Source: Vibrio ponticus
GTDB lineage: Bacteria; Pseudomonadota; Gammaproteobacteria; Enterobacterales; Vibrionaceae
Direction: 5' to 3'
Assembly: GCF_009938225.1 (NCBI RefSeq)
Contig: NZ_AP019657.1
Coordinates: 992,001-1,056,000 of the forward strand
Length of the DNA stretch: 64,000 bases
Of the stretch, positions 1 through 64,000 are shown piece after piece (the stretch's first letter is position 1; every line of letters starts with the position of its first letter). A model generated the notes under the pieces. That model saw only the letters and a list, made by a program, of their open reading frames with translations, was not told the origin of the DNA and did no database searches. The position numbers and the translations under genes were made by a program.

Positions 1-2547
1 GAACTCGGATTTGATAATGATGAGGCAATCAAAGAAGCGGCGCGTTGCTTAGAGTGTGGCTGCCAAGCGAATACCAGTTGTGATCTGCGCGATTACTCGA
101 CTGAGTACCAAGCTGAGCAAAAGTTTGATTATTCGCTCAATGTACAGTCGCATCATGACTGGCTTAATCTGCGAGTAAAAGATCCTCGCCATAAATTCAG
201 CGTCGACCGCAGTTCAGAGTTTATTGAGTTTGATGCCAACCGCTGCATTAGTTGCGGTCAATGTATCCAAGCCTGTAGCGAGCAAGCTGTCCATGGCATT
301 CTCAATTTTGTGCACGACCAAAATGGTCGACCGGCGTTGCGTCCTGATGATCGCCCTCATTTCGGCAAGAGCTGTGATGGCAAATTGTTGATGGGTGACT
401 CTAACTGCGTGCAGTGCGGTGCATGTGTGCAAGCTTGCCCGACCGGGGCAATGGTTGATAAGCGAGACCGCTCTCAAGGGCGAGTCGAGCACTTAAAGAA
501 AGTGGATACCATTTGTACCTATTGTGGTGTGGGTTGTAAGTTGACCATGCATGTTGATGAAGCGAAAAACCGCATTCAGTATGTAACGGGGGCAAACTCA
601 CCGGTTAACCAAGGCATGCTGTGCGTGAAAGGTCGTTTTGGTTTTGACTTTATCGGTGATGAAGGGCGCTTAACCACGCCGCTGATTCGTAAAGATGGCG
701 TGTTGCAGCCAGCAAGTTGGCAAGAAGCGATTACGCTGATCGCCAAAAAGTTCACTGCGATTAAGCAGGACTTTGGCAGCAATGCACTGGCGGGTTTTTC
801 ATCGGCTAAAACCACTAATGAAGATAACTACGCCTTCCAAAAATTCATTCGCCGAGAGCTTGGCACTAATAACGTCGATCACTGTGCGCGCCTTTGTCAC
901 GCATCGACGGTGACGGGTTTAGAAGCGTCGTTAGGCAGTGGGGCAATGACCAATGATATTCCAAGTATTCAGCACTCGGATGTGATTTTTATTATCGGTT
1001 CAGACACGACCTCAGCACACCCGATTATTGCTTCACATATTAAGCAAGCAATACGTCATCATGGCGCCCGTTTGATCGTGGCAGACCCGAAACGCATTGA
1101 TATGGTTGATCATGCAGAGCTGTATCTTGCTCATCGTCCGGGTACAGATGTGATGCTGCTAAACGGTGTGATGCAACAAATCATCAAAAATGGCTGGTAT
1201 GACGAAGAGTATATTGAAGAGCGCGTTGATGGCTTCGATACCTTCTTGCAAGAGGTAATGTCACCGGCTTACGCGTTGGATAAAGTAGAGCTGGTTACCG
1301 GGGTCAGTGCGAGCGATATCTTCGCGATGGCACGTACCATTGGTACCGCTAAACGTACTGCCGTTTACTACTCGATGGGTATCACTCAGCACACCACGGG
1401 GCATGATAATGTTCGCTCGATCGCGAACTTGCAGCTGCTGTGCGGCAACATTGGTATTGAAGGCGGTGGTATTAACCCACTGCGTGGTCAATCGAATGTG
1501 CAAGGGGCATGTGATATGGGAGCGCTACCAAATAGCTATCCAGGTTATCAGAAAGTGTATAACCCTATGGTACGCCAAAAGTTTGCCATTGAGTGGGACG
1601 CGCCGGATCTGCCAATTGAGCCAGGTTTAACCTTGACGGAAATTATTCACGCCGCTTGCCATAGAGAAGTGCGCGGATTGTATGTCATGGGGGAAAACCC
1701 AGTTCTGAGCGATCCTAACCAGCAGCACGTCATTGAAGGTTTGGAAGCGTTAGATTTCTTAGTAGTGCAGGATATCTTCCTGACGGAAACGGCGCAGTAT
1801 GCGGATGTGGTATTGCCAGCTTATTCATTTGCTGAAAAATCAGGACACTTCACTAATACTGAGCGTCGAGTTCAACGGGTTAATGCAGCGTTAAAAGCAC
1901 CGGGTGAGGCAAAAGAGGATTGGTGGATCATTCAAGAAATCGCCAATGCGATGGGCTCTGATTGGCACTATCAAGGCGTGGCTGACATCACCAGTGAGAT
2001 AGCGCGTGTAACACCACAATACGCAGGTCTTCAATGGGAAAGTATCACGCCAAACGGTGTGCAGTGGCCAAGTTGTAAAAATAACCCACATGGCACACGT
2101 ATTATGCACCAAACGCAGTTTACTCGAGGTAAAGGGCAGATGGTGGGCGTACCGTTCCGTTATGCAGCTGAGTTGCCTGACGAAGAGTACCCACTAGTAT
2201 TAACGACTGGTCGCATACTTGAGCAGTTCCATACCGGTACGATGACACGTAAAACCAAAGGGTTAGACAATTTGGCAGGACCTAGGGCGATGATTAGCGT
2301 TCACGACGCCGAAGCGATGGGTATTGGTAATGGTCAGCGTCTACGAGTCTCAACGCGCCGTGGTTCGATAGAGATTGATGCATTCGTGACTAAGCGTATT
2401 CAGCAAGGGGTTGTCTTTATTCCATTCCACTTTGTTGAGTCGCCAGTTAACCGTTTGACGACCACGGCAACCGATCCGCACGCCAAGATCCCTGAGTTCA
2501 AAGTAGCCGCGGTTCGTATTGAGGTGTTACAAGCAGAAATGGCGTAG
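1..2547 (+). CDS. Formate dehydrogenase alpha subunit fused to a GltD-like module (3' part)
   Basis: The frame is open from base 1, so the true start lies upstream; an internal ATG at 310 is not the start. The first visible residues contain the motif ARCLECGC, typical of the end of a GltD-like FAD/NAD(P) oxidoreductase. Two ferredoxin clusters follow (CISCGQCIQAC and CVQCGACVQACP), then the molybdopterin oxidoreductase Fe4S4 motif CTYCGVGC with a later GMLCVKG. The metal-ligand region reads HCARLCHAS, so a cysteine replaces the selenocysteine of E. coli FdhF. The C-terminus is a molybdopterin dinucleotide-binding domain. The family oxidises formate to CO2; the fused flavoprotein suggests a soluble enzyme passing electrons to or from a pyridine nucleotide. 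The end at 2547 is followed by a strong terminator. Family assignment is firm; the electron partner is inference. Confidence 0.88.
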   Translation, partial: ELGFDNDEAIKEAARCLECGCQANTSCDLRDYSTEYQAEQKFDYSLNVQSHHDWLNLRVKDPRHKFSVDRSSEFIEFDANRCISCGQCIQACSEQAVHGILNFVHDQNGRPALRPDDRPHFGKSCDGKLLMGDSNCVQCGACVQACPTGAMVDKRDRSQGRVEHLKKVDTICTYCGVGCKLTMHVDEAKNRIQYVTGANSPVNQGMLCVKGRFGFDFIGDEGRLTTPLIRKDGVLQPASWQEAITLIAKKFTAIKQDFGSNALAGFSSAKTTNEDNYAFQKFIRRELGTNNVDHCARLCHASTVTGLEASLGSGAMTNDIPSIQHSDVIFIIGSDTTSAHPIIASHIKQAIRHHGARLIVADPKRIDMVDHAELYLAHRPGTDVMLLNGVMQQIIKNGWYDEEYIEERVDGFDTFLQEVMSPAYALDKVELVTGVSASDIFAMARTIGTAKRTAVYYSMGITQHTTGHDNVRSIANLQLLCGNIGIEGGGINPLRGQSNVQGACDMGALPNSYPGYQKVYNPMVRQKFAIEWDAPDLPIEPGLTLTEIIHAACHREVRGLYVMGENPVLSDPNQQHVIEGLEALDFLVVQDIFLTETAQYADVVLPAYSFAEKSGHFTNTERRVQRVNAALKAPGEAKEDWWIIQEIANAMGSDWHYQGVADITSEIARVTPQYAGLQWESITPNGVQWPSCKNNPHGTRIMHQTQFTRGKGQMVGVPFRYAAELPDEEYPLVLTTGRILEQFHTGTMTRKTKGLDNLAGPRAMISVHDAEAMGIGNGQRLRVSTRRGSIEIDAFVTKRIQQGVVFIPFHFVESPVNRLTTTATDPHAKIPEFKVAAVRIEVLQAEMA

Positions 2548-2580
2548 TAAAAGTCACTGACTTTAACCTGTTTAATGTAA

Positions 2581-2615
2581 AAGGGGCGTATCTATTTGAG
2601 ATACGCCCCTTATTT
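2581..2615 (+). terminator. Terminator after the formate dehydrogenase gene
   Basis: A perfect 13-bp stem, AAGGGGCGTATCT at 2581-2593 with AGATACGCCCCTT at 2599-2611, encloses a 5-base loop and is followed by ATTTTATT. It lies 33 bases after the stop codon. Confidence 0.85.
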
Positions 2616-2630
2616 TATTGTCAGCTCTAA

Positions 2631-2651
2631 ACCACCGCCTAGGACGGTGGT
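2631..2651 (-). terminator. Hairpin downstream of the bax-like gene
   Basis: ACCACCG (2631-2637) pairs with CGGTGGT (2645-2651) about 25 bases past the minus-strand stop at 2678. The following minus-strand sequence has only a short T run, so termination activity is a guess. Confidence 0.4.
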
Positions 2652-2677
2652 GATTGTTTTAGAGAGAGATGAAATCA

Positions 2678-3586
2678 TTAATGGCGAAAGCGGATGACTT
2701 CGGAGTTAGCCGTCTCTAGTGTTACATGGTCGAAGCTGTCTAAGTGATGGCGTTTAATCAGCGCACGTAAGTTGTCGACATAGGATTCACCGCGGGTTGA
2801 GTAATGGGCAAGCGCAGCGACTAACTCATAACCGTTAAGGTTATTTTGCATGCGAAGGTTTTGGCGCATGTGCCACAACTCTTGGTATGCGCGAGTGGTA
2901 TTTAGGTTGTGCATATAACTTGCGGTACCAGCATAAAGATTATCAAACGCAGCAACTTTGACATGACCACCTGGTGTGGTGAGGTATTTACCGCCATGGG
3001 CAGGGAGATGTTCACCGTACAAGCTATTGCCTTGAACCGCAAAATGGCTGGTTCCCCAACCACTTTCATCAATACCTTGAGCCAGCACCATTCCGACAGG
3101 AATGATATCAACATGCAGTAGAAGATCATGGATATCGTTGGATTTCACATCATAGGAGATCATAAGCTGTTTAAGCCAAGCTTGTTCCTGTGCGGTCCAG
3201 TGGGTGCGCGGTTTTTGCGCTAACTGTTTTATCTCAGCGCGTACTTCAAGGATCTGATCGTTAACGGCTTTAATGGTTGGTAGCAGCAGACGAATAAACC
3301 CTGACGTTTTCTGTTCAACCGGGAGAGCATTTAAGTCTTTTGGTAAGTTTTCGATGAAATAGCTTGGCAGTTTCTTGCTTGTCGCGACTTGGTCGAGTTG
3401 ATAATGGTTATGCGCAAAATTAGTGATGAGTTGCTTGGCTGAGTTGAGTTCAGTGATTTGCTCAGTTGGGTACGGGTGCGCAATTTGCTCAGGAGAAAGA
3501 GGTAAAGATGTTGAGGCATGAGCCGAAACTGAGAGCAGTGCCAGAAGGCCAAAGGTTGTAAAGCGAGAAAGTGTTAATGAGGACAT
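2678..3586 (-). CDS. bax: Bax-family glucosaminidase, exported
   Basis: The 302-residue product begins with a Sec signal peptide (hydrophobic stretch LLALLSVSAHAS, cleavage near residue 25). It has the mannosyl-glycoprotein endo-beta-N-acetylglucosaminidase (GH73-like) signature of E. coli Bax: a helical lead-in, then VLAQGIDESGWGTS carrying the probable catalytic glutamate, then QGNSLYGE and a C-terminal block ending near ALAHYSTRGESYVDNLRALI. The family is thought to cut peptidoglycan glycan strands in the periplasm. The gene stands alone, convergent with the formate dehydrogenase gene. The symbol rests on family resemblance; the physiological role of Bax itself is poorly defined. Confidence 0.8.
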   Translation of the reverse strand: MSSLTLSRFTTFGLLALLSVSAHASTSLPLSPEQIAHPYPTEQITELNSAKQLITNFAHNHYQLDQVATSKKLPSYFIENLPKDLNALPVEQKTSGFIRLLLPTIKAVNDQILEVRAEIKQLAQKPRTHWTAQEQAWLKQLMISYDVKSNDIHDLLLHVDIIPVGMVLAQGIDESGWGTSHFAVQGNSLYGEHLPAHGGKYLTTPGGHVKVAAFDNLYAGTASYMHNLNTTRAYQELWHMRQNLRMQNNLNGYELVAALAHYSTRGESYVDNLRALIKRHHLDSFDHVTLETANSEVIRFRH

Positions 3587-3777
3587 TCAGGTTTCTCCAT
3601 AATGTCAGGTAAATCCGCTTTGTGTATGCAAAATAAGCAGGATTAATGTGCTACTAGTATACGGTCTGATATTCGGTTAGAGCCAGCGATCAAAATCAAA
3701 CATTAAGTTTGCATGCTTTATGTAAAAAATTGGTTGTTTTTTGACTAAACGATTCTCCAACTGGCAAATTTAACAAA
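3587..3777. other. Divergent intergenic region between bax-like and transporter genes
   Basis: No gene is seen. It must hold the promoter of the minus-strand bax-like gene. It is AT-rich and ends at the CRP site of the transporter promoter. Confidence 0.5.
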
Positions 3778-3793
3778 AGTGATCATTGTCACA
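3778..3793 (+). promoter_or_regulatory. CRP site and promoter of the nucleoside transporter gene
   Basis: AGTGA-TCATTG-TCACA matches the CRP consensus TGTGA-N6-TCACA at 9 of 10 positions. A TATACT hexamer at 3809-3814 is a plausible -10 box, placing the start of transcription near 3821. CRP control of nupC-type nucleoside transporters is well established in enterics and Vibrio; here it is inferred from the site alone. Confidence 0.7.
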
Positions 3794-3820
3794 GTGAAAT
3801 CGAGTCACTATACTCCGCGC

Positions 3821-4043
3821 TCGACTGGGAACGAAAACGTTTACCTGGTCGGCTTTCAATCAGCTGCAAAATGGAAACTTGCCCCAAGGAACAGGGCCCA
3901 GCGTAACTGTGAGCGTTTACGGGCCATAAATCCGCTACCGGGCAAGATAACATTTTTTTGATGTTACCTGCGCGTGTGCGCGTCTGATTTTTGGTTCCGC
4001 CTTAATACAGATATTTAGCACAGATACATAGCAAGGTAACAAA
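3821..4043 (+). promoter_or_regulatory. Structured 5' leader, candidate translational riboswitch
   Basis: About 220 nt of leader separate the promoter from the start codon. It folds locally: CGAC/GTCG (3822-3825 with 3848-3851) closing an AACG-AAAA-CGTT hairpin; CTTGCCC/GGGCAAG (3878-3884 with 3940-3946) enclosing a hairpin GGCC...CGTAA/TTACG-GGCC (3895-3925). TAACAT at 3948-3953 can pair with ATGTTA at 3961-3966. The overlapping segment TGTTACCT (3962-3969) can instead pair with AGGTAACA (4034-4041), which contains the ribosome-binding site. These two pairings exclude each other, the usual design of a translation-controlling riboswitch. I do not recognise it as a known riboswitch class. Confidence 0.55.
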
Positions 4044-5252
4044 ATGCAAATCATCTACAGCTTGGCTGGCATTTTCGCGATTTTAGCGTGCGCATTCGCA
4101 CTTTCAGAAAGTCGCAAAAACATCAATTGGCGCACTGTTTTAGGCGCATTCGCACTTCAGGCAGGTTTTGCCGCACTGGTTCTTTATTTCCCTCTTGGTC
4201 AATCTCTACTTGGCTCTATCAGTAATGGTGTATCGGGCATTCTGGCATTTGCTGACGAAGGCATTGGCTTTGTGTTTGGTGAGCTAGCAACAGGCAGTTT
4301 TATTTTCGCAATTCGCGTTCTTCCTCTGATTATCTTCCTTTCTGCGATCATTTCTCTACTTTACTACCTAGGTATCATGCAAAAACTAATCTTAGTGATT
4401 GGTGGTGCGATTGCTCGCGCGCTGGGTACGTCAAAAGTGGAGTCATTGGCTGCAACGAGTAACATTTTCCTATCAATGAGCGAAGCATCACTAATTGTAC
4501 GTCCTTTCTTAGCTAAGATGACTCGTTCGGAACTGTTTGCGGTTATCGTGGGTGGTATGGCATCAGTAGCGGGTTCGGTACTGGGTGGTTATGCAGCTCT
4601 AGGTGTAGAACTAAAATACCTAATTGCAGCAAGCTTCATGGCGGCTCCAGGCGGTCTACTAATGGCTAAAATGATGGTGCCGGAGCGTGAAGCTTCAGCA
4701 GCACAAGATGAAATTGAGCTAGAAAAGAGCACCGATAGTAATATTATTGATGCGCTTGCTTCAGGTGCAATGAACGGTGTGCGTGTTGCTGTTGCGGTGG
4801 GTACGATGTTGATCGCGTTTGTCAGTGTGATTGCTATGGTGAACGCTGGTTTTGAAATGGTAGGCGAACTTGTTGGCGTGCAAAACCTAACTCTGCAAAC
4901 CATTTTCGGTTACCTATTTGCACCGTTAGCGCTATTTGCTGGTATCCCAATGGATGAAGTATTCGCGGCGGCAGCACTTATCGGTCAAAAGACGGTACTG
5001 AACGAGTTCGTGGCATTCCTAGATTTCGTTGCAGTGAAAGAGACGCTATCTGCTCACAGCCAAATCATCATCACTTTTGCTCTGTGTGGTTTTGCTAACA
5101 TCGGTTCTATCGCAATCCAACTAGGTTCGATTGGTGCTATGGCGCCAGAACGTCGCCATGACGTAGCGAAACTGGGTGTACGCGCAGTAACTGCCGCGAC
5201 ACTAGCAAACATGATGAGTGCAGCACTAGCGGGTCTATTTATCGCGCTGTAA
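4044..5252 (+). CDS. NupC/CNT-family nucleoside transporter
   Basis: The 402-residue protein is an integral membrane protein of the concentrative nucleoside transporter family. Typical parts are the N-terminal helices, the motif RVLPLIIFLSAIISLLYYLGIMQ, the SEASLIVRPFL segment and the C-terminal FALCGFANIGSIAIQLG stretch, which in this family form the substrate and Na+ or H+ site. Length agrees with bacterial members. It takes up nucleosides across the inner membrane. A CRP site and a long structured leader lie upstream, so control by carbon status and by a leader-sensed signal is likely. A strong terminator follows, split from its downstream sequence by an IS. Sub-specificity (NupC or NupX type) cannot be told from sequence reading. 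Confidence 0.88.
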   Translation: MQIIYSLAGIFAILACAFALSESRKNINWRTVLGAFALQAGFAALVLYFPLGQSLLGSISNGVSGILAFADEGIGFVFGELATGSFIFAIRVLPLIIFLSAIISLLYYLGIMQKLILVIGGAIARALGTSKVESLAATSNIFLSMSEASLIVRPFLAKMTRSELFAVIVGGMASVAGSVLGGYAALGVELKYLIAASFMAAPGGLLMAKMMVPEREASAAQDEIELEKSTDSNIIDALASGAMNGVRVAVAVGTMLIAFVSVIAMVNAGFEMVGELVGVQNLTLQTIFGYLFAPLALFAGIPMDEVFAAAALIGQKTVLNEFVAFLDFVAVKETLSAHSQIIITFALCGFANIGSIAIQLGSIGAMAPERRHDVAKLGVRAVTAATLANMMSAALAGLFIAL

Positions 5253-5273
5253 TGAAAATTAAAATAGATCGTT

Positions 5274-5299
5274 AAGGCAGAGCAATCTGCCTTTTTTTT
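5274..5299 (+). terminator. Terminator of the nucleoside transporter gene
   Basis: AAGGCAGA (5274-5281) and TCTGCCTT (5286-5293) form an 8-bp stem with a GCAA loop followed by a run of eight T (5292-5299). That T run is also the left target duplication of the adjacent IS. Confidence 0.9.
5292..5299. repeat. Left 8-bp target site duplication (eight T) of the IS
   Basis: Eight T immediately left of the left terminal repeat match eight T (6590-6597) right of the right terminal repeat. Eight-base duplications are normal for ISL3 elements. Confidence 0.75.
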
Positions 5300-5331
5300 G
5301 GTTCATCGCGGATAAGCGGGAACTCAAAACA

Positions 5332-5391
5332 AAAACGGTAGTAAGTGATAGAGTTTTATCGCCAAACAAAACCTACACAAACTACCGTTTT
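5332..5391. repeat. Internal inverted repeat before the transposase start
   Basis: AAAACGGTAGT (5332-5342) and ACTACCGTTTT (5381-5391) are perfect 11-bp complements separated by 38 bases. The right arm ends one base before the likely ATG (5393). It may be a subterminal transposase site or an mRNA hairpin limiting translation of read-through transcripts. Confidence 0.6.
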
Positions 5392-5392
5392 C

Positions 5393-6586
5393 ATGCCGAA
5401 TCATACTTTCCTATCTTCGTTCTGGGAAGGCTTTCATGTAGCAAAGTCTCATCAGACAGAATCACTTATTACACTCACCCTTAAACCTAACTCTCTCGCT
5501 AGATGTCCCTGTGGACTTCACGCTCAAGCAATACATGAGTACCAATGGCGCAACGTGAAAGACGCAACACTGCTTGGAATATCTGTTGAGTTACTTGTTC
5601 AAACTCGACGAGTTAGGTGTAGTAAATGTGGCATTAAAACAGAGCTGTTATCTTGGTTAGAGCCTTATTCTCGCATCACTAATCGCTTACGAAGCTATAT
5701 CGAACAGCTACTGCCACTTTTGCCCATTAAGCATATCGCACAAATCACTGGTGTTCATTGGCACACAATTAAAGAGATAGATAAGCGTCGACTTCAACAA
5801 GTGGTACCGCAAGTTAAATGGAGCGAATTAAGGCAACTCGTTATGGACGAGTTCGCCATTTTTAAGGGACATCGTTATGCCACTGTCATTGCTGATGCAA
5901 AGACTCATCAGGTTATCTGGATAGGTATAGGTCGTAGTCGTAAGGACATTCGACCGTTCTTCGAGCGGTTAGGCGAATATGGTAAAAATATCGAGGCGGT
6001 AGCAATGGATATGAATACTGCTTTTGACCTTGAAGTCCAAGAGCACTGCCCAAATGCACGTATCGTTTATGATTTGTTCCATGTTGTGGCTAAGTTCGGT
6101 CGTGAGGTCATAGATAGAGTCCGAGTCGATCAAGCCAATAAGCTAAAGCATGATAAAAAAGCGAGACAATGGGTCAAGCGTTCTCGTTGGGTATTATTGA
6201 AAAATAGAGATAATTTAAACACACAACAGGAGAGCTATCTCACTGAAATATTGAAGATAAATCAGGACTTGATGACTACCTATGTACTGGGAGCGCAATT
6301 AAAGGAACTCTGGCGTTGTGAGTCTGAACTTCAGGCAAAAAACTTATGGAAGGTATGGTGGGAGCAAGTGAATGAGAGCGGGATAAAGCCATTAAAAGAG
6401 TTTGCTAGAAAGCTTCTTCCTTACCTTCATGGTATTACCGCTTCAGCCATTTATCCGTTGAATACGTGCACTCTTGAAGGGATAAACAACAAAATAAAGT
6501 TAATCAAGCGGATGGGTTATGGTTATCGAGATACCGATTATTTCTTCTTAAAGATAAAAGCGGCTTTCCCCGGAAAGCCGCGATGA
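5393..6586 (+). CDS. tnp: ISL3-family transposase
   Basis: The product is about 397 residues from the ATG at 5393; a GTG at 5345 would add 16 residues but lies in the inverted repeat, so ATG is preferred. An N-terminal zinc-binding pattern is visible (CPCGLHA and CSKCGIKT), followed by a helix-turn-helix-like segment (IAQITGVHWHTIKEI) and the DDE transposase domain: VMDEFAIFKGHRYATVIAD, AVAMDMNTAFDLEV with the second acidic residue, and NTCTLEGINNKIKLIKRMGYGYRD near the end with the catalytic glutamate. The stop codon (6584-6586) is inside the right terminal repeat. Full length suggests activity. Confidence 0.88.
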   Translation: MPNHTFLSSFWEGFHVAKSHQTESLITLTLKPNSLARCPCGLHAQAIHEYQWRNVKDATLLGISVELLVQTRRVRCSKCGIKTELLSWLEPYSRITNRLRSYIEQLLPLLPIKHIAQITGVHWHTIKEIDKRRLQQVVPQVKWSELRQLVMDEFAIFKGHRYATVIADAKTHQVIWIGIGRSRKDIRPFFERLGEYGKNIEAVAMDMNTAFDLEVQEHCPNARIVYDLFHVVAKFGREVIDRVRVDQANKLKHDKKARQWVKRSRWVLLKNRDNLNTQQESYLTEILKINQDLMTTYVLGAQLKELWRCESELQAKNLWKVWWEQVNESGIKPLKEFARKLLPYLHGITASAIYPLNTCTLEGINNKIKLIKRMGYGYRDTDYFFLKIKAAFPGKPR

Positions 6587-6589
6587 ACC

Positions 6590-6597
6590 TTTTTTTT
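6590..6597. repeat. Right 8-bp target site duplication (eight T)
   Basis: Partner of 5292-5299. The base after it (6598) continues the pre-insertion sequence, which begins CACTCTAATGAAGAGTG, a small hairpin. Confidence 0.75.
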
Positions 6598-6657
6598 CAC
6601 TCTAATGAAGAGTGAAAACTATTCAGAATGTATCGATCGTAAATCACATCTTGAGTT

Positions 6658-7383
6658 TTAGAGTTGCTCCATATTACTTTGGATGATGTTTTTCATTGTT
6701 TGCCAGTATTCACCTTCTTCCAGTGGCAGCATACTAAAATGTCCACATTTTTCGAGTAACAGTAGTTCTACATCCCACAAATCTGCATAATGAGTTGCCA
6801 TAGAGTAGGGGACGGTTTGATCTTCCAGCCCGTGTATCACTGTAAGGTGCGTTTCTCCATGACCGCGTGCCACCGGGTTAGCGAATGGCATTTTTTTTAA
6901 GTCATGATTCAGAAGTTTTTTCACTTGAATCGGTTCATTAAGTAACTCATATTGTGCGAGATCTAGCACGCCTGAGATAGATATTGCTCGTTTTGGAGCG
7001 ATGCTGAGGTTTTCGCCAAGTAACCAGCAAGCAAGGTGAGCTCCAGCAGAGTGCCCAACGAGGAGGATTCGGTCTAGGTCAAGGTTATGGTGAGTAAGCT
7101 TGGTTAAGTACTCATAGCCTTGTTTAATGTCACTTAGAATTGTTTCGAGACTAATTTCTCCTGTTTCGGGAATACCGCGGTATTCTAGGTCCCAAATTGC
7201 GAAGCTTCTATTAAACTCGTCGACGATGAATTTAGTAGGGTAAATATCAAGAGTATTTTTATCCTTCCAATAGCCACCATGTATGACCACTATTATAGGT
7301 AATGGGGTAGTAGAGTCTGGTATGGACAACTGTCCAAATTGTTTTTCATGTTTACCATAAAACAGTTTGATTTTTTCACTCAT
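6658..7383 (-). CDS. Alpha/beta-hydrolase, possible sialate O-acetylesterase
   Basis: The 241-residue protein has the alpha/beta-hydrolase fold of the BD-FAE/kynurenine-formamidase-like group: oxyanion motif HGGYW near residue 35, nucleophile motif GHSAG near residue 122, and later GLEDQTVP and CGHFS blocks providing the acid and histidine. No signal peptide, so it acts in the cytoplasm. It is divergent from the RpiR regulator gene and has its own copy of the TGAAG-N5-CTTCA operator about 35 bp upstream, which ties it to the sialic-acid cluster. Removal of O-acetyl groups from imported sialic acid is the simplest role, but that is inference from position; the family includes esterases and amidases of many substrates. 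Confidence 0.7.
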   Translation of the reverse strand: MSEKIKLFYGKHEKQFGQLSIPDSTTPLPIIVVIHGGYWKDKNTLDIYPTKFIVDEFNRSFAIWDLEYRGIPETGEISLETILSDIKQGYEYLTKLTHHNLDLDRILLVGHSAGAHLACWLLGENLSIAPKRAISISGVLDLAQYELLNEPIQVKKLLNHDLKKMPFANPVARGHGETHLTVIHGLEDQTVPYSMATHYADLWDVELLLLEKCGHFSMLPLEEGEYWQTMKNIIQSNMEQL

Positions 7384-7417
7384 AAAAGAAGTCCAACTAC
7401 TATTTTTAAGTGATGTA

Positions 7418-7432
7418 TGAAGTTAAGCTTCA
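7418..7432. promoter_or_regulatory. Operator-like palindrome before the hydrolase gene
   Basis: TGAAG-TTAAG-CTTCA is a perfect 5-bp dyad with a 5-base spacer. The same pattern recurs at 7510-7524 and, with one change, at 8592-8606, all next to genes of the sialic-acid cluster. It is the probable binding site of the RpiR-type regulator encoded at 7585. Confidence 0.6.
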
Positions 7433-7509
7433 ATTTAGTGTAAAGAGACTGTTTCGCAAATTGTTCACGTTAAATCTGTGAAGTTAGAAGTTGAATATGT
7501 TGCGATTTG

Positions 7510-7524
7510 TGAAGGAATACTTCA
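7510..7524. promoter_or_regulatory. Operator-like palindrome before the rpiR-type gene
   Basis: TGAAG-GAATA-CTTCA, same dyad as at 7418. It abuts a TTGACT hexamer at 7526-7531 that could be a -35 box, which would give autorepression of the regulator. Confidence 0.6.
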
Positions 7525-7584
7525 TTTGACTACGGTGTTACGTTAGTATCTCTGCAAGACTAATTAGGAAAATGGAAAATACTC

Positions 7585-8454
7585 ATGGGAGAGAAGAGAA
7601 TAAAAACGAATATTGGCGCGATTATCGCGACAATTGGTAGTGTCTACGAAAGCCTATCTCCTGCGCAGAAAAAAATTGCTGATTTCGTATTGGAATCTCC
7701 CAGTGAAGCTGTTGAGCTCTCGGTATCTGAACTCTCTAAAGTTACTGATTCAAGCGATGCTTCTATTATCCGATTTTGTCGCTATATCGGCTTTAAAGGT
7801 TTGAAGGATTTCAAGGCTAGCTTAGGTATAGAAGTCGCGAAGCTAAATTACGACAATTCAATTCTGGATACCAATATAGAACCTGAGGATGAGTCTAGTG
7901 TTGTTGCGATGAAACTAAAATCGCGCTTGGATAATGTGATTTCTGAAACCATCAACCTGCTGAACTTTAGTGAGTTAGACAAGGTTGTTGAGGCGATAAG
8001 TAACGCAAACACCTTTGCAGCAATTGGAATTGGTTCATCGGGTATTACGGCTGCTCAAGTCAAGCACAAGTTTATGCGTATCGGCATGAATGTAGATGCT
8101 TTCTTTGATGGTCATAATATGTCTATGAAAGCGGCTTTGATGGGACCGGGAGATGTACTGCTAGGCATTTCCCACTCAGGGGTAACCAGTGAACTGATTA
8201 AGTCATTTAAAATTGCAAAAGGAAATGGAGTAACTACGGTTGCAATAACGCACAACCCGAGATCTCCGTTAGCAAAACACGCAGATTTTGTCCTGATAAA
8301 TGGCAATCGACAGAGTCAACTGCAAGGAGACTCTATCGGAACAAAAATCGCACAATTGTTCGTAGTTGATCTAATTTACAGCGTATTAGTTAAAACTGAT
8401 ATGACTGGGAAAATGGATATGAAATCGAAAACTATTAAAGTAGTTGTGAAGTAA
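7585..8454 (+). CDS. RpiR-family transcriptional regulator of the sialic-acid cluster
   Basis: The 289-residue protein has the two-part layout of RpiR regulators: an N-terminal helix-turn-helix (LSPAQKKIADFVL to SIIRFCRYIGFKGLKDFK, residues about 20-80) and a C-terminal SIS sugar-phosphate isomerase fold (GIGSSGITAAQVKHKFMRIG; GISHSGVTSELI). The SIS domain usually binds a phosphosugar; in Vibrio vulnificus the RpiR-type NanR senses ManNAc-6-phosphate. Its position between the esterase gene and nanE, and three matching dyads around it, support the NanR role here. ATG at 7585 chosen since the N-terminus is the usual length. A GGGAAGC hairpin follows the stop. Symbol withheld as orthology to V. 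vulnificus nanR was not tested. Confidence 0.82.
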   Translation: MGEKRIKTNIGAIIATIGSVYESLSPAQKKIADFVLESPSEAVELSVSELSKVTDSSDASIIRFCRYIGFKGLKDFKASLGIEVAKLNYDNSILDTNIEPEDESSVVAMKLKSRLDNVISETINLLNFSELDKVVEAISNANTFAAIGIGSSGITAAQVKHKFMRIGMNVDAFFDGHNMSMKAALMGPGDVLLGISHSGVTSELIKSFKIAKGNGVTTVAITHNPRSPLAKHADFVLINGNRQSQLQGDSIGTKIAQLFVVDLIYSVLVKTDMTGKMDMKSKTIKVVVK

Positions 8455-8477
8455 AATTTCGTACCTACCGTAAAACA

Positions 8478-8500
8478 GGGAAGCGCAATGCTTCCCTTTA
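8478..8500 (+). terminator. Terminator after the RpiR-type gene
   Basis: GGGAAGC (8478-8484) and GCTTCCC (8490-8496) form a 7-bp stem with a 5-base loop followed by TTTATC. The T tract is weak. Confidence 0.65.
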
Positions 8501-8591
8501 TCTTCATTACCAAAGCTTGTCTAAATCTCATTTATCTGCCTTTTTGATCATTACGCTTGTGATGTTGTTCAATTATTCATCAACTTCATGT

Positions 8592-8662
8592 TGAAGTAAA
8601 ACTCCATAAGATCTATTGTGAATGTAAGTTTACTTTTGAGTAAAAATTATGGAGTTTTACTT
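8592..8662. promoter_or_regulatory. Operator pair and long inverted repeat before nanE
   Basis: TGAAG-TAAAA-CTCCA at 8592-8606 matches the cluster dyad with one change, and a mirrored copy lies at 8650-8664. Together they make a perfect 16-bp inverted repeat (8594-8609 with 8647-8662) whose right arm contains the ribosome-binding site GGAG (8651-8654) of nanE. It can act as paired operators or, if transcription starts upstream, as an mRNA hairpin hiding the ribosome-binding site. An additional small dyad ACTTCA-TGT-TGAAGT lies at 8583-8597. Confidence 0.6.
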
Positions 8663-8663
8663 T

Positions 8664-9350
8664 ATGAAGGAAAACATCTTATCTCAACTTAGACGTGGTT
8701 TTGTATCTTCTTGTCAACCAGTGGATGGCAGCCCTATGGATACCCCTGAGATCATAGCGGCAATGGCAAAAGCTAGTGAAGATGGCGGCGCCGCTGGATT
8801 GCGTATAGAAGGCATTGCAAACCTTAAGGCGGTAGTAAAGGTAGTATCGATTCCTATTATCGGCATTGTGAAACGTGACCTTACTGACTTTCCAATAAGA
8901 ATTACTCCTTATCTTACCGATGTGGTCGATCTTGCTAAAGCGGGTGCCTCGATCATTGCTTTTGATGGAACAGATAGAGCGCGTCCGGATAACATCAAAA
9001 ATATCATTGATACAATTCATCATCATGGCTGCATAGCAATGGCTGATTGTTCTACCGTTGAAGAAGCCCTCGCTTGTTCTGAGTTAGGTGCAGATATTAT
9101 TGGTACAACTTTGTCGGGATATTGTGGTGAATATACTCCTATCGAGCCTGACTTTGAGTTTGTAGAGACCATTAGCAAAATGGATATGTTCGTGATGGCA
9201 GAAGGGCGCTATAACTCACCAATACTTGCCGAAAAAGCGATTTTATCTGGTGCTGACTGTGTGACTATTGGCTCAGCAATTACCAGAATTGAACATATTT
9301 GTGATTGGTTTAATCGTAGTGTTAATAATGCGCGCCTATTGAAGGTGTAA
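8664..9350 (+). CDS. nanE: N-acetylmannosamine-6-phosphate 2-epimerase
   Basis: The TIM-barrel protein (228 residues from 8664) belongs to the NanE family, which turns ManNAc-6-P into GlcNAc-6-P, the exit of sialic acid to amino-sugar metabolism. Visible family segments include SCQPVDGSPMD near the N-terminus, GLRIEG, PIIGIVKRD, MADCSTVEEAL, IIGTTLSGY and FVMAEGRYNSP, ending with GADCVTIGSAITRIEHI. An upstream ATG at 8649 is in frame, but GGAG at 8651-8654 sits correctly for the ATG at 8664, so that start is chosen. It is the first gene of an operon with nanK 2 bases downstream. Confidence 0.92.
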   Translation: MKENILSQLRRGFVSSCQPVDGSPMDTPEIIAAMAKASEDGGAAGLRIEGIANLKAVVKVVSIPIIGIVKRDLTDFPIRITPYLTDVVDLAKAGASIIAFDGTDRARPDNIKNIIDTIHHHGCIAMADCSTVEEALACSELGADIIGTTLSGYCGEYTPIEPDFEFVETISKMDMFVMAEGRYNSPILAEKAILSGADCVTIGSAITRIEHICDWFNRSVNNARLLKV

Positions 9351-9352
9351 TC

Positions 9353-10240
9353 ATGACAGTTTGGTTATCGATAGATATTGGCGGAACTAAGATATCGGCA
9401 GCAAAGATATTTAATAATCAAATTGTTGAAAATAAGGAGTTACAAACTCCAAAAACAAATGGCTCGCATCAAATAATAAAAGATGTATTGGTTAATCTAA
9501 TATCAAAGTATAAAGGTGATGTTGAGTATTGTTCTATTGCAACTGCAGGAGTTGTTGTTGCAGGAAGAGTTAGAGCAATGAGCGCTAATAATCTTTGGGG
9601 ACATAAATTCTTTGATTTAAAGACATTGGTAGAGGGTATTTTAAATGTTCCCACTTATATTATCAATGATGCTCAAGCTGCAGCCTATTGTGAATATATT
9701 AAAAGTGATCGAAAAGGAGATATGGGATTTATTACAGTCTCAACTGGTGTCGGAGGTGGATTAGTCATTAATGGTCAATTGCTGACAGGCTGTAATGGAG
9801 TAGCTGGTCACATTGGGCACAGTCAAATTTCTTATGACGGTGTTGCGAAGCGTTGCAAGTGCGGTCGAGACAATTGCCTTGAAGTAATAGCTTCAGGTAC
9901 AGCGATAGCGATGGCTATGGAGAAAGAGACTAATCACATATGTACTGCTAAAGACGTTTTTGAGCGTTATCGTTTGGGAGACGAAGTAGCGAAAAGGATT
10001 ATTGAAATGTCAGCGAGTTCGGTCGCTGATGCTATCGCGGATCTCAAGGTTGTACTTGATTTGGAATATATTGTCATTGGCGGAAGTGTTGGATTGGCTG
10101 AAGGTTATGTTGAACTAATTCAACTCAGGCTAAGCCAACTACCAGAGATATATCAAATATCAGTAACAACAGCAGTATGTCGTCATTCATCAGGTCTGCT
10201 TGGAGCATACCTTTGGGCAAAAAACATTCAGATGAGGTAA
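9353..10240 (+). CDS. nanK: N-acetylmannosamine kinase (ROK family)
   Basis: The 295-residue protein opens with the ROK phosphate-binding motif DIGGTKISAAKI. It has the ROK zinc site (GHIGHSQIS, then CKCGRDNCLE with three cysteines) and a GTGVGGG-type nucleotide loop (STGVGGGLVINGQLL). In the pathway it phosphorylates ManNAc to ManNAc-6-P with ATP, feeding NanE. It starts two bases after nanE ends. Base composition is more AT-rich than the surrounding chromosome, as is the next gene, which fits acquisition of the cluster by transfer. Function is set by family and by position between nanE and transporter; other ROK sugar kinases look similar. Confidence 0.88.
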   Translation: MTVWLSIDIGGTKISAAKIFNNQIVENKELQTPKTNGSHQIIKDVLVNLISKYKGDVEYCSIATAGVVVAGRVRAMSANNLWGHKFFDLKTLVEGILNVPTYIINDAQAAAYCEYIKSDRKGDMGFITVSTGVGGGLVINGQLLTGCNGVAGHIGHSQISYDGVAKRCKCGRDNCLEVIASGTAIAMAMEKETNHICTAKDVFERYRLGDEVAKRIIEMSASSVADAIADLKVVLDLEYIVIGGSVGLAEGYVELIQLRLSQLPEIYQISVTTAVCRHSSGLLGAYLWAKNIQMR

Positions 10241-10242
10241 GT

Positions 10243-10719
10243 ATGATTCTTGGTGATTTAAATGACAAAAATCTAAAGTACACTATTCCAAGTAATATTT
10301 GGAGCGCATTGAAATTCGTAAGAGATAATGACCTTAGTATTTTGGATGATGGTCGTTATGAGATTGATGGTGATAAAATTTATATCAATGTCATGACAGT
10401 AAAAACGGTTTGTAAAAACTCAAAAAACTTCGAAATTCATCGTGATTATGCAGATGTTCAAATTTTAATTCATGGTCAAGAATGTATGGAATTTGCATCA
10501 ATTACAGAACGTTGCGAGGTTATGTCTGATTACGATGGTAACAACGATTTTCAATCTGTTGTTCCTTTATCAAATATATCTACTCTAAATTTAAAACCAA
10601 ATATGTTTGCTGTTTTTTATCCTAATGAGCCTCATAAGCCGACTTGTAATATAGATGAGGAGAGAACGGTGAAAAAAGCGGTAATCAAAGTACACACTAG
10701 TTATTTACGGAAAAATTAA
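10243..10719 (+). CDS. nanQ: YhcH/YjgK/YiaL-family protein, probable sialic acid anomerase (NanQ)
   Basis: From the ATG at 10243 (ribosome-binding site GAGGT seven bases upstream) the product has 158 residues, the usual length of this cupin family. Visible family positions include FEIHRDYADVQILIHG with the conserved His and Asp, and FYPNEPHKPT with another His. E. coli YhcH, renamed NanQ, speeds anomer interconversion of sialic acid in the cytoplasm. An alternative start at 10177 overlaps nanK by 64 bases and has no good ribosome-binding site. Very AT-rich for the window. Confidence 0.78.
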   Translation: MILGDLNDKNLKYTIPSNIWSALKFVRDNDLSILDDGRYEIDGDKIYINVMTVKTVCKNSKNFEIHRDYADVQILIHGQECMEFASITERCEVMSDYDGNNDFQSVVPLSNISTLNLKPNMFAVFYPNEPHKPTCNIDEERTVKKAVIKVHTSYLRKN

Positions 10720-10735
10720 CTTAAGGGGCTTTATT

Positions 10736-12052
10736 ATGTTTGCGTGGTATAAAGAGGTTACATCACCACAGAAGAAGGCAATATTCTCAGCTTGGCTTGG
10801 GTATGTCTTTGATGGTTTTGATTTCATGCTTATTTTCTACATTATGTATCTGATCAAACCGGAATTAGGTTTAACGGATATGGAAGGTGCGTTTTTATCA
10901 ACTGCAGCCTTTATTGGTCGCCCTCTGGGTGGTGCAATATTTGGCTTATTGGCAGATCGATATGGACGTAAGCCTCTTATGATGTGGGCAATTGTCGCTT
11001 ATTCAGTTGGTACAGGTTTAAGTGGCATTGCGGTGAGTGGTTTAACGTTAGCATTAGCCCGTTTCATAGTTGGTATGGGTATGGCTGGTGAATACGCTTG
11101 TGCTTCAACTTATGCTGTAGAAAGCTTTCCAAAACACCTTAAAGCAAAGGCAAGTGCGTTCCTAGTCAGTGGATTCGGGGTTGGTAATATCATCGCAGCG
11201 TACTTTATGCCTGCGTTTGCCGAAGCGTTTGGTTGGCGCATGGCGTTTTTTGTCGGTCTAACACCAATTCTGCTCGTACTTTACATTCGTTCTAAAGCTC
11301 CAGAATCTCAAGAGTGGGAAGCTGCTCGAATTAAGCGTGAAGCAACCGGGGAAGCTCCGGAATATCAAGGTTTCTTGTCGGTATTGTGGGGGGCATTAAA
11401 AGGATTATTTAACCCTATACAGCTACCACTAACACTAGTCGTTTTCATCGTACTCTTCTCAATTTTCGGTGCGAACTGGCCAATCTTCGGTTTATTACCA
11501 ACGTATATGGCGGGTGTAGGCTTTGAAACTGCAGTGATTTCACAGCTTATGACGGCTGCAGCATTTGGTACGGTCGCGGGTAACATTACTTGGGGACTAC
11601 TTGCTGACCGATTTGGGTTGAAAAAGACGTTTGTTTTCGGCTTATTATCATCGTTTTTCTTCATAATTCCTCTGTTTATGATCCCAGAAGGTAATAACTT
11701 CTTACTTGGTTTGTGCTTGTTTGGTTTGATGTTCACAAACGTCGGTGTAGGCGGCTTGATGCCTAAATTTATCTACGATTACTTCCCGCTTGAAGTTCGT
11801 GGTTTAGGTACGGGCTTGATTTATAACTTAGCCGCTACATCTGGCACTTTTAACTCTATGGCAGCGACCTATATTGGTATGACTTATGGATTGGGAACCG
11901 CTTTGACCTTTGTGGTTTCATTCTGGACATTTACTCTCGTTAGCATCGTGGGTCTAGGTATTCCTGATTGGCTGCTAGTGCGCGCGAATAAGAAACGTGC
12001 GGCTCGTGCTAAACAGCAACCAGAAGTAACTTTGGAATCTGCAGAAGTATAG
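10736..12052 (+). CDS. MFS sialic acid (or 2,7-anhydro-sialic acid) transporter, NanT/NanX type
   Basis: The 438-residue major facilitator begins AWLGYVFDGFDFMLIFYIMYLI, matching the sialate:H+ symporter family, and carries the MFS loop motif GLLADRYGRKPLM and a second copy LLADRFGLKK. It has about 12 membrane segments and lacks the central extra pair seen in the 496-residue E. coli NanT, so by size it is nearer E. coli NanX (YjhB), the 2,7-anhydro-Neu5Ac transporter. The following NanY-type gene and the trans-sialidase-like enzyme agree with that. It is in the nan operon, 16 bases after nanQ. Substrate choice between Neu5Ac and its anhydro form is inference, so no symbol is given. Confidence 0.8.
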   Translation: MFAWYKEVTSPQKKAIFSAWLGYVFDGFDFMLIFYIMYLIKPELGLTDMEGAFLSTAAFIGRPLGGAIFGLLADRYGRKPLMMWAIVAYSVGTGLSGIAVSGLTLALARFIVGMGMAGEYACASTYAVESFPKHLKAKASAFLVSGFGVGNIIAAYFMPAFAEAFGWRMAFFVGLTPILLVLYIRSKAPESQEWEAARIKREATGEAPEYQGFLSVLWGALKGLFNPIQLPLTLVVFIVLFSIFGANWPIFGLLPTYMAGVGFETAVISQLMTAAAFGTVAGNITWGLLADRFGLKKTFVFGLLSSFFFIIPLFMIPEGNNFLLGLCLFGLMFTNVGVGGLMPKFIYDYFPLEVRGLGTGLIYNLAATSGTFNSMAATYIGMTYGLGTALTFVVSFWTFTLVSIVGLGIPDWLLVRANKKRAARAKQQPEVTLESAEV

Positions 12053-12073
12053 AAATAGTTGAATCACAACCAT

Positions 12074-12099
12074 CAGGCTGTACACGAAAGTACAGCCTG
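12074..12099 (+). other. Intercistronic hairpin in the nan operon
   Basis: CAGGCTGTAC (12074-12083) and GTACAGCCTG (12090-12099) form a perfect 10-bp stem with an ACGAAA loop between the transporter and oxidoreductase genes. No T tract follows, so it more likely protects the upstream mRNA or trims expression than ends transcription. Confidence 0.6.
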
Positions 12100-12128
12100 A
12101 ACTCCAATATTTCAATTTTAGAAGGATA

Positions 12129-13241
12129 ATGAAAATGACTCGATACGGTGTGGTTGGTACTGGTTATTTTGGAGCAGAGCTTGCTCGCTTTATGCAGCGC
12201 ATAGAAGGCGCAGAGATTGTTGCTATTTATGATCCTGAAAATGCGGGACCGATTGCAGAAGAATTGAATTGTATCGCGACAGCTTGTTTAGAAGACCTAG
12301 TTACTCGCGATGATATCGATTGTGTTATTGTCGCTTCGCCAAATAATGCACATAAAGAACCGGTACTTGCTGCTGCGAGAAATGGCAAACACGTTTTTTG
12401 TGAAAAGCCAATAGCCCTAAATTACCAAGATTGCAGTGAAATGGTACAAGCCTGTAAAGATGCAGGTGTGAAGTTTATGGCGGGTCATGTGATGAACTTT
12501 TTCAATGGGGTTCGTCATGCTAAGCAATTGATTAAAGATGGTGTGATTGGTGAGGTGCTCTCTTGTCATACCAAGCGAAATGGTTGGGAAGACGAACAGC
12601 CAACTATTTCGTGGAAGAAAATGCGCAATATCTCAGGCGGGCACTTGTATCACCATATACACGAATTAGATTGTGTTCAGTTTTTGATGGGGGGAGCGCC
12701 AGAAAAAGTCACGATGACGGCAGGCAATCTTGCTCATAAAGGACCAGGTTTTGGCGATGAAGATGACATGTTGTTTTTAAATCTTGAATTTGCAGATGGA
12801 CGTTTTGCAACGCTAGAGTGGGGGGGCGCATTCCACTGGCCTGAACATTATGTTTTGATCCAAGGCTCAAAAGGTGCCATTAAGATCGACATGCAGGAAA
12901 CGGCAGGAACACTTCGTCTTAACGGAAAGAATGAGCATTTCCTCGTACACCAGAGTCAAGAAGAAGATGATGACCGTCGAGCTGGTAACATGAGTAGTGA
13001 GATGGATGGTGCGATTGCTTACGGTAAACCAGGTAAAAAAACACCAATGTGGCTGTCGTCTGTAATGAAGCTTGAGATGCAGTATTTACATGATTTATTG
13101 AATGGGATGAAGCCCACTGAAGAGTTTGTTGCTTTGATAACAGGTGAAGCTGCTACATCGGTGATCGCAACAGCCGATGCTGCAACCAAATCCCGCTTTG
13201 AAGATCGAAAAGTGCGTCTCTCAGAGGTATTAGGTCACTAA
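12129..13241 (+). CDS. nanY: Gfo/Idh/MocA oxidoreductase, NanY-type 2,7-anhydro-Neu5Ac hydratase
   Basis: The protein starts with a Rossmann motif GVVGTGYFGAELARF and carries the family motif FCEKPIAL, with the catalytic-lysine position, then GGHLYHHIHELDCVQFLMG with the histidines. It has about 370 residues, as E. coli NanY (YjhC, 372) and the Ruminococcus gnavus NanOx have. Those enzymes use bound NAD to turn 2,7-anhydro-Neu5Ac into Neu5Ac. A second ATG three residues in (12135) is also possible; the upstream GAAGGATAATG suits the first. It is the last gene of the nan operon before a strong terminator. Assignment beyond the large Gfo/Idh/MocA family depends on the neighbours (transporter, trans-sialidase-like enzyme), so the symbol is moderately sure. 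Confidence 0.72.
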   Translation: MKMTRYGVVGTGYFGAELARFMQRIEGAEIVAIYDPENAGPIAEELNCIATACLEDLVTRDDIDCVIVASPNNAHKEPVLAAARNGKHVFCEKPIALNYQDCSEMVQACKDAGVKFMAGHVMNFFNGVRHAKQLIKDGVIGEVLSCHTKRNGWEDEQPTISWKKMRNISGGHLYHHIHELDCVQFLMGGAPEKVTMTAGNLAHKGPGFGDEDDMLFLNLEFADGRFATLEWGGAFHWPEHYVLIQGSKGAIKIDMQETAGTLRLNGKNEHFLVHQSQEEDDDRRAGNMSSEMDGAIAYGKPGKKTPMWLSSVMKLEMQYLHDLLNGMKPTEEFVALITGEAATSVIATADAATKSRFEDRKVRLSEVLGH

Positions 13242-13253
13242 TTAAAGTATTTG

Positions 13254-13279
13254 AGGTCAGCATTGCTGACCTTTTTTTT
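13254..13279 (+). terminator. Terminator of the nan operon
   Basis: AGGTCAGC (13254-13261) and GCTGACCT (13265-13272) with an ATT loop, followed by eight T. It separates the operon from the sialidase gene, which must have its own promoter in 13280-13360. Confidence 0.9.
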
Positions 13280-13360
13280 GAAATATAGATTGCTGTCGTT
13301 TTATGCGAACGACTTTCTTTTGTCTGCCCTAATAATCAAATATCGATACTTGAGGTTAAA

Positions 13361-15433
13361 ATGAAAGCAAACGCAATACTTCCTGTCGTACTCGTTCTGT
13401 CAGCTATGATCCCAACGACTCAAGCTGATGAAGTAAGTAGTTATCTAGATCATAAATTTAGTCAGTTACAACAGGCTGAAGACGCCCAAAATCAGCGTAA
13501 CCAGTCAGTGCCGCTTTATCAGGCGGCAAGCGTAATAATTAACAATCCCTCTGACGCAATTGCATTACCTAGTAATGTCGTAGAGCAAGTAAAAACATTA
13601 GACTCAATGACATTAGTCGCCAAAATTAATCCGCAGATTGACGGTTTCCACTCTATTTTTGGTGCAAGTGATAGTCGTTCAGGCTACCCGAATAATCACT
13701 TTCATGTATATGTGTCTGATTTGAAGTTGGGCTTTGAGATCCGTCGCCAGAGAGGAGGTGATATCCACAAAGCGAGCAAAGTGGATATTAACTTGCTTAA
13801 TGGTACGGACAATATTGTCGCTTTTTCCGCTTCTCCACAAACAGGTTACAAGTTGTTTCTTAACGGTGAGAAGATCCTTGATGTCCCAACGCCCTCAAAC
13901 TATGGACTGATTTCGGATATCCCTGGAATTAATAACGCACAAATTGGCCGAACTATTCGTTATAATGCCAATAGTTATGACTATGTCGGTGATATTGATT
14001 TAATTGAGCTTTACAACGTAGCACTAGACGATGAAACCCTACGAAGTAAGACGTTTCTTGATGTTTCAGATCGGGCTCCCGTGCAGAGTTTTAAATTGTA
14101 TGACAAAGAAGAATGGAATACCGCTGCATTCCGGATTCCAGCGATGATTCGTACTGCACAAAACACCATCATTACTGCTGCTGATATCCGTTACGGTGAC
14201 AGTAATGATTCTCCTAATAATATTGACGTAGGGATCCGTCGGAGTTCCGATAATGGGCTTACTTGGAGTGAGCCAGAGGTGATATTGGCATTCGATGATT
14301 ACCCTAGTGTGCCATCGAGCCAGATTACAGATAGTGCGTCATACATAGATTCAGTGATTGTAGAAGGGCATGAAAATCGTATTTTCTTGTTTGCCGATGC
14401 GTTTAAAGGCGGGATTGGTCAAGCTAATTCTACTTCTGGCACGGGGTATCGCGTCATAGATGGTCAGCAATATCTTTCATTAACGAGCACGAATCAACCG
14501 GCAATACAGTACTACCTTGGTCATGACGATCGTGTCTATACCTTAGATGGAAATGCGACAAGTTATACTGTAGGCGATGGTTTTACATTGTTTGAAGATG
14601 GTATTGAGGTGAGTAATATTTTCTACAAACGTTCACCATTGGTGGTTGATTCTACTTCATTTATTGTAATGATTTATTCGGATGATGAGGGAGCAACTTG
14701 GAGTCAGCCGGAAATTGTCAACGACCAGATTAAAACGTCTGATATGAAGTTCTTAGGTGTTTCACCAGGTGGAGCTATTACGATTAAAAACGGTGTTAAT
14801 CAAGGTCGCATTTTGGTCCCAATTTATTACACTTCAACTCTCAACACGACCGAGTATGCTGCAGCGATGTACAGTGATGATAATGGAGTAAGCTGGAGGC
14901 TTGGCGAGTCACCGAATGATGGGCGTATCGGTGGGGCTGAAAAATTGCATGAAGCTCAGTTTGTTGAAATGCCTAACGGTCAGATCAAAATGTTTGCTCG
15001 CAGTGTGGGTAAAGCGGCGGTTGCAACAAGTCTCGATGGAGGTATCACTTGGCTTGATGATGTAGAGTACGACACTACTTTAGTGATGAGTAACACAACA
15101 GGATGTCAGTTATCCGTCATCAATTACTCAGGTTTTATTGATGGGCAACCAGCTGTGATCTTTAGTAACCCCGCAGCAACGAAACGTGCAAATGGCACTA
15201 TTCGGGTTGGGTTGATAAATGAGAATGGTTTTTATGATAATGGCGAGCCTCGCTACACTTTCACTTGGAAGTATGCTCGAATCATCATGCCGGATGAATT
15301 TGCTTACTCTAATTTAACCGAATTAGAAAATGGAAACATTGCCATCCTTTATGAGGATAGTAATACTCGCTACAAACTATTCCATCTTATATACAGTGAG
15401 TTTACTTTAGATTCACTGAAGTTTTTACCATAA
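13361..15433 (+). CDS. Secreted sialidase of the intramolecular trans-sialidase type (CBM40-GH33)
   Basis: The 690-residue protein has a signal peptide (residues 1-22, ending QAD). A concanavalin-like CBM40 domain (about 60-230) precedes the GH33 propeller. The propeller shows the first arginine in FRIP (R258), Asp boxes SSDNGLTW (295), SDDEGATW (440), SDDNGVSW (505) and SLDGGITW (557), and an arginine in FARSVGK (R547). Between the first and second Asp boxes there is an inserted segment of about 90 residues (GYRVIDGQQYL onward). That insert and the end block GCQLSVINYSG are typical of pneumococcal NanB, NanC and leech NanL rather than ordinary hydrolytic sialidases. NanB and NanL release 2,7-anhydro-Neu5Ac. 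The adjacent NanX/NanY-like genes support this product. A Neu5Ac2en product (NanC type) cannot be ruled out. Confidence 0.83.
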   Translation: MKANAILPVVLVLSAMIPTTQADEVSSYLDHKFSQLQQAEDAQNQRNQSVPLYQAASVIINNPSDAIALPSNVVEQVKTLDSMTLVAKINPQIDGFHSIFGASDSRSGYPNNHFHVYVSDLKLGFEIRRQRGGDIHKASKVDINLLNGTDNIVAFSASPQTGYKLFLNGEKILDVPTPSNYGLISDIPGINNAQIGRTIRYNANSYDYVGDIDLIELYNVALDDETLRSKTFLDVSDRAPVQSFKLYDKEEWNTAAFRIPAMIRTAQNTIITAADIRYGDSNDSPNNIDVGIRRSSDNGLTWSEPEVILAFDDYPSVPSSQITDSASYIDSVIVEGHENRIFLFADAFKGGIGQANSTSGTGYRVIDGQQYLSLTSTNQPAIQYYLGHDDRVYTLDGNATSYTVGDGFTLFEDGIEVSNIFYKRSPLVVDSTSFIVMIYSDDEGATWSQPEIVNDQIKTSDMKFLGVSPGGAITIKNGVNQGRILVPIYYTSTLNTTEYAAAMYSDDNGVSWRLGESPNDGRIGGAEKLHEAQFVEMPNGQIKMFARSVGKAAVATSLDGGITWLDDVEYDTTLVMSNTTGCQLSVINYSGFIDGQPAVIFSNPAATKRANGTIRVGLINENGFYDNGEPRYTFTWKYARIIMPDEFAYSNLTELENGNIAILYEDSNTRYKLFHLIYSEFTLDSLKFLP

Positions 15434-15459
15434 AGTGTCAGCAAATTAAAAGCGAACAT

Positions 15460-15496
15460 CTGCCAAACACTACGAACCATAGTGTTTGGCAGTTAT
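15460..15496 (+). terminator. Terminator after the sialidase gene
   Basis: CTGCCAAACACTA (15460-15472) and TAGTGTTTGGCAG (15480-15492) make a perfect 13-bp stem with a 7-base loop. Only TTAT follows, so the T tract is weak. Confidence 0.65.
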
Positions 15497-15538
15497 GCGA
15501 TAACATCAAAAGAATCGGCGTTTTGCAACTCAATGCAA

Positions 15539-15800
15539 TTACACTTCGTAATTAGCTTTAATGCCGATATCGAAGTGCAGTGGCATGCGCCATTTTTGAT
15601 ACGACAAATAACCAATAATTAAACTAGCAACAATCATGACGAGTGCCGCATACAAGGCTAAGTTTAGCCAAAGCAGTAGCACCGTACTGGCAAGTAACAG
15701 CGGGACGAGTTTTAATCCAACCACTTTAAAACAAAATGACTCTTTGAGCGCAATGCCAGAGAACGTAACAAACAGAAAGCCAAGAGATAGCCATACACTG
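15539..15800 (-). pseudogene. C-terminal fragment of an integral membrane protein (DUF2301-like)
   Basis: The minus frame reads without a stop from about 15800 to 15539 and ends in a normal stop, but has no proper start: upstream in the frame is a TGA. The translated piece includes GFLFVTFSGIALKESFCF and two hydrophobic helices, ending YEV. It looks like the tail of a DUF2301-family membrane protein, from memory of that family. The N-terminal half is absent from the sequence to the right. I take it as a relic cut off at the edge of the sialic-acid island; the family name is uncertain. Confidence 0.5.
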
Positions 15801-16010
15801 CTTTTTCAATATACGACCATTCATTTCGCAATTCACTTAGTTGTTTATTTAGGCTGACGACGTGACGAGTGACCCAGTTAGATGTTCGACATAAGTCTTG
15901 TTAACGGTATGTTTACAATATGCTAATGTAAACCATGAACCTGCATAGAACATTTATCAAATAATAATTAAGCAGGAGAGAACCCTAACTTAAGCTTGCT
16001 AGGCGGCGCT
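15801..16010 (+). promoter_or_regulatory. Upstream region of the histidine kinase operon
   Basis: No gene seen. It contains an inverted repeat GTTTAC-N11-GTAAAC at 15911-15933 that could be an operator for the kinase operon, about 80-100 bp before its start. Confidence 0.3.
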
Positions 16011-17735
16011 ATGGCTTACACCAGTAGACAATCGATCCGGTTTTGGAAAAATAGCCTCGTTAGACGCTTTTTTCTCTTATCGCTGTTGGTGGCGAGCCTA
16101 CCATTATTAGTCACGATAGTGGTGTATGATCGATTAACCGCCGGATTGGTTGCAGAGATGGCAAGAGAGCGATCACAGCAAGATCTTTTGCAGACCCAAA
16201 ACAGTATTTATCACTACAGTCGTCAGCATCTGCATGCCTTAGAAGCACTGTCTGAACTACCTGAAATCACAGGGCTATTCCAACCAGGAGAGCGTTTTCA
16301 GCACTCCTCAACCACATTAAGTCTGATTCATTTTGATATTGACCGACCGGAAATCTATGGGGCGCTGTTTTTCGATTCTAATTGGCAATTAATTAATGCG
16401 TTGCCTGGGCAAAGCGCCAGCGGTTATCCCTATTGGGGGCGTGGTGAGTTTGATATTTCCGCCTTGAGTAAGCAGAGGTTTGCTTCCGCTTATTTAATCG
16501 GCCCACAAATGGCTACGCCAGGGAAGTCGGCTTGGTATCTAATGGCGCAGCCCGTCTATGCATCAGGTAACCGCCAGCAGTTGGTTGGCTATCTGGCCTT
16601 TCAGTTACGTCTTGCCAGCTTAACCTATTATCTGTCCGTTGGTGATTATGATGACACCATGCTTTGTCCATTTTCTAGCACCAATGAATCTTGCTTTGAT
16701 GCGTTGGCCAGAGAGGTTGATAAACCAACTGTCATTGGAGAAGCAGAAGCCATAGTAGCCGATTGGCAACTGATTAGCTTTACGCGCAGCGAACCGCTGC
16801 TCGCGAGAGAGCATGAACGTTTGCTGGTATTGCTAATGGCGGTGTTGGTGCTCTCTTTAGTGACAACATTTTTTTATTTCTTAGTTAAAAGAGTGCGGCG
16901 TCGGATCGTCCCTTTGATCGACGTTGCCAATGCCGTATCAGCGGGCAACTGGGCGGTGAAAATTCCAGTTTCTGGCAATGATGAGATCTCTCTACTGGCT
17001 GGCGCATTCAATCGTATGACTACTCACTTAGACTCGTTAATGCTGGCTCGGGGGGAAGCAGAGCGCAAAGCGGTATGGGGTGAATTTGCAACTGGTATTG
17101 CCCACGAAATTCGTAATCCCTTGGCAACGATTAAAGTGTGCGTGCAAACTTTATCACAGGGCAAAGAAGAAGACCGAGAGCTACAGAGTTTGATGGTGGG
17201 TGAGATTGATCGTATCAATCAATTGATTTCCAGTTTGCTAAATTATGCTCGCCCACCGGATCCAGAAACGAAACAAGTGCAATTGGCGAATTTGATTCAA
17301 CGGCTATCTTCGCTCATTGCCCCAATGGCAAAAGAGCGTGGGGTGATGGTTAAGCTAGATGACACTTGTTTGCAAAATCAGGTCTCTGTCGAAGCGGATG
17401 AAAATCAACTGCAACAGATAGTGATGAACCTGCTGATTAACGCGCTAGAGGCATCTGAGCCTGGCAGTGAAATTGAATTAAGCATTGTAGTGACAAACCA
17501 CAGTATCTCTTTAGTGGTTACTGACCAAGGTTGTGGTATGTCAGAGCAGCAAATCGCGACGATTAGCCAGCCATTTTATACAACAAAAACCACCGGAACA
17601 GGTTTAGGTCTCTCGGTTTCACAGCGTCTTGCGGAGATGAACCACGCCGTTTTGGAATTCTACAGCCAGCCCGGGATGGGCACTGAGGCAATATTGAGGT
17701 TTGATAGGGAGTCTTTTTGTGAATCAAACAGCTGA
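16011..17735 (+). CDS. Membrane sensor histidine kinase
   Basis: From the ATG at 16011 the protein has 574 residues; an upstream TTG at 15996 would add five and is less likely. A first membrane segment (about residues 24-46) and a second (about 268-292) enclose a roughly 220-residue periplasmic sensor. A HAMP linker (VPLIDVANAVSAGNW), the dimerisation and phosphoacceptor box IAHEIRNPLATIK (H365) and a HATPase domain (N-box NLLINALEAS, G-boxes DQGCGMS and GTGLGLS) follow. It is of the NtrB/DctB type that pairs with NtrC-like regulators. Its stop overlaps the next gene by 17 bases. The operon's third gene encodes a periplasmic binding protein, which may present the ligand to the sensor domain. 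Confidence 0.85.
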   Translation: MAYTSRQSIRFWKNSLVRRFFLLSLLVASLPLLVTIVVYDRLTAGLVAEMARERSQQDLLQTQNSIYHYSRQHLHALEALSELPEITGLFQPGERFQHSSTTLSLIHFDIDRPEIYGALFFDSNWQLINALPGQSASGYPYWGRGEFDISALSKQRFASAYLIGPQMATPGKSAWYLMAQPVYASGNRQQLVGYLAFQLRLASLTYYLSVGDYDDTMLCPFSSTNESCFDALAREVDKPTVIGEAEAIVADWQLISFTRSEPLLAREHERLLVLLMAVLVLSLVTTFFYFLVKRVRRRIVPLIDVANAVSAGNWAVKIPVSGNDEISLLAGAFNRMTTHLDSLMLARGEAERKAVWGEFATGIAHEIRNPLATIKVCVQTLSQGKEEDRELQSLMVGEIDRINQLISSLLNYARPPDPETKQVQLANLIQRLSSLIAPMAKERGVMVKLDDTCLQNQVSVEADENQLQQIVMNLLINALEASEPGSEIELSIVVTNHSISLVVTDQGCGMSEQQIATISQPFYTTKTTGTGLGLSVSQRLAEMNHAVLEFYSQPGMGTEAILRFDRESFCESNS

Positions 17736-19113
17736 TCATGCTCTTGCTGAAATAAAACCCACGTTATTGATCATTGACGATGAAGTCGCGCTAACTCGTT
17801 CACTGCAAATCGCGTTACGTGACCCAGAGTTTCACGTCGAAATCGCACACAATGCGCAAGAAGGTTTGAGTAAAGCGAATGCGCTACGCCCGAGTGCAAT
17901 TTTACTCGATTTACGATTACCAGATTGTGCAGATCTTAAGCCTCTGCAAAGGCTCAATACGATGCTGCCCGATAGTGCGGTATTTATGATGTCAGCACAT
18001 GGAGATATAAAAACGGCCGTTGAAGCCGTCAAACAAGGGGCGAAGGATTTTATCACCAAACCCTTTGATGTGACCGAACTGAAAACACAGTTGAGTCCTT
18101 ATCTCTCTCGACCAGAGCCGACCAAACAAGGTTTGATAGGACAAACATCGATTATGGCTAAGTTAGTCAGTGATCTTGTATTAGTGGCCAGAAGCCAAGC
18201 GCGAACCGTGTTACTGCTTGGCGATTCTGGGACGGGTAAAACCGTAGCGGCAAATGAATTGCATCGTCAGAGTGAACTTGCGGATAAGGCATTCGTTGAG
18301 GTGAACTGTGCAGCATTGCCAGAAAGTTTGCTTGAGTCGGAGCTATTTGGTGTAGAGAAAGGCGCGTTTACTGGGGCGAATACCTCACGTTCGGGTTTAA
18401 TTGATAGTGCTGATGGGGGCACTCTGTTTTTGGATGAAGTGGGTGAATTAACCTTAGCTTTGCAAGCGAAATTGCTCTCATTTCTTGAGAGCCAGCGGTA
18501 TCGCCCTGTAGGCTCGACTAAGGAGAAACAAGCGAATGTCAGAGTCATCACCGCGACTAATCGTGACTTAGCGACCGCAGTGGAAGAGGGGAGTTTTCGT
18601 GCTGATTTGTACTATCGCCTCAATGTGATGCCATTAACCTTGCCATCGCTCGCCCAAAGGGCGGATGACATTCCGTTGCTATTGGCGCATTTTGCCAAGC
18701 AATATGCCGGTAAGAGTGCGCCGATTGGTTTCCAGCCCGCAACGCTGCAACGACTTATTGATTACTCTTGGCCGGGTAATATTCGAGAGTTAAAGAACCT
18801 TGTAGAGCGCTTATCGGTGTTGTACAGCGGCGTATCGATAGACACGGATAAATTACCCGTTGAGTTTGGTGCGTTGGCATCATCGCAGCCTGTTTTAACA
18901 GCGGGATTATCCCAAGGTGCAGAAGTTCATAATGAGCCTTGTCATGACGAACGTTTAGAAGCAATCTCATCTCGTCTAGCTGATGAAGAGAAACAAGTGA
19001 TTCTGCATGCTTTAGAGCAAAGTGGCGGACACAAGGGCAATGCTGCAAAGCTGCTTAATATTTCCCGTCATGCACTTAAACGGCGCTTGCAGAAGCTAGG
19101 AATAGAAGCATGA
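17719..19113 (+). CDS. Sigma-54-dependent response regulator (NtrC family)
   Basis: A GTG at 17719, with AGGGAG at 17707-17712, is the likely start (464 residues). The receiver domain has the acidic pair LLIIDDE and phosphoacceptor D64 in LLDLRLPD, with the conserved lysine in ITKPFD. The AAA+ domain has Walker A GDSGTGKT and the sigma-54 contact loop GAFTGA, and the C-terminus has a Fis-type helix-turn-helix (GHKGNAAKLLNISRHALKRRLQ). It should drive a sigma-54 promoter; one lies at 20587-20602 before the permease gene, 1.5 kb downstream. Translation is coupled to the kinase (17-base overlap) and to the next gene (ATGA overlap). Confidence 0.9.
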   Translation: MNQTADHALAEIKPTLLIIDDEVALTRSLQIALRDPEFHVEIAHNAQEGLSKANALRPSAILLDLRLPDCADLKPLQRLNTMLPDSAVFMMSAHGDIKTAVEAVKQGAKDFITKPFDVTELKTQLSPYLSRPEPTKQGLIGQTSIMAKLVSDLVLVARSQARTVLLLGDSGTGKTVAANELHRQSELADKAFVEVNCAALPESLLESELFGVEKGAFTGANTSRSGLIDSADGGTLFLDEVGELTLALQAKLLSFLESQRYRPVGSTKEKQANVRVITATNRDLATAVEEGSFRADLYYRLNVMPLTLPSLAQRADDIPLLLAHFAKQYAGKSAPIGFQPATLQRLIDYSWPGNIRELKNLVERLSVLYSGVSIDTDKLPVEFGALASSQPVLTAGLSQGAEVHNEPCHDERLEAISSRLADEEKQVILHALEQSGGHKGNAAKLLNISRHALKRRLQKLGIEA

Positions 19114-20336
19114 GTAAACGATTGACTTCTCTTACATTATTGGTCATTGGCTTACTGGTGAGCACCATGGCTCACAGTCAAATCGTACTGGGTGTGAGTA
19201 AGCAACAAGCGGATTTCGAAGTAGGGTGTATGTACCCTTTAACGGGTCCTTCTGCGCTGTGGGGAAACGACGCTGTAGTGGCATTGGCTATGGCACTGGA
19301 AGAGATCCATGCGTTACCTGACTCGCCAAAGATAAGGGTGTATGTAGCCGATACTATGGGTAAGCAGTTTCGTTCACGTGAAATCGCCACGGGCTTTGTC
19401 AATCAAGGGGTCGATGTGTTGTGTGGAGTGGTGAACTCCAATATTGCTTTAGAGGTTTCACAACTTGCCAAGCAGTACCAAATCTTGTTTTTGGGAGCCG
19501 GACATAGTTCAGCAAGATTAACCGAAGATGAGCGCCATGCTTGGTATTTCCACCTGAACAATGATGCTTCTCAGTCAAGTGATGCGGGTGCGCGTTACCT
19601 GCGTGATGTGAAGCCAACATTGGAGTGGCAGACCGTTTCTTATATTGGTCCAGATTACGAATATGGTCATCAGATTTGGCAGACGATGATGACCAGCCTT
19701 GACGCTTATAATGTTGAGTATCAAATTAAAGATGAGTTCTACAGTCTGCTAGGGGAGACCGACTATCGGTTATACATTGAAGCGTTGTTGGCGGACCCAC
19801 CCGATGTGTTGATCAGTGGGCATTGGACTCGCGATTTAGTCAGTTTTTTAGAGCAAGCCGCGCGCTCCGGACTGCTTGATAACACTCACTTCGTTAATTT
19901 TGATACCGGCGGTGGTTATTTTGTCCTTTCGCGGTTGGGCGATATTTTACCCGAAGGCGTCGTTTTATCTGGGCGCTCACATGTGAACTGGCCTGATACC
20001 AAGCAGAATCGAGCTTATATTGAGGCATTTTTCCAGCGAACCAAACGCTTTCCCACCTTTATTGCCCAAGATGCTTACACGGTAATGAAAGTACTAGAAG
20101 CGGCTTGGTATCAGGCTGATCGAAAAAGTTTAGTTGGTTTGCATCAAGCATTGCCCGGCCTGAAAGTTTCTCTGCCCGAAGACCCTCAAGGTTTTCAGTC
20201 GTATATTGACCCTGTGACACACAAAATAATGCAGTATCAAGCGATTGGTACAACCCAACAAGTTGACGGCTTTTTCCCTGCCACGCGTATGCTTGGTGAC
20301 TGGTATGCCTACCCACCATCTTCTTTGCCTGACTAG
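19110..20336 (+). CDS. Periplasmic type I binding protein (UrtA/AmiC-like), orphan sensor
   Basis: The 408-residue product has a signal peptide (cleavage near AHSQ) and the type I periplasmic-binding fold of the urea/short-amide/branched-chain amino acid group: VGCMYPLTGPSALWG, then VLCGVVNSNIALEV, YIGPDYEYGHQIW, LISGHWTRDL and FIAQDAYTVMKVLEAAW. It begins at 19110, sharing ATGA with the stop of the response regulator. There are no ABC permease or ATPase genes nearby. This suggests that it does not feed a transporter but binds a ligand for the upstream kinase, giving a three-part sensing system. The ligand is unknown; the following permease and acyl-CoA ligase suggest a small organic acid or amide. 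Confidence 0.78.
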   Translation: MSKRLTSLTLLVIGLLVSTMAHSQIVLGVSKQQADFEVGCMYPLTGPSALWGNDAVVALAMALEEIHALPDSPKIRVYVADTMGKQFRSREIATGFVNQGVDVLCGVVNSNIALEVSQLAKQYQILFLGAGHSSARLTEDERHAWYFHLNNDASQSSDAGARYLRDVKPTLEWQTVSYIGPDYEYGHQIWQTMMTSLDAYNVEYQIKDEFYSLLGETDYRLYIEALLADPPDVLISGHWTRDLVSFLEQAARSGLLDNTHFVNFDTGGGYFVLSRLGDILPEGVVLSGRSHVNWPDTKQNRAYIEAFFQRTKRFPTFIAQDAYTVMKVLEAAWYQADRKSLVGLHQALPGLKVSLPEDPQGFQSYIDPVTHKIMQYQAIGTTQQVDGFFPATRMLGDWYAYPPSSLPD

Positions 20337-20678
20337 ATACGTTGAGCGCTCTGAGCGCTAACCGCTCAAGTTAGTGAGCGATTGGCGCTCATAACAATCT
20401 CTCGATAGATAAAATACTGTCATTATTTACCTTTGTTTAACATTTTAGTTCTGGTCGTACCATATATAAATAAAACATTATCAATTATATTATTTAATTC
20501 ATTTCAATTGCTTATGGGTTAATTGAAACGCAGTTGTTTTCATTGTGAATGTTTAAGTTTAATTGTTTTATACAAAAAATTAACACTGGCATCATGGTTG
20601 CTATTACAAGGTTGAGTTGCAATAAAAAACTTACTCACTGATACCTACAAGTAATACTAACTAAAAATAGGAGTACGC
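20337..20678 (+). promoter_or_regulatory. Regulatory region before the permease gene
   Basis: No gene. Right after the binding-protein gene is a cluster of TGAGCGC/GCGCTCA elements (20343-20391) that fold into nested hairpins and could be a terminator without a T tract or an upstream activator site. A dyad TGAAA-N9-TTTCA lies at 20524-20542, about 70-90 bp before the sigma-54 start, a usual place for an NtrC-type enhancer site. The rest is AT-rich. Confidence 0.5.
20587..20602 (+). promoter_or_regulatory. Sigma-54 promoter of the permease-ligase operon
   Basis: TGGCATCATGGTTGCT keeps the invariant GG (-24) and GC (-12) with the correct spacing and differs from the consensus TGGCACG-N4-TTGC(A/T) at two positions. 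Transcription would start near 20613, about 66 bases before the ATG. The nearby regulator carries a GAFTGA loop, so the two probably belong together. Confidence 0.8.
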
Positions 20679-22049
20679 ATGTCAGTCATTAAACGCTCTC
20701 ATGGAAAAGAGCAGCCATACTGGCCCGCTGGACCTTTTAAGATTCGCTTGCCGTTTATTCACTACCGCTGGGAAATGGCGGAAACCATCCAAGGAATGAT
20801 CATGTTTGTGGTCGGGATGGCAATGATTCCGTTACTCGAAAAATACCTCGGTCTACCTTATGACGTTGCGTTGGCGTATGTCGTAGTCTGTGGCATTGGC
20901 TTTATGCTGCCGAACTTACTCGGGGTGCCAATGGTTCCCGGTTGGATCACACCAGCGATTCCAGTGGTACTGCTGTTTTTAGGTAACTTTGAGCCAGGTC
21001 CAGAAGCTATTCGTGCGCTGGTGGGGCTACAACTGATTGTTACTGTGATCTTTTTCATACTAGGTATTACCCGCTTGGGCAGCAAATTGGTTGATCTTTT
21101 CCCTGATTCAATCAAAGCCGGTATTTTGATTGGTGCTGGTATTGCGGCGTTAACTGGTGAAATCAGTGAAGGCGGGCGATTAGCAAACACTCCGGTTTCC
21201 TTAATTATTGGTTTCTTAGTCACCGCGTATGTCCTTTTCTCTCTCAATTTTCGTGACTATGTAAATAATCATAAGTGGGCAAAAGTGATTGCTGGCTATG
21301 GCATGGTTCCAGGCACCTTAGTTGCGATGGGTGTTGGCTGGGCAGTCAGTGAGTATCCATTGCCGGATATTCAATTTGGTGTCTCTACGCCAGCATTTGG
21401 CGAGATGATTAATTATCTGCCATTTACGGTTGGTCTACCAAGTTTGGAAATGCTTTGGATGGCGATTCCTACTGCCTTGATTGCTTACGTTATCGCGTTT
21501 GGTGACATCATTGTCGGGAAAAGCCTGCTTGACCGTGTTGATCATTTGCGTCCAGATGAAGAAATTGAAGTCAACGTTGACCGAGTTCACTTAGTCACCG
21601 CACTGCGTAACTTAATTCACTCTTTCTTTGCTCCTTACCCAGGTTTAGCTGGGCCACTATTTACTGGTGCGATGGCGACAATCGCGGAGCGATACCGTCA
21701 TGGTCGTAGTGCGATGGACAGTATTTACAGTGGCGCGGGTGTGTTCTGGATTGTTGGTTTTATCGCACTGTTTGCACTTCCTCTGATCACGCTATTTAAA
21801 CCAGTATTGCCGATCGCGTTGTCTATCACGCTGCTGATCACCGGTTATCTGTGTATCTCTGTGGGTGTAGAGCAAGTTCGTAATGCGACTCAAATGGGCG
21901 TAGCAGGCACCATGGGTGTCGTGCTGGCCGTTTATGGCGCAGGTTACGGGTTATTGGCGGGTGTAGCGCTTTATTTCCTAATTGAGTACCGCCGTAAAAA
22001 TGCGGAGCCAATGGAAGCCGAAGAGCCGATTGAAGTTCTCGAAGATTGA
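20679..22049 (+). CDS. SLC23/NCS2-like permease
   Basis: The 456-residue protein is an integral membrane protein with about 12-14 hydrophobic segments and short charged ends. Glycine-rich half-helices (VPMVPGWITPAIPVVLLF; GILIGAGIAAL) and GDIIVGKSLLDRV recall the nucleobase/ascorbate (SLC23) and related fold. ATG at 20679 has AGGAG upstream. It is behind a sigma-54 promoter and heads an operon with an acyl-CoA ligase gene 54 bases on. The partner enzyme suggests that it imports a carboxylic acid rather than a nucleobase. The substrate is not deducible and the subfamily is a moderate-confidence call. Confidence 0.6.
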   Translation: MSVIKRSHGKEQPYWPAGPFKIRLPFIHYRWEMAETIQGMIMFVVGMAMIPLLEKYLGLPYDVALAYVVVCGIGFMLPNLLGVPMVPGWITPAIPVVLLFLGNFEPGPEAIRALVGLQLIVTVIFFILGITRLGSKLVDLFPDSIKAGILIGAGIAALTGEISEGGRLANTPVSLIIGFLVTAYVLFSLNFRDYVNNHKWAKVIAGYGMVPGTLVAMGVGWAVSEYPLPDIQFGVSTPAFGEMINYLPFTVGLPSLEMLWMAIPTALIAYVIAFGDIIVGKSLLDRVDHLRPDEEIEVNVDRVHLVTALRNLIHSFFAPYPGLAGPLFTGAMATIAERYRHGRSAMDSIYSGAGVFWIVGFIALFALPLITLFKPVLPIALSITLLITGYLCISVGVEQVRNATQMGVAGTMGVVLAVYGAGYGLLAGVALYFLIEYRRKNAEPMEAEEPIEVLED

Positions 22050-22103
22050 TCAAGTAAGGAATGTTTTCGCCCGGTTTACGCCGGGCGCTAAGGAAGAATT
22101 GCT

Positions 22104-23729
22104 ATGAGTAAACATAATATCTATCACATTGGTTTAGAAAAAACGCCAGCAAACTACGAAAGCCTCAGTCCGCTAAGTTTTTTAGAAAGGGCAGCGAGTG
22201 TTTATCCGAATTACACCGCAACGGTACACGGGAATATTCATAAAACTTGGCAAGAGACAGAAACTCGTTGTCGCAAGCTCGCATCCGCTTTGCAAAAGCA
22301 AGGGATTGGTGAAGGGGATACGGTGTCTGTGATTGCCCCGAACTTACCTGAACTGTTTGAGATGCACTTTGGTGTGCCTATGTCAGGAGCGGTGCTTAAC
22401 GCCATAAATACCCGCTTGGATGCGGATGCGATTGCCTTTATTTTCCAGCATGCGGAAAGCAAAGTAGTTATTGTCGATAAAGAGTTTACCGAGGTGGTTA
22501 AGAAGGCGTTAAAGATGATCGCTCACCGACCACTGGTTATCTCAATTGATGACCCTCTGTATACCGAAGGCAGCCTGATCAGCGAGCTGACCTATGAAGA
22601 GTTTATTCTTGATGGTGATCCAGAGTATTCGTACTACCCACCAAGCGATGAGTGGCAAGCGATCTCACTAAATTACACCTCCGGTACAACGGGCAATCCT
22701 AAAGGGGTGGTTTACCACCATCGTGGCGCGCACTTAAATGCGGTGAGTAACATCATGTCATGGGATATGGGTTCACACCCAGTTTATCTTTGGACCTTAC
22801 CTATGTTTCACTGTAACGGCTGGTGCTTCCCTTGGTCGATTGCAGCGGCGGCAGGTGTGAGTGTGAGTTTGCGCCACGTGCGTGCCGATGCGATTTTTGA
22901 TTCGATCAAACAAAATAAAGTGACCCATTTCTGCGCCGCACCCATAGTGCTTAATATGATGAACAATGCTGATGTGGACTTAAAATCGGACATTCACCAT
23001 CAGATTAAAGCAATGACCGCGGGTGCTGCGCCACCGGCCTCGGTTATCGAAGGTATGGAAGCATTAGGCATCGAAGTGACTCACGTTTATGGTTTAACGG
23101 AAACCTTTGGACCATGTGTAGTATGTGATTGGCAACGTGATTGGGATAGCCTTAACAATACTGAACGTGCCCGCATGAAAGCCCGTCAGGGTGTGCGTGC
23201 GCCTATGCAAGGCGAGTTAATGGTTGCCAACCCGATCACCATGGAGCCCGTAGCGAAAAATGGTCAAGAGATGGGGGAAATCTTCTTGCGCGGTAACATC
23301 GTGATGAAAGGTTATTTGAAAAACCCAAGTACATCCGATGAAGCATTAGCAGAAGGTTGGTTCCATACCGGTGACTTAGCGGTATGGCATCAAGACAACT
23401 ACATTGAAATCAAAGACCGCTCTAAAGATATCATCATTTCGGGTGGTGAAAATATCTCGAGTATTGAGATTGAAGATGTCTTGTACCGTCACCAAGATGT
23501 GGAAGAGGTCGCAGTTATCGCCATGGCGGATGAAAAGTGGGGTGAAGTGCCTTGCGCATTCGTTAAAACCAAAAACGATATCGACCTGACTCAAGAAGAA
23601 CTGATAGCATTTTGCCGCAGTCAAATGGCGCATTTTAAAGTGCCGAAGAAGTTCATCTTTACCGCATTACCAAAAACATCGACGGGTAAAGTCCAAAAAT
23701 ACGTCTTACGTGATCGTGTTAACGAGTAA
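22104..23729 (+). CDS. Acyl-CoA ligase (AMP-forming), DmdB/medium-chain type
   Basis: The 541-residue protein has the AMP-binding motif YTSGTTGNPKGV, the second motif HVYGLTETFGP, the hinge region GWFHTGDLAVWHQDNYIEIKDRSKDIIISGGENIS, and the C-terminal catalytic lysine in PKTSTGKVQKYVLRD. It activates a carboxylic acid to its CoA ester through an acyl-AMP. The N-terminal pattern PLSFLERAASVYPN is shared with methylmercaptopropionyl-CoA ligases (DmdB) of marine bacteria and with plant peroxisomal ligases. With the permease upstream it would trap an imported acid. DMSP-derived methylmercaptopropionate is one candidate for a marine organism, but the substrate is inference only. Confidence 0.82.
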   Translation: MSKHNIYHIGLEKTPANYESLSPLSFLERAASVYPNYTATVHGNIHKTWQETETRCRKLASALQKQGIGEGDTVSVIAPNLPELFEMHFGVPMSGAVLNAINTRLDADAIAFIFQHAESKVVIVDKEFTEVVKKALKMIAHRPLVISIDDPLYTEGSLISELTYEEFILDGDPEYSYYPPSDEWQAISLNYTSGTTGNPKGVVYHHRGAHLNAVSNIMSWDMGSHPVYLWTLPMFHCNGWCFPWSIAAAAGVSVSLRHVRADAIFDSIKQNKVTHFCAAPIVLNMMNNADVDLKSDIHHQIKAMTAGAAPPASVIEGMEALGIEVTHVYGLTETFGPCVVCDWQRDWDSLNNTERARMKARQGVRAPMQGELMVANPITMEPVAKNGQEMGEIFLRGNIVMKGYLKNPSTSDEALAEGWFHTGDLAVWHQDNYIEIKDRSKDIIISGGENISSIEIEDVLYRHQDVEEVAVIAMADEKWGEVPCAFVKTKNDIDLTQEELIAFCRSQMAHFKVPKKFIFTALPKTSTGKVQKYVLRDRVNE

Positions 23730-23783
23730 GCAATGATATCTACTGCTCTAAGTTGTTAAGTTTGAAGCCACAGAATTGTGCTT

Positions 23784-23823
23784 GAGAGCTACCTTTTGTC
23801 AGTGTTGGGTAGCTCTCTTTTTT
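23784..23823 (+). terminator. Terminator of the permease-ligase operon
   Basis: GAGAGCTACC (23784-23793) and GGTAGCTCTC (23808-23817) form a 10-bp stem followed by six T. The core stem GAGCTACC/GGTAGCTC recurs at 29647-29680, on the far side of the next operon. Confidence 0.9.
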
Positions 23824-24084
23824 CCGTGCTCTAGACTCTTTGCTTGATGTATAACCATATTGATCGGAAAGTAAACAAGTCATTATTTTCTATTGTCAAC
23901 TATGTTTTATTCAAAGTCTCATTTGTGCGGTGTACCTATTGTGAGTTGAGTCACATATGCAACCTTTCATTTGCAATATATCTAATTGTTAATTCATTCA
24001 TTTATAAAAATGCGTTAGCTTAAGCAGGGCTTTGCCTATCGCTAGAAATGGAACCGAAATAACATAAATCAGGTATCAATTAAA
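23824..24084 (+). promoter_or_regulatory. Upstream region of the FtsK/WXG-like operon
   Basis: No gene seen. AT-rich sequence with several possible -10 boxes (for example TATATCTAATT near 23975); none is convincing enough to name. Confidence 0.35.
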
Positions 24085-24735
24085 ATGTCAGTTGCAGAAC
24101 TAAAAGAGCACCGAACTGTTCGTGAACTTCACGATATTTTTAAAAAGGAATACGATAAAAAAGTTAATTCCGAAAAACGTATTTCTGAATGTAATCACAG
24201 CTTTCAGAACCTTCAGCATAGTAGCCAGTCTGCGCTGAACTATGCGGGAAAGTTCAAATCTCCTTCATTGAATGACCAACTCAGCTCGATCAAAAATGCA
24301 GGACAAATTCCGCAAGTCCTAGACGACCCGAAATTAATTGAATTAAAACAATCGCTGCACTCACTTTTTGAGCGCTGCGATAACATTAATCCTAAAGCGT
24401 TTACCATTTCTAGTATGGATAAAATCTCAGCATATCCTAAGAGCGTACTATTAAACGACGAGCAGTTTAATCAGCTGTCTCAAGATGAACAACGAGTGGC
24501 AAAACAGTTCGAAGAAGTTACTAAACCAATTAAGGATGCTCATCTACAAAGGGCGGTACTTGGTCAGCAAATCGAGACCGAAAGACAAAGAGTATTGAAG
24601 AAGCGTCGCTTTATGCGCAATAGCATTATCGCAGTTATTCTGTGTGCGGGCGGCTTCGCTTTTGCTCTCAAGGAAAATGATCCTCAGCTCTTTCAGCACT
24701 ACGTAAATCTTGTCAAAAACATGATCAACTTATAA
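24085..24735 (+). CDS. Unknown protein with one C-terminal membrane helix (operon gene 1)
   Basis: The 216-residue protein is mostly charged and probably helical, with heptad-like stretches. A single hydrophobic segment at about residues 178-195 (SIIAVILCAGGFAFAL) preceded by KKRRFMR would put the bulk in the cytoplasm and a 20-residue tail outside, like a tail-anchored protein. I recognise no family. It is the first gene of a six-gene run, 16 bases before the ATPase gene. In a secretion-like complex it could anchor the ATPase to the membrane, as EccB/EccE or EssB-type partners do; that is conjecture from position and topology. Confidence 0.65.
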   Translation: MSVAELKEHRTVRELHDIFKKEYDKKVNSEKRISECNHSFQNLQHSSQSALNYAGKFKSPSLNDQLSSIKNAGQIPQVLDDPKLIELKQSLHSLFERCDNINPKAFTISSMDKISAYPKSVLLNDEQFNQLSQDEQRVAKQFEEVTKPIKDAHLQRAVLGQQIETERQRVLKKRRFMRNSIIAVILCAGGFAFALKENDPQLFQHYVNLVKNMINL

Positions 24736-24751
24736 ACACGTGTAACTCGAT

Positions 24752-27619
24752 ATGAATAAATTAATCCAAAATCTGACCAGCAGTAAAATTAAATATACTT
24801 TTGATCAAGCTGAGCAATATCCAAACATCGAAAGTAGTGTTGCTGAACATGCCAAAGTTCAAAATGAAATCCTAAAATGTGCGGAACGTGTGCTGGCACA
24901 AGAAGTTGCATCGCAAAAGCAGCAGCTTGAAGATGCAAAGCAAACTATTCAACAAGCGATGTCGTGGCTATCGCAAGTCGATGCACCTGAACTGAAAGCC
25001 CAAAACTGGAATGACTTCCCTTTTAATACTCAGTATATCCCTAATGAGCTGGTGATCGGTTATCAGGAGCTAGTGATTGAAGACGAGAGCTTTAAAATTC
25101 CGGTCACGGTTCCTTTTATGTCTGGCGATGATACTTATTACTATCCAGCTGGAGCAGATAGTTTAGAGTGGACTCAAGATGCATTGCATACAATTATCAT
25201 GCGCTTGAGTGTTATGTTGCCATATGGTGCGCAGTTCTGCTTACTAGATCCGGCAAAGATGGGTGAAAACTTTCCATACATTAAGCAGTTACCATTTAAG
25301 CGTCCGTTGAGTAACGATATTTCTCGTACTTTAGAGGAAGTATTGGATGACATTAAACGCATTAAGCAAAACTACCTTGATAACCGTACTCGTCGTTTGA
25401 TCGATGTTGATCCTGAAATTCGTGGTAGTGAGAAATTTGAATTCGTTGTGGCGTCAAACTTCCCTAAAGGTTATGACCGCCGTTCAATTGAACTTTTGGC
25501 GCAAATAGCTAATACAGGTTCTGTTGCTGGTAAATACGTGCTTATTCAACATAACCAGGACATTGAGTTACCTAATGGTGCATCAATGGATTGGTTTGAG
25601 TCTTTAAAAAACATTCGAGCTAGCGAAAATCATACTAAAGCGATCCCTGATCTTGATATGTATATGATTGCCTCAGAAGCTATCTGTGACGAGACGATAA
25701 ATACCATTTTAGATTGCGTGGCGAAAGCGAAACCAAAAGAGAATAAGCTTGAGTTTACTGACGTGACGGACACCAACCCAGAGAAATGGTGGAAAGGCGA
25801 TACGGAACACGAGATTCGCGTAGCTGTTGGTGGTACTGGCGCTAAAAAAGATGACCTTGAATTATGGTTTGGTGAAAGTAATGGTCGCCAAATCTGTGCC
25901 CACGGTATGTTGGGTGCGATGACCGGTGCAGGTAAATCGAACCTATATCATGCGTTTATCATGGGTCTTGCTTGTCGTTATAGCCCAGATGAGCTACAGC
26001 TTTATTTGATTGATGGCAAACAAGGTGTGGAGTTTAAGTGCTATCCGACGTTACCACATGCCAAGGTTGTATCACTCAATACTTCTCCTGACTTATCGCG
26101 CAGTGTGCTTGGCGAGTTAGTAGAAGAAATGGTTAGACGCAATGAAATGTTTAAGCGTGAAGGCTTCGAAAATTTAAGAGATTATCGTAAAGAGACTAAG
26201 AAGCCTTTACCACGAATTCTTCTTGTTGTGGATGAATATCAAACTCTGTTTGAAGATGACCGTGACGGTTTAGGTTCGGATTTGATGGAAAAGCTGGCGA
26301 CGCAAGGTCGAAGTGCGGGTATCCATATGTTAGTTGGCTCGCAGCGCTTTGGTGCGTCTGGCATGCAGAATCAGCAGAGCATCTTCGGTAACATTCACTT
26401 GCGTATTGGTATGCAGATGAGCGAGGCTGATGTGACGGCACTGCAAGAGTTTGGTCCAAATGGCAAACGACTACTGCGTGCTTGTAAAGAAGCTGGTCAA
26501 GTTGTTATCAATGACTCTGCGGCTAACGATGATAAAAACCGTGCTGGTCGAGTGACGTACTTGTCAGATAAGTTACGTTTAGATCTGATTAAGCAACTTG
26601 CAGAAAAATGGCAACAACAAGCGCTGGCTAACCACCATCACTCAATTTTACTTGATGGCTCTGGTCAGCCAAATCTGAGTGAAAACCCTCAGCTAGAAAA
26701 ACTATTTGCTACCTATACATCGCAACCAACTCAGCAAGAGTGGATTGACTTCGCCAACATGCCTGAGCACCAACAGGGTTTGGGACAAAAAGAGTGGTAT
26801 CCGGTTGAGAAGCCAGCTAACTTCTGGCTTGGTCGCGAGATGAATATTCATGGTCAAGCGAACATCGTTATCCGCCGACGTACTAACGAACACTTGCTAC
26901 TTGTTGGTGAATCAGCTGAAGCTCGTTCGGGAATGTTAAGCTATATGCTGGCTCAATTGCCAATCAATCATGCGGCTGGTGAATATCAGGTATATTTGCT
27001 TGAACGTGCGATTAAAGGTTCTCCATGGCATGGTATTATGAGCCGAGCTCTGGAAATGTGCGACAGTTCCGCAACTCATTATCGCGAAAATGTTGCTGAA
27101 TTTGCGAGTGATATGGAAAACATCAAAGCAGAGTTCGAGCGTCGAAAATCAATGGACGAAGAACAAATGCTGGCTCAATCGACCATCTATGTTGTGGTTA
27201 ATGAAGCGCAACGAGCGACAGAACTACAGCAACAAGCTGGACGCTATGGCGTTAAAGAGCACGGTGACTTAGGTGCTATTATTTCAGAGCTGCTAGAGCA
27301 AGGTGCTGAATACGGCATCCACATCGTAATGAGTTTTGACAACGTACGTGCGGTAACCAAGGTATTTGACCGCCGTGATGTTGATTTATTCAAACACAAA
27401 GTAGTATTGCAAATGTCAGAAGATGACAGCTTCTGTGTAATTAAGTCTCGTCATGCTGCTTTACTTCAACAAACGACTCGTGTTCCTGTCTATGCTTTAT
27501 ACGCAAATGCATCACAGAACTACCCAGTTAAATTTAAGCCGTATTGCTACCGCGATGTAGAAGATCATGTTAGTGAGCTAAATCAGCTAAATAACTATCT
27601 ACAATCATGGAGTAAATAA
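24752..27619 (+). CDS. FtsK/SpoIIIE-family ATPase with three ATPase-like modules, EccC-like (operon gene 2)
   Basis: The 955-residue protein has an N-terminal coiled region (1-85), then a module lacking a Walker A lysine but with LLDPAKMGENF and FEFVVASNFP segments of FtsK-like folds (about 130-330). The central module is intact: Walker A GAMTGAGKSN (388-397), Walker B ILLVVDEYQ (D494, E495), and GIHMLVGSQR. A third module is degenerate: GESAEARSG in place of Walker A (719-727) and VVVNEAQ (N817, E818) in place of Walker B. Three modules with one intact is the layout of EccC/YukB ATPases of type VII secretion, though there the first is the active one. No membrane helix is seen in this protein. 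A DNA-pumping FtsK/HerA role is the alternative. Confidence 0.8.
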   Translation: MNKLIQNLTSSKIKYTFDQAEQYPNIESSVAEHAKVQNEILKCAERVLAQEVASQKQQLEDAKQTIQQAMSWLSQVDAPELKAQNWNDFPFNTQYIPNELVIGYQELVIEDESFKIPVTVPFMSGDDTYYYPAGADSLEWTQDALHTIIMRLSVMLPYGAQFCLLDPAKMGENFPYIKQLPFKRPLSNDISRTLEEVLDDIKRIKQNYLDNRTRRLIDVDPEIRGSEKFEFVVASNFPKGYDRRSIELLAQIANTGSVAGKYVLIQHNQDIELPNGASMDWFESLKNIRASENHTKAIPDLDMYMIASEAICDETINTILDCVAKAKPKENKLEFTDVTDTNPEKWWKGDTEHEIRVAVGGTGAKKDDLELWFGESNGRQICAHGMLGAMTGAGKSNLYHAFIMGLACRYSPDELQLYLIDGKQGVEFKCYPTLPHAKVVSLNTSPDLSRSVLGELVEEMVRRNEMFKREGFENLRDYRKETKKPLPRILLVVDEYQTLFEDDRDGLGSDLMEKLATQGRSAGIHMLVGSQRFGASGMQNQQSIFGNIHLRIGMQMSEADVTALQEFGPNGKRLLRACKEAGQVVINDSAANDDKNRAGRVTYLSDKLRLDLIKQLAEKWQQQALANHHHSILLDGSGQPNLSENPQLEKLFATYTSQPTQQEWIDFANMPEHQQGLGQKEWYPVEKPANFWLGREMNIHGQANIVIRRRTNEHLLLVGESAEARSGMLSYMLAQLPINHAAGEYQVYLLERAIKGSPWHGIMSRALEMCDSSATHYRENVAEFASDMENIKAEFERRKSMDEEQMLAQSTIYVVVNEAQRATELQQQAGRYGVKEHGDLGAIISELLEQGAEYGIHIVMSFDNVRAVTKVFDRRDVDLFKHKVVLQMSEDDSFCVIKSRHAALLQQTTRVPVYALYANASQNYPVKFKPYCYRDVEDHVSELNQLNNYLQSWSK

Positions 27620-27620
27620 C

Positions 27621-27890
27621 GTGTCATTAAACGATGTAGAGCAAAACCTACAACAGTTTGTGACGCAATTGGACAGCTTCTCTGAAGCTGTCCGTCAGTG
27701 CCAGCGAGAGCTACTCGACCCAACAGATGAGGTGACAGCGATGTTGCCTCATTCTAAGGCTAATACATTTCGAACGCTTTCGACTGACCTAGATACTGTT
27801 GCATCCAAACTCACGCATAGCCTAGCTCCTGGCTTGCAATCAGGTCTCGAATACCGCCTGCACGTATTGAGGACTTATTTGCATGAATAG
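27621..27890 (+). CDS. Small helical protein (operon gene 3)
   Basis: A GTG at 27621, with GGAG eight bases before it, starts an 89-residue acidic, helical product without signal peptide or cysteine pair beyond one Cys. It begins one base after the ATPase stop, and its end overlaps the next gene by eight bases. No family recognised. Size and helical content resemble WXG100 or ESX-type substrates and adaptor proteins, but there is no WXG. Confidence 0.65.
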   Translation: MSLNDVEQNLQQFVTQLDSFSEAVRQCQRELLDPTDEVTAMLPHSKANTFRTLSTDLDTVASKLTHSLAPGLQSGLEYRLHVLRTYLHE

Positions 27891-28155
27891 TCATCAGTTA
27901 ACCGCGCTGGAAACTTTAGAGCAACGTTCTCAGCGTAGTTTAAAAAATCTAGAACAGGCGCATCATGAGCTGCATGTTGCTTGGGTTGTGTTAAAAGAGA
28001 GCTATGAGGGACAAGGCGCTGAAGAGGCCGATATGCAATTTCAGGTCTTAGCTGGTCAATTCTCTGAGTATCAGCATTTGCTGGAACAACTCATAATGGA
28101 GTGTGCTCAAGAGATTGCTGAGCTGAAAGAAAGGGGAGAAGCACATGCAACCTAG
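27883..28155 (+). CDS. WXG100-like small helical protein (operon gene 4)
   Basis: The 90-residue protein is predicted to be two long helices broken near residues 38-46 (KESYEGQGAEEAD), a turn that sits where WXG100 proteins have W-x-G; a tryptophan lies eight residues earlier. There is no signal peptide. The frame overlaps the genes on both sides (8 and 11 bases), so translation is coupled. A WXG100-like role as secreted partner or chaperone of the ATPase complex is an inference from size, fold pattern and the EccC-like neighbour. Confidence 0.62.
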   Translation: MNSHQLTALETLEQRSQRSLKNLEQAHHELHVAWVVLKESYEGQGAEEADMQFQVLAGQFSEYQHLLEQLIMECAQEIAELKERGEAHAT

Positions 28156-29167
28156 GTGGTTAATCGCTCAGCTTGAAGAGTTTTCTTTCTTGTCACAATC
28201 TCAAAGTGTACTCAGTGATGAAGTGCGAAAAGTATTAACACTGACGGAAAGTCATGGTGTGGAGCATACTAATCGACTTGATAGTGACGTTCATCGTTTT
28301 GCGGTTCTTTATGCAGAACTAATGGACGAGCAAAGAATACGCTGGGATCGCCATGAGAGAAACTATCAGCAAACGGCACGTACTCTAGATGAGCGTGAAA
28401 AAGAGTTAACTCAAGCGCAACTGGATCTCGAAAGCACCAAAAAGTCTCATTCATTTTGGCAAAATCAGCTGGCTCAAGCTCAAAACTGGAAATCTCGCGC
28501 TCATAAGCGAGTGACATCGGCTGAATATGATCTCGACCAAGCAGAGAGAAAAACTCGAGCAGCTGAAAGCGATTACCGTTCAGCAAAGTCAAATTATGAT
28601 TATGCTCGTTCGCAGATGATTCAAGTTTATGTTGGTAAAGATAGCCGTGGCAATGCGCAATATGAGTACCGTCGCAATCCAGCGACTGCAGAACTTCATG
28701 CGTTGAATGCGGCTTCTAGTCGATTGGATTCAGCAAGATCGCAAGAACAAGTGGCAAGGCAAGAGCTCAGCGCCGCGCGTGAAGAGTACTCTCGTGCTTC
28801 TCACCAAGTCGAGGGCAGTATGTCAGCGGTTGCGGATATGGAAGTAGCCAAGAAGCACTCTTATTCAGCCCTTTCTAGTGCGGAAGATGCCAAAACTAAT
28901 ACACTAAACGCTCGATACAGTTTGGATGAAGAGCGTCGAGTATTGGAGCAGATGGACGACATTCTAAACAGTATTGAAAGTTGTGTTTTCAGCCAACAAA
29001 ACTGTCAACGTGAACTTCATCAGCATAACTCTGTCGCTAATACAGCTTTACGTAATAATGAACAGATCCAAGAGGATCTGGTTTATGAAATTTATAAAGT
29101 TCGTTACGCGCTCGAGAATAAAGCCAATTTGCTTGCGGCATTTGATGCCCCTGTATTTCTAGGATAA
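28145..29167 (+). CDS. Coiled-coil protein (operon gene 5)
   Basis: The 340-residue product is rich in E, Q, R, A and S, with long heptad runs at about residues 70-145 and 175-260 split by a short beta-like insert (IQVYVGKDSRGNAQYEYRR). No membrane segment or signal. It overlaps the preceding gene by 11 bases and is followed by the last gene two bases on. Such a coiled-coil hairpin could be an elongated secretion substrate (LXG-like proteins are similar in their N-terminal helices) or a scaffold. No family recognised. Confidence 0.65.
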   Translation: MQPRWLIAQLEEFSFLSQSQSVLSDEVRKVLTLTESHGVEHTNRLDSDVHRFAVLYAELMDEQRIRWDRHERNYQQTARTLDEREKELTQAQLDLESTKKSHSFWQNQLAQAQNWKSRAHKRVTSAEYDLDQAERKTRAAESDYRSAKSNYDYARSQMIQVYVGKDSRGNAQYEYRRNPATAELHALNAASSRLDSARSQEQVARQELSAAREEYSRASHQVEGSMSAVADMEVAKKHSYSALSSAEDAKTNTLNARYSLDEERRVLEQMDDILNSIESCVFSQQNCQRELHQHNSVANTALRNNEQIQEDLVYEIYKVRYALENKANLLAAFDAPVFLG

Positions 29168-29169
29168 CT

Positions 29170-29619
29170 ATGCAACCAACATTTGATACAGCTTTCTACC
29201 AGCGCAATCATATGGATTTGGAAGACGAGTTAATGAAGCTTGCTCTTGCGGTACAGAGCTTCAAAGAACAGTCTCAAACCCTATCCGCAATTTGGTCGGA
29301 TGATGCTGGACGTAGAATCAGACAAATTCATATGCTCCCTTTGGTAGAGCAATATGGATTATTTGAAGGCACCGCAAAACAATATCTTCAATCAAGTGAA
29401 GAGCGCTTGAGAAGCTTTTATGAGATGAAACGACTGATTAGTGAATATGCTGGTCTACATTCAAGCTTGGAAGAGAGAGAAGATGACGTTTTGCGCGTTA
29501 ATGATGAATATCACAGGGTGACGGCAATTAGTGAACGACAACGAGATAAGGGGGTTGAATTTGCTTATAAAAGTGAGCAAATGAACCGTCAAGCTCAGAG
29601 TTATGTCAATCCACTTTAA
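29170..29619 (+). CDS. Helical protein with W-x-D turn (operon gene 6)
   Basis: The 149-residue protein is helical throughout. Near residue 43 it reads AIWSDDAGRRI between two helices, reminiscent of the W-x-G turn of WXG100 proteins. No signal peptide or membrane segment. It is the last gene of the operon, followed by a terminator at 29647. No family recognised. Confidence 0.62.
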   Translation: MQPTFDTAFYQRNHMDLEDELMKLALAVQSFKEQSQTLSAIWSDDAGRRIRQIHMLPLVEQYGLFEGTAKQYLQSSEERLRSFYEMKRLISEYAGLHSSLEEREDDVLRVNDEYHRVTAISERQRDKGVEFAYKSEQMNRQAQSYVNPL

Positions 29620-29646
29620 GTCAGCTGTGTGCTAGAGATAGGTAAG

Positions 29647-29685
29647 GAGCTACCGGACTATTCTTCGTGTTTGGTAGCTCTTTTT
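29647..29685 (+). terminator. Terminator of the FtsK/WXG-like operon
   Basis: GAGCTACC (29647-29654) and GGTAGCTC (29673-29680) followed by five T. The stem equals the core of the terminator at 23784-23817 although the loops differ. Confidence 0.85.
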
Positions 29686-29704
29686 GATTCAGAACAGTAA
29701 CTAG

Positions 29705-30145
29705 TTAAACAACCATTGTTGGGCATGTCGCGTGTCCGGCAACTCGGTGTGACACACTACCTAAAAACATACCATCTTTGCCTGTATGTGTGCCACTTGC
29801 TCCCATGACGATCAAATCGACCTCTTTCTCTTTGCAAAAGTTAATAATGGTTTGTGAAGGACGCCCACCTTTTACAAAGCCACGTACTTGTGTCACGCCT
29901 TGCTCTTTTGCATGCTGCTTTGCCTGCTCGACGATGCTTCGAGCATACTCACTTAAAGCTTGATCAGGGATCTGCAAGTCATCTGGGCGTACCATCGAAA
30001 GAGAGCTCTCAAATAAGCTATGGTGTTTATAAACGCTTAATAGAAACAATTCACAATCGGTAAGGCGTTGTAACTCGATCGCCTTATCCAGAGCATTGAG
30101 TGCTGAGTATGAGCCATCGACCGCAACCAATATTCGTTTAAACAT
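29705..30145 (-). CDS. teaD: UspA-type protein of the ectoine TRAP system (TeaD)
   Basis: From the ATG at 30145 (GAGGAG nine bases upstream) the product has 146 residues and starts FKRILVAVDGSYSAL, the universal stress protein pattern. The end GASGTHTGKDGMFLGSVSHRVAGHATCPTMVV has the ATP-binding G-x2-G-x9-G(S/T) motif. In Halomonas elongata the equivalent TeaD binds ATP and tunes the TeaABC transporter. It is the last gene of teaABCD. An upstream in-frame ATG at 30187 would overlap teaC and is not used. Confidence 0.82.
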   Translation of the reverse strand: MFKRILVAVDGSYSALNALDKAIELQRLTDCELFLLSVYKHHSLFESSLSMVRPDDLQIPDQALSEYARSIVEQAKQHAKEQGVTQVRGFVKGGRPSQTIINFCKEKEVDLIVMGASGTHTGKDGMFLGSVSHRVAGHATCPTMVV

Positions 30146-30167
30146 TTTTATCTCCTCAGGTTGCCAA

Positions 30168-31451
30168 TTAGGCAAAAGCAATATCACGCAAAAATAGGGC
30201 GATTTGCGGGAAGAAAACTAACAACGCTGCTGAAAGCAACAAGATAGCGATAAATGGACCAGTACCGCGGATTACTTCCCAGTAAGGTTTTTTAAAAATG
30301 GCAATCGCAGTGAAGATATCGCAGCCAAAAGGTGGTGTTGCCGACCCGATCGCCACTTGCAGGGTGATAATAATACCGACATGCACCGGATCGAGGTTAG
30401 TCGCTTCAATAGCAGGGGCAAAGATAGGTGTGAGCACCAAAATGACCACAATTGGATCGACAAACATACAGGCAATAAAGAACGCGATTGAGATCGCCGC
30501 TAATACGCCCATTGGACCCATTTCGCTGATGCCAACTGCCTCAAGAATCGCTTGCGGGATCTGTGCAAATGAGATTATCCAAGAGAATCCATTACCCACA
30601 CCAACCAGAATAAATACCACGGCGGTGATTAAGCCAGTTGAGCGCGCGATGGTGAAGATATCGTGAGTTCCCAGCGAACGGAAGATAACAAACTCAAGAA
30701 TAAAGGCGTACAGCACACAAACGGCTGCCGCTTCCGTAGGGCTAAATACGCCACCGTAAATACCGCCAACGATGATAATAGGGAACATGAGTGGCCACAG
30801 CGCGCGTTTGGTCGCCTGAAAACGTTCGCTCCAGCTTGCTTTCTCTTCGGTTGGCACGTTATTGACAGTGGCGTAGTAGAGACAATAGAGCGAGAACAGG
30901 AACAAGATCATTAGCCCTGGACCAATACCCGCGATAAATAGCTCTGCAATGGAAGTCTCCGAGATGACGCCATAAATGATCATGCCAATACTTGGCGGGA
31001 TCAAAAAGGCAATATCACTAGCATTAATAATCAGTGCCAGCGAAAAAGAATCGCTGTAGCCTGCTCTTAGTAGCTTAGGTCTGAGTGCAGAACCCACCGC
31101 CACAACCGTTGCTTGTGTTGAACCTGAAACCGCACCAAAAAGGGTACAGGAGGTAGCGGTGCTGATGGCTAAACCGCCACGAATATGACCGATAAAAGCC
31201 ATGACCATATCGATCAGGCGCGCAGCTGATTGACCACGAGTCATAATGTCTGCAGCGAGAATAAACATCGGTACCGCAATTAACGAGGCAGGGCGAATAC
31301 CACCGAGCACCTGTTGGATAAATGTATCCATTTGTCCGACACCGCCGAAGGTCATATAGAACCCCGTCAGTGCCGCTGTAATTAGAGGGATCATCATTGG
31401 AAAGCCAAGAATCAACAGAGCAATCATGATGAACATTAAGGTTAAAGCCAT
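30168..31451 (-). CDS. teaC: TRAP transporter large membrane subunit (TeaC)
   Basis: The 427-residue DctM-type protein has about 12 membrane segments and the family sequence PFGCDIFTAIAIFKKPYWEVIRGTGPF near its end. With TeaB and TeaA it forms a Na+-driven TRAP importer. Gene order teaA-teaB-teaC-teaD and the binding protein identify the substrate as ectoine or hydroxyectoine. It starts 15 bases after teaB and ends 22 bases before teaD. Confidence 0.87.
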   Translation of the reverse strand: MALTLMFIMIALLILGFPMMIPLITAALTGFYMTFGGVGQMDTFIQQVLGGIRPASLIAVPMFILAADIMTRGQSAARLIDMVMAFIGHIRGGLAISTATSCTLFGAVSGSTQATVVAVGSALRPKLLRAGYSDSFSLALIINASDIAFLIPPSIGMIIYGVISETSIAELFIAGIGPGLMILFLFSLYCLYYATVNNVPTEEKASWSERFQATKRALWPLMFPIIIVGGIYGGVFSPTEAAAVCVLYAFILEFVIFRSLGTHDIFTIARSTGLITAVVFILVGVGNGFSWIISFAQIPQAILEAVGISEMGPMGVLAAISIAFFIACMFVDPIVVILVLTPIFAPAIEATNLDPVHVGIIITLQVAIGSATPPFGCDIFTAIAIFKKPYWEVIRGTGPFIAILLLSAALLVFFPQIALFLRDIAFA

Positions 31452-31466
31452 AGAAAAGTTGCCTTA

Positions 31467-32042
31467 TTAAACTTCACTTTCAGTTTCAGCGTATCCATCC
31501 AGAACGCCAGCAGAAATATAGACATCAGAAGAGGTAAGGTTTTTGTACATGGTTAAGGCGTATTGGATGCCTGTAATGACAAAGCCAAGTGGTACCCATA
31601 CGTAGATCCACCAGATTTCAAACCCCAGCGCAGGGAGAATTCTTCCGCGTTCGTATATGGATATGATGTACTCAAGAGAAAAGTAGGCGAGGACAAACAT
31701 CACAATAGAAGTGAACAGTGCGATGATGGTCATTAGGATTTTTCGCCCTTTAAATGGCAGGGCGTCATAAATGGCAGACATCCGAATATGACGACCATAA
31801 CGAGCGGCGTAGCCAATACCCGCGAACGTGATCAGGACAATCAGGATTCGGTTGATCTCACCGGAGAAAAATAGCCCCTCACCAAACACAAAGCGGGCGA
31901 CGACATTGACACAGGTATTGAGTGCCATCAAAAGGACGCCAGCGGCGAGTAAAAAAGATTCGAGTTTACAAATAAAATCGTCCAACAAGCCAAGAAAACC
32001 AGGCAGTGTTGAACGATAGGTCAGTGCTTCTGCATCAGTCAT
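31467..32042 (-). CDS. teaB: TRAP transporter small membrane subunit (TeaB)
   Basis: The 191-residue DctQ-type protein has four membrane segments and the central pattern RFVFGEGLFFSGEINRILIVLITFAGIGYAAR. It lies between the binding-protein gene and the large subunit gene, as in other teaABC operons. Confidence 0.85.
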   Translation of the reverse strand: MTDAEALTYRSTLPGFLGLLDDFICKLESFLLAAGVLLMALNTCVNVVARFVFGEGLFFSGEINRILIVLITFAGIGYAARYGRHIRMSAIYDALPFKGRKILMTIIALFTSIVMFVLAYFSLEYIISIYERGRILPALGFEIWWIYVWVPLGFVITGIQYALTMYKNLTSSDVYISAGVLDGYAETESEV

Positions 32043-32100
32043 TGCGTACTTCCCTGCAAAGAAACAGGCACCCCAAGTGGAGTGCCCGTTTGATAAACGA

Positions 32101-33126
32101 CTATTTGGTTACGGCTTCAAGATCTTGCTTGAATTGATCAAGTAGTTGTTTTCCGCTATCACCAGTCATTTCGTAGAAAGTGGCTTCTACTTGTGGTGCG
32201 CGTTCTTTGAACTTAGCGATTTGCGCGTCTGTTAGGCGAGTTACGGTGACATCTTTGCTAGCTGCTTGAATTTTTTGCAGAGATTTGTCAGCTAAACCGT
32301 TAATGTGTTTAATGGTTTCATCGAATGCGTAATCAGCTGCATCGTGAACCACTTTTTTATCTTCTGCGGAAAGCTTATCGAAGAAGTCTTTGTTGGCCAT
32401 CGACGCAGTAGTAAACCAACCGTGGTTAGTAAAGACAAGGTTTGGAGATACTTCATATAAACCGCCAGACTCAATCCAGAAAATAGGGTTTTCTTGACCT
32501 TGAATCATGTTGGTTTGTAGCGCACCGTATACCTCGCCCCAAGGTAGTGGCGTAGGTGTTGCCCCGAAAGCTTCGTAGGTAGATGAAAGTAGCGGGTTAG
32601 TCATGACGCGAATCTTTTTACCTTTTAGATCTTCAGGTGAAGTGATTGGCTCATCAACGGTCATCACCATTTCACCTTCAGGATACATCTTAAGTAGCTC
32701 TAGACCTTGCGCCTCGTAAAGTTTAGGGAAGTTTTCGTTCACCGCTTTACTCTGACGGAAAAACTCAACTACAGATTCCATATCAGTCGGCATTAGGTAA
32801 GGTATAAAGAAGATTTGAGCTTCTGGAATAAGTGCACCAGTAAAACCTGGAGATTGGTTAACAAACTGAAGAATGCCAGCTTGCGCTTGCTCCATGATAT
32901 CGTCCGACTCACCCAGCTCACCAAAGCGGTAAACTTGCAACGTATGCTCAGAGTTATCTTCAATATATTTTTTAAACTTCAGTGCGTATACGTCTTGTAC
33001 GTCGCCTTTGTATTCTTCGTGAGCGTAACGCCAAGTATCAGCATTGGCGATAGATGAAAAACTTAGCGCAGCCGCAACGCATGAAACCGCAGTCAATTGC
33101 TTAAAATGGTTAAAAATGGACATCAT
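32101..33126 (-). CDS. teaA: Ectoine/hydroxyectoine-binding protein of a TRAP transporter (TeaA)
   Basis: The 341-residue DctP-type protein has a signal peptide cut after SSIANA. The mature N-terminus DTWRYAHEEYKGDVQDVY and the blocks YRFGELGESDDIMEQ, QENPIFWIESGGLYEVSPN and NHGWFTTASMAN are, from memory, almost those of Halomonas elongata TeaA, whose structure with ectoine is known. This gives the operon its function: recovery and uptake of compatible solutes under salt stress. ATGATG at the start allows 33126 or 33123; GGAGG upstream fits either. Expression would be expected to rise with osmolarity; promoter signals lie somewhere in 33127-33500. Confidence 0.86.
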   Translation of the reverse strand: MMSIFNHFKQLTAVSCVAAALSFSSIANADTWRYAHEEYKGDVQDVYALKFKKYIEDNSEHTLQVYRFGELGESDDIMEQAQAGILQFVNQSPGFTGALIPEAQIFFIPYLMPTDMESVVEFFRQSKAVNENFPKLYEAQGLELLKMYPEGEMVMTVDEPITSPEDLKGKKIRVMTNPLLSSTYEAFGATPTPLPWGEVYGALQTNMIQGQENPIFWIESGGLYEVSPNLVFTNHGWFTTASMANKDFFDKLSAEDKKVVHDAADYAFDETIKHINGLADKSLQKIQAASKDVTVTRLTDAQIAKFKERAPQVEATFYEMTGDSGKQLLDQFKQDLEAVTK

Positions 33127-33785
33127 GTCCCTCCAGTTTTGTCATTTATTTCTGATTCGAAGCAAGATTTGTTATTGAATTGACAGTGTTTCAGTACTGC
33201 GTAATTCAATTAAAATAAGCAACGAGTTACAGATTTCATTTACAAGTCTAAACGTTAGAGTTGTAATCAATAAGGCGAGTTTTAAAGCTGTTGCTGGTGT
33301 TGTGATCTGCACCGAATAATTCAGTGTAATATGGTATTATTTAGATTTAATAGGTGTGTTCGCAAAGTGGCTGCTTGATTTGGTCTGGATGGATTAGCTG
33401 TAAAAATAGTTACAGTTGTAATCATTTTGTTCTCGTTCTGGAATGAAGTATTTCGTTGTTCTTCACGAATTAAAATGCCTAAGTTCTTTATTTATCCATG
33501 ATGAATATCGACTGAACAGATTAAATGACAATGCGTACTAGCAAACTAGTGTGGTGAGCTGTTTGGTGATTATTAACAGTCAATTATTACCGCTAATCGA
33601 GACCATCAACACTTTAAATTGTGATGCCAGTAAAACTATTAACAATCTGTAATATGCGGACAAGGTCAAATGTTTAAATGTTGTTGCATATAATGTTACA
33701 TTATTCGTGTAATTGATAAATTAATAACAACTTATAAATATCGACGCATTTAACATTTCTTGTCGCAACAGAAGGGGTTAGGTAA
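33127..33785. promoter_or_regulatory. Divergent regulatory region between teaA and the giant adhesin gene
   Basis: No gene in 659 bases of AT-rich DNA. Dyads visible: ACTAG-CAAA-CTAGT at 33538-33551, and ATAATG-TTA-CATTAT at 33690-33704, a perfect 15-bp palindrome about 85 bp before the adhesin start. The length suggests complex control of the adhesin, for example by c-di-GMP-responsive regulators, which is conjecture. Confidence 0.45.
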
Positions 33786-36700
33786 ATGGCAATACTGAAC
33801 AAGTTAGTATCAGGGCAACCGACAGTAATTGATGAGCTGGGAAATGTACGGATACTAAACGGGGATGATACCCCCCAGGCGGGTGATTTGCTGCTCGCTC
33901 AAGTTATTACCAATGAACCAAATAATCCCCCCGAAATCACAGCGCAACTGTTTGGTCAAACTGGTAACGCTACAGATTTAACTGCTGACATAGCAGAGAT
34001 TTTTGAAGCGCTAGAACAAGGCGATGATCCGACACAGTTGAATGACAGTTTTGCGACCGCGGCCGGTACAGTGGATGGTTCAAGCTTAATCAATTCCACT
34101 TCGGTAGTGAGAATCGGTGATGAAACTATCGCGGATACAGCGTTCACAACGCAAGATTTAGAAGAGTTAGGACTTTCAAAGACTCAAAGCTTAACGCTAT
34201 TGCAACAGTATAACCTACCAAACAATGATGGTGCTGATGCCGTCGAGTTTCAAAATAGCCAACCAATTGGTGATGACGTAACTGTAACAACGAATGAAGA
34301 TACATCTGTAACAGGAGCCCTGCAAGCGACAGATGCAAATGTAGATGATGTTCTCGAGTTTACCCAATCCAGTCCCCCAAAAAATGGCAGCGTTATAGTC
34401 AATTCAGATGGAACATGGACCTATACGCCAAACGAAAATTATGATGGTTTGGACAGTTTCGAAGTCATTGTGAGTGATGGTAAAGGTGGCTCAGATACAC
34501 TGGTTGTTAATGTTAACGTTACGCCAATTCCTGAAATAAGCATTACTGGCGGTGGGGATGTCAACGAAGGCTCTACTGCGAACTATACGATAAACTTCGA
34601 TAAATCTTCTGACCAAACTACGACTCTTAAGTTAACGAAAAACTTCACTAGTGCTGAAAGCGAGGATCTTGAGCTACTGACGGTGAAATCTTCTACTGGG
34701 GAGGTTTTAACAGTCAATCCTGATGGCACCATCCAAGTCCCTTCTGGTGTGACGTCTCTTGAAGTTACCATTGAAACTAACCAAGACAACGTTTACGAGG
34801 GTGACGAGTCATTCCAATTAGTTGTTACTCCAGTTACAGGTTTAGTCGGCGGCGGTTCAAGTCTGACGACGATTAAAGACGATGGTACTGGCTCGGCTGA
34901 TGAAAATAATGTAACCGATGACGATCGTCCAGAAGTCACGCAGGTCTCCAGCCTCACGGTGGAAGAAGGTCAGTTAGCGACGTTTGATGTCACTTTGAGT
35001 AATGCCAGTGAACTTCCAACAAAGATTGAAATGAGTCTTGCGGATGGCACTGCGGAGAGCGGTGATTACACCAACACCCAGGTGGTGGTGACTTATCTTG
35101 ATGGTGATGATGAGAAATCACACACTCTGACGGTCAGCAACGGCCAGTTCAGTTTTGACCTTCCTGCGGGGAACTCCGGCTTTAAAGTGGCGGTGCAGAC
35201 CACATCTGATGCTAATGCACCTATTTACGAAGGGGATGAAACCTTCACCCTGACCGCGTCGACAGAGACACAATCTACACCAACCTCAGGCCAAGCGACG
35301 ATCCAAGATGGTGGTGAAGGTGGTGCACAGAGTGATGACGACCGTCCGGAAGTCACACAGGTCACCAGCCTCACGGTGGAAGAAGGTCAGTCAGCGACGT
35401 TTGATGTCACGTTGAGTAATGCCAGTGAGCTTCCAACAAAGATTGAGATGAGTCTTGCAGATGGCACCGCGGAGAGCGGTGACTACACAAACACCCAGGT
35501 GGTGGTGACTTATCTTGATGGTGATGATGAGAAATCACAAACTTTGACGGTCAGCAACGGCCAGTTCAGTTTTGAGCTTCCTGCTGGGAACTCCGGCTTT
35601 AAAGTGGCGGTGCAGACCACATCTGATGCTGATGCACCTATTTACGAAGGGGATGAAAACTTCATCCTGACCGCGTCGACAGAGACACAATCTACACCAA
35701 CCTCAGGCCAAGCGACGATCCAAGATGGTGGCAATGGTGGTGCGCAGAGTGATGACGATCGTCCAGAAGTCACACAGGTTTCCAGCCTCACGGTGGAAGA
35801 AGGTCAGTTAGCGACGTTTGATGTCACGTTGAGTAATGTTAGCGATCTGCCGACAAAGATTGAAATGAGTCTTGCGGATGGCACTGCGGATGGTAGTGAC
35901 TATACCGGTACCCAGGTGGTGGTGACTTATCTTGATGGTGATGATGAGAAATCACAAACTCTGATGGTCAGCAACGGCCAGTTCAGTTTTGACCTTCCTG
36001 CGGGGAACTCCGGCTTTAAAGTGGCGGTGCAGACCACATCTGATGCTGATGCACCTATTTACGAAGGGGATGAAACCTTCATCCTGACCGCGTCGACAGA
36101 GACACAATCTACACCAACCTCAGGTCAAGCGACGATCCAAGATGGTGGCAATGGTGGTGCGCAGAGTGATGACGATCGTCCAGAAGTCACACAGGTTTCC
36201 AGCCTCACGGTGGAAGAAGGTCAGTCAGCGACGTTTGATGTCACGTTGAGTAATGCCAGTGAGCTTCCAACAAAGATTGAGATGAGTCTTGCAGATGGCA
36301 CCACGGAGAGCGGTGACTACACAAACACCCAGGTGGTGGTGACTTATCTTGATGGTGATGATGAGAAATCACAAACTTTGACGGTCAGCAACGGCCAGTT
36401 CAGTTTTGAGCTTCCTGCTGGGAACTCCGGCTTTAAAGTGGCGGTGCAGACCACATCTGATGCTGATGCACCTATTTACGAAGGGGATGAAAACTTCATC
36501 CTGACCGCGTCGACAGAGACACAATCTACACCAACCTCAGGCCAAGCGACGATCCAAGATGGTGGCAATGGTGGTGCGCAGAGTGATGATGATCGTCCAG
36601 AAGTCACACAGGTTTCCAGCCTAACGGTGGAAGAAGGTCAGTTAGCGACGTTTGATGTCACGTTGAGTAATGCCAGTGAGCTTCCAACAAAGATTGAGAT

Positions 36701-39700
36701 GAGTCTTGCAGATGGCACCGCGGAGAGCGGTGACTACACAAACACCCAGGTGGTGGTGACTTATCTTGATGGTGATGATGAGAAATCACAAACTTTGACG
36801 GTCAGCAACGGCCAGTTCAGTTTTGAGCTTCCTGCTGGGAACTCCGGCTTTAAAGTGGCGGTGCAGACCACATCTGATGCTGATGCACCTATTTACGAAG
36901 GGGATGAAAACTTCATCCTGACCGCGTCGACAGAGACACAATCTACACCAACCTCAGGCCAAGCGACGATCCAAGATGGTGGTGAAGGTGGTGAAGGTGG
37001 TGCACAGAGTGATGACGACCGTCCGGAAGTCACACAGGTCTCCAGCCTAACGGTGGAAGAAGGTCAGTTAGCGACGTTTGATGTCACGTTGAGCAATGCC
37101 AGTGAGCTTCCAACACAGATTGAGATGAGTCTTGCAGATGGCACCGCGGAGAGCGGTGACTACACCAACACCCAGGTGGTGGTGACTTATCTTGATGGTG
37201 ATGATGAAAAATCACAAACTCTGACGGTCAGCAACGGCCAGTTTAGTTTTGACCTGCCTGCGGGGAACACCGGCTTTAAAGTGGCGGTGCAGACCACATC
37301 TGATGCTGATGCACCTATTTACGAAGGGGATGAAACCTTCACCCTGACCGCGTCGACAGAGACACAATCTACACCAACCTCAGGGCAAGCGACGATCCAA
37401 GATGGTGGTGAAGGTGGTGCGCAGAGTGATGACGATCGTCCAGAAGTCACACAGGTTTCCAGCCTAACGGTGGAAGAAGGTCAGTTAGCGACGTTTGATG
37501 TCACGTTGAGCAATGCCAGTGAGCTTCCAACAAAGATTGAGATGAGTCTTGCGGATGGCACTGCGAATGGTAGTGACTATACCGGTACCACCGTTGTTGT
37601 GACTTTTATAAATAAAGGGCAGTCAGAGTCGAAAGAAGTTGAGGTCAGCAACGGCCAGTTTAGTTTTGACCTGCCGGCGGGGAACACGGGCTTTAAAGTG
37701 GCGGTGCAGACCACATCTGATGCGAACGCTCCTATTTACGAAGGGGATGAAACCTTCACCCTAGCTGTCGCGACAGAGACACAAGCAACACCGAAGTTGG
37801 GTCAAGCAACTATTCAAGATCAAGAAGACCGCCCACCAGAGTCAAAAGACTTTGAAACTGAGGTTAGTCACAGCGGGAAGACACAGGTCATTTTTGATAC
37901 TGCCAAAACCCCAATCACGGATACGTCGGACGACCGCATCTCCGATTTAGAGGATGATGCCGCTAACATCGACCTCAAGATTGTAATTAGTGAATTACCG
38001 GATAACGGCACACTTTTTTACAAGGACGGTGATAACTATATAGAAATCACAGCTGATGACTTATATCACTCAGATAAAAGTGTTAATGAGTATAAACAGT
38101 TCGATCAAGATTCAATTTACTATGAACCTGATGCTGATTCCGAAGGATTTATTCTCGGCATAAAAGACGCTAATTTGGGCACTGAAGAGAAAGCGACCTC
38201 TGACTATTTCCTTAATTGGGGAGCTGAAGGTACCAATGCTAAAGAGCGAATTTTAACTCTTGGTGGCGATGAAATCACTATTACCGCGAGCAACGGCAAA
38301 TTAGTGCAATACTTAGGTGATCCGAATGCCAACCATATCGGTCATGGTATTGGAGTAAAAAATGACGGTGGTATTCAAAAAGACGAAACCATCACGATTG
38401 ATTTCAAGACTCGTCCGGCAGACACAGTAACATTGGGCTTGGATGGTTTAGGTGGCTGGTTCGAGCAAGGAGTGGGAGAGCCTAACGAAACATTTGTCGT
38501 TATCTCTGTCAATTATACCGATGAGAATGGCATTACAGGCACCGCCCAATATACCTATCAAAAGCATTCATCGGGAGATGTTGACCTTTTCCATGAAATT
38601 ACCATTTCAGCAAACGCTGAAGACTTGTCAAATGGCACATTAGTAGCTGTTGGAGCCCCGTTACCGGAAGGTGCATTGATAAGTAGCGTTGAGCTCGGTA
38701 CACAGGGGAATGGTAATTGGGAACTGCGTTATCTTGAAACGGAACTGTCGGACAGTTTTGATTATCATGCCGTGGACAGTGACGGTAACGTTAGTGACCA
38801 ATCGACAGTGACTATTGATGAAGGGAATGCCCCTCCTAAAGCTAATAATGACCCTGTAGGTGAATTTATTGTTTCGCTTGGCGAATACAACCAAGGTAGC
38901 TGGCACCATGGTGGATTAACTGATGATCAAGGCTTAAACGCTGATTATAACGGTGATGATAAAGGTTGGAATACCAATGGCGATAAGTTGGGCGTCAACG
39001 GAGACGTCAATGGCGGACCGGGCAACCAAATTCAATATAATCGTGAAGCCGGTAAATCAGAGCAAGTAACGATTAACTTCAAAGAACCAATTACAGAATT
39101 CAAATTTTCAGTGTCAAACCTTTATCAAAATGAGGGGGGCACGGGTAATCATGAGCAAGGTAAGTGGGTCGCTTATTTTGACGGCGTAGCCGTTGCCAGC
39201 GGAATGTTTACCGCTAATGATGACAACAGTAACAATAAAGGCGAGTACACCTTTGATAGCGACGCTTTAGGTGGTGTCGCCTTTGATAGTATCGTTTTCG
39301 AGGCGACCGATTTTGTTATTCAACCGGATCCAAATAAAGGCGACGATTCTTCTGATTACTTTTTAACAGGATTTGAAGGTACAGGCGGTGGTGCTTACGT
39401 CGTTAATCAGGGCAGCGAGCTTAAAATTCCACTGAGTGAACTGCTGAGTAACGATACAGATATAGATGGCGACGCCATTCGCATTACTGCTATTACTAAA
39501 AGTGGTGAACAAGCCGACGTGTACGTTCAAGGTGACTATGTTTATTTCACCTCATCAAAACCAGGAGCAACCACTTTTACATATCAAATTACGGATGACA
39601 AAGGTGGTTTTGATGAAGCCGAGGTAAGCGTCATCGTGAACCCAGGTCCTGCATCTGCATCAATTGACAGCATAACCATGCACGAGTCTGAAGTTGCCGA

Positions 39701-42700
39701 GGGAGATAACCTTGTTTACCTTGTCAAGCTAGATCAAGGCGTACTGGCTACAGGTGAGGATGCTCAATACAAAATTACATTTGGCAAGGCGGACGACGCT
39801 GCAACTGATAGCGATGTTAACCTCAGTAATGCGCAATTTACCCATGGCGTTAAGTTTGAAAATGGTCAGTTGATTGTGCCGCAGGGTGTCAGCTCTTTCT
39901 CAATTATTATCTCAACCGTTGGTGATAGTAAATTTGAGCATCTTGAGGATTATACAGTCTCGATCACCTCACCAGATGGCAGTATAGTTTCCGCTTCTGG
40001 CAACATCATTAATGTGGTTGCGGATGCCCATGGTTTTGAAGACCAACCGATTGACCTTGGTCTTACCAATGTCGATTTATCTCTTATTAGCAGTCTGACG
40101 CTTTCTAATGTTCCTGATGGCGGAAACATTTTGGTGAATGGTGAACCGGTTGATCTGAATGACTCGTCAGCGACCATCGATATCGATGACGATACCGCAA
40201 TCGAGCTTTTACCACCTAAAGACAGTCATGGCGACTTTACTCTCAATGTTCAGCCTAATAATTCCGAGGGTGAGCCTTTAGGTAGCGCTCAAAAGGTTGA
40301 TATAAAAGTTGAAGCCGTCGCGGATAAGCCAATTGTTCAATTAGCAGACGAGAAAATCATCGCTTCGCAAAACTTCGAAAGCATCGAACTTAATGGATCA
40401 AAATGGACCGGAAAGGTAACGGGTGATGATTTAACTGATGCGGACTCAGGTGTTTGGGGGACGAATAACAACCCTGGCACGGTTGAAGTAGGTCTTGAAG
40501 GGACTTATCGACCAGGTAAAAGCGATAACCAGATTATGGAGTTGGAAGGCAATCGTGGCGATAGCTCCTTGTTTGTCGAGTTTACCGGAGTTGCCGGAGC
40601 GTTTTATGAGATTTCCTTTGATGCCGCCGCAAGAAGACTAGGCAGCTCGCCACTGACTGTATTTTTAGAAGACGCCGGTGGTGTTCGCACGCCAGTGTTT
40701 GTTTACGAGCAATCTAAAGATTGGTCAAGCATTCAGCAGCATTTCCAAATTCCAACTGATGGCGAATACAAACTGGTATTTGAGTCGGATCATGGTAACG
40801 CCAGTGACACGGATACTTTTGGTGTTTTACTCGACAATATCCAATTAGCTAAGACCGATAATTATGGCTTCGAAGGCGAGTTTATTAACCTTAGCGATAT
40901 CAATATTTCTGCATCGGATGTCATTGGCATGGCAGGGCACGAATATGGCTCTGAAACGCTGACGATTAAGATGGAAGGCATTCCTGCTGGTGCCGAGTTA
41001 AGAATTAATAGCGGTAATGAAATTATTCCCATAACAGTGACTGACGGTGTAGTTGATTTAACCAAATACCAAGATAAACTCGCGGATTTACAGATCATGA
41101 TCCCTGACGCGAGTGACAGCAGTATTCCATTAACGGTTACAGCTACGTCGACTGAGGAAAGTAATGATGATGCATCAACTTCCGATCCTGTGGTAATTAA
41201 TGTGACGGTGGTTAAAAACAACCCACCAGAGTCAAAAGACTTCGACACTGAGGTTAGTCACAGCGGTAAGACACAAGTTGTTTTTGATACCGCCAAAACC
41301 CCAATTACTGACACGTCTGACGACCGAATCTCCGATTTAGAGGATGATGCCGCTAACATCGACCTCAAGATTGTAATTAGTGAATTACCGGATCACGGTA
41401 CGCTTTATTATAAGGACGGTGATAATTATATAGAAATCACTGCTGATGACTTATATCACCCAGATAAGAGTTCGGACCAGTATAAGCAGTTTGACCAAGA
41501 CTCAATTCATTACGAACCGGATGCAGATTCAGAAGGGTTTATTTTAGGTATTAATAGTGATGCCGAATCAAAACCTCTTGGTCAGGACAACAAAGGCTCT
41601 AGCACAACTGATTTCTATAATTGGGGCGAAAAAGTTAGCGATACAGTTCGAGAGTTAAAACTGAACGATACTGATGTGGTAACGATTACTTCGACTTCCA
41701 CAAAAAATAAAGATGCCACGCTTACTCAATATAATGGTGAAGCAAACAAGAATCATGTTGGCTATGGTATCGGTGTTGGTGGTGATTACGGCATTAATAA
41801 AAATGAAACACTAGCAATTGAATTTAGTAGTCGTCCAGCGGATAGCATCACCCTAGGTCTTGATGGATTGGGAGGCTATTTTGAAGAAGGGCTAGGCACA
41901 AATAAAGAGACCTCAGTTGTTATTACAATCAGTTATGTTGATCAAAATGGTATTACAGGCTCAGCCCAATACACTTATCAAAAGCATTCATCGGGAGATG
42001 TTGATCTTTTCCATGAAATTACCATCCCACCAAATCCGGAAAACATGCCAAATGGCTCGTTAATCGCTGTTGGAGATTCATTACCAGAAGGTGCTTTAGT
42101 TGACGGTGTTGAGCTGAGCACACAAGGCAAGGGTAATTGGGAACTGCGTTATCTTGAAACGGAACTGTCGGACAGTTTTGATTATCATGCAGTTGATAGT
42201 GATGGTAATGTAAGTAACCAATCGACGGTAACTATTGATGAAGCGAATGCTCCGCCTGTCGCTACAGATGATCCTGTTGGTACGTTTACTGTTTTGCTAG
42301 GTGGATACAACCAAGGTAGCTGGCAACATGATGGCTTAACTGATAAGAACGGCTTAAGTGCGGGTTATCGAGGTAATGATAAAACGCTGAATACGAGCGG
42401 TAATAAGTTGGGCGTTGATGGCGATGTCAATGGCGGACCGGGCAACCAAATTCAATATAATCGTGAAGACGGTAAATCAGAGCAGGTAACGATTAACTTC
42501 AAAGAACCAATTACAGAATTCAAATTTTCAGTGTCAAACCTTTATAAAAATGAGGGTGGAACGACTAATCATGAACAGGGTAAGTGGGTCGCTTATTTTA
42601 AGGGTGTAGCCGTCGCCAGTGGGATGTTTACCGCTAACGATGGTAACAACAAAGGTGAGTACGAATTTAACTCAAATGATTTTGGTGATATTGCTTTTGA

Positions 42701-45700
42701 TAGTATCGTTTTCGAAGCGACCGATTTTGTTATTCAGCCGGATCCAAATAAAGGCGACGATTCTTCAGACTACTTTTTAACAGGTTTTGAAGGTAAGGGT
42801 GGTGGTGCTTACGTCGTTAATCAAGGCAGCGAGCTTAAAATTCCACTGAGTGAACTACTTCGTAACGATACAGATATAGATGGCGATGCAATTCGCATCA
42901 CTGCTATAACTAAAAGTGGCGATGACGCCGAAGTTTATATCAAAGACGGCTTGGTGCACTTCAAGTCGTCAGTGCCGGGCAAAACGACCTTTGATTACCA
43001 AATTACCGATGACAAAGGCGGCTTTGCTGAAGCGACTGTCAGTGTGATAGTTAACCCAAATCCAGATGCCGTACCAGTTACCCAGGTGTCGCTTCTAGAA
43101 TCTGAAGTGGCAGAGGGAGATAACTTAGTTTACTTGGTGGCACTAAAGCAGGGCGTACTTGCCACCGGTGATAATGCTAAATATGAAATTGCATTTGGCA
43201 AGGCGGGCGACGCTGCAAATGATAGCGATGTTAACCTCAGTAATGCGCAATTTACCCATGGCGTTAAGCTTGAAAATGGTCAGTTGATTGTGCCGCAGGG
43301 TGTCAGCTCTTTCTCAATTATTATCCCAACCGTTGATGATAGTAAATTTGAGCATCTTGAGGATTATACAGTCTCGATCACCTCACCAGATGGCAGTACA
43401 GCTTCCGCTTCTGGCAACATCATTAATGTGGTTGCGGATGCCCATGGTTTTGAAGATCAACCGATTGACCTTGGTCTTACCAATGTCGATTTATCTCTTA
43501 TTAGCAGTCTGACGCTTTCTAATGTTCCTGATGGCGGAAAAATTTTGGTGAATGGTGAACCGGTTGATCTGAATGACTCGTCAGCGACCCTCGATATCGA
43601 TGCCAATACCACAATCGAGTTTTTACCACCTAAAGACAGTCATGGCGACTTTACTCTCAATGTTCAGCCAAATAATGTCGAGGGTAAGCCTTTAGGGAGC
43701 GCTCAAAAGGTTGATATAAAAGTTGAAGCCGTCGCGGATAAGCCAATTGTTCAATTAGCAGACGAGAAAATCATCGCTTCGCAACACTTCGAAAGCATCG
43801 AACTTAATGGGTCCGAATGGACTGGAGAAGTCATAGGTGAAGATCTGAGCGGTGCAGATTCCGGAACTTGGGGGACGTACAATGACCCGAGTACGGTTGA
43901 AGTAGGTTTAGAAAGCACTTACGGAGCAGGTAACAGTAACAACCAGGTTATGGAGTTGGAAGGTAACACTGGCGACAGCTCCCTCTTTGTCCAATTTACA
44001 GGTGTAGCAGGTGCGTTCTATGAGATCTCTTTTGATGCCGCCGCAAGAAGACCAGGCAGCTCACCACTCACTGTTTTCTTAGAAGATGCAGATGGTATTC
44101 GCACGCCAGTGTTTGTTTACGAGCAATCTAAAGATTGGTCAAGCATTCAGCAGCATTTTCAAATTCCTACCGATGGCGAATACAAACTGGTGTTTGAGTC
44201 GGATCATGGTAACGCTAGTGACACGGATACTTTTGGCGTTTTACTCGACAATATCCAATTAGCTAAGACCGATAATTATGGCTATGAAGGCGAGTTTATT
44301 AACCTTAGCGATATCAATATTTCTGCATCGGATGTCATTGGCATGGCAGGGCATCAATATGGCTCTGAAACGCTGACGATTAAGATGGAAGGTATTCCTG
44401 ATGATGCCGAGTTAAGAATTAATAGCGGCGATAAAATTATTGATATTGAAGTAGTTGACGGTGTTGCTGACTTGACCAAATACCAAGACCAACTCGCTGA
44501 TTTACAGATCATGATCACTAACGCGAGTGACAGCAGTATTCCATTAACGATTACTGCGACTTCGACTGAGAAAAGTAATGATGATTCATCAACATCCGAT
44601 CCTGTGGTGATCAATGTCACCGTCATCGACAAGGTGGATGGTTTCCCGAATACTCCTCCGAATGCGATGGATGCAGATTTTGATACTGTAGCAGGTAGAA
44701 AAGAGTTTTCTTTTACTGATTTGGTCGATGACCTAGAAGATGATCAATCCAGTGCAGAAGTTCGTGTTGTGATTGAGTCAGAGCCTAAGTTTGGCGAACT
44801 ATTTTATACCAATGCTGATGGTGTAATAACAACCCTTTCAGTTGGTGACGTTGTTTCAGAGAACCTATCAATTGAGTATGTCGTTAGCGCAGATATGTTA
44901 AAAGAAAACAGCTTGTGGAAGGCTGAAGATGAAGATTTCAACCAACTGAGTGGCGCAAGTGTATCGGTCGGCGGAATGTATACCATTTCTGGTGGTACGG
45001 TTGATAAAACGAATGAAAGCTATAACTTCACCCAAGAAGGAGTCTTGGTATACGATCAAGCTGCTGGAGAAAAAGGCTTGGCGATAAACACTTCAGGGCG
45101 TGAAAGACCAAATGATAATGGTGATGAAAATAGCCCAGGTGAATATATTTCAATAAAATTCGATACACTTGAAGTTACCCACGCTGACGTTTTCCTTGGC
45201 AGCGTTAATGGGCTTTTCAACAGCGGCCAGAATAGCCCAACCCTTACAGCTTTGTACTACAAAGATGGGCAGTTAGTTGGAGATCAAGAGTTAACGATTA
45301 GCCAACGAGTCGATGGTCACAATAAGGAAGGTGTGACTAGTCTGAATAGTAGCATCAGCTTTGATGAAGTACGCTTAGTACTTGATGCAAAAAATGGTAG
45401 TCCAGGCTATGTATTACAAGGTGTTCAAGTTAGTTCTGCGAACAATGTTAATGATGCATTTGATTACAGAGCTATTGATTCAATGGGCGAATACAGCAGC
45501 GAAGCAACGGCCAACTTGGCTACGGAGAGAATGGTTGCATCTATCCACCCTAATCATGTCGACCAGGTTGCGATCGTTGACTATCTGAGCGCCAATGAGA
45601 CTCTTTATTGGTCGACATCTGGAGTTCGTCATGAGGCAATTTCAGACCACAAAGAGGGGCTCTTGGTCGATGTCGGTGAAGCGGGAGATACGGTTTATCT

Positions 45701-46487
45701 TGGCGGAGGTAATGATACGATATACATGGGTGATAGCCACTCTCCACTTGACGAGCACGCTAATCAGCAAGCAAGTATAGATCAAGTCAATGAGACATTG
45801 CGTAATTATGCTCAAGGTGCTGATGGAGTCCATTTAGAAGCTACGGATGATCGTTTTACTGATTTAGATCCAAATAATAATGACATAATGAGTGAGTCTG
45901 AGGAAAACTCTTCTTTATTAGTTCAAGGCGTTGCGAATCTTGATTCAGCTCATGCCGGTGCCGGTGATGATTTTGTTTTTGGTGAAGGCGGATCTGATGC
46001 GATTTTTGGTGGCTCGGGTAATGATACTATCTTTGGTGGGGATGGTTATGATGTTATTCGAGGTGGTACCGGCAACGATTATATCGATGGTGGAGAAGGC
46101 AGCGATGTAATCATCGGCGGTCTCGGAAATGACATTCTCATGGGTGGGGATGACTTCGACCTGTTCAAGTTTGTCGATCAAGGTGATGGAATTAGAGACG
46201 GTGAAGTCGACATCATCAAGGATTTCACCAGAGGTGAAGATGCACTGGATATCAGCGATATTTTAGATGTCGTAGAAGGTCAAAACGTGGAAGACCTGTT
46301 AAGCCTAGCCATTGCTCCAGATGAGAATGACAGTGATGACCTCAAGTTAACGATATCATCTGGCGATTCAACCCATACAGTGATATTGGAGAATGCCACG
46401 TCTCAATATAAAGAAGGGGGAAGCCTGCTGGATTCAGACACAATCATTCGAGATTTACTAACAGTTCCTGATTCTGGTCATACATAA
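33786..46487 (+). CDS. Giant LapA-like RTX adhesin, 4233 residues
   Basis: The N-terminal 100 residues look like a retention module and contain TAAG (residues 91-94), the site cut by LapG-type proteases in LapA adhesins. A cadherin/VCBS-like domain follows (about 160-252), a diverged Calx-beta domain (253-377), then seven 139-residue Calx-beta-like repeats (378-1347). Next come two copies of a 1130-residue module (1349-3615), each with a DUF642/CBM-like domain, and a partial third copy. The tail has nonapeptide RTX repeats (GGSGNDTIFGGDGYD, about 4058-4125) and a VCA0849-type type I secretion domain ending near VDIIKDFTRGEDALDISDIL. It should be exported in one step by a type I system and held at the cell surface for biofilm or host attachment. 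No lapD, lapG or secretion genes are in this window. Confidence 0.92.
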   Translation: MAILNKLVSGQPTVIDELGNVRILNGDDTPQAGDLLLAQVITNEPNNPPEITAQLFGQTGNATDLTADIAEIFEALEQGDDPTQLNDSFATAAGTVDGSSLINSTSVVRIGDETIADTAFTTQDLEELGLSKTQSLTLLQQYNLPNNDGADAVEFQNSQPIGDDVTVTTNEDTSVTGALQATDANVDDVLEFTQSSPPKNGSVIVNSDGTWTYTPNENYDGLDSFEVIVSDGKGGSDTLVVNVNVTPIPEISITGGGDVNEGSTANYTINFDKSSDQTTTLKLTKNFTSAESEDLELLTVKSSTGEVLTVNPDGTIQVPSGVTSLEVTIETNQDNVYEGDESFQLVVTPVTGLVGGGSSLTTIKDDGTGSADENNVTDDDRPEVTQVSSLTVEEGQLATFDVTLSNASELPTKIEMSLADGTAESGDYTNTQVVVTYLDGDDEKSHTLTVSNGQFSFDLPAGNSGFKVAVQTTSDANAPIYEGDETFTLTASTETQSTPTSGQATIQDGGEGGAQSDDDRPEVTQVTSLTVEEGQSATFDVTLSNASELPTKIEMSLADGTAESGDYTNTQVVVTYLDGDDEKSQTLTVSNGQFSFELPAGNSGFKVAVQTTSDADAPIYEGDENFILTASTETQSTPTSGQATIQDGGNGGAQSDDDRPEVTQVSSLTVEEGQLATFDVTLSNVSDLPTKIEMSLADGTADGSDYTGTQVVVTYLDGDDEKSQTLMVSNGQFSFDLPAGNSGFKVAVQTTSDADAPIYEGDETFILTASTETQSTPTSGQATIQDGGNGGAQSDDDRPEVTQVSSLTVEEGQSATFDVTLSNASELPTKIEMSLADGTTESGDYTNTQVVVTYLDGDDEKSQTLTVSNGQFSFELPAGNSGFKVAVQTTSDADAPIYEGDENFILTASTETQSTPTSGQATIQDGGNGGAQSDDDRPEVTQVSSLTVEEGQLATFDVTLSNASELPTKIEMSLADGTAESGDYTNTQVVVTYLDGDDEKSQTLTVSNGQFSFELPAGNSGFKVAVQTTSDADAPIYEGDENFILTASTETQSTPTSGQATIQDGGEGGEGGAQSDDDRPEVTQVSSLTVEEGQLATFDVTLSNASELPTQIEMSLADGTAESGDYTNTQVVVTYLDGDDEKSQTLTVSNGQFSFDLPAGNTGFKVAVQTTSDADAPIYEGDETFTLTASTETQSTPTSGQATIQDGGEGGAQSDDDRPEVTQVSSLTVEEGQLATFDVTLSNASELPTKIEMSLADGTANGSDYTGTTVVVTFINKGQSESKEVEVSNGQFSFDLPAGNTGFKVAVQTTSDANAPIYEGDETFTLAVATETQATPKLGQATIQDQEDRPPESKDFETEVSHSGKTQVIFDTAKTPITDTSDDRISDLEDDAANIDLKIVISELPDNGTLFYKDGDNYIEITADDLYHSDKSVNEYKQFDQDSIYYEPDADSEGFILGIKDANLGTEEKATSDYFLNWGAEGTNAKERILTLGGDEITITASNGKLVQYLGDPNANHIGHGIGVKNDGGIQKDETITIDFKTRPADTVTLGLDGLGGWFEQGVGEPNETFVVISVNYTDENGITGTAQYTYQKHSSGDVDLFHEITISANAEDLSNGTLVAVGAPLPEGALISSVELGTQGNGNWELRYLETELSDSFDYHAVDSDGNVSDQSTVTIDEGNAPPKANNDPVGEFIVSLGEYNQGSWHHGGLTDDQGLNADYNGDDKGWNTNGDKLGVNGDVNGGPGNQIQYNREAGKSEQVTINFKEPITEFKFSVSNLYQNEGGTGNHEQGKWVAYFDGVAVASGMFTANDDNSNNKGEYTFDSDALGGVAFDSIVFEATDFVIQPDPNKGDDSSDYFLTGFEGTGGGAYVVNQGSELKIPLSELLSNDTDIDGDAIRITAITKSGEQADVYVQGDYVYFTSSKPGATTFTYQITDDKGGFDEAEVSVIVNPGPASASIDSITMHESEVAEGDNLVYLVKLDQGVLATGEDAQYKITFGKADDAATDSDVNLSNAQFTHGVKFENGQLIVPQGVSSFSIIISTVGDSKFEHLEDYTVSITSPDGSIVSASGNIINVVADAHGFEDQPIDLGLTNVDLSLISSLTLSNVPDGGNILVNGEPVDLNDSSATIDIDDDTAIELLPPKDSHGDFTLNVQPNNSEGEPLGSAQKVDIKVEAVADKPIVQLADEKIIASQNFESIELNGSKWTGKVTGDDLTDADSGVWGTNNNPGTVEVGLEGTYRPGKSDNQIMELEGNRGDSSLFVEFTGVAGAFYEISFDAAARRLGSSPLTVFLEDAGGVRTPVFVYEQSKDWSSIQQHFQIPTDGEYKLVFESDHGNASDTDTFGVLLDNIQLAKTDNYGFEGEFINLSDINISASDVIGMAGHEYGSETLTIKMEGIPAGAELRINSGNEIIPITVTDGVVDLTKYQDKLADLQIMIPDASDSSIPLTVTATSTEESNDDASTSDPVVINVTVVKNNPPESKDFDTEVSHSGKTQVVFDTAKTPITDTSDDRISDLEDDAANIDLKIVISELPDHGTLYYKDGDNYIEITADDLYHPDKSSDQYKQFDQDSIHYEPDADSEGFILGINSDAESKPLGQDNKGSSTTDFYNWGEKVSDTVRELKLNDTDVVTITSTSTKNKDATLTQYNGEANKNHVGYGIGVGGDYGINKNETLAIEFSSRPADSITLGLDGLGGYFEEGLGTNKETSVVITISYVDQNGITGSAQYTYQKHSSGDVDLFHEITIPPNPENMPNGSLIAVGDSLPEGALVDGVELSTQGKGNWELRYLETELSDSFDYHAVDSDGNVSNQSTVTIDEANAPPVATDDPVGTFTVLLGGYNQGSWQHDGLTDKNGLSAGYRGNDKTLNTSGNKLGVDGDVNGGPGNQIQYNREDGKSEQVTINFKEPITEFKFSVSNLYKNEGGTTNHEQGKWVAYFKGVAVASGMFTANDGNNKGEYEFNSNDFGDIAFDSIVFEATDFVIQPDPNKGDDSSDYFLTGFEGKGGGAYVVNQGSELKIPLSELLRNDTDIDGDAIRITAITKSGDDAEVYIKDGLVHFKSSVPGKTTFDYQITDDKGGFAEATVSVIVNPNPDAVPVTQVSLLESEVAEGDNLVYLVALKQGVLATGDNAKYEIAFGKAGDAANDSDVNLSNAQFTHGVKLENGQLIVPQGVSSFSIIIPTVDDSKFEHLEDYTVSITSPDGSTASASGNIINVVADAHGFEDQPIDLGLTNVDLSLISSLTLSNVPDGGKILVNGEPVDLNDSSATLDIDANTTIEFLPPKDSHGDFTLNVQPNNVEGKPLGSAQKVDIKVEAVADKPIVQLADEKIIASQHFESIELNGSEWTGEVIGEDLSGADSGTWGTYNDPSTVEVGLESTYGAGNSNNQVMELEGNTGDSSLFVQFTGVAGAFYEISFDAAARRPGSSPLTVFLEDADGIRTPVFVYEQSKDWSSIQQHFQIPTDGEYKLVFESDHGNASDTDTFGVLLDNIQLAKTDNYGYEGEFINLSDINISASDVIGMAGHQYGSETLTIKMEGIPDDAELRINSGDKIIDIEVVDGVADLTKYQDQLADLQIMITNASDSSIPLTITATSTEKSNDDSSTSDPVVINVTVIDKVDGFPNTPPNAMDADFDTVAGRKEFSFTDLVDDLEDDQSSAEVRVVIESEPKFGELFYTNADGVITTLSVGDVVSENLSIEYVVSADMLKENSLWKAEDEDFNQLSGASVSVGGMYTISGGTVDKTNESYNFTQEGVLVYDQAAGEKGLAINTSGRERPNDNGDENSPGEYISIKFDTLEVTHADVFLGSVNGLFNSGQNSPTLTALYYKDGQLVGDQELTISQRVDGHNKEGVTSLNSSISFDEVRLVLDAKNGSPGYVLQGVQVSSANNVNDAFDYRAIDSMGEYSSEATANLATERMVASIHPNHVDQVAIVDYLSANETLYWSTSGVRHEAISDHKEGLLVDVGEAGDTVYLGGGNDTIYMGDSHSPLDEHANQQASIDQVNETLRNYAQGADGVHLEATDDRFTDLDPNNNDIMSESEENSSLLVQGVANLDSAHAGAGDDFVFGEGGSDAIFGGSGNDTIFGGDGYDVIRGGTGNDYIDGGEGSDVIIGGLGNDILMGGDDFDLFKFVDQGDGIRDGEVDIIKDFTRGEDALDISDILDVVEGQNVEDLLSLAIAPDENDSDDLKLTISSGDSTHTVILENATSQYKEGGSLLDSDTIIRDLLTVPDSGHT
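34056..34067 (+). other. Codons of the TAAG cleavage motif in the adhesin
   Basis: Residues 91-94 read T-A-A-G in the context SFATAAGTVDG. In LapA-type adhesins a periplasmic LapG cuts between the two alanines unless LapD binds c-di-GMP. Confidence 0.7.
34917..37828 (+). repeat. Seven tandem 417-bp repeats within the adhesin gene
   Basis: Units begin with GATGACGA(T/C)CGTCC at 34917, 35334, 35751, 36168, 36585, 37011 and 37428. Spacing is 417 bp except for 426 bp in the fifth unit, which has one extra GEG triplet of residues. Each encodes a Calx-beta-like domain beginning DDRPEVTQV. Units 2, 4 and 5 are nearly identical in DNA; the last unit has diverged in its middle. Confidence 0.92.
37831..44625 (+). 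repeat. Tandem duplication of a 3.39-kb module within the adhesin gene
   Basis: Copy A runs from 37831 to 41220 and copy B from 41221 to about 44625, shifted by 3390 bp at the first boundary. Long stretches are almost identical (for example 39810-40160 with 43230-43580), while others, such as 41540-41820, have diverged strongly. Confidence 0.9.
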
Positions 46488-46493
46488 CAAACA

Positions 46494-46518
46494 AAAAGGA
46501 CCGAGAGGTCCTTTTTTT
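46494..46518. terminator. Bidirectional terminator between the adhesin and MFS genes
   Basis: AAAAGGACC (46494-46502), loop GAGA, GGTCCTTTT (46507-46515) followed by more T. It can serve the adhesin gene and, by the A run on the other side, the convergent minus-strand gene. Confidence 0.9.
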
Positions 46519-46544
46519 ATATCAGTTGCAAAACGAGTCTTTGG

Positions 46545-47882
46545 TTATTTATCAAAAATTGCTTCTTTTTGATCTTTTATATAAAAAGCCACGCTAATGA
46601 GTACAAACAAAAATGCAAAGTAGTAAACAAACGAAGAGAGTGACGCGATAAAGTCAATGTGCTGCTCGATTTGTTCTTGTGTATAGTTTTGCGAAAGTAG
46701 TTTGTAATAATAGGCATATAGAATGCCAATCAAACCATATCCAAGGTTAAACATGAGGCCCTTAAAGCTCAGTACCGTCGCTCGGTTATGGGACTCTGTT
46801 CTTTTGTTCAGGTGATAGCTAATGAAAATATTCATGGTCATAATGATGAATATTAAAATGAGCGCCGGAATCACCCCGTAAATTGACCAACCTAAACTGA
46901 TCCAATAGTAGGTCGCAATGGAAGCAATCCCCATCACCGCGATAAATGTCTTTGGTGCCATGCTTTCAGCCAAGTGGCGACTTTGCCCAGCTAAAATGAT
47001 TTTGAGTAAACTCACTCCAGCCCCGATTAAACCAAAGTAAATGGTGGGAATATCAATTGCTCGGTAATATTGGCTGTTCATGGTTAAAAACATGCGTGAA
47101 GTATGTTCAAACAAGCTGTAGTAGAGCAGGATAAATAGAACGTAAGGCGTAGAGAGTACCCATTTGCCAGTGTTTAACGTTAGCTTAAGGCTTGCAATTG
47201 TCGTCGATAGTTTTGTGCTATTCGCGGGTAAAACCTTTTTTTCTTCCCTCATATTCAAAGCAGAATAGATGGCAATCATCGCAACGCCTAAGGTGGCATA
47301 AACAGGTATGCGCATGATGTCTTGAGTGCTTGTTGGGGGCTCAAATCCGATCAGATTAAATACAGAAGCCATGAAGTTTACATCGTACATTGCCGCACCC
47401 ACTAGGGTGACAAAGATACCGACACTGGAAGCGATACGTAATTGGATCTGTAGCACTCGAGGCCATAGGTCTTCTTTGCCTTGTTCCTTCAACGTGTCAT
47501 AAGCCAGCGCTTCATCGGCACCACTGGCTAATGCCATTGCAAGACCGCTGAGTATTCGATTGATAAAGAACACCATAAACACCAGTGTTGAGTTGCCTGT
47601 GGGCACAAACGCAATCATTGCGATCTCAACAAACATCACAAGCGATGACAACACGACGAGTTTTTTTCGACCTAACGTATCGGCAAACGCACCTGATGGG
47701 ACTTCCGCTAAGACAATAGTGGCTGCCCAAACAACGTTTAACATTGCGAACTGAGAAAGGGTTAATCCGTAGTCTAAATAGAGCAGGGTAAAAATAGGGT
47801 AATAAAATCGAGCAAAGTAACTACATCTAAACATTAAGAAGTAGCGCACGTTGCGAATTTGAAGAATGTCTTTAAGCGTCAT
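46545..47882 (-). CDS. Major facilitator superfamily transporter
   Basis: The 445-residue protein has about 12 hydrophobic segments with an MFS pattern (EVPSGAFADTLGRKKLVVLSS after segment 2). Middle residues 220-240 are charged, as in the central loop of the superfamily. There is no strong clue to substrate; drug efflux is common in this group. It stands alone, convergent with the adhesin gene and 100 bases from the next operon. Confidence 0.75.
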   Translation of the reverse strand: MTLKDILQIRNVRYFLMFRCSYFARFYYPIFTLLYLDYGLTLSQFAMLNVVWAATIVLAEVPSGAFADTLGRKKLVVLSSLVMFVEIAMIAFVPTGNSTLVFMVFFINRILSGLAMALASGADEALAYDTLKEQGKEDLWPRVLQIQLRIASSVGIFVTLVGAAMYDVNFMASVFNLIGFEPPTSTQDIMRIPVYATLGVAMIAIYSALNMREEKKVLPANSTKLSTTIASLKLTLNTGKWVLSTPYVLFILLYYSLFEHTSRMFLTMNSQYYRAIDIPTIYFGLIGAGVSLLKIILAGQSRHLAESMAPKTFIAVMGIASIATYYWISLGWSIYGVIPALILIFIIMTMNIFISYHLNKRTESHNRATVLSFKGLMFNLGYGLIGILYAYYYKLLSQNYTQEQIEQHIDFIASLSSFVYYFAFLFVLISVAFYIKDQKEAIFDK

Positions 47883-47985
47883 GAACAGTACAGCACTTTG
47901 GATAATGTAGAAGTATAACTGCGTTTTGATAATAGGTGTTAAGGTTCTGTTTAAAATGAAGTTGTATTAATTTGCTCACGCTACT

Positions 47986-49104
47986 CTAGTACCCCGTGAG
48001 TTCCATATACCCAGTACCATTATGAGAGCCTCCAATTTCAACGGGTCCTTCCCAATAGGGTACAGACAAAGGCATCTTTGCGTTTGGATTAAGTGCTGAG
48101 ATGGTTAGGTCGATTTTGTGCTTCGGTATCTGAAGTTGCCAAAAAGTTGGGTAATCAACACCTTGAATTTTGGTTTGTTTGATAGGGTTTAAACGGAAGT
48201 CCTCTTGCGAGATAGTGACACTTTCGCCATTTTTGAGCATAAGCCGTGCGTGAGCGTAATGAGCTTGGTTTTTATCATCTCCACGAAGCTGGAAGACGAC
48301 GAGCGTGGTTTGATGATTAAGCCTCAAAGCGAACCAATCCCAACCTTGCTGCGAGTCGAGCAGAAACTGAGAACTCCATTCTCTGTCTATCCAACCGTTG
48401 CCTCTGACTTGATGGCGTTTGCCTTGAATGACGACTTCACCTGCAACTTCAATGAAAGGTTGGCTGTAATAGTAAGAAGCGACCTCACCATTCGCACTTT
48501 TTATGCTGTAGCCTTGCTCTCCTTGCTTTTGATAAGGGGCTGTACTATCAAGCGTTAACGTGTAGCTAAACCGCTTTGACTTAACATTCAGCTTGGCAGG
48601 TAACAGTTCCTCACTTTGCGATTGCCATTGCCAATCATCAAGAAAGACTCGCAAGGGATTTTTTTCGACGCCAGCCAGTTTGGTGTGCTGTCGTGACCAT
48701 TTTTCATCAGCAGAGTGGTGTGCTTCAGTCGTTACTGCGCTATGAGCCATGTAGAGTTGTCGACTATGCCATGAGTTATACGCTTCTCTTGGCGTCTCAT
48801 CCCCATCCTTATCCTGCGGGGCGGTTGCAAAACGAAATTGTGTCCATTGGATACCCAGCGGATTACCTTTTTGGTCGACTAGATTCGCGGTGAAGTACCA
48901 CCACTCATGACGAAAACTGTAATGAGCTTGGTGATCGTCAGGAAAGTGAATATCGACACCCTTCACCACAGGTGCGTAGGAAGATTCACTTGGTTTTGTA
49001 CTATCACCTAGCCAGTTACCCATACTGTTAGATTTTGGCTCATCGCAGCCTATCAATAATAATGCGGCAACAAATAGAGCGACGATTTTCCTTATTTTAA
49101 TCAT
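47986..49104 (-). CDS. AttH-like lipoprotein with two lipocalin-like halves
   Basis: From the ATG at 49104 the product has 372 residues. It starts with a lipoprotein signal, LLLIGC, cysteine at about residue 19. The body has HEWWYFTANL, AYNSWHSRQLYMAHSAVT and GNGWIDREWSS, the marks of the CrtC/AttH lipocalin-like family. ATG overlaps the stop of the permease gene (TAATG), so the three genes form one operon. In AttEFGH systems AttH is the lipoprotein partner of an ABC exporter; its cargo is unknown. A longer frame starting at 49233 runs over the permease gene and is not used. Confidence 0.78.
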   Translation of the reverse strand: MIKIRKIVALFVAALLLIGCDEPKSNSMGNWLGDSTKPSESSYAPVVKGVDIHFPDDHQAHYSFRHEWWYFTANLVDQKGNPLGIQWTQFRFATAPQDKDGDETPREAYNSWHSRQLYMAHSAVTTEAHHSADEKWSRQHTKLAGVEKNPLRVFLDDWQWQSQSEELLPAKLNVKSKRFSYTLTLDSTAPYQKQGEQGYSIKSANGEVASYYYSQPFIEVAGEVVIQGKRHQVRGNGWIDREWSSQFLLDSQQGWDWFALRLNHQTTLVVFQLRGDDKNQAHYAHARLMLKNGESVTISQEDFRLNPIKQTKIQGVDYPTFWQLQIPKHKIDLTISALNPNAKMPLSVPYWEGPVEIGGSHNGTGYMELTGY

Positions 49105-51629
49105 TACAGCACCTCGTTTTGCAAACTGGTCATGATCGGTTTTCGAACAAGACGCCAGAGGGGGGTGAAGGTTGCGATGATGGCGACGATCAGCGTAATA
49201 CCTGCGATGATCAGTGCATCTTGCCAACGCCAAACAAACTCTAGGCTCCAGCCAAATGCTCGCAGCGTGACAATATCGGTCAAGACAAATCCCACCAATG
49301 CTCCCAATGGTAGGGCGATACTTAAGGTAAATACGACCAACACGAACATCTGCCCAACCACCATCAACATAAGTTTTTGCTGATTTACTCCAAGGGAGTA
49401 AAGCCTTGCGATTGCAGCCTTACGAGCATCGAGAAGCATAAAACAAGAGCAGAATAAACCAATAACAGCAACCAGCAGAGTGACGCCATTGAGTGCACGC
49501 GTGATAGCAAAAGTCTGCGAGAAAATCTCTAACGCGATTGTTTTGATCTCCGTTTGGTCATAAACCTGACTCGGGTGAAGTTGGAATCGCTCGATGAGCT
49601 GCTGATGTAGGTTTTGTGGGTCGTTGGCGGCTTTAACACCAAGGCTAGTTGGCAGTTGAGTAAAGCCGTTTTGCTGCCACAGCTGAGGTGCGATTAGTAC
49701 TTCACCTTTGGGGGAGCCGTAATCATGGAATACCGCCCCAACAATCAGAGTTTGTTTAGGTAATGCTTCTAGCTCTACTTGGCTGTTTAATGACAATCCC
49801 AGTTTGACTGCTGTTGGTTCACTTATTGCAACCACTTTTCCGGCAAAAAATAGCGGCCAGAAGTCATCGATATGAGATTTAAATACCATGGTTTGTTCTA
49901 AAGTATCGCGATCTTTGGTGCCGAGTAAGATCGGCAAACCAAGCAGCGGTTCATCCACATAAAACTGCTTATAGACTTTGTCGACACTATCCATCTGATC
50001 GAGTGCTTGTTCTATTTCTGCCATTTCACTTTGTGCTGGGCTTATATAGATATCGGCATGTAGGCGCTGCTCTAACCATTGTTTGAGTGTGTACTCAAAA
50101 CTGCCTACTAGAGTATTCATGCCAATATTGGCGGTGACTGCGAGTAGGAGCGCCATCATAGCAAGAGAGAGTGGGGCGATAAGCTCTTTAAGTTCAGCGA
50201 ATAGATAGAGCATTAGCCCATGTTGGGTGTGTCGCTCGCTCCAACCAGCCAGTACATAAAGAACTTTGGGGAGGTAGAGTGGAATAGCAGTCACAAGAAC
50301 CCCAAGCCACGCCATTGTGAGTCGATGATGGTGGCTTAGGAACAATCCAAATAGGGCGAACAAGGTCAGTGTAACTGCGACGACAAATAAAGCATTGTTG
50401 TTCGTAACTACAGGAGCATGATAAAAACCTCCGTGTGACGAGAGAGGCTGACGAACACGTTGGCGTAAATGTTGCCAGCTCGCCAGAATCGTTGCGGCTA
50501 ACGTGAGAAACAAAGCTTGCAGCCACCATTGCCATTGCCAAGAGCCTGGTAGAATCGTTGCGCCGTAGAGCTGTTCTAGTGTTAGTGCCACGGTCGGATG
50601 AAGCCAGTGGCTGAGTTGAAGACCAAGCACAAACCCTAGTGTGGTGCCACATGAGACTAAAATCGTCAGCTCAAATACCAGAGCACTTAAAACCGATTGT
50701 TGAGCGACACCCGTTTGTTGGATCTGTACCAGCAAGCGATGACGTTTTAATAAGCTGTACTTAACGCCGTTGTACGCGATGAAAAGTCCCACGAAGAAAG
50801 CTAATAAACTCATTGCCGTTAGGTTCAGATGAAAGCTATCGGTAAGCGAATCAAGCTGAGTCTCTTTTTTATTAATGGTTATTTGACCGAGGTTGCCGAT
50901 GCTCTTTTCTATAAGTGCTTTATCTGCATCGGTATCTAAAATCGCGATATAACTGAGCTTGCCTGATTGACCGAGTAGCTGTTGAGCAAAGCTGATATCC
51001 ACTAATACTCGATTTCCTAGCTGCCATTCGTCGGGCAATACCGCTACCCTTATTTTTTTCTTATCTAAGAAAAGGTAACGCACCTCGTCGATACTTTGGT
51101 GCTGGGTTTGGCTCATCATTAATACAGGTTCACCCGAAATAAGCTCAGCTAAGGGGATTTCGGTGCTGGAAAGCGAAACATTGTTTGAACTATTGTCCTT
51201 GGTTTGGACGGACAATGACGGATCATCCTTTGCTTTTTGTCTAGCAGTAACGGCTGCGACCACATCAATGCCTTGTATCGACCAGCGGCGCCCATTGTCA
51301 TCGCGTACGCGTCCCTCTACCACTGGCAAAATGTTTGAAATGCCAAGTTGACGTAGCGAAAAATAGAGCGATTCGGACAAATAGCGCTGACCAGTTGGAG
51401 GAATGATGAGCTGTTTAGCTTGAATGCTAAGTGGCTCAGAAACGCCACTATAACTGCGTTTTGCGTTAAGGTTGATCGCTTGCACCGCGACGAACAAGCT
51501 TACCGCCAGCACAATACCAATCAGAATCGCCACAGCTTGCAATGGCGCTTGCCGATAGTGGGCAGCAAACACCCTCAAAGTGAGAAAGGTTTGGGAGAGG
51601 GCAGAAATGACTGCGTTATCCGATTTCAT
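49104..51629 (-). CDS. ABC transporter permease with two FtsX domains (AttFG-like)
   Basis: From the ATG at 51629 the product has 841 residues. A first membrane segment near residue 30 is followed by a large periplasmic domain, then three segments, a further region of segments, a second periplasmic domain and three C-terminal segments (VTLLVAVIGLFCSCFML, LMLMVVGQMFVLVVFTLSIAL, ALIIAGITLIVAIIATFTPL). This is the double-FtsX plan of MacB/LolC-type transporters, mechanical machines rather than pumps. It overlaps the ATPase gene by 14 bases and the lipoprotein gene by one. Confidence 0.82.
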   Translation of the reverse strand: MKSDNAVISALSQTFLTLRVFAAHYRQAPLQAVAILIGIVLAVSLFVAVQAINLNAKRSYSGVSEPLSIQAKQLIIPPTGQRYLSESLYFSLRQLGISNILPVVEGRVRDDNGRRWSIQGIDVVAAVTARQKAKDDPSLSVQTKDNSSNNVSLSSTEIPLAELISGEPVLMMSQTQHQSIDEVRYLFLDKKKIRVAVLPDEWQLGNRVLVDISFAQQLLGQSGKLSYIAILDTDADKALIEKSIGNLGQITINKKETQLDSLTDSFHLNLTAMSLLAFFVGLFIAYNGVKYSLLKRHRLLVQIQQTGVAQQSVLSALVFELTILVSCGTTLGFVLGLQLSHWLHPTVALTLEQLYGATILPGSWQWQWWLQALFLTLAATILASWQHLRQRVRQPLSSHGGFYHAPVVTNNNALFVVAVTLTLFALFGLFLSHHHRLTMAWLGVLVTAIPLYLPKVLYVLAGWSERHTQHGLMLYLFAELKELIAPLSLAMMALLLAVTANIGMNTLVGSFEYTLKQWLEQRLHADIYISPAQSEMAEIEQALDQMDSVDKVYKQFYVDEPLLGLPILLGTKDRDTLEQTMVFKSHIDDFWPLFFAGKVVAISEPTAVKLGLSLNSQVELEALPKQTLIVGAVFHDYGSPKGEVLIAPQLWQQNGFTQLPTSLGVKAANDPQNLHQQLIERFQLHPSQVYDQTEIKTIALEIFSQTFAITRALNGVTLLVAVIGLFCSCFMLLDARKAAIARLYSLGVNQQKLMLMVVGQMFVLVVFTLSIALPLGALVGFVLTDIVTLRAFGWSLEFVWRWQDALIIAGITLIVAIIATFTPLWRLVRKPIMTSLQNEVL

Positions 51630-52320
51630 AGCTAATCTCAGATGCAGGCATCTGCTGAGAGAGCTGACCATTGCGTAAGTGGAGTTGGGCTTGCATAAAC
51701 GCAGCACAAGTTGGGCTGTGAGTGACTAGCAGAACCGCGGTGTTACCTTGAGTTGTGATGTCACTGAGTAGTTGCATGACCTCAATGCCCGCTTTTTGAT
51801 CCAAATTACCCGTTGGTTCATCAGCGAGCAGAAGCTGAGGTTGATGAGCTAAGGCTCGGGCAATCGCGACACGTTGCTGTTGCCCACCAGACAAAGCAGA
51901 TACATGCCTATTGAGCAGGTGTTCGATACCCAATTTGTTGATTAGATAGTCGCACCACTCTCCCCATTTTTGCTGATTAAGGTGCAGCGGAAACTCAATG
52001 TTTTGTTTAACGTTAAGTGGGGTAAGCAAGTTGAATTGCTGGAATACCACACCAAGCTTTTGATGACGAAACTGACTCCAGTGTTTGTCCATCCAGGTTG
52101 AGGCGTTTTGTCCATCTAAAATAAGCTCGCCACTGGTTAACGGCTCAAACCCTGCAATAAGATTAAGTAGGGTACTTTTACCGCTGCCACTGGCACCTGT
52201 TAAAGCAATACTAGACCCGCTGGCTAAAGCAAAATCGATGTTATGCAGCACACGGTGTTGCTCCTTGCCATCAACAAAAATTTTGGTCGCATTGTGCAGT
52301 TTAACCAGAGGCAAAGTCAT
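51616..52320 (-). CDS. ABC transporter ATPase (LolD/MacB type, AttE-like)
   Basis: The 234-residue ATPase has Walker A GASGSGKST, signature LSGGQQQRVAIARAL, Walker B LLLADEPTGNLD and the switch histidine in LLVTHSP. It is the first gene of the three-gene operon with the FtsX-type permease and AttH-like lipoprotein. Confidence 0.88.
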   Translation of the reverse strand: MTLPLVKLHNATKIFVDGKEQHRVLHNIDFALASGSSIALTGASGSGKSTLLNLIAGFEPLTSGELILDGQNASTWMDKHWSQFRHQKLGVVFQQFNLLTPLNVKQNIEFPLHLNQQKWGEWCDYLINKLGIEHLLNRHVSALSGGQQQRVAIARALAHQPQLLLADEPTGNLDQKAGIEVMQLLSDITTQGNTAVLLVTHSPTCAAFMQAQLHLRNGQLSQQMPASEISYEIG

Positions 52321-52476
52321 CTCATTTCCTTTTAGTTATTGATTGTTAATGCTTACGAGCATTAAGACTTTTACGTTCAATAAATTAATATTAGGAACGG
52401 TTAATCAATAGACAAAGAAAGATCAGATAGTTATTTGGTGGTCGTTGTCGGATAACAGTTAAACGCACCAAATTTA

Positions 52477-52860
52477 CTAAAAGTCCTTAACCAGAGTCGG
52501 TCTGTTGGAGCAAAACAATTTGCTAAATAGGGACTTGTATTGCCAGTCCAAGTTAAAAAGCCGTTTCGCCAAACTTTTGTTTTCAATGATAGCAACTTCA
52601 ACGCCTTGGTAATGATAGCGATGACGGTCAACGTAGTTGAGAAAGGCGGTTAACACACCTTGTCCGCGAACCAACGGCGCAAAACTCACTGATACGATGG
52701 AAAAACGCTGACTACCTGCTGGGCAGCGCACAAAGCAATGACCAAACGGATGGTTAATGGTTGCGGAGAATTCAGGAAATGGACGAGCGTCGAAACTCTT
52801 CGACAACTTGTCGTATTCAGCACAAAGGTGATTGAGCAGGGCTTTTGCTTCACGGTTCAT
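52477..52860 (-). CDS. Small GNAT-like acetyltransferase
   Basis: The 127-residue protein has parts of a GNAT fold: IVSVSFAPLVRGQGVLTAFLNYV (the acetyl-CoA loop, R-G-Q-G-V) then VAIIENKSLAKRLFNLDWQY near the C-terminus. It is short for a GNAT enzyme but complete, starting with an ATG. Substrate unknown. It stands alone. Confidence 0.6.
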   Translation of the reverse strand: MNREAKALLNHLCAEYDKLSKSFDARPFPEFSATINHPFGHCFVRCPAGSQRFSIVSVSFAPLVRGQGVLTAFLNYVDRHRYHYQGVEVAIIENKSLAKRLFNLDWQYKSLFSKLFCSNRPTLVKDF

Positions 52861-53259
52861 GACTAGATTCCCTCAGTGTTGTTGGTTAAAACAATTTGGT
52901 TGCCAATAATTTAACCATGAAACAGAGAAAGGAATTACGGTGAAGTTTTTTGGGATTACTTCCTTATTTATGTGGGAGTGGTGTGTGTCCGTTTCAGGTT
53001 TTCCGTTTCAGGTTTTTAGATTATCGATATGTTTATTAGTGCAATTTAACTGAACGCTATTCAAATGGTTAAATATGCAAGTGTATGATAATTTAATGCT
53101 TATTTTTCAACTCAACCACACACATATAAATGACAAATTTGTGTAAGTATTGAGCTAAACATTAATGTTTCATATGGTTATTTTATGGTCGTTTGTTAGC
53201 TTATTGGGCGAAGTTATATGAAAGAGCGTGTTCTCTTTGCCATTTAATAAGGAACGACG
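52861..53259. other. Intergenic region before the CAP-domain gene
   Basis: No gene. It contains a 14-bp tandem duplication, CCGTTTCAGGTTTT at 52989-53002 and 53003-53016, and AT-rich sequence that probably holds the promoter of the following gene. Confidence 0.4.
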
Positions 53260-53826
53260 ATGCCAACCAAGATATTTGTACCTATTCTCGCTTTGCTTTT
53301 GAGTGCGTGTGGTGGAGGGGAAGGTGGTTCTTCTCAATCTAATCAGACTGGCAGCCAGCCGAGTGGCGGTGGCGGATCACAACCCTCAGATCCAAGTGAT
53401 CCACAAGCGACGTTTGCAGAACAAATGCTTGCAGCGGTGAACAGCGCTCGAGCAACGTCACGTCAGTGTGGTTCAACATATATGCCGCCAGTAAGCGCCC
53501 TCACATGGGATTATGACTTGGAAAGTGCCGCGTTTAGGCATTCTAGCGATATGGCGAATGGCGATTTTATGAGTCACACCGGCTCGGATGGCAGTACGCT
53601 GACAGATCGTGTAAATGCGACGAACTATACTTGGAGCCGCATAGGGGAGAATGTTGCGGTAGGGCAGAGTTCAATTAATGCAGTGGTTAACGCTTGGTTA
53701 AACAGCGAAGGACATTGTATGAATATAATGAATGCTGACTTTGAACAGATGGGTGCTTCGCTGGTGGAGAACCACTCAGGAAGTTATGGTTACTACTGGA
53801 CGCAGGTGTTTGCTAAGCCGCAGTGA
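53260..53826 (+). CDS. CAP-domain (SCP/PR-1) lipoprotein
   Basis: The 188-residue protein has a lipoprotein signal (LLLSACGGG, cysteine at residue 17), a glycine/serine linker to about residue 48, and a CAP domain: MLAAVNSARATSRQCG, LTWDYDLESAAFRHSSDMA, FMSHTGSDGSTLTDRV and GENVAVGQSSINAVVNAWLNSEGHCMNIMN. The two histidines and the glutamate of the family cavity are present. Bacterial CAP proteins are exported, with largely unknown roles. Transcription start not identified. Confidence 0.85.
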   Translation: MPTKIFVPILALLLSACGGGEGGSSQSNQTGSQPSGGGGSQPSDPSDPQATFAEQMLAAVNSARATSRQCGSTYMPPVSALTWDYDLESAAFRHSSDMANGDFMSHTGSDGSTLTDRVNATNYTWSRIGENVAVGQSSINAVVNAWLNSEGHCMNIMNADFEQMGASLVENHSGSYGYYWTQVFAKPQ

Positions 53827-54078
53827 TGGGAGCTTTGACGTCTATGTTTGCGTTTTTCATACTCACTGAATTCTTGCTGCGTATGTCCCGCTTAGAAGGC
53901 TTTCAACTTCTTGAACCTTTTCACCAGCGCTCCAGTTACTCTTTGTCTTGGCTATCAATAAAGGGCAAAGAGCAACCAGAAAGGCGCTTTTAGTTTTTTA
54001 TGTTGTTCGGACGGATTTAGGCGTTCCAGACACCGAAGTTCTAAAAATGCTTCCTTGCATTTTTGCCTTGATAAGCAG

Positions 54079-54336
54079 TTAACGTTGATTCATTTGTGCT
54101 TGGACTGATGTCGCGCCAAGCTGGGTGATACGGTAAGGTAGCCCACCTTTAGAGCTGATCAGCTTCTTACTTTTTAATTTCTTAAAGGTTTCCATGGTGC
54201 AGTTAGATAGACCATAACCTTCTCTGGTAAAGCAGATTATTTCGGTTAACTTTCCATCTTCGTCTAAGTAACGACGGATTTCACCGCCCATCGCTAATGT
54301 ATGAAGTACTCTCTGTTCTTGTTTTGAGATATTCAA
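54079..54336 (-). CDS. yjhX: YjhX (TopAI)-family toxin candidate
   Basis: The 85-residue protein (ISKQEQRVLHTLAMGGEI, then CFTREGYGLSNCTMETFKKLK and PYRITQLGATSVQAQ) matches E. coli YjhX over its length, from memory. E. coli YjhX, also called TopAI, inhibits DNA topoisomerase I and is neutralised by the acetyltransferase-like YjhQ. Here an acetyltransferase gene lies 136 bases upstream on the same strand, which could be the partner. Function is by family; the pairing is inference. Confidence 0.8.
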   Translation of the reverse strand: MNISKQEQRVLHTLAMGGEIRRYLDEDGKLTEIICFTREGYGLSNCTMETFKKLKSKKLISSKGGLPYRITQLGATSVQAQMNQR

Positions 54337-54472
54337 AGGATCTCTCCGTCTATATGTTAAATTTTTCCTCTTGGTTGATTTTGAAAATGTGTTTGTTGCT
54401 TAGGCATCAAACACGTATTTATACAATGCTAAATAGTGTTCTAATCAAAAAATTACCTTTTATCTATTGTCT

Positions 54473-54976
54473 CTAAATTTGGTCGTCTGGATTGCTCCAC
54501 ATAATCGGATTGGAGAATACGCCCTTAATACTTGATGACGATTTACCAACACCATCAAGTGCCCCCGGTGTTAACTCTCGAGCAAACCAAAAATCCGGTG
54601 ACTCACCTGTGCCAATAGGCAAGGCGACATTATGTTTCGCGTTGAAGCGTCGAGCGTAATGTTTTGGATCTCCTAGCACGAAGATGACATCAGCGTCTAA
54701 TTCGCTTTCCGCTTGCTCCATTAGTTTCGTTGCGTAACCTTTGCCTTGGTGTTCTGGTAATACCGCTAATGGCGCTAATACAAAGCACTTGAGGGTAGGG
54801 GCTTCATCGATTGTGATTGGGGTGTAGCATGCGTGCGCGACATCTTTGTAAACGATTGAATAGTTACCCTCAGCGATTAAATCTTCTGCAAATTGAGCAT
54901 ACAATTTTGCATGTGCTTCGGTATAAAAATCGTCCGCATTAAATGCTTCAAACTGGATCTGATATGGCGTGTTCAC
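54473..54976 (-). CDS. GNAT acetyltransferase, possible YjhQ-like partner
   Basis: The 167-residue protein contains LKCFVLAPLAVLPEHQGKGYATKLMEQAE, the acetyl-CoA-binding motif A of YhbS-like GNAT enzymes, followed by VIFVLGDPKHYARRF. Position ahead of the yjhX-family gene and type of fold both agree with YjhQ, the antitoxin of TopAI in E. coli, though the order is reversed relative to E. coli (toxin first there). A terminator-shaped hairpin (55026-55055, minus) and two palindromes lie upstream. Confidence 0.72.
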   Translation of the reverse strand: MNTPYQIQFEAFNADDFYTEAHAKLYAQFAEDLIAEGNYSIVYKDVAHACYTPITIDEAPTLKCFVLAPLAVLPEHQGKGYATKLMEQAESELDADVIFVLGDPKHYARRFNAKHNVALPIGTGESPDFWFARELTPGALDGVGKSSSSIKGVFSNPIMWSNPDDQI

Positions 54977-54995
54977 TCGATTCTTCTCACGTCAA

Positions 54996-55013
54996 AGACT
55001 GACTGGTCAGTCT
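54996..55013. promoter_or_regulatory. TetR-type operator palindrome
   Basis: AGACTGAC-TG-GTCAGTCT, an 8-bp dyad about 20 bases upstream of the acetyltransferase start. Its pattern is that of many TetR-family operators. Confidence 0.5.
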
Positions 55014-55025
55014 GTTATTTTATTT

Positions 55026-55055
55026 AAAAAAATCACGCATATTGAGATGCGTGAT
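55026..55055 (-). terminator. Minus-strand intrinsic terminator in the leader of the acetyltransferase gene
   Basis: ATCACGCAT (55032-55040) and ATGCGTGAT (55047-55055) with a 6-base loop, followed on the minus strand by seven T (55026-55032). It lies 50 bases before the acetyltransferase start and would stop any transcript begun further right, so it could be an attenuator or the end of a lost gene. Confidence 0.65.
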
Positions 55056-55116
55056 CACCGGCGAGTTAACATTATCCATTGGTAAACTCTGGCTTGATTT
55101 CGTTGATTGAAATTCT

Positions 55117-55134
55117 ACTGACCGTCCGGTCGGT
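55117..55134. promoter_or_regulatory. Second TetR-type operator palindrome
   Basis: ACTGACCG-TC-CGGTCGGT, an imperfect dyad with the GACCG/CGGTC core common in TetR-family operators. It is on the far side of the minus-strand terminator from the first palindrome. Confidence 0.5.
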
Positions 55135-55329
55135 TTGCAATTTAAAGATCACGATTGAGTTTGTCAAGACATTTACGCACTTGCTGTGAAAACTTGAGTT
55201 TGCCGTTTACAAGAATGATGGAGTCTCGGTCTTTGTTCGAGGTTGAGTAACGTTTTTTTTCCAAAAACGGTCTAGGAAGTAAATCTATAAACAATTCAAT
55301 CTTTCATTTTTGCATGGATATAGAACAAA

Positions 55330-55344
55330 GTTGTCTATTTTTGA
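55330..55344 (+). promoter_or_regulatory. 15-base motif shared with the promoter at 56996
   Basis: GTTGTCTATTTTTGA occurs here, about 60 bases before the DoxX-like gene, and again at 56996-57010, about 70 bases before the DUF2798 gene. The LysR-type regulator encoded between them is the likely reader. Confidence 0.6.
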
Positions 55345-55404
55345 ACCTTAGAGTGCTTCGTAGAATAGTGCCATCAACTTGATAACACATAATGAAGGTT
55401 TACT

Positions 55405-55920
55405 ATGAGCACATCACAATTAATTCTTGAGCTATTTCTTATTGGCACGATGCTACTCGTTACGGGTATTTTTTTGGTTCGTAGCTATGACAAAACCGAC
55501 AGCGTAGGAACAAAAGTTCAAAAGCTCCTAACAGGTCTACTTGGCGCCTTTATGGTGATGGCGGGAATGGTAAAATTCTTTGACCCGTTCACGGCTATGT
55601 TTGCAAAACAAATTGCACTGAGTGAACTGCCTTTACCAACGTTGTCTCGCTGGGCTGGTCAATTAGGTGAGATTTTTGCAGGTCTACTGTTGCTTGTGGT
55701 GATGATTGGTAATAAGGCACTTGCGGCACCGATTAAAGATAAAGCCATAGAGTTATCAACGCTATTAACGACAGCAATTATGATCGTTGCAGTGTATGTT
55801 CACCTACTGCCAAATGTGCCTGCCGAAGTGCTACCGCTTCAGTCTAAACCACCTGTAATGACGCTGACTATTCTTGGTTTAGCGTGGTTGAATGCATTCT
55901 TATATTTTCGTAAAAAGTAA
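55405..55920 (+). CDS. DoxX-like four-helix membrane protein
   Basis: The 171-residue protein has four hydrophobic segments and the mid-section GMVKFFDPFTAMFAKQIA and LSRWAGQLGEIFAGLLLLVVM typical of DoxX-like proteins. No enzymatic motif. It sits opposite the LysR-type gene, with a promoter motif shared with the DUF2798 and CMD-family genes. Function unknown; members of the family take part in redox or thiol stress. Confidence 0.65.
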   Translation: MSTSQLILELFLIGTMLLVTGIFLVRSYDKTDSVGTKVQKLLTGLLGAFMVMAGMVKFFDPFTAMFAKQIALSELPLPTLSRWAGQLGEIFAGLLLLVVMIGNKALAAPIKDKAIELSTLLTTAIMIVAVYVHLLPNVPAEVLPLQSKPPVMTLTILGLAWLNAFLYFRKK

Positions 55921-55941
55921 TCGCTAAAGTCACATAATAAA

Positions 55942-55978
55942 CGCCAGATTAGTTCGTCTAGTCTGGCGCATTTCATTT
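55942..55978 (+). terminator. Terminator after the DoxX-like gene
   Basis: CGCCAGATTAG (55942-55952) pairs with CTAGTCTGGCG (55958-55968), 11 bp with one G-U, loop TTCGT. CATTTCATTT follows. Confidence 0.65.
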
Positions 55979-56006
55979 ATAAATAGGCATTTCATAAATA
56001 TAACAA

Positions 56007-56930
56007 CTACGAGTCTCGCTCAGAGTGAATCGAAGCCAGAAACTCAGCAGATTGCCCAAACCGTTCAAAAATCATGTCCCTAAAGGCAACCACTCTGGTC
56101 GCTATCAGCTTTCTGTCTGCCCACACCAAGAATGCTTTACCCGTTGGGTATTCAAGTTCTGGCAATACCTCGACCAACTCTTTTCTATCTGCATGCTTTT
56201 CAAAAACTGCTCTTGGCATCATGCAGATCCCAGCACCTGCCAATGTCGCATCAATATTTAAACGTAGACTGCTGATTGAGTAACGAGGTTGATAGGGAAT
56301 ACGGAGTGTTTTGCCGTCTTCTTTTAGCTCCCAATATGGCAAGTTATTACCCGATAGTAGCTGATGGTTAATTAACTCTTCTGCTCGTTCTGGCTGACCA
56401 TATTTTTCAATATAGCTGGGTGATGCCGCGAGCATTAATTGTGATTCAAACAACTGACGCTGTATTAAATGATTGGCATGAGGAGGCGTCGTCACTATCG
56501 CAAGATCAATCTGCTCATCAAAGAAACGTTCTGTACCTGCGCTAAATTGAATTGTTACGGAGACCTCAGGGTGAAGCTGCATAAACTCAATCGCCATTTT
56601 TTGCAGGAAATTGTCAGCAAATGGCTCTGGGCAAGATACTCGGATTTCCCCCGTTAATACGGGCTGACTATTCGAAAGCTGTGTCCATTCATCATTCAAC
56701 TGCACAAAGAGGGCTGCGAAGCGCTGGTAATATTCGTCACCAGCTGTCGTGAGCTGGAACTGTTTTGCATTACGGTGTACCAGTTTTTCACCCAATTTAT
56801 CCTCAAGGCTCGCTACAGCCCTTGATAACGTTGGGGCTGAAACGTGTGTTTTAAGGCTCGCCGCTGCAAAGCCACCGCACTCGACAGATTGGCAAAACAG
56901 ATAGAGATTGGAGATGTCTTTTGCTTTCAT
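56007..56930 (-). CDS. LysR-family transcriptional regulator
   Basis: From the ATG at 56930 the protein has 307 residues. The N-terminal helix-turn-helix reads FAAASLKTHVSAPTLSRAVASLEDKLGEKLVHR (residues about 19-52), followed by LysR substrate domain features (GEIRVSCPEPFADNFL, LAIVTTPPHANHLIQR, AGAGICMMPR). An ATG at 56969 would add 13 residues that do not fit the family start. Divergent from a DUF2798/CMD operon and convergent with a DoxX-like gene; both of those have the same 15-base promoter motif, so all three are the likely targets. Confidence 0.87.
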   Translation of the reverse strand: MKAKDISNLYLFCQSVECGGFAAASLKTHVSAPTLSRAVASLEDKLGEKLVHRNAKQFQLTTAGDEYYQRFAALFVQLNDEWTQLSNSQPVLTGEIRVSCPEPFADNFLQKMAIEFMQLHPEVSVTIQFSAGTERFFDEQIDLAIVTTPPHANHLIQRQLFESQLMLAASPSYIEKYGQPERAEELINHQLLSGNNLPYWELKEDGKTLRIPYQPRYSISSLRLNIDATLAGAGICMMPRAVFEKHADRKELVEVLPELEYPTGKAFLVWADRKLIATRVVAFRDMIFERFGQSAEFLASIHSERDS

Positions 56931-56995
56931 AGTTGATCGCTCTTGAGGGTTGCACTCTGAGTTAATCATTCAAATATGAAAGATTCAAGTTCAAT

Positions 56996-57010
56996 GTTGT
57001 CTATTTTTGA
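56996..57010 (+). promoter_or_regulatory. 15-base motif shared with the promoter at 55330
   Basis: GTTGTCTATTTTTGA, identical to 55330-55344; the only long identity between the two upstream regions. Confidence 0.6.
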
Positions 57011-57078
57011 TTGTGATGGGCGGGGCTAATATAACCCCATCAGTTAGCCAATCGAAGTCAGGCATAAGAGAGTCAATC

Positions 57079-57321
57079 ATGAAAAAGTTTTCACGTAAGT
57101 TCCAATACCCACTAATGGTTTCTATGGTTTTACCTACTATGCTTCTTAGCATGCCAGCCATCATGGTAGCTAAAACACTGCCAGAGAACGGCGCATTCTT
57201 TGATGCATGGTTAAACGCAGTTTTACAAATGGTGCCATCTGCACTGTTAGTTTTAGCCCTTGTAGCACCAACTGTTCGTCTTTTCGTAACCAAAGTGCTG
57301 CTAGAGCCAGAAGCAAAATAA
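57079..57321 (+). CDS. DUF2798-family small membrane protein
   Basis: From the ATG at 57079 (GAGAG upstream) the product has 80 residues and two membrane helices with the family pattern MVSMVLPTMLLSMPAI and AWLNAVLQMVPSALLVLALVAPTVRLFV. No known function. A longer frame from 57007 lacks a ribosome-binding site. It is followed 39 bases on by the CMD-family gene. Confidence 0.75.
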   Translation: MKKFSRKFQYPLMVSMVLPTMLLSMPAIMVAKTLPENGAFFDAWLNAVLQMVPSALLVLALVAPTVRLFVTKVLLEPEAK

Positions 57322-57360
57322 GTTAGTAAAGTTAACAAGTTAAAGAATAGGAAAGAGAAA

Positions 57361-57912
57361 ATGAGTGAATTTAAACTACACACTGTTGAGTCTGCACCTG
57401 AGAAAAGCAAAGCAATTCTTGAAGGCGCACAAAAGCAAATGGGTATGATTCCTGGTCTCTACGCAGTAATGGCTGAGTCTCCTCAAATCCTAACAGCGTA
57501 CACGCAACTGCATCAGCAATTCACCAACACATCATTTGATGCCGAAGAACTAACAGTGGTATGGCAGACCATCAACGTTGAACACGAGTGTCACTACTGC
57601 GTCCCTGCACACACTGGGATCGCGCACTCAATGAAGGTTGATCCTGCATTGAGTGAAGCACTGCGTAACGATGAGGCAATGCCAACTGAAAAGCTTCAAG
57701 CTCTGAAAGACTTCACTCTTGCAGTAGTTCGTGAACGTGGCAATGTATCAGAAGCAGACCTAGCGGCATTCTTTGCGGCAGGTTACGGTCAGCAACAGGT
57801 ACTGGAAGTGATCCTTGGTCTATCGCAAAAAGTGATCAGTAACTACGTCAACCACGTTGCTCACACGCCAGTAGACAAAGTATTTGAGAAGTTTGCTTGG
57901 TCAAAGAAATAG
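57361..57912 (+). CDS. Carboxymuconolactone decarboxylase (AhpD-like) family protein
   Basis: The 183-residue helical protein carries ECHYCVPAHTGIA, where the C-x2-C pair with the downstream H corresponds to the AhpD-like redox site (E, C, C, H). Family members act as peroxidase-linked disulfide reductases. It follows the DUF2798 gene; the LysR regulator opposite may respond to oxidants or electrophiles, which is inference. Confidence 0.83.
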   Translation: MSEFKLHTVESAPEKSKAILEGAQKQMGMIPGLYAVMAESPQILTAYTQLHQQFTNTSFDAEELTVVWQTINVEHECHYCVPAHTGIAHSMKVDPALSEALRNDEAMPTEKLQALKDFTLAVVRERGNVSEADLAAFFAAGYGQQQVLEVILGLSQKVISNYVNHVAHTPVDKVFEKFAWSKK

Positions 57913-57932
57913 TCCCACGCGCTAAATTTCAT

Positions 57933-57962
57933 AGAGCGAACGAGTAAGTTCGCTCTTTTTTA
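57933..57962 (+). terminator. Terminator after the CMD-family gene
   Basis: AGAGCGAAC (57933-57941) and GTTCGCTCT (57948-57956), loop GAGTAA, followed by a T run to 57962. Confidence 0.9.
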
Positions 57963-58314
57963 CGAAAATTGGGATGTTGAGATAGAAAGTGCTATTTGAG
58001 TATCCGAAGAAGTTGAGTGCTGGTTGATAAGGTTTGATAGTCAAGCATTGATGCGTTAGAGCATAAAATTTAACTCGTTTCTGTCCAATTCGGAGCTTCA
58101 AGGGCTGCTGATTGCCTGTGATACTAACTCCCAGAAAGCCTTTGATTGTGAGGTTTGATTGTGAGGTTTGATTGTGTGGCTTGAATTGGGTAAGTCCTGT
58201 ATACCGTTAACGCAGCCAATTCTCCAATTTTAAGCCCTGTGTACGTGGCCGTGATGAACCCGATTTTATATTTGGTCTTGCTGTGAAGTAGAAGTTGCAT
58301 CTCCAATGAGATGT
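57963..58314. other. Gene-free region with a triple 13-bp repeat
   Basis: No convincing gene. TTTGATTGTGAGG occurs at 58141-58153 and 58154-58166, with a third copy, TTTGATTGTGTGG, at 58167-58179. A short minus frame at 58124-58306 is translated across these repeats and is not credible as a gene. Confidence 0.5.
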
Positions 58315-59655
58315 CTACAACCTAAGCTTGGGAGCGAGCGGCTTTCTCGTAGGCTGAGCCTGCAAGAACGGTAATAACAGCAAGCCAATTACGGCTGCGC
58401 AAACCGAGATAGTGATGAAAAATCCAGTCCAACCGTACTCTTCAAGAATCAATGCTAATGGGTAACCAGAAAGTGCGGCACCCATATAGGCAAAGAGACC
58501 AACAAAGCCAGTGGTAGCGCCTGCGGAATCTTTGTGGGAACATTCTGCGGCAGCCATGCCGATCAACATTTGTGGACCAAATACGAAGAAGCCAACAGAG
58601 AACAACCCCGCAGCTTGGAACGCAAAATTGGTTAACGGCATCAACCACAGTGCAGCGACAGACAAGAAAATGCCAGTCGCAAACAAGAGATTCATTGGAC
58701 CTCGGTTACCACCGAATAATTTGTCTGAGCCCCAACCAGCTACGAGAGAACCAACAAAACCACCGATTTCAAACATCGACAGTGCCGCGTTGGCATTGAT
58801 TAGGCTGTAGTGGTGTTGTTCTGTTAGGTACAAGTTACCCCAGTCATTGATTGCTGTACGCACGATGTAAACCAGTACGTAGCTAAATGCGAGCAACCAA
58901 ATAAACTTGTTGTTGAACACGTATTGTTTGAGGATTTCTTTGTAGCTCAGTCCTTGTCCATGGTTCTCTTGGGCAAGTTCTAATGCATCGTTACGCCATT
59001 GACCAACAGTCGGCAGACCTTGAGTTGTCGGTTTATCTCGTAAGCGCCAACAAACGACAACACCAAGAATCACGCCGATAATACCCGGCACAATAAAGCC
59101 TTCACGCCAGCTGTAATGGATGGTAAGAAAACCAACAAGTAGCGGAATCAAAGCACCACCAACGTTATGGGCTGTGTTCCAAATCGCCCACAAGAAGCCA
59201 CGCTCTGAGCGTGAATACCAAGTGGTAAGCAGCTTAGAGCAAGAAGGCCAACCCCAGCCTTGAAACCAAGCGTTGATTACCCATAGTGCGGCGAGTGCAA
59301 TTAAAGAGCTAGAGAAGCCAAACGCGATATTGATCAACCCCGTCGTGATTAAGCCGACACCCATGAAAAAGCGAGGATTAGAACGGTCAGAAATGGTGCC
59401 TGAAATAAACTTTGATAAACCGTAGGTGATGTAGAAAAGCGTACCAATCATACCGATATCTGCTTTATCTAAACCGAGATCGGCAATCATCGCTGGTGTA
59501 GCATAGTTGAATGTTTTGCGGGTAAAGTAAAAGCCCGCATAGCCCAGATACATACCTAACATGATATGCAGACGCCAATATCGATAGCGTTCATCCACTT
59601 GGTCTTTACTAAGGGGAGCTTGGTTGTAGCTCGGAGACTGAAATAATCCAAACAT
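58315..59655 (-). CDS. uhpC: Hexose-phosphate sensor UhpC
   Basis: The 446-residue membrane protein is an organophosphate:phosphate antiporter family member, with MLGMYLGYAGFYFTRKTFNYATPAMI and WINAWFQGWGWPSCSKLLTTWYSRSERG. UhpC is the membrane sensor of external glucose-6-phosphate that acts with UhpB. Its gene follows uhpB by five bases. Length fits UhpC (E. coli 439-440). Confidence 0.9.
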   Translation of the reverse strand: MFGLFQSPSYNQAPLSKDQVDERYRYWRLHIMLGMYLGYAGFYFTRKTFNYATPAMIADLGLDKADIGMIGTLFYITYGLSKFISGTISDRSNPRFFMGVGLITTGLINIAFGFSSSLIALAALWVINAWFQGWGWPSCSKLLTTWYSRSERGFLWAIWNTAHNVGGALIPLLVGFLTIHYSWREGFIVPGIIGVILGVVVCWRLRDKPTTQGLPTVGQWRNDALELAQENHGQGLSYKEILKQYVFNNKFIWLLAFSYVLVYIVRTAINDWGNLYLTEQHHYSLINANAALSMFEIGGFVGSLVAGWGSDKLFGGNRGPMNLLFATGIFLSVAALWLMPLTNFAFQAAGLFSVGFFVFGPQMLIGMAAAECSHKDSAGATTGFVGLFAYMGAALSGYPLALILEEYGWTGFFITISVCAAVIGLLLLPFLQAQPTRKPLAPKLRL

Positions 59656-59660
59656 GCTCT

Positions 59661-61160
59661 TTATACCTTAGGTAATGTGATGGCGATTTGAGTGCCTTCC
59701 ACATGATCGCTCAAAGAGTAGATATACATTTTTCCGCCAAGCGCTTGCACGCGTTCTTGCATGCCGCGCACGCCCATGCCTGTCATGCAGTCTTCGGTTT
59801 TAAAACCAATGCCATTGTCAGCGATGTTTAATGAAATGTTCTCTTCAATAGATAACTCGATAACAATAGACGTCGCATTTGCGTACTTGGCAGCGTTGTT
59901 TAACGCTTCTTGGCACAGGCGGAATAGGGTGACTTTTAATGTGTCGCCCAGAGATTCATAGTCACCTTGCCAATCAATGGCAACGTGGGTGCCATGATTG
60001 TCGAACTCCATTTCACGTGTTAATTGGTGGATGGATTCTTTCAAATCCAAATCATCGAGCATTTTTGGGCGTAGTTTGCTCAGCAAGTGTTTAGTGGTGT
60101 CGTAAACATTGAGCGACAAATGCTCGATCATATCGGCACAGCGCGTGTTCATTTCTGCATTATCTACACGTTTAATGATGCTCGCTTGAGTACGAATTGC
60201 TGTGATGTTTTGACCAATCTCATCGTGAAGCTCTCTTGCTACGTCACGACGTACCGATTCCTCCGCTTGAATAAGCTGGCGAGACAAGGTTTGGTTTCTG
60301 GATAACTCGCCCCGAAGTTTTTGGTTGAGATCTTTTTGTTTTTGCACCGCTAAACCAAGCATAATGCCCGTTAAAGTTTGTGCCGAAAGGGACAACAGAA
60401 GGTCAGTGATCTCTAGATTTGACACACCGCTCCGCGCAGCAATTAAGGCGATACTGTTCAACATGGTCGCAAGCAGTGCGCCTTGCCAACCGTAGCGCAG
60501 CGCAAGCACTATGATTGGGATTGCCATACAGAAAGGCGCAAATCGAGCTAGTTCATCCGGCAAGCTGGTTTGAACCAAAATGCTCGCAACCAATAGCACA
60601 CTATAAAGCAAGATATGACGAACTTTGAATTGGACTTCATTAGCTAACAAGTTCGAGGTCAGTGGCGACCAAGGGCTTTGGAAGAGATAATTCCAAAGTA
60701 GGTAACACATTGGCAGAACCAACAATCCGCCAGCAATGCTTGCCAGCCAGACCATGTAGACAGATTGAACATGATAGCCTACCGCAAGCACGTTAATGCA
60801 AGACGTGACGAGCAATACGACAGCCATAACCACCAAGCGTTGGTTTTGATCGCCTTTGTAATAGCGCTTAGCAAAGTAAACCACTGGAATACTTAATACG
60901 CTAGCAACTAACACCATCAACCATTGTGGTTGTTCTAGAAGCAGAGCGAGTGCAACGGTCAATCCCCACTCGGCAAGATAAATTGTTGTCCAATACTTTG
61001 TGCGCGTGTGCAGTGTTAACCCCAAACGCAAGGCGAAGGGGAACAGCAAGATCGCAAGCTCCGCATCGTTCACAAAGTAATAAGCGATCACCCACAGACA
61101 GAACCACGAGCATCCAGTCGTGAATAAGCCGCAAATAGAGGTGATGGTGTTGCTACGCAT
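59661..61160 (-). CDS. uhpB: Membrane histidine kinase UhpB
   Basis: The 499-residue protein has about eight membrane helices in its first 270 residues (MASE1-like), then a HisKA_3 box REVLHDEIG-like in ARELHDEIGQNITAIRTQ with the phosphoacceptor His, and a NarL-type HATPase (EALNNAAKYANAT, NIADNGIGF). It phosphorylates UhpA in response to UhpC and glucose-6-phosphate. Its start shares TAATG with the stop of uhpA, so the two are translationally coupled. Confidence 0.9.
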   Translation of the reverse strand: MRSNTITSICGLFTTGCSWFCLWVIAYYFVNDAELAILLFPFALRLGLTLHTRTKYWTTIYLAEWGLTVALALLLEQPQWLMVLVASVLSIPVVYFAKRYYKGDQNQRLVVMAVVLLVTSCINVLAVGYHVQSVYMVWLASIAGGLLVLPMCYLLWNYLFQSPWSPLTSNLLANEVQFKVRHILLYSVLLVASILVQTSLPDELARFAPFCMAIPIIVLALRYGWQGALLATMLNSIALIAARSGVSNLEITDLLLSLSAQTLTGIMLGLAVQKQKDLNQKLRGELSRNQTLSRQLIQAEESVRRDVARELHDEIGQNITAIRTQASIIKRVDNAEMNTRCADMIEHLSLNVYDTTKHLLSKLRPKMLDDLDLKESIHQLTREMEFDNHGTHVAIDWQGDYESLGDTLKVTLFRLCQEALNNAAKYANATSIVIELSIEENISLNIADNGIGFKTEDCMTGMGVRGMQERVQALGGKMYIYSLSDHVEGTQIAITLPKV

Positions 61161-61768
61161 TAAAATGACTCTTGCGTAAACAGTTTGGCAAGTTCAACGT
61201 TGTTTTTTACGCCAAGCTTATCCATTGCGTTTGCACGATGAACGTGAACCGTTTTATGGCTTAGGCCAAGCTCAGCAGCAATGGATTTCACATCTAAACC
61301 GCGAGTCAGCAATTGGCACACTTCATTTTCGCGACGAGTGAGGTGAGTCAGCATGGTGGTTTTATCACTTGGCGTCGCTAATTTCAAAGCGATATCCGGC
61401 GTTAGGTAACAACCTCCAGATGCACTGGTTTTAACCGCTTGAATTAACTCATCTGGACTACAACGTTTACTCAGATAACCTTTCGCCCCCAGTTTGAGTG
61501 ATTTTTCGACCATCGCTGGTGAGTCATGCACACTGAGCATGACACAAGCAATACCTGAAGGAATATCGGAGAGTAGGGTAAGCCCACTTTCGTCTGCCAT
61601 CGAGATATCTAAGATCACCACATCAGGCTTGCATGCAGGTAATCCTACTCGAGCTTCTGCTACCGAGCTAAATTCACCTACAACATTCATGTCTGTTTCT
61701 AGGCTCAGCAGTTGAGCAAATCCAGAACGAACAATGACATGGTCATCAACAAGCGCTACGTTAATCAT
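61160..61768 (-). CDS. uhpA: Response regulator UhpA (LuxR/NarL family)
   Basis: From the ATG at 61768 the product has 202 residues and begins [20 protein letters not shown], close to E. coli UhpA from memory. The receiver has the phosphoacceptor in VVILDISM and the lysine in [11 protein letters not shown]. The C-terminal helix-turn-helix reads [15 protein letters not shown] and [19 protein letters not shown]. It activates uhpT. An in-frame ATG 12 bases upstream (61780) is less likely. Confidence 0.92.
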
Positions 61769-61917
61769 CTTAAATACCAAACTTCAGCAATACACAAACG
61801 AAAATGAGCTCAATACCAATTGGCGCGCAATAGGAGACAATCCTTTGGCACCTTTTGATATAGAGAGCTCAATAAGAACCAACAATGATACTAAATTGAC
61901 CGAGTTAATTTAATGAT

Positions 61918-61948
61918 CTCGCGCGCTTTGACTGGCAAAGCGCGCGAG
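61918..61948 (-). terminator. Terminator of uhpT
   Basis: CTCGCGCGCTTTG (61918-61930) and CAAAGCGCGCGAG (61936-61948) make a 13-bp stem with a 5-base loop just after the uhpT stop on the minus strand. A weak T-rich stretch follows. It separates uhpT from uhpABC. Confidence 0.7.
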
Positions 61949-61952
61949 TTGG

Positions 61953-63350
61953 TTAAGCTTGGTTTTCTGTAAGTTCAAGCTTCTTCTTGTTTTGACGAAT
62001 CTTTTTCTCTTCCGCGATAGCGACGAAAGCAAGCAAAACAATACAAATCATGGCGGAGGTATCTAGGGCTGCGAATGTGCCTTTCCAACCAGTTAGGCCG
62101 AAGATTGGCGTACCGTCTGCAATCATACCTAGACCTAGCTTGGCGAAGCTGTCACCAATTAGGTAAGCGAATGTGCCTTTTACACCATCAGCCACACTGA
62201 TCGCTTTTTTAGGAACAAAGCCAACTGCGGCAACACCGATAAGAAGTTGAGGACCAAACACTAGGAAGCCAAGAACAAATAGCGACGCTAGGTACATGAA
62301 CTCGCTTGTTGCGTGTTGGTAGAACTCAAGTGATACGATGATCAAGCCCAAAGAAACACAAGCCACTAGCGCACGGCGACCGTTGGCAAGGTCAGACAGG
62401 TAACCCCACATCAGCGTGCCGACTAGCGCGCCAACTTCGAATAGGGTAAAGCCAGAGATTGCTGCTTCTTTTGATAGCCCCAGTTCTTGGTAAGCGTAAA
62501 CTGTTGACCATTGGTCGATACCGATACGCACGATGTAGAGGAAGATGTTTGCGAAGCAAAGTAGCCAGATCACTTTGTTTTTCAGAACGTATTCAACAAA
62601 GATCTCTTTCTTGGTCATTTGATTTTCTTCAGCCGCTTCATCTTCTTCGCTAACTGTTTCGTCAAATAGTTCTTCTACTTTACCTAGACCGTATGCTTCT
62701 GGAGAGTCACTACCAAAACGCATACCGATAAAACCGACGATGATCGCGATGATAGAAGGGAATACGAACATGCCGATAACGTGACCGTCAAACAGGTAGT
62801 TGGCACCGAATAGAGCCACACCTGCAGCACCTGCACCACCTACGTTGTGCGACATGTTCCAAAGACCTAGGTAAGAACCACGCTTGTTACGCGGTGTCCA
62901 TTTGGTGATGGTTGAGTAACTAGAAGGGCCGCCAGTACTTTGGAAGAAGCCACTTAATCCGTAGAATGCCACCATCAAGAATAAACTTGCGCTGCCGCCA
63001 CCCATACTGAAGCTGAAACCAAGCATTGCCAGACCAGAAAGGATAAGCATGAAAGGAAGGAATTGCTTGGTGTTCTTACCATCGGCGTAGTAGGAAACTA
63101 CGGTTTTACCGATACCGTAAGTAATCGAGAAACCCAGACCGATCAAACCTAGGTCTGTCATCGACAAGCCGTAAGTTGAAATCATGTCGTTTTGCGCGAC
63201 GTTGAAGTTTTTACGAATTAGGTACATGGTCAAATAGCCAATAAATACCACTAGGTAAGATTGGATAAATGGTTTGAACCACATTTTTCTACGCACTTCG
63301 ACAGGAAGGTCGAGGGTAGGCTTCCGGACTTGTTCAAGGAATTTTAACAT
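61953..63350 (-). CDS. uhpT: Hexose-6-phosphate:phosphate antiporter UhpT
   Basis: From the ATG at 63350 the product has 465 residues and starts [20 protein letters not shown], nearly the E. coli UhpT start. Further shared blocks: [31 protein letters not shown] and [17 protein letters not shown]. It exchanges external glucose-6-phosphate and related sugar phosphates for internal phosphate. It is upstream of uhpA on the same strand, opposite to the E. coli order, where uhpT is last. UhpT also brings in fosfomycin in known species. Confidence 0.95.
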
Positions 63351-63460
63351 CGTGAACTCTCTTGTATTAGTGTGATGCACTTGCGTGCTCGCTTTCTTTT
63401 ATCTGCCGGCGATGTTAGAGAGTCCTCTTTTAAATCACATGAGAGGAGGGCTTACTTCAA

Positions 63461-63477
63461 TTAGGGCGAATTCCTAG
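63461..63477 (-). promoter_or_regulatory. Inverted repeat in the uhpT upstream region
   Basis: TTAGG-N7-CCTAG, about 115 bp before the uhpT start. Further down, TCCTCT (63423-63428) pairs with AGAGGA (63442-63447). Either could be a UhpA site; nothing here is diagnostic. Confidence 0.35.
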
Positions 63478-63570
63478 AAAACTACGAATGTGCGAGAAAG
63501 CGTGAAAATCATCACATTCTGTGGGAGGTACCTAGTAGCGAAGAGCATATTTTTGAATCGAGTTCCGTTA

Positions 63571-63717
63571 AGTGAAGAAATTAATCAAAACATTCAGCAG
63601 ATCGCGTCAAATAGTAGTGAAATGGTGCAAATGCTTAATCATGCCGATGAACTGTGCGGACTGTTAGGTACCGAAAGTGATTAACTCAACAGACAGGTTG
63701 ACGAGTTCAAAGTGTAA
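63571..63717 (+). pseudogene. C-terminal relic of a methyl-accepting chemotaxis protein
   Basis: The frame reads SEEINQNIQQIASNSSEMVQML... then, after an in-frame TAA at 63682-63684, LNRQVDEFKV and a second stop at 63715-63717. SEEINQNI and an end in FKV are typical of the last 50 residues of Vibrio chemoreceptors. The upstream signalling, membrane and sensor domains are missing and the stop probably replaced a Gln codon (CAA to TAA). Confidence 0.65.
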
Positions 63718-63722
63718 AAGTA

Positions 63723-63748
63723 AAAAGGTCACGGTTGTGACTTTTTTT
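63723..63748 (+). terminator. Terminator after the chemoreceptor relic
   Basis: GTCAC (63728-63732) and GTGAC (63737-63741) with a GGTT loop, extended by a G-U and A-T pairs and a T run (63742-63748). It has survived after the loss of its gene. Confidence 0.75.
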
Positions 63749-63788
63749 AGTTTTGTGCTGGGTGTTTTCGCATATAAAGGAGTGTGGT

Positions 63789-64000
63789 GTGGAAAAAGTT
63801 TTGGTGAGTTCATGCTTGGTTGGAAATAAAGTGCGCTACAACGCGAGTTGCTTGTCGATTCCTGAGTTTGATTTGAACTGGCTTCAGTCAATATTTGATT
63901 TGGTGGTTTATTGTCCCGAAGTTTCGGCAGGCCTACCTATTCCGAGAGCTCCTGCTGAAATTATCGCGGGAAAAGGGGAAGACGTGCTTAGAGGTTCCTC
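63789..64000 (+). CDS. DUF523-family protein (5' part)
   Basis: A GTG at 63789 with AGGAG at 63778-63782 opens a frame that runs off the window: MEKVLVSSCLVGNKVRYNAS, then YCPEVSAGLPIPRAPAEI. Those blocks (S-C-L-x-G-x2-VRY and CPEV-x-GLP-x-PR) identify DUF523, small cytosolic proteins with conserved cysteines and unknown role. About 70 residues are visible; the rest lies past the end. Confidence 0.85.
   Translation, partial: MEKVLVSSCLVGNKVRYNASCLSIPEFDLNWLQSIFDLVVYCPEVSAGLPIPRAPAEIIAGKGEDVLRGS

Follow-up and report, generated by a model that had tools for sequence, protein, structure and literature searches.

A conserved six-gene operon of Vibrio ponticus with an EccC/EssC-branch ATPase and WXG100-like partners, a candidate type VII-like export apparatus

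The six genes between positions 24085 and 29619 of the window (the whole 64,000-nt stretch of Vibrio ponticus DNA that was analysed) appear on balance to encode a compact protein-export apparatus resembling the type VII secretion system (T7SS) in a Gram-negative bacterium, although its export function is one that we infer. The type VII-like reading put forward in a preliminary description of this DNA gained support from an ATPase of the EccC/EssC branch, small proteins that seem related to WXG100, and a co-occurrence of the genes that is conserved across phyla.

Layout and conservation of the operon

The ORF check of the window gave six open reading frames, all on the plus strand, as follows.

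24085..24735, plus strand: g1, helical protein of 216 aa; its C-terminal part holds a single membrane-helix-like segment (residues 177-195, by hydropathy)
24752..27619, plus strand: g2, 955-aa EccC/EssC-branch ATPase (family, PDB, AlphaFold, fold, register and motif evidence)
27621..27890, plus strand: g3, 89-aa helical protein with a GTG start, probable WXG100 relative
27883..28155, plus strand: g4, 90-aa helical, WXG100-like protein with a Y-E-G-Q-G-A turn
28145..29167, plus strand: g5, 340-aa protein, a single antiparallel coiled-coil hairpin in the structure model
29170..29619, plus strand: g6, protein of 149 aa in which W-x-D is invariant, with a weak WXG100-like profile (profile comparison)

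The coordinates gave intergenic gaps of 16, 1, and 2 bases and overlaps of 8 and 11 bases; the tight operon described earlier, with gaps of 1-16 bases and these two overlaps, was thus reproduced in full. The six-gene order was kept in all 13 family loci examined, the window among them, including loci of another Pseudomonadota lineage and of a Deinococcus plasmid. The search for the same genes in other genomes, which had been suggested as a check, showed co-occurrence conserved across phyla. When the six genes of the window were compared with those of two relatives, dN was 0.05-0.22; dS, computable in seven of the 12 comparisons, was 0.49-3.3. Because all 13 loci share the gene order and dN is low against dS, the operon is beyond chance, and its six genes are supported by computation as one conserved unit.

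The distribution of the operon is patchy (10 of 227 genomes); homologues of its ATPase numbered 322. A near relative, G488 (locus L051), lacks exactly the six-gene unit, indicating that it is present or absent as a whole, and a repeat was found on either side of the operon in the window.

23793..23820, plus strand: imperfect repeat of 28 nt, left copy, following the AMP-binding-enzyme gene upstream of the operon
29658..29685, plus strand: right copy of the repeat, 79% identical to the left copy, just 3' of g6

The left copy equals the one found at the empty site in G488. Read by eye, it belongs to a stem-loop with T's after it; the terminator scan was limited to loops of 3-8 and does not list this structure. 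Simple scans for promoter and terminator sites were no richer than those of shuffles. The neighbours tested were metabolic, stress-protein, regulatory or transport genes, and those typed encode an AMP-binding enzyme, a universal stress protein and a TRAP transporter.

The ATPase g2 and its predicted membrane anchor

The g2 protein is closest to the EccC/EssC branch of FtsK-like ATPases. Its best NCBIfam models were T7SS EccCa (8e-37), EssC (5e-28), and EccCb (3e-26), with scores far under the equivalog cut-offs, and its best PDB sequence match was EccC 4nh0. EccC and EssC chains took Foldseek ranks 1-8 with the AlphaFold model of g2, the overall superposition on 4nh0 being poor (rmsd 14). The protein carries an FtsK/SpoIIIE Pfam domain, and FtsK motor domains gave the highest VIA-align Z for its central module (24.9), whereas the family models of FtsK, TraB, and CedB matched it weakly. 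In the domain tree, the g2 family formed a clade apart from FtsK, with the exact sister not resolved.

About 70 residues of N-terminal helices (2-71) are followed in g2 by module 1 (about 76-325), module 2 (about 326-640), and module 3 (about 641-955). Only module 2 is intact, with G-x-G-K-S at 392-396 and the Walker B pair D494-E495. Both motifs were present in all 25 aligned homologues, while G-x-G-K-S/T was found in modules 1 and 3 of none of the 25; the one intact and two degenerate FtsK-type modules proposed earlier were confirmed. For the register test, g2 was aligned by profile to five EccC proteins of Streptomyces. Module 2 scored 176.7 with D1, 117.9 with D2, and 74.0 with D3, and whole g2 aligned best with EccC 107-1001 (score 226, versus 142 for the D1-D2-D3 register). 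A stalk-DUF-D1-D2 arrangement, in which the intact centre would be D1 and D3 would be absent, fits these scores best. An active D1, as in T7SS ATPases, was found in g2, module 2 having its top score with D1 and its motifs in 25 of 25 homologues. The third module of EccC carries the signal-peptide site of the complex 4n1a; since g2 lacks this module, substrate recognition would have to differ.

The earlier suggestion of a phage-related or DNA-pumping complex found little support. Among 50,697 phage records searched, 173 matched part of g2 and none of these matched more than 80% of it. Two matches point away from the type VII-like reading: PHROG 1358 (FtsK-like) matched residues 270-557 (3e-34) and PADLOC SspH residues 383-539 (7e-30). 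Both were confined to the FtsK-type region and were slightly weaker than that of T7SS EccCa.

No clear membrane helix was detected in g2, for which the best 19-residue hydropathy was 1.39. The C-terminal hydrophobic segment of g1 was present in all 13 g1 proteins, in agreement with the membrane-anchored helical first gene described earlier; its mean hydropathy over 19 residues was 1.43-2.71, and below 1.6 in five of them. A hydrophobic segment also occurs in an N-terminal extension of three among the 120 ATPase homologues listed (P0044, P0049, and P0077). The conserved g1 segment, and the fusion of such a segment to the ATPase in these homologues, would place the machine on the membrane, and g1 is proposed as the predicted membrane anchor of g2.

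WXG100-like proteins and the coiled-coil rod

The preliminary description of WXG-like helical partners stood in part: W-x-D is invariant in g6, but the W-x-G/D turn is absent from g3 of the window and is replaced by Y-x-G in g4. In g3, which has lost the turn, a C-terminal R-x-Y-L pattern is retained. The g3 profile (13 rows) was searched against 489 ORFs from four remote ATPase loci, and its top three matches were the WXG-like genes of L039 (E 2.8e-4), L018 (3.5e-4), and L017 (0.018, under the HMMER inclusion threshold). The L039 gene itself exceeds the Pfam WXG100 cut-off.

The g4 protein matched WXG100 models at E 0.0038 and 5.5e-4, both under the curated cut-offs, its Pfam WXG100 score of 17.9 bits falling short of the 27.3 required. 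WXG100 matched seven of the 13 g4 members at E <=0.05 (best 7.6e-5), and five other families matched one to three members each. Against the PDB, six of the 18 sequences listed for the g4 profile were of WXG100 type, three being so named and three being taken by us to be of that type, and four of the six lay within two residues of register. A PF06013 search of the window's own genome gave no match at E <=0.001.

Against a five-sequence WXG set, the profiles of g3, g4, and g6 scored 31.1, 21.8, and 22.1, versus column-shuffle maxima of 14.6, 14.9, and 17.1 (60 shuffles each); the maximum for 40 helical windows of g1 and g5 was 15.3. Computation therefore supports g3 as a probable diverged WXG100 relative, g4 resembles WXG100 proteins in sequence, and g6 may do so more weakly than g4.

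In the model of g5 (mean pLDDT 91, pTM 0.55), helices 3-156 and 181-334 form a rod of about 150 residues with a beta-hairpin tip at 158-177. The model is all rod, with no cargo or nuclease domain seen in it, and searches with g5 gave generic coiled-coil matches only.

Comparison with described systems and alternative readings

Garrett, Higginson and Palmer 2024 (PMC11217815) name T7SS subtypes a-j within Actinomycetota and Bacillota, and Poulsen et al. 2014 (PMC3935865) report WXG100 proteins as almost confined to these phyla, with a few in Chloroflexi. The present operon resembles T7SSa/b and T7SSc-j as outlined in the former paper (PMC11217815) in joining an EccC/EssC-branch ATPase to WXG100-family-like proteins in one cluster and in having extra WXG100-related proteins beside helical substrates. 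It differs in its Gram-negative host; in an ATPase with three modules in 955 aa, whereas T7SSc-j ATPases have four C-terminal NTPase domains; and in the separate tail-anchored g1 beside a g2 lacking a clear membrane helix, whereas the T7SS ATPases of that account are membrane-bound. T7SSb EssB/YukC and YukD/EsaB had no match in the window's own genome, while the control gave matches in B. subtilis; T7SSa EccB and EccD also had none there, with the EccB control silent everywhere and the EccD control detected only below the cut-off.

The word "undescribed" in the preliminary description went too far. In Bell et al. 2024 (PMC11090510), an EssC-like ATPase whose central module alone is active lies next to a coiled-coil protein and two WXG100 proteins, and Anantharaman, Iyer and Aravind 2012 are cited there for a stand-alone WXG100/FtsK-like operon. 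No experimental test of these related operons was seen. The EssC-like module of extended Type III-A CoCoNuT loci (PMC11090510) shares with the window three ATPase modules of which the central one is intact, an N-terminal coiled coil, an ATPase without a clear membrane helix, two small proteins (WXG100-type there, WXG100-like here), and a coiled-coil protein. In that account, however, the coiled-coil protein ends in a restriction-type (D-ExK) nuclease, which g5 lacks, the next protein is DNA-mimic-like, and the module has VWA genes on its flanks, whereas the window has no VWA gene, and its operon adds a tail anchor as well as a third small protein, the one with W-x-D. The intact module is a D2 homologue in Bell et al. 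(PMC11090510), but EccC D1 in the present register.

In the export reading, g1 would fix a cytosolic g2 ring to the inner membrane, doing the job of EccC's own N-terminal helices. Module 2, as EccC D1, would be the motor, with modules 1 and 3 (DUF and D2) structural or regulatory. The g3, g4, and g6 proteins may assemble on the g5 rod into an elongated pre-export complex, which ATP-driven ring movement would pass into or across the inner membrane. This would parallel the S. aureus T7SSb complex EsaD-EsxB-EsxC-EsxD (Yang et al. 2023, PMC10653861), in which one partner's transport domain, bound by three small proteins, gives an elongated shaft; EsaD carries a nuclease and g5 shows none, and g5 is likened to EsaD by description rather than by direct comparison. 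More tentatively, the operon could represent a distinct T7SS subtype of diderm Gram-negatives, with EccC cut to DUF-D1-D2, the anchor on a separate gene, and three WXG-like proteins exported on a coiled-coil rod of about 150 residues that could span a periplasm; the active module printed as "D2" would then be D1. With T7SS described from Actinomycetota and Bacillota, a six-gene Vibrionaceae version would reduce the system to a minimal set of parts that can be tested in cultured bacteria, and would raise the question of how a type VII-like motor deals with an outer membrane. The split-off anchor and the lack of a third module would be natural experiments on what EccC needs, and hypotheses and tests become available for five gene families that have no Pfam assignment above cut-off.

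An intracellular conflict (defence) module, in which the ATPase acts inside the cell on the coiled-coil and WXG-like proteins, remodelling or loading them on phage infection or stress with nothing exported, is unlikely but is the strongest rival. The PADLOC SspH match to the intact module, a g2 lacking a clear membrane helix and the patchy distribution all accord with it, as does the CoCoNuT and TerY-P setting in which Bell et al. (PMC11090510) met related ATPases. The neighbours of a remote ATPase relative (G500/L039) also include VWA, kinase, and PP2C phosphatase genes, and the coiled-coil protein at this locus has an end resembling the nuclease of Bell et al. However, the conserved g1 segment and its fusion to the ATPase would place the machine on the membrane, the cassette holds no nuclease, sensor or signalling gene, the neighbours tested are of the ordinary kinds listed above, and Bell et al. 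(PMC11090510) themselves infer secretion from the WXG100 partners.

Less probable still is a membrane-tethered envelope or stress scaffold, with rod and hairpins assembled by the ATPase at the inner membrane and not released. The rod of g5, predicted with high confidence and showing no cargo domain, would suit it, and two genes that follow g6 in all seven Vibrio-type loci encode a GDPD-type lipoprotein-like protein and a membrane protein of four helices and 791-799 aa, which would make these loci an envelope-maintenance version; one such pair was typed (GDPD 2e-16, with a weak TelA match of 0.0019). In the window, L034, L013 (Photobacterium galatheae S2753), and L014, however, this pair does not adjoin the operon, and the GDPD gene had no match across the window's own genome in a search without a positive control. 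In described T7SS, moreover, a motor of the EccC type that has WXG100 partners serves export (PMC11217815). A DNA translocase or a conjugation or segregation ATPase with accessory proteins is highly improbable, for the Pfam domain and the VIA-align ranking are outweighed by the weak FtsK, TraB, and CedB scores, the first places of T7SS ATPases by sequence and Foldseek, the separate clade, and partners that appear WXG100-related.

Remote relatives of the ATPase bear on what the favoured export apparatus may once have carried. On a Helicobacter plasmid, the genes next to such a relative include a WXG100-like one (below cut-off), one for a protein whose end is of the colicin-type DNase/WHH kind, and one that is SUKH-1 immunity-like. 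In all, two remote ATPase relatives lie next to a helical protein whose end is a nuclease or resembles one, which makes the delivery of toxic cargo plausible as an older use of the system.

Operon organization, selection and distribution

The six open reading frames and the tight spacing reported in the preliminary description were confirmed. The genes g1 (membrane-segment protein, 216 aa), g2 (ATPase, 955 aa), g3 and g4 (small helical proteins, 89 and 90 aa), g5 (predicted coiled-coil rod, 340 aa) and g6 (W-x-D protein, 149 aa) lie where described in the 4.8-Mb genome, with neighbouring genes either 16, 1 and 2 bases apart or overlapping by 8 and 11 bases. Among the matches listed, the nearest named relatives of g2 were from Enterovibrio norvegicus (89% identity) and Photobacterium galatheae (87%), in keeping with a host among the Vibrionaceae. 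When the window was compared with two relatives (loci L034 and L013), dN was 0.05-0.22 across the six genes and dS was 0.49-3.3 in the 7 of 12 comparisons that were computable, indicating purifying selection on the six genes.

The six-gene order was kept in all 13 family loci examined, comprising the window, ten other Vibrionaceae loci, G299 (a genome of another Pseudomonadota) and a Deinococcus actinosclerus plasmid. BLAST picked up g1 in the window clade only, missed g3 and g6 of G299 and Deinococcus, and matched their g4 and g5 weakly (E 0.005-0.8); thus, these genes of the two loci were assigned by position, size and motif. The distribution is patchy: ATPase matches occurred in 10 of 227 genus-level genomes at E up to 1e-30, including the window's own and G500, which has a remote VWA/PP2C/kinase type, and in 4 of 398 genomes of the phylum sample at 1e-40. 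The search found 322 ATPase homologues, and the names of the 120 listed include members of Acidobacteria, Chloroflexi, Verrucomicrobia and Deinococcus lineages.

In genome G488 the genes on either side are conserved (95% and 92% identity), the operon is missing, and the two alignments join at window positions 23823 and 29667. The operon is bordered by an imperfect 28-nt direct repeat with a stem-loop (79% identity between copies):

23793-23820, left copy of the repeat
29658-29685, right copy of the repeat

The left copy corresponds to the one at the empty site of G488, and the repeat is a possible path for precise loss of the operon via recombination. G539 (the genome of L034) is less related than G488 and yet carries the operon at this site, so that a loss in G488 is no less likely than an insertion.

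In all seven Vibrio-type loci (L023, L024, L026, L035, L036, L037 and L038), g6 is followed by a GDPD-type lipoprotein-like protein (482-492 aa) and a 791-799-aa membrane protein with four hydrophobic segments; the L035 pair was typed by family and matches GDPD and, weakly, TelA. Neither gene adjoins the operon in the window clade, and a search of the window's own genome, run without a positive control, gave no match to the GDPD gene.

The ATPase and its proposed membrane anchor

The modules of EccC are given in PMC11154593 as DUF-D1-D2-D3, of which D1 is active and the others are degenerate. A 25-row g2 profile was aligned to five EccC proteins of Streptomyces plasmids, four annotated as EccCa and the fifth taken from an unannotated record as its longest ORF. 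Against this shallow template, built from five related sequences with module borders chosen by the analyst, module 2 of g2 scored 176.7 with D1, 117.9 with D2 and 74.0 with D3, module 3 scored 60.7 with D2, 52.8 with D1 and 51.3 with D3, and module 1 reached at best 23.5 (D2), which gave no confident assignment by score. The best full-length alignment paired g2 residues 53-896 with EccC 107-1001 as stalk-DUF-D1-D2 with a score of 226, whereas the D1-D2-D3 register scored 142. In the global alignment, residue 1 of g2 lay opposite EccC 61, close to the end of the EccC membrane region. The degenerate-active-degenerate order of g2 is therefore best read as DUF-D1-D2 without D3. In this sequence comparison the equivalence of module 2 with D1 is well supported and that of module 3 with D2 moderately so, and that of module 1 with DUF rests on the order of modules. 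This reading differs from the relevant passages of Bell et al. 2024 (PMC11090510), in which CoCoNuT-linked ATPases are given as D1-D2-D3 and D2 alone, the central module, is predicted to be active.

The highest 19-residue hydropathy value in g2 was 1.39 (cut of 1.6 for ATPases), and a hydrophobic C-terminal segment was present in g1 at 13 of 13 loci (1.43-2.71, five being below 1.6; cut of 1.4 for g1). Three of the 120 listed homologues, P0044, P0049 (Roseimicrobium) and P0077, have approximately 130-150 extra N-terminal residues, with a hydrophobic segment (1.71-2.74) ahead of the ATPase. This arrangement points to g1 and g2 working as a unit. The extended homologues recreate the EccC topology, and their likeness to g1 is one of position and hydropathy.

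Small helical proteins and the coiled-coil rod

WXG100 was the sole Pfam family for the window g4 (E 0.0038; 17.9 bits against a cut-off of 27.3), and was matched by 7 of 13 g4 relatives at E up to 0.05 (best 7.6e-5). The g4 profile listed 18 PDB chains, of which six were WXG100-type and the remainder unrelated helical proteins; the top match was EsxA, positions 20-87 falling on residues 20-87 (E 0.01). L37, Y41, G43 and A46 were invariant in 13 of 13 sequences, and the Y-x-G of g4 appears to be a version of the W-x-G turn. The g3 proteins of Vibrionaceae have no turn motif, and that of Deinococcus has W-Q-D with a WXG100 match of 2.8e-4, below the cut-off. Among 489 ORFs of four remote ATPase loci, a profile of 13 g3 proteins ranked the WXG-like genes of L039, L018 and L017 first to third (E 2.8e-4, 3.5e-4 and 0.018, the last below the HMMER inclusion threshold); the g1, g4, g5 and g6 profiles had no match there. 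The L039 gene exceeded the Pfam WXG100 cut-off (29.2 against 27.3), and those of L018 and L017 fell below it. The window g6 matched no Pfam family, and its W42 and D44 were invariant (12/12).

Against a set of five WXG sequences, one from L039 and four from Streptomyces T7SS loci (of these four, one annotated as WXG100 and three unannotated), the g3, g4 and g6 profiles scored 31.1, 21.8 and 22.1, compared with maxima of 14.6, 14.9 and 17.1 in 60 column shuffles per profile and at most 15.3 for 40 control windows from g1 and g5. With the four Streptomyces sequences alone, the scores were 21.8, 17.0 and 18.3. Judged by sequence, g3 appears to be a WXG100 relative and g4 to be WXG100-like, and g6 is possibly related.

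An alpha helix rises 0.15 nm per residue. In the predicted model, g5 folds into one antiparallel hairpin whose two helices, of approximately 154 residues each, are tipped by a beta-hairpin (mean pLDDT 91, pTM 0.55; 11 sequences), so the modeled rod would be roughly 23 nm long. Foldseek returned generic coiled coils.

Related loci and proposed mechanism

No cargo of antibacterial type was recognised in the window operon. In L018 (Helicobacter sp. NHP19-012 plasmid NZ_AP024820.1), a single run at 5440-9842 comprises a WXG100-like gene, a protein with a C-terminal colicin-DNase/WHH nuclease domain, a SUKH-1 immunity-like gene, a 77-aa protein and an EccC-branch-like ATPase (31% identity to the window ATPase over a third). 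The run resembles a T7-like toxin-immunity cassette of a Gram-negative bacterium, and its nuclease and immunity-like genes ahead of an ATPase relative suggest that some branches of the family carry antibacterial cargo.

Computation supports the branch to which the motor g2 belongs, the topology of g1, a relationship of g3 to WXG100, a likeness of g4 to WXG100 and the conservation of the six-gene unit. We propose that g1 would tether a hexamer of g2 to the inner membrane, that hairpins of the g3, g4 and g6 type may coat the g5 rod or cap it, flagging it for the motor, and that ATP turnover in module 2 would push this assembly into or across the membrane. The closest experimental picture for the operon is the S. 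aureus EsaD complex, whose substrate, according to part of PMC10653861, gains a long narrow shaft from three small partners.

The core idea of a WXG100/FtsK-like ATPase operon able to stand alone is found in sections of Bell et al. 2024 (PMC11090510), which credit Anantharaman et al. 2012, and T7SS subtypes a-j are assigned to Actinomycetota and Bacillota in a portion of Garrett et al. 2024 (PMC11217815). As far as the literature searched reaches, the new elements are a six-gene form that is fixed across Vibrionaceae, a further Pseudomonadota lineage and Deinococcus; a tail anchor encoded by its own gene, together with ATPase-fused versions; a third protein, bearing W-x-D; the reading of the modules as DUF-D1-D2; and a genome pair cleanly with and without the operon.

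In L039 (G500, 3869-14498), a remote ATPase is surrounded by VWA, PP2C and kinase genes and accompanied by a WXG100 protein that exceeds the Pfam cut-off; this locus fits the extended CoCoNuT/TerY-P loci described by Bell et al. 2024 (PMC11090510). Its 443-aa protein, with a coiled-coil-like front and no Pfam match, has a C-terminal part that by eye looks like the nuclease domain there. In L016 (Rhodococcus pseudokoreensis plasmid, 6796-15013), Hsp70, DnaJ/TPR and GrpE genes lead directly into a remote ATPase. After it come a helical protein of 203 aa whose C-terminus is hydrophobic, a protein of 86 aa, and one of 272 aa whose C-terminal part seems not to be helical. L024 likewise has an Hsp70-like gene close to its operon. 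Elsewhere in the window, one ORF of 4233 codons (33786-46487) probably encodes a giant surface adhesin, as it contains numerous near-identical repeats and its C-terminal part resembles calcium-binding RTX repeats by eye. Of the genes after it, the one typed by family (47986-49233) is CrtC/lipocalin-like.
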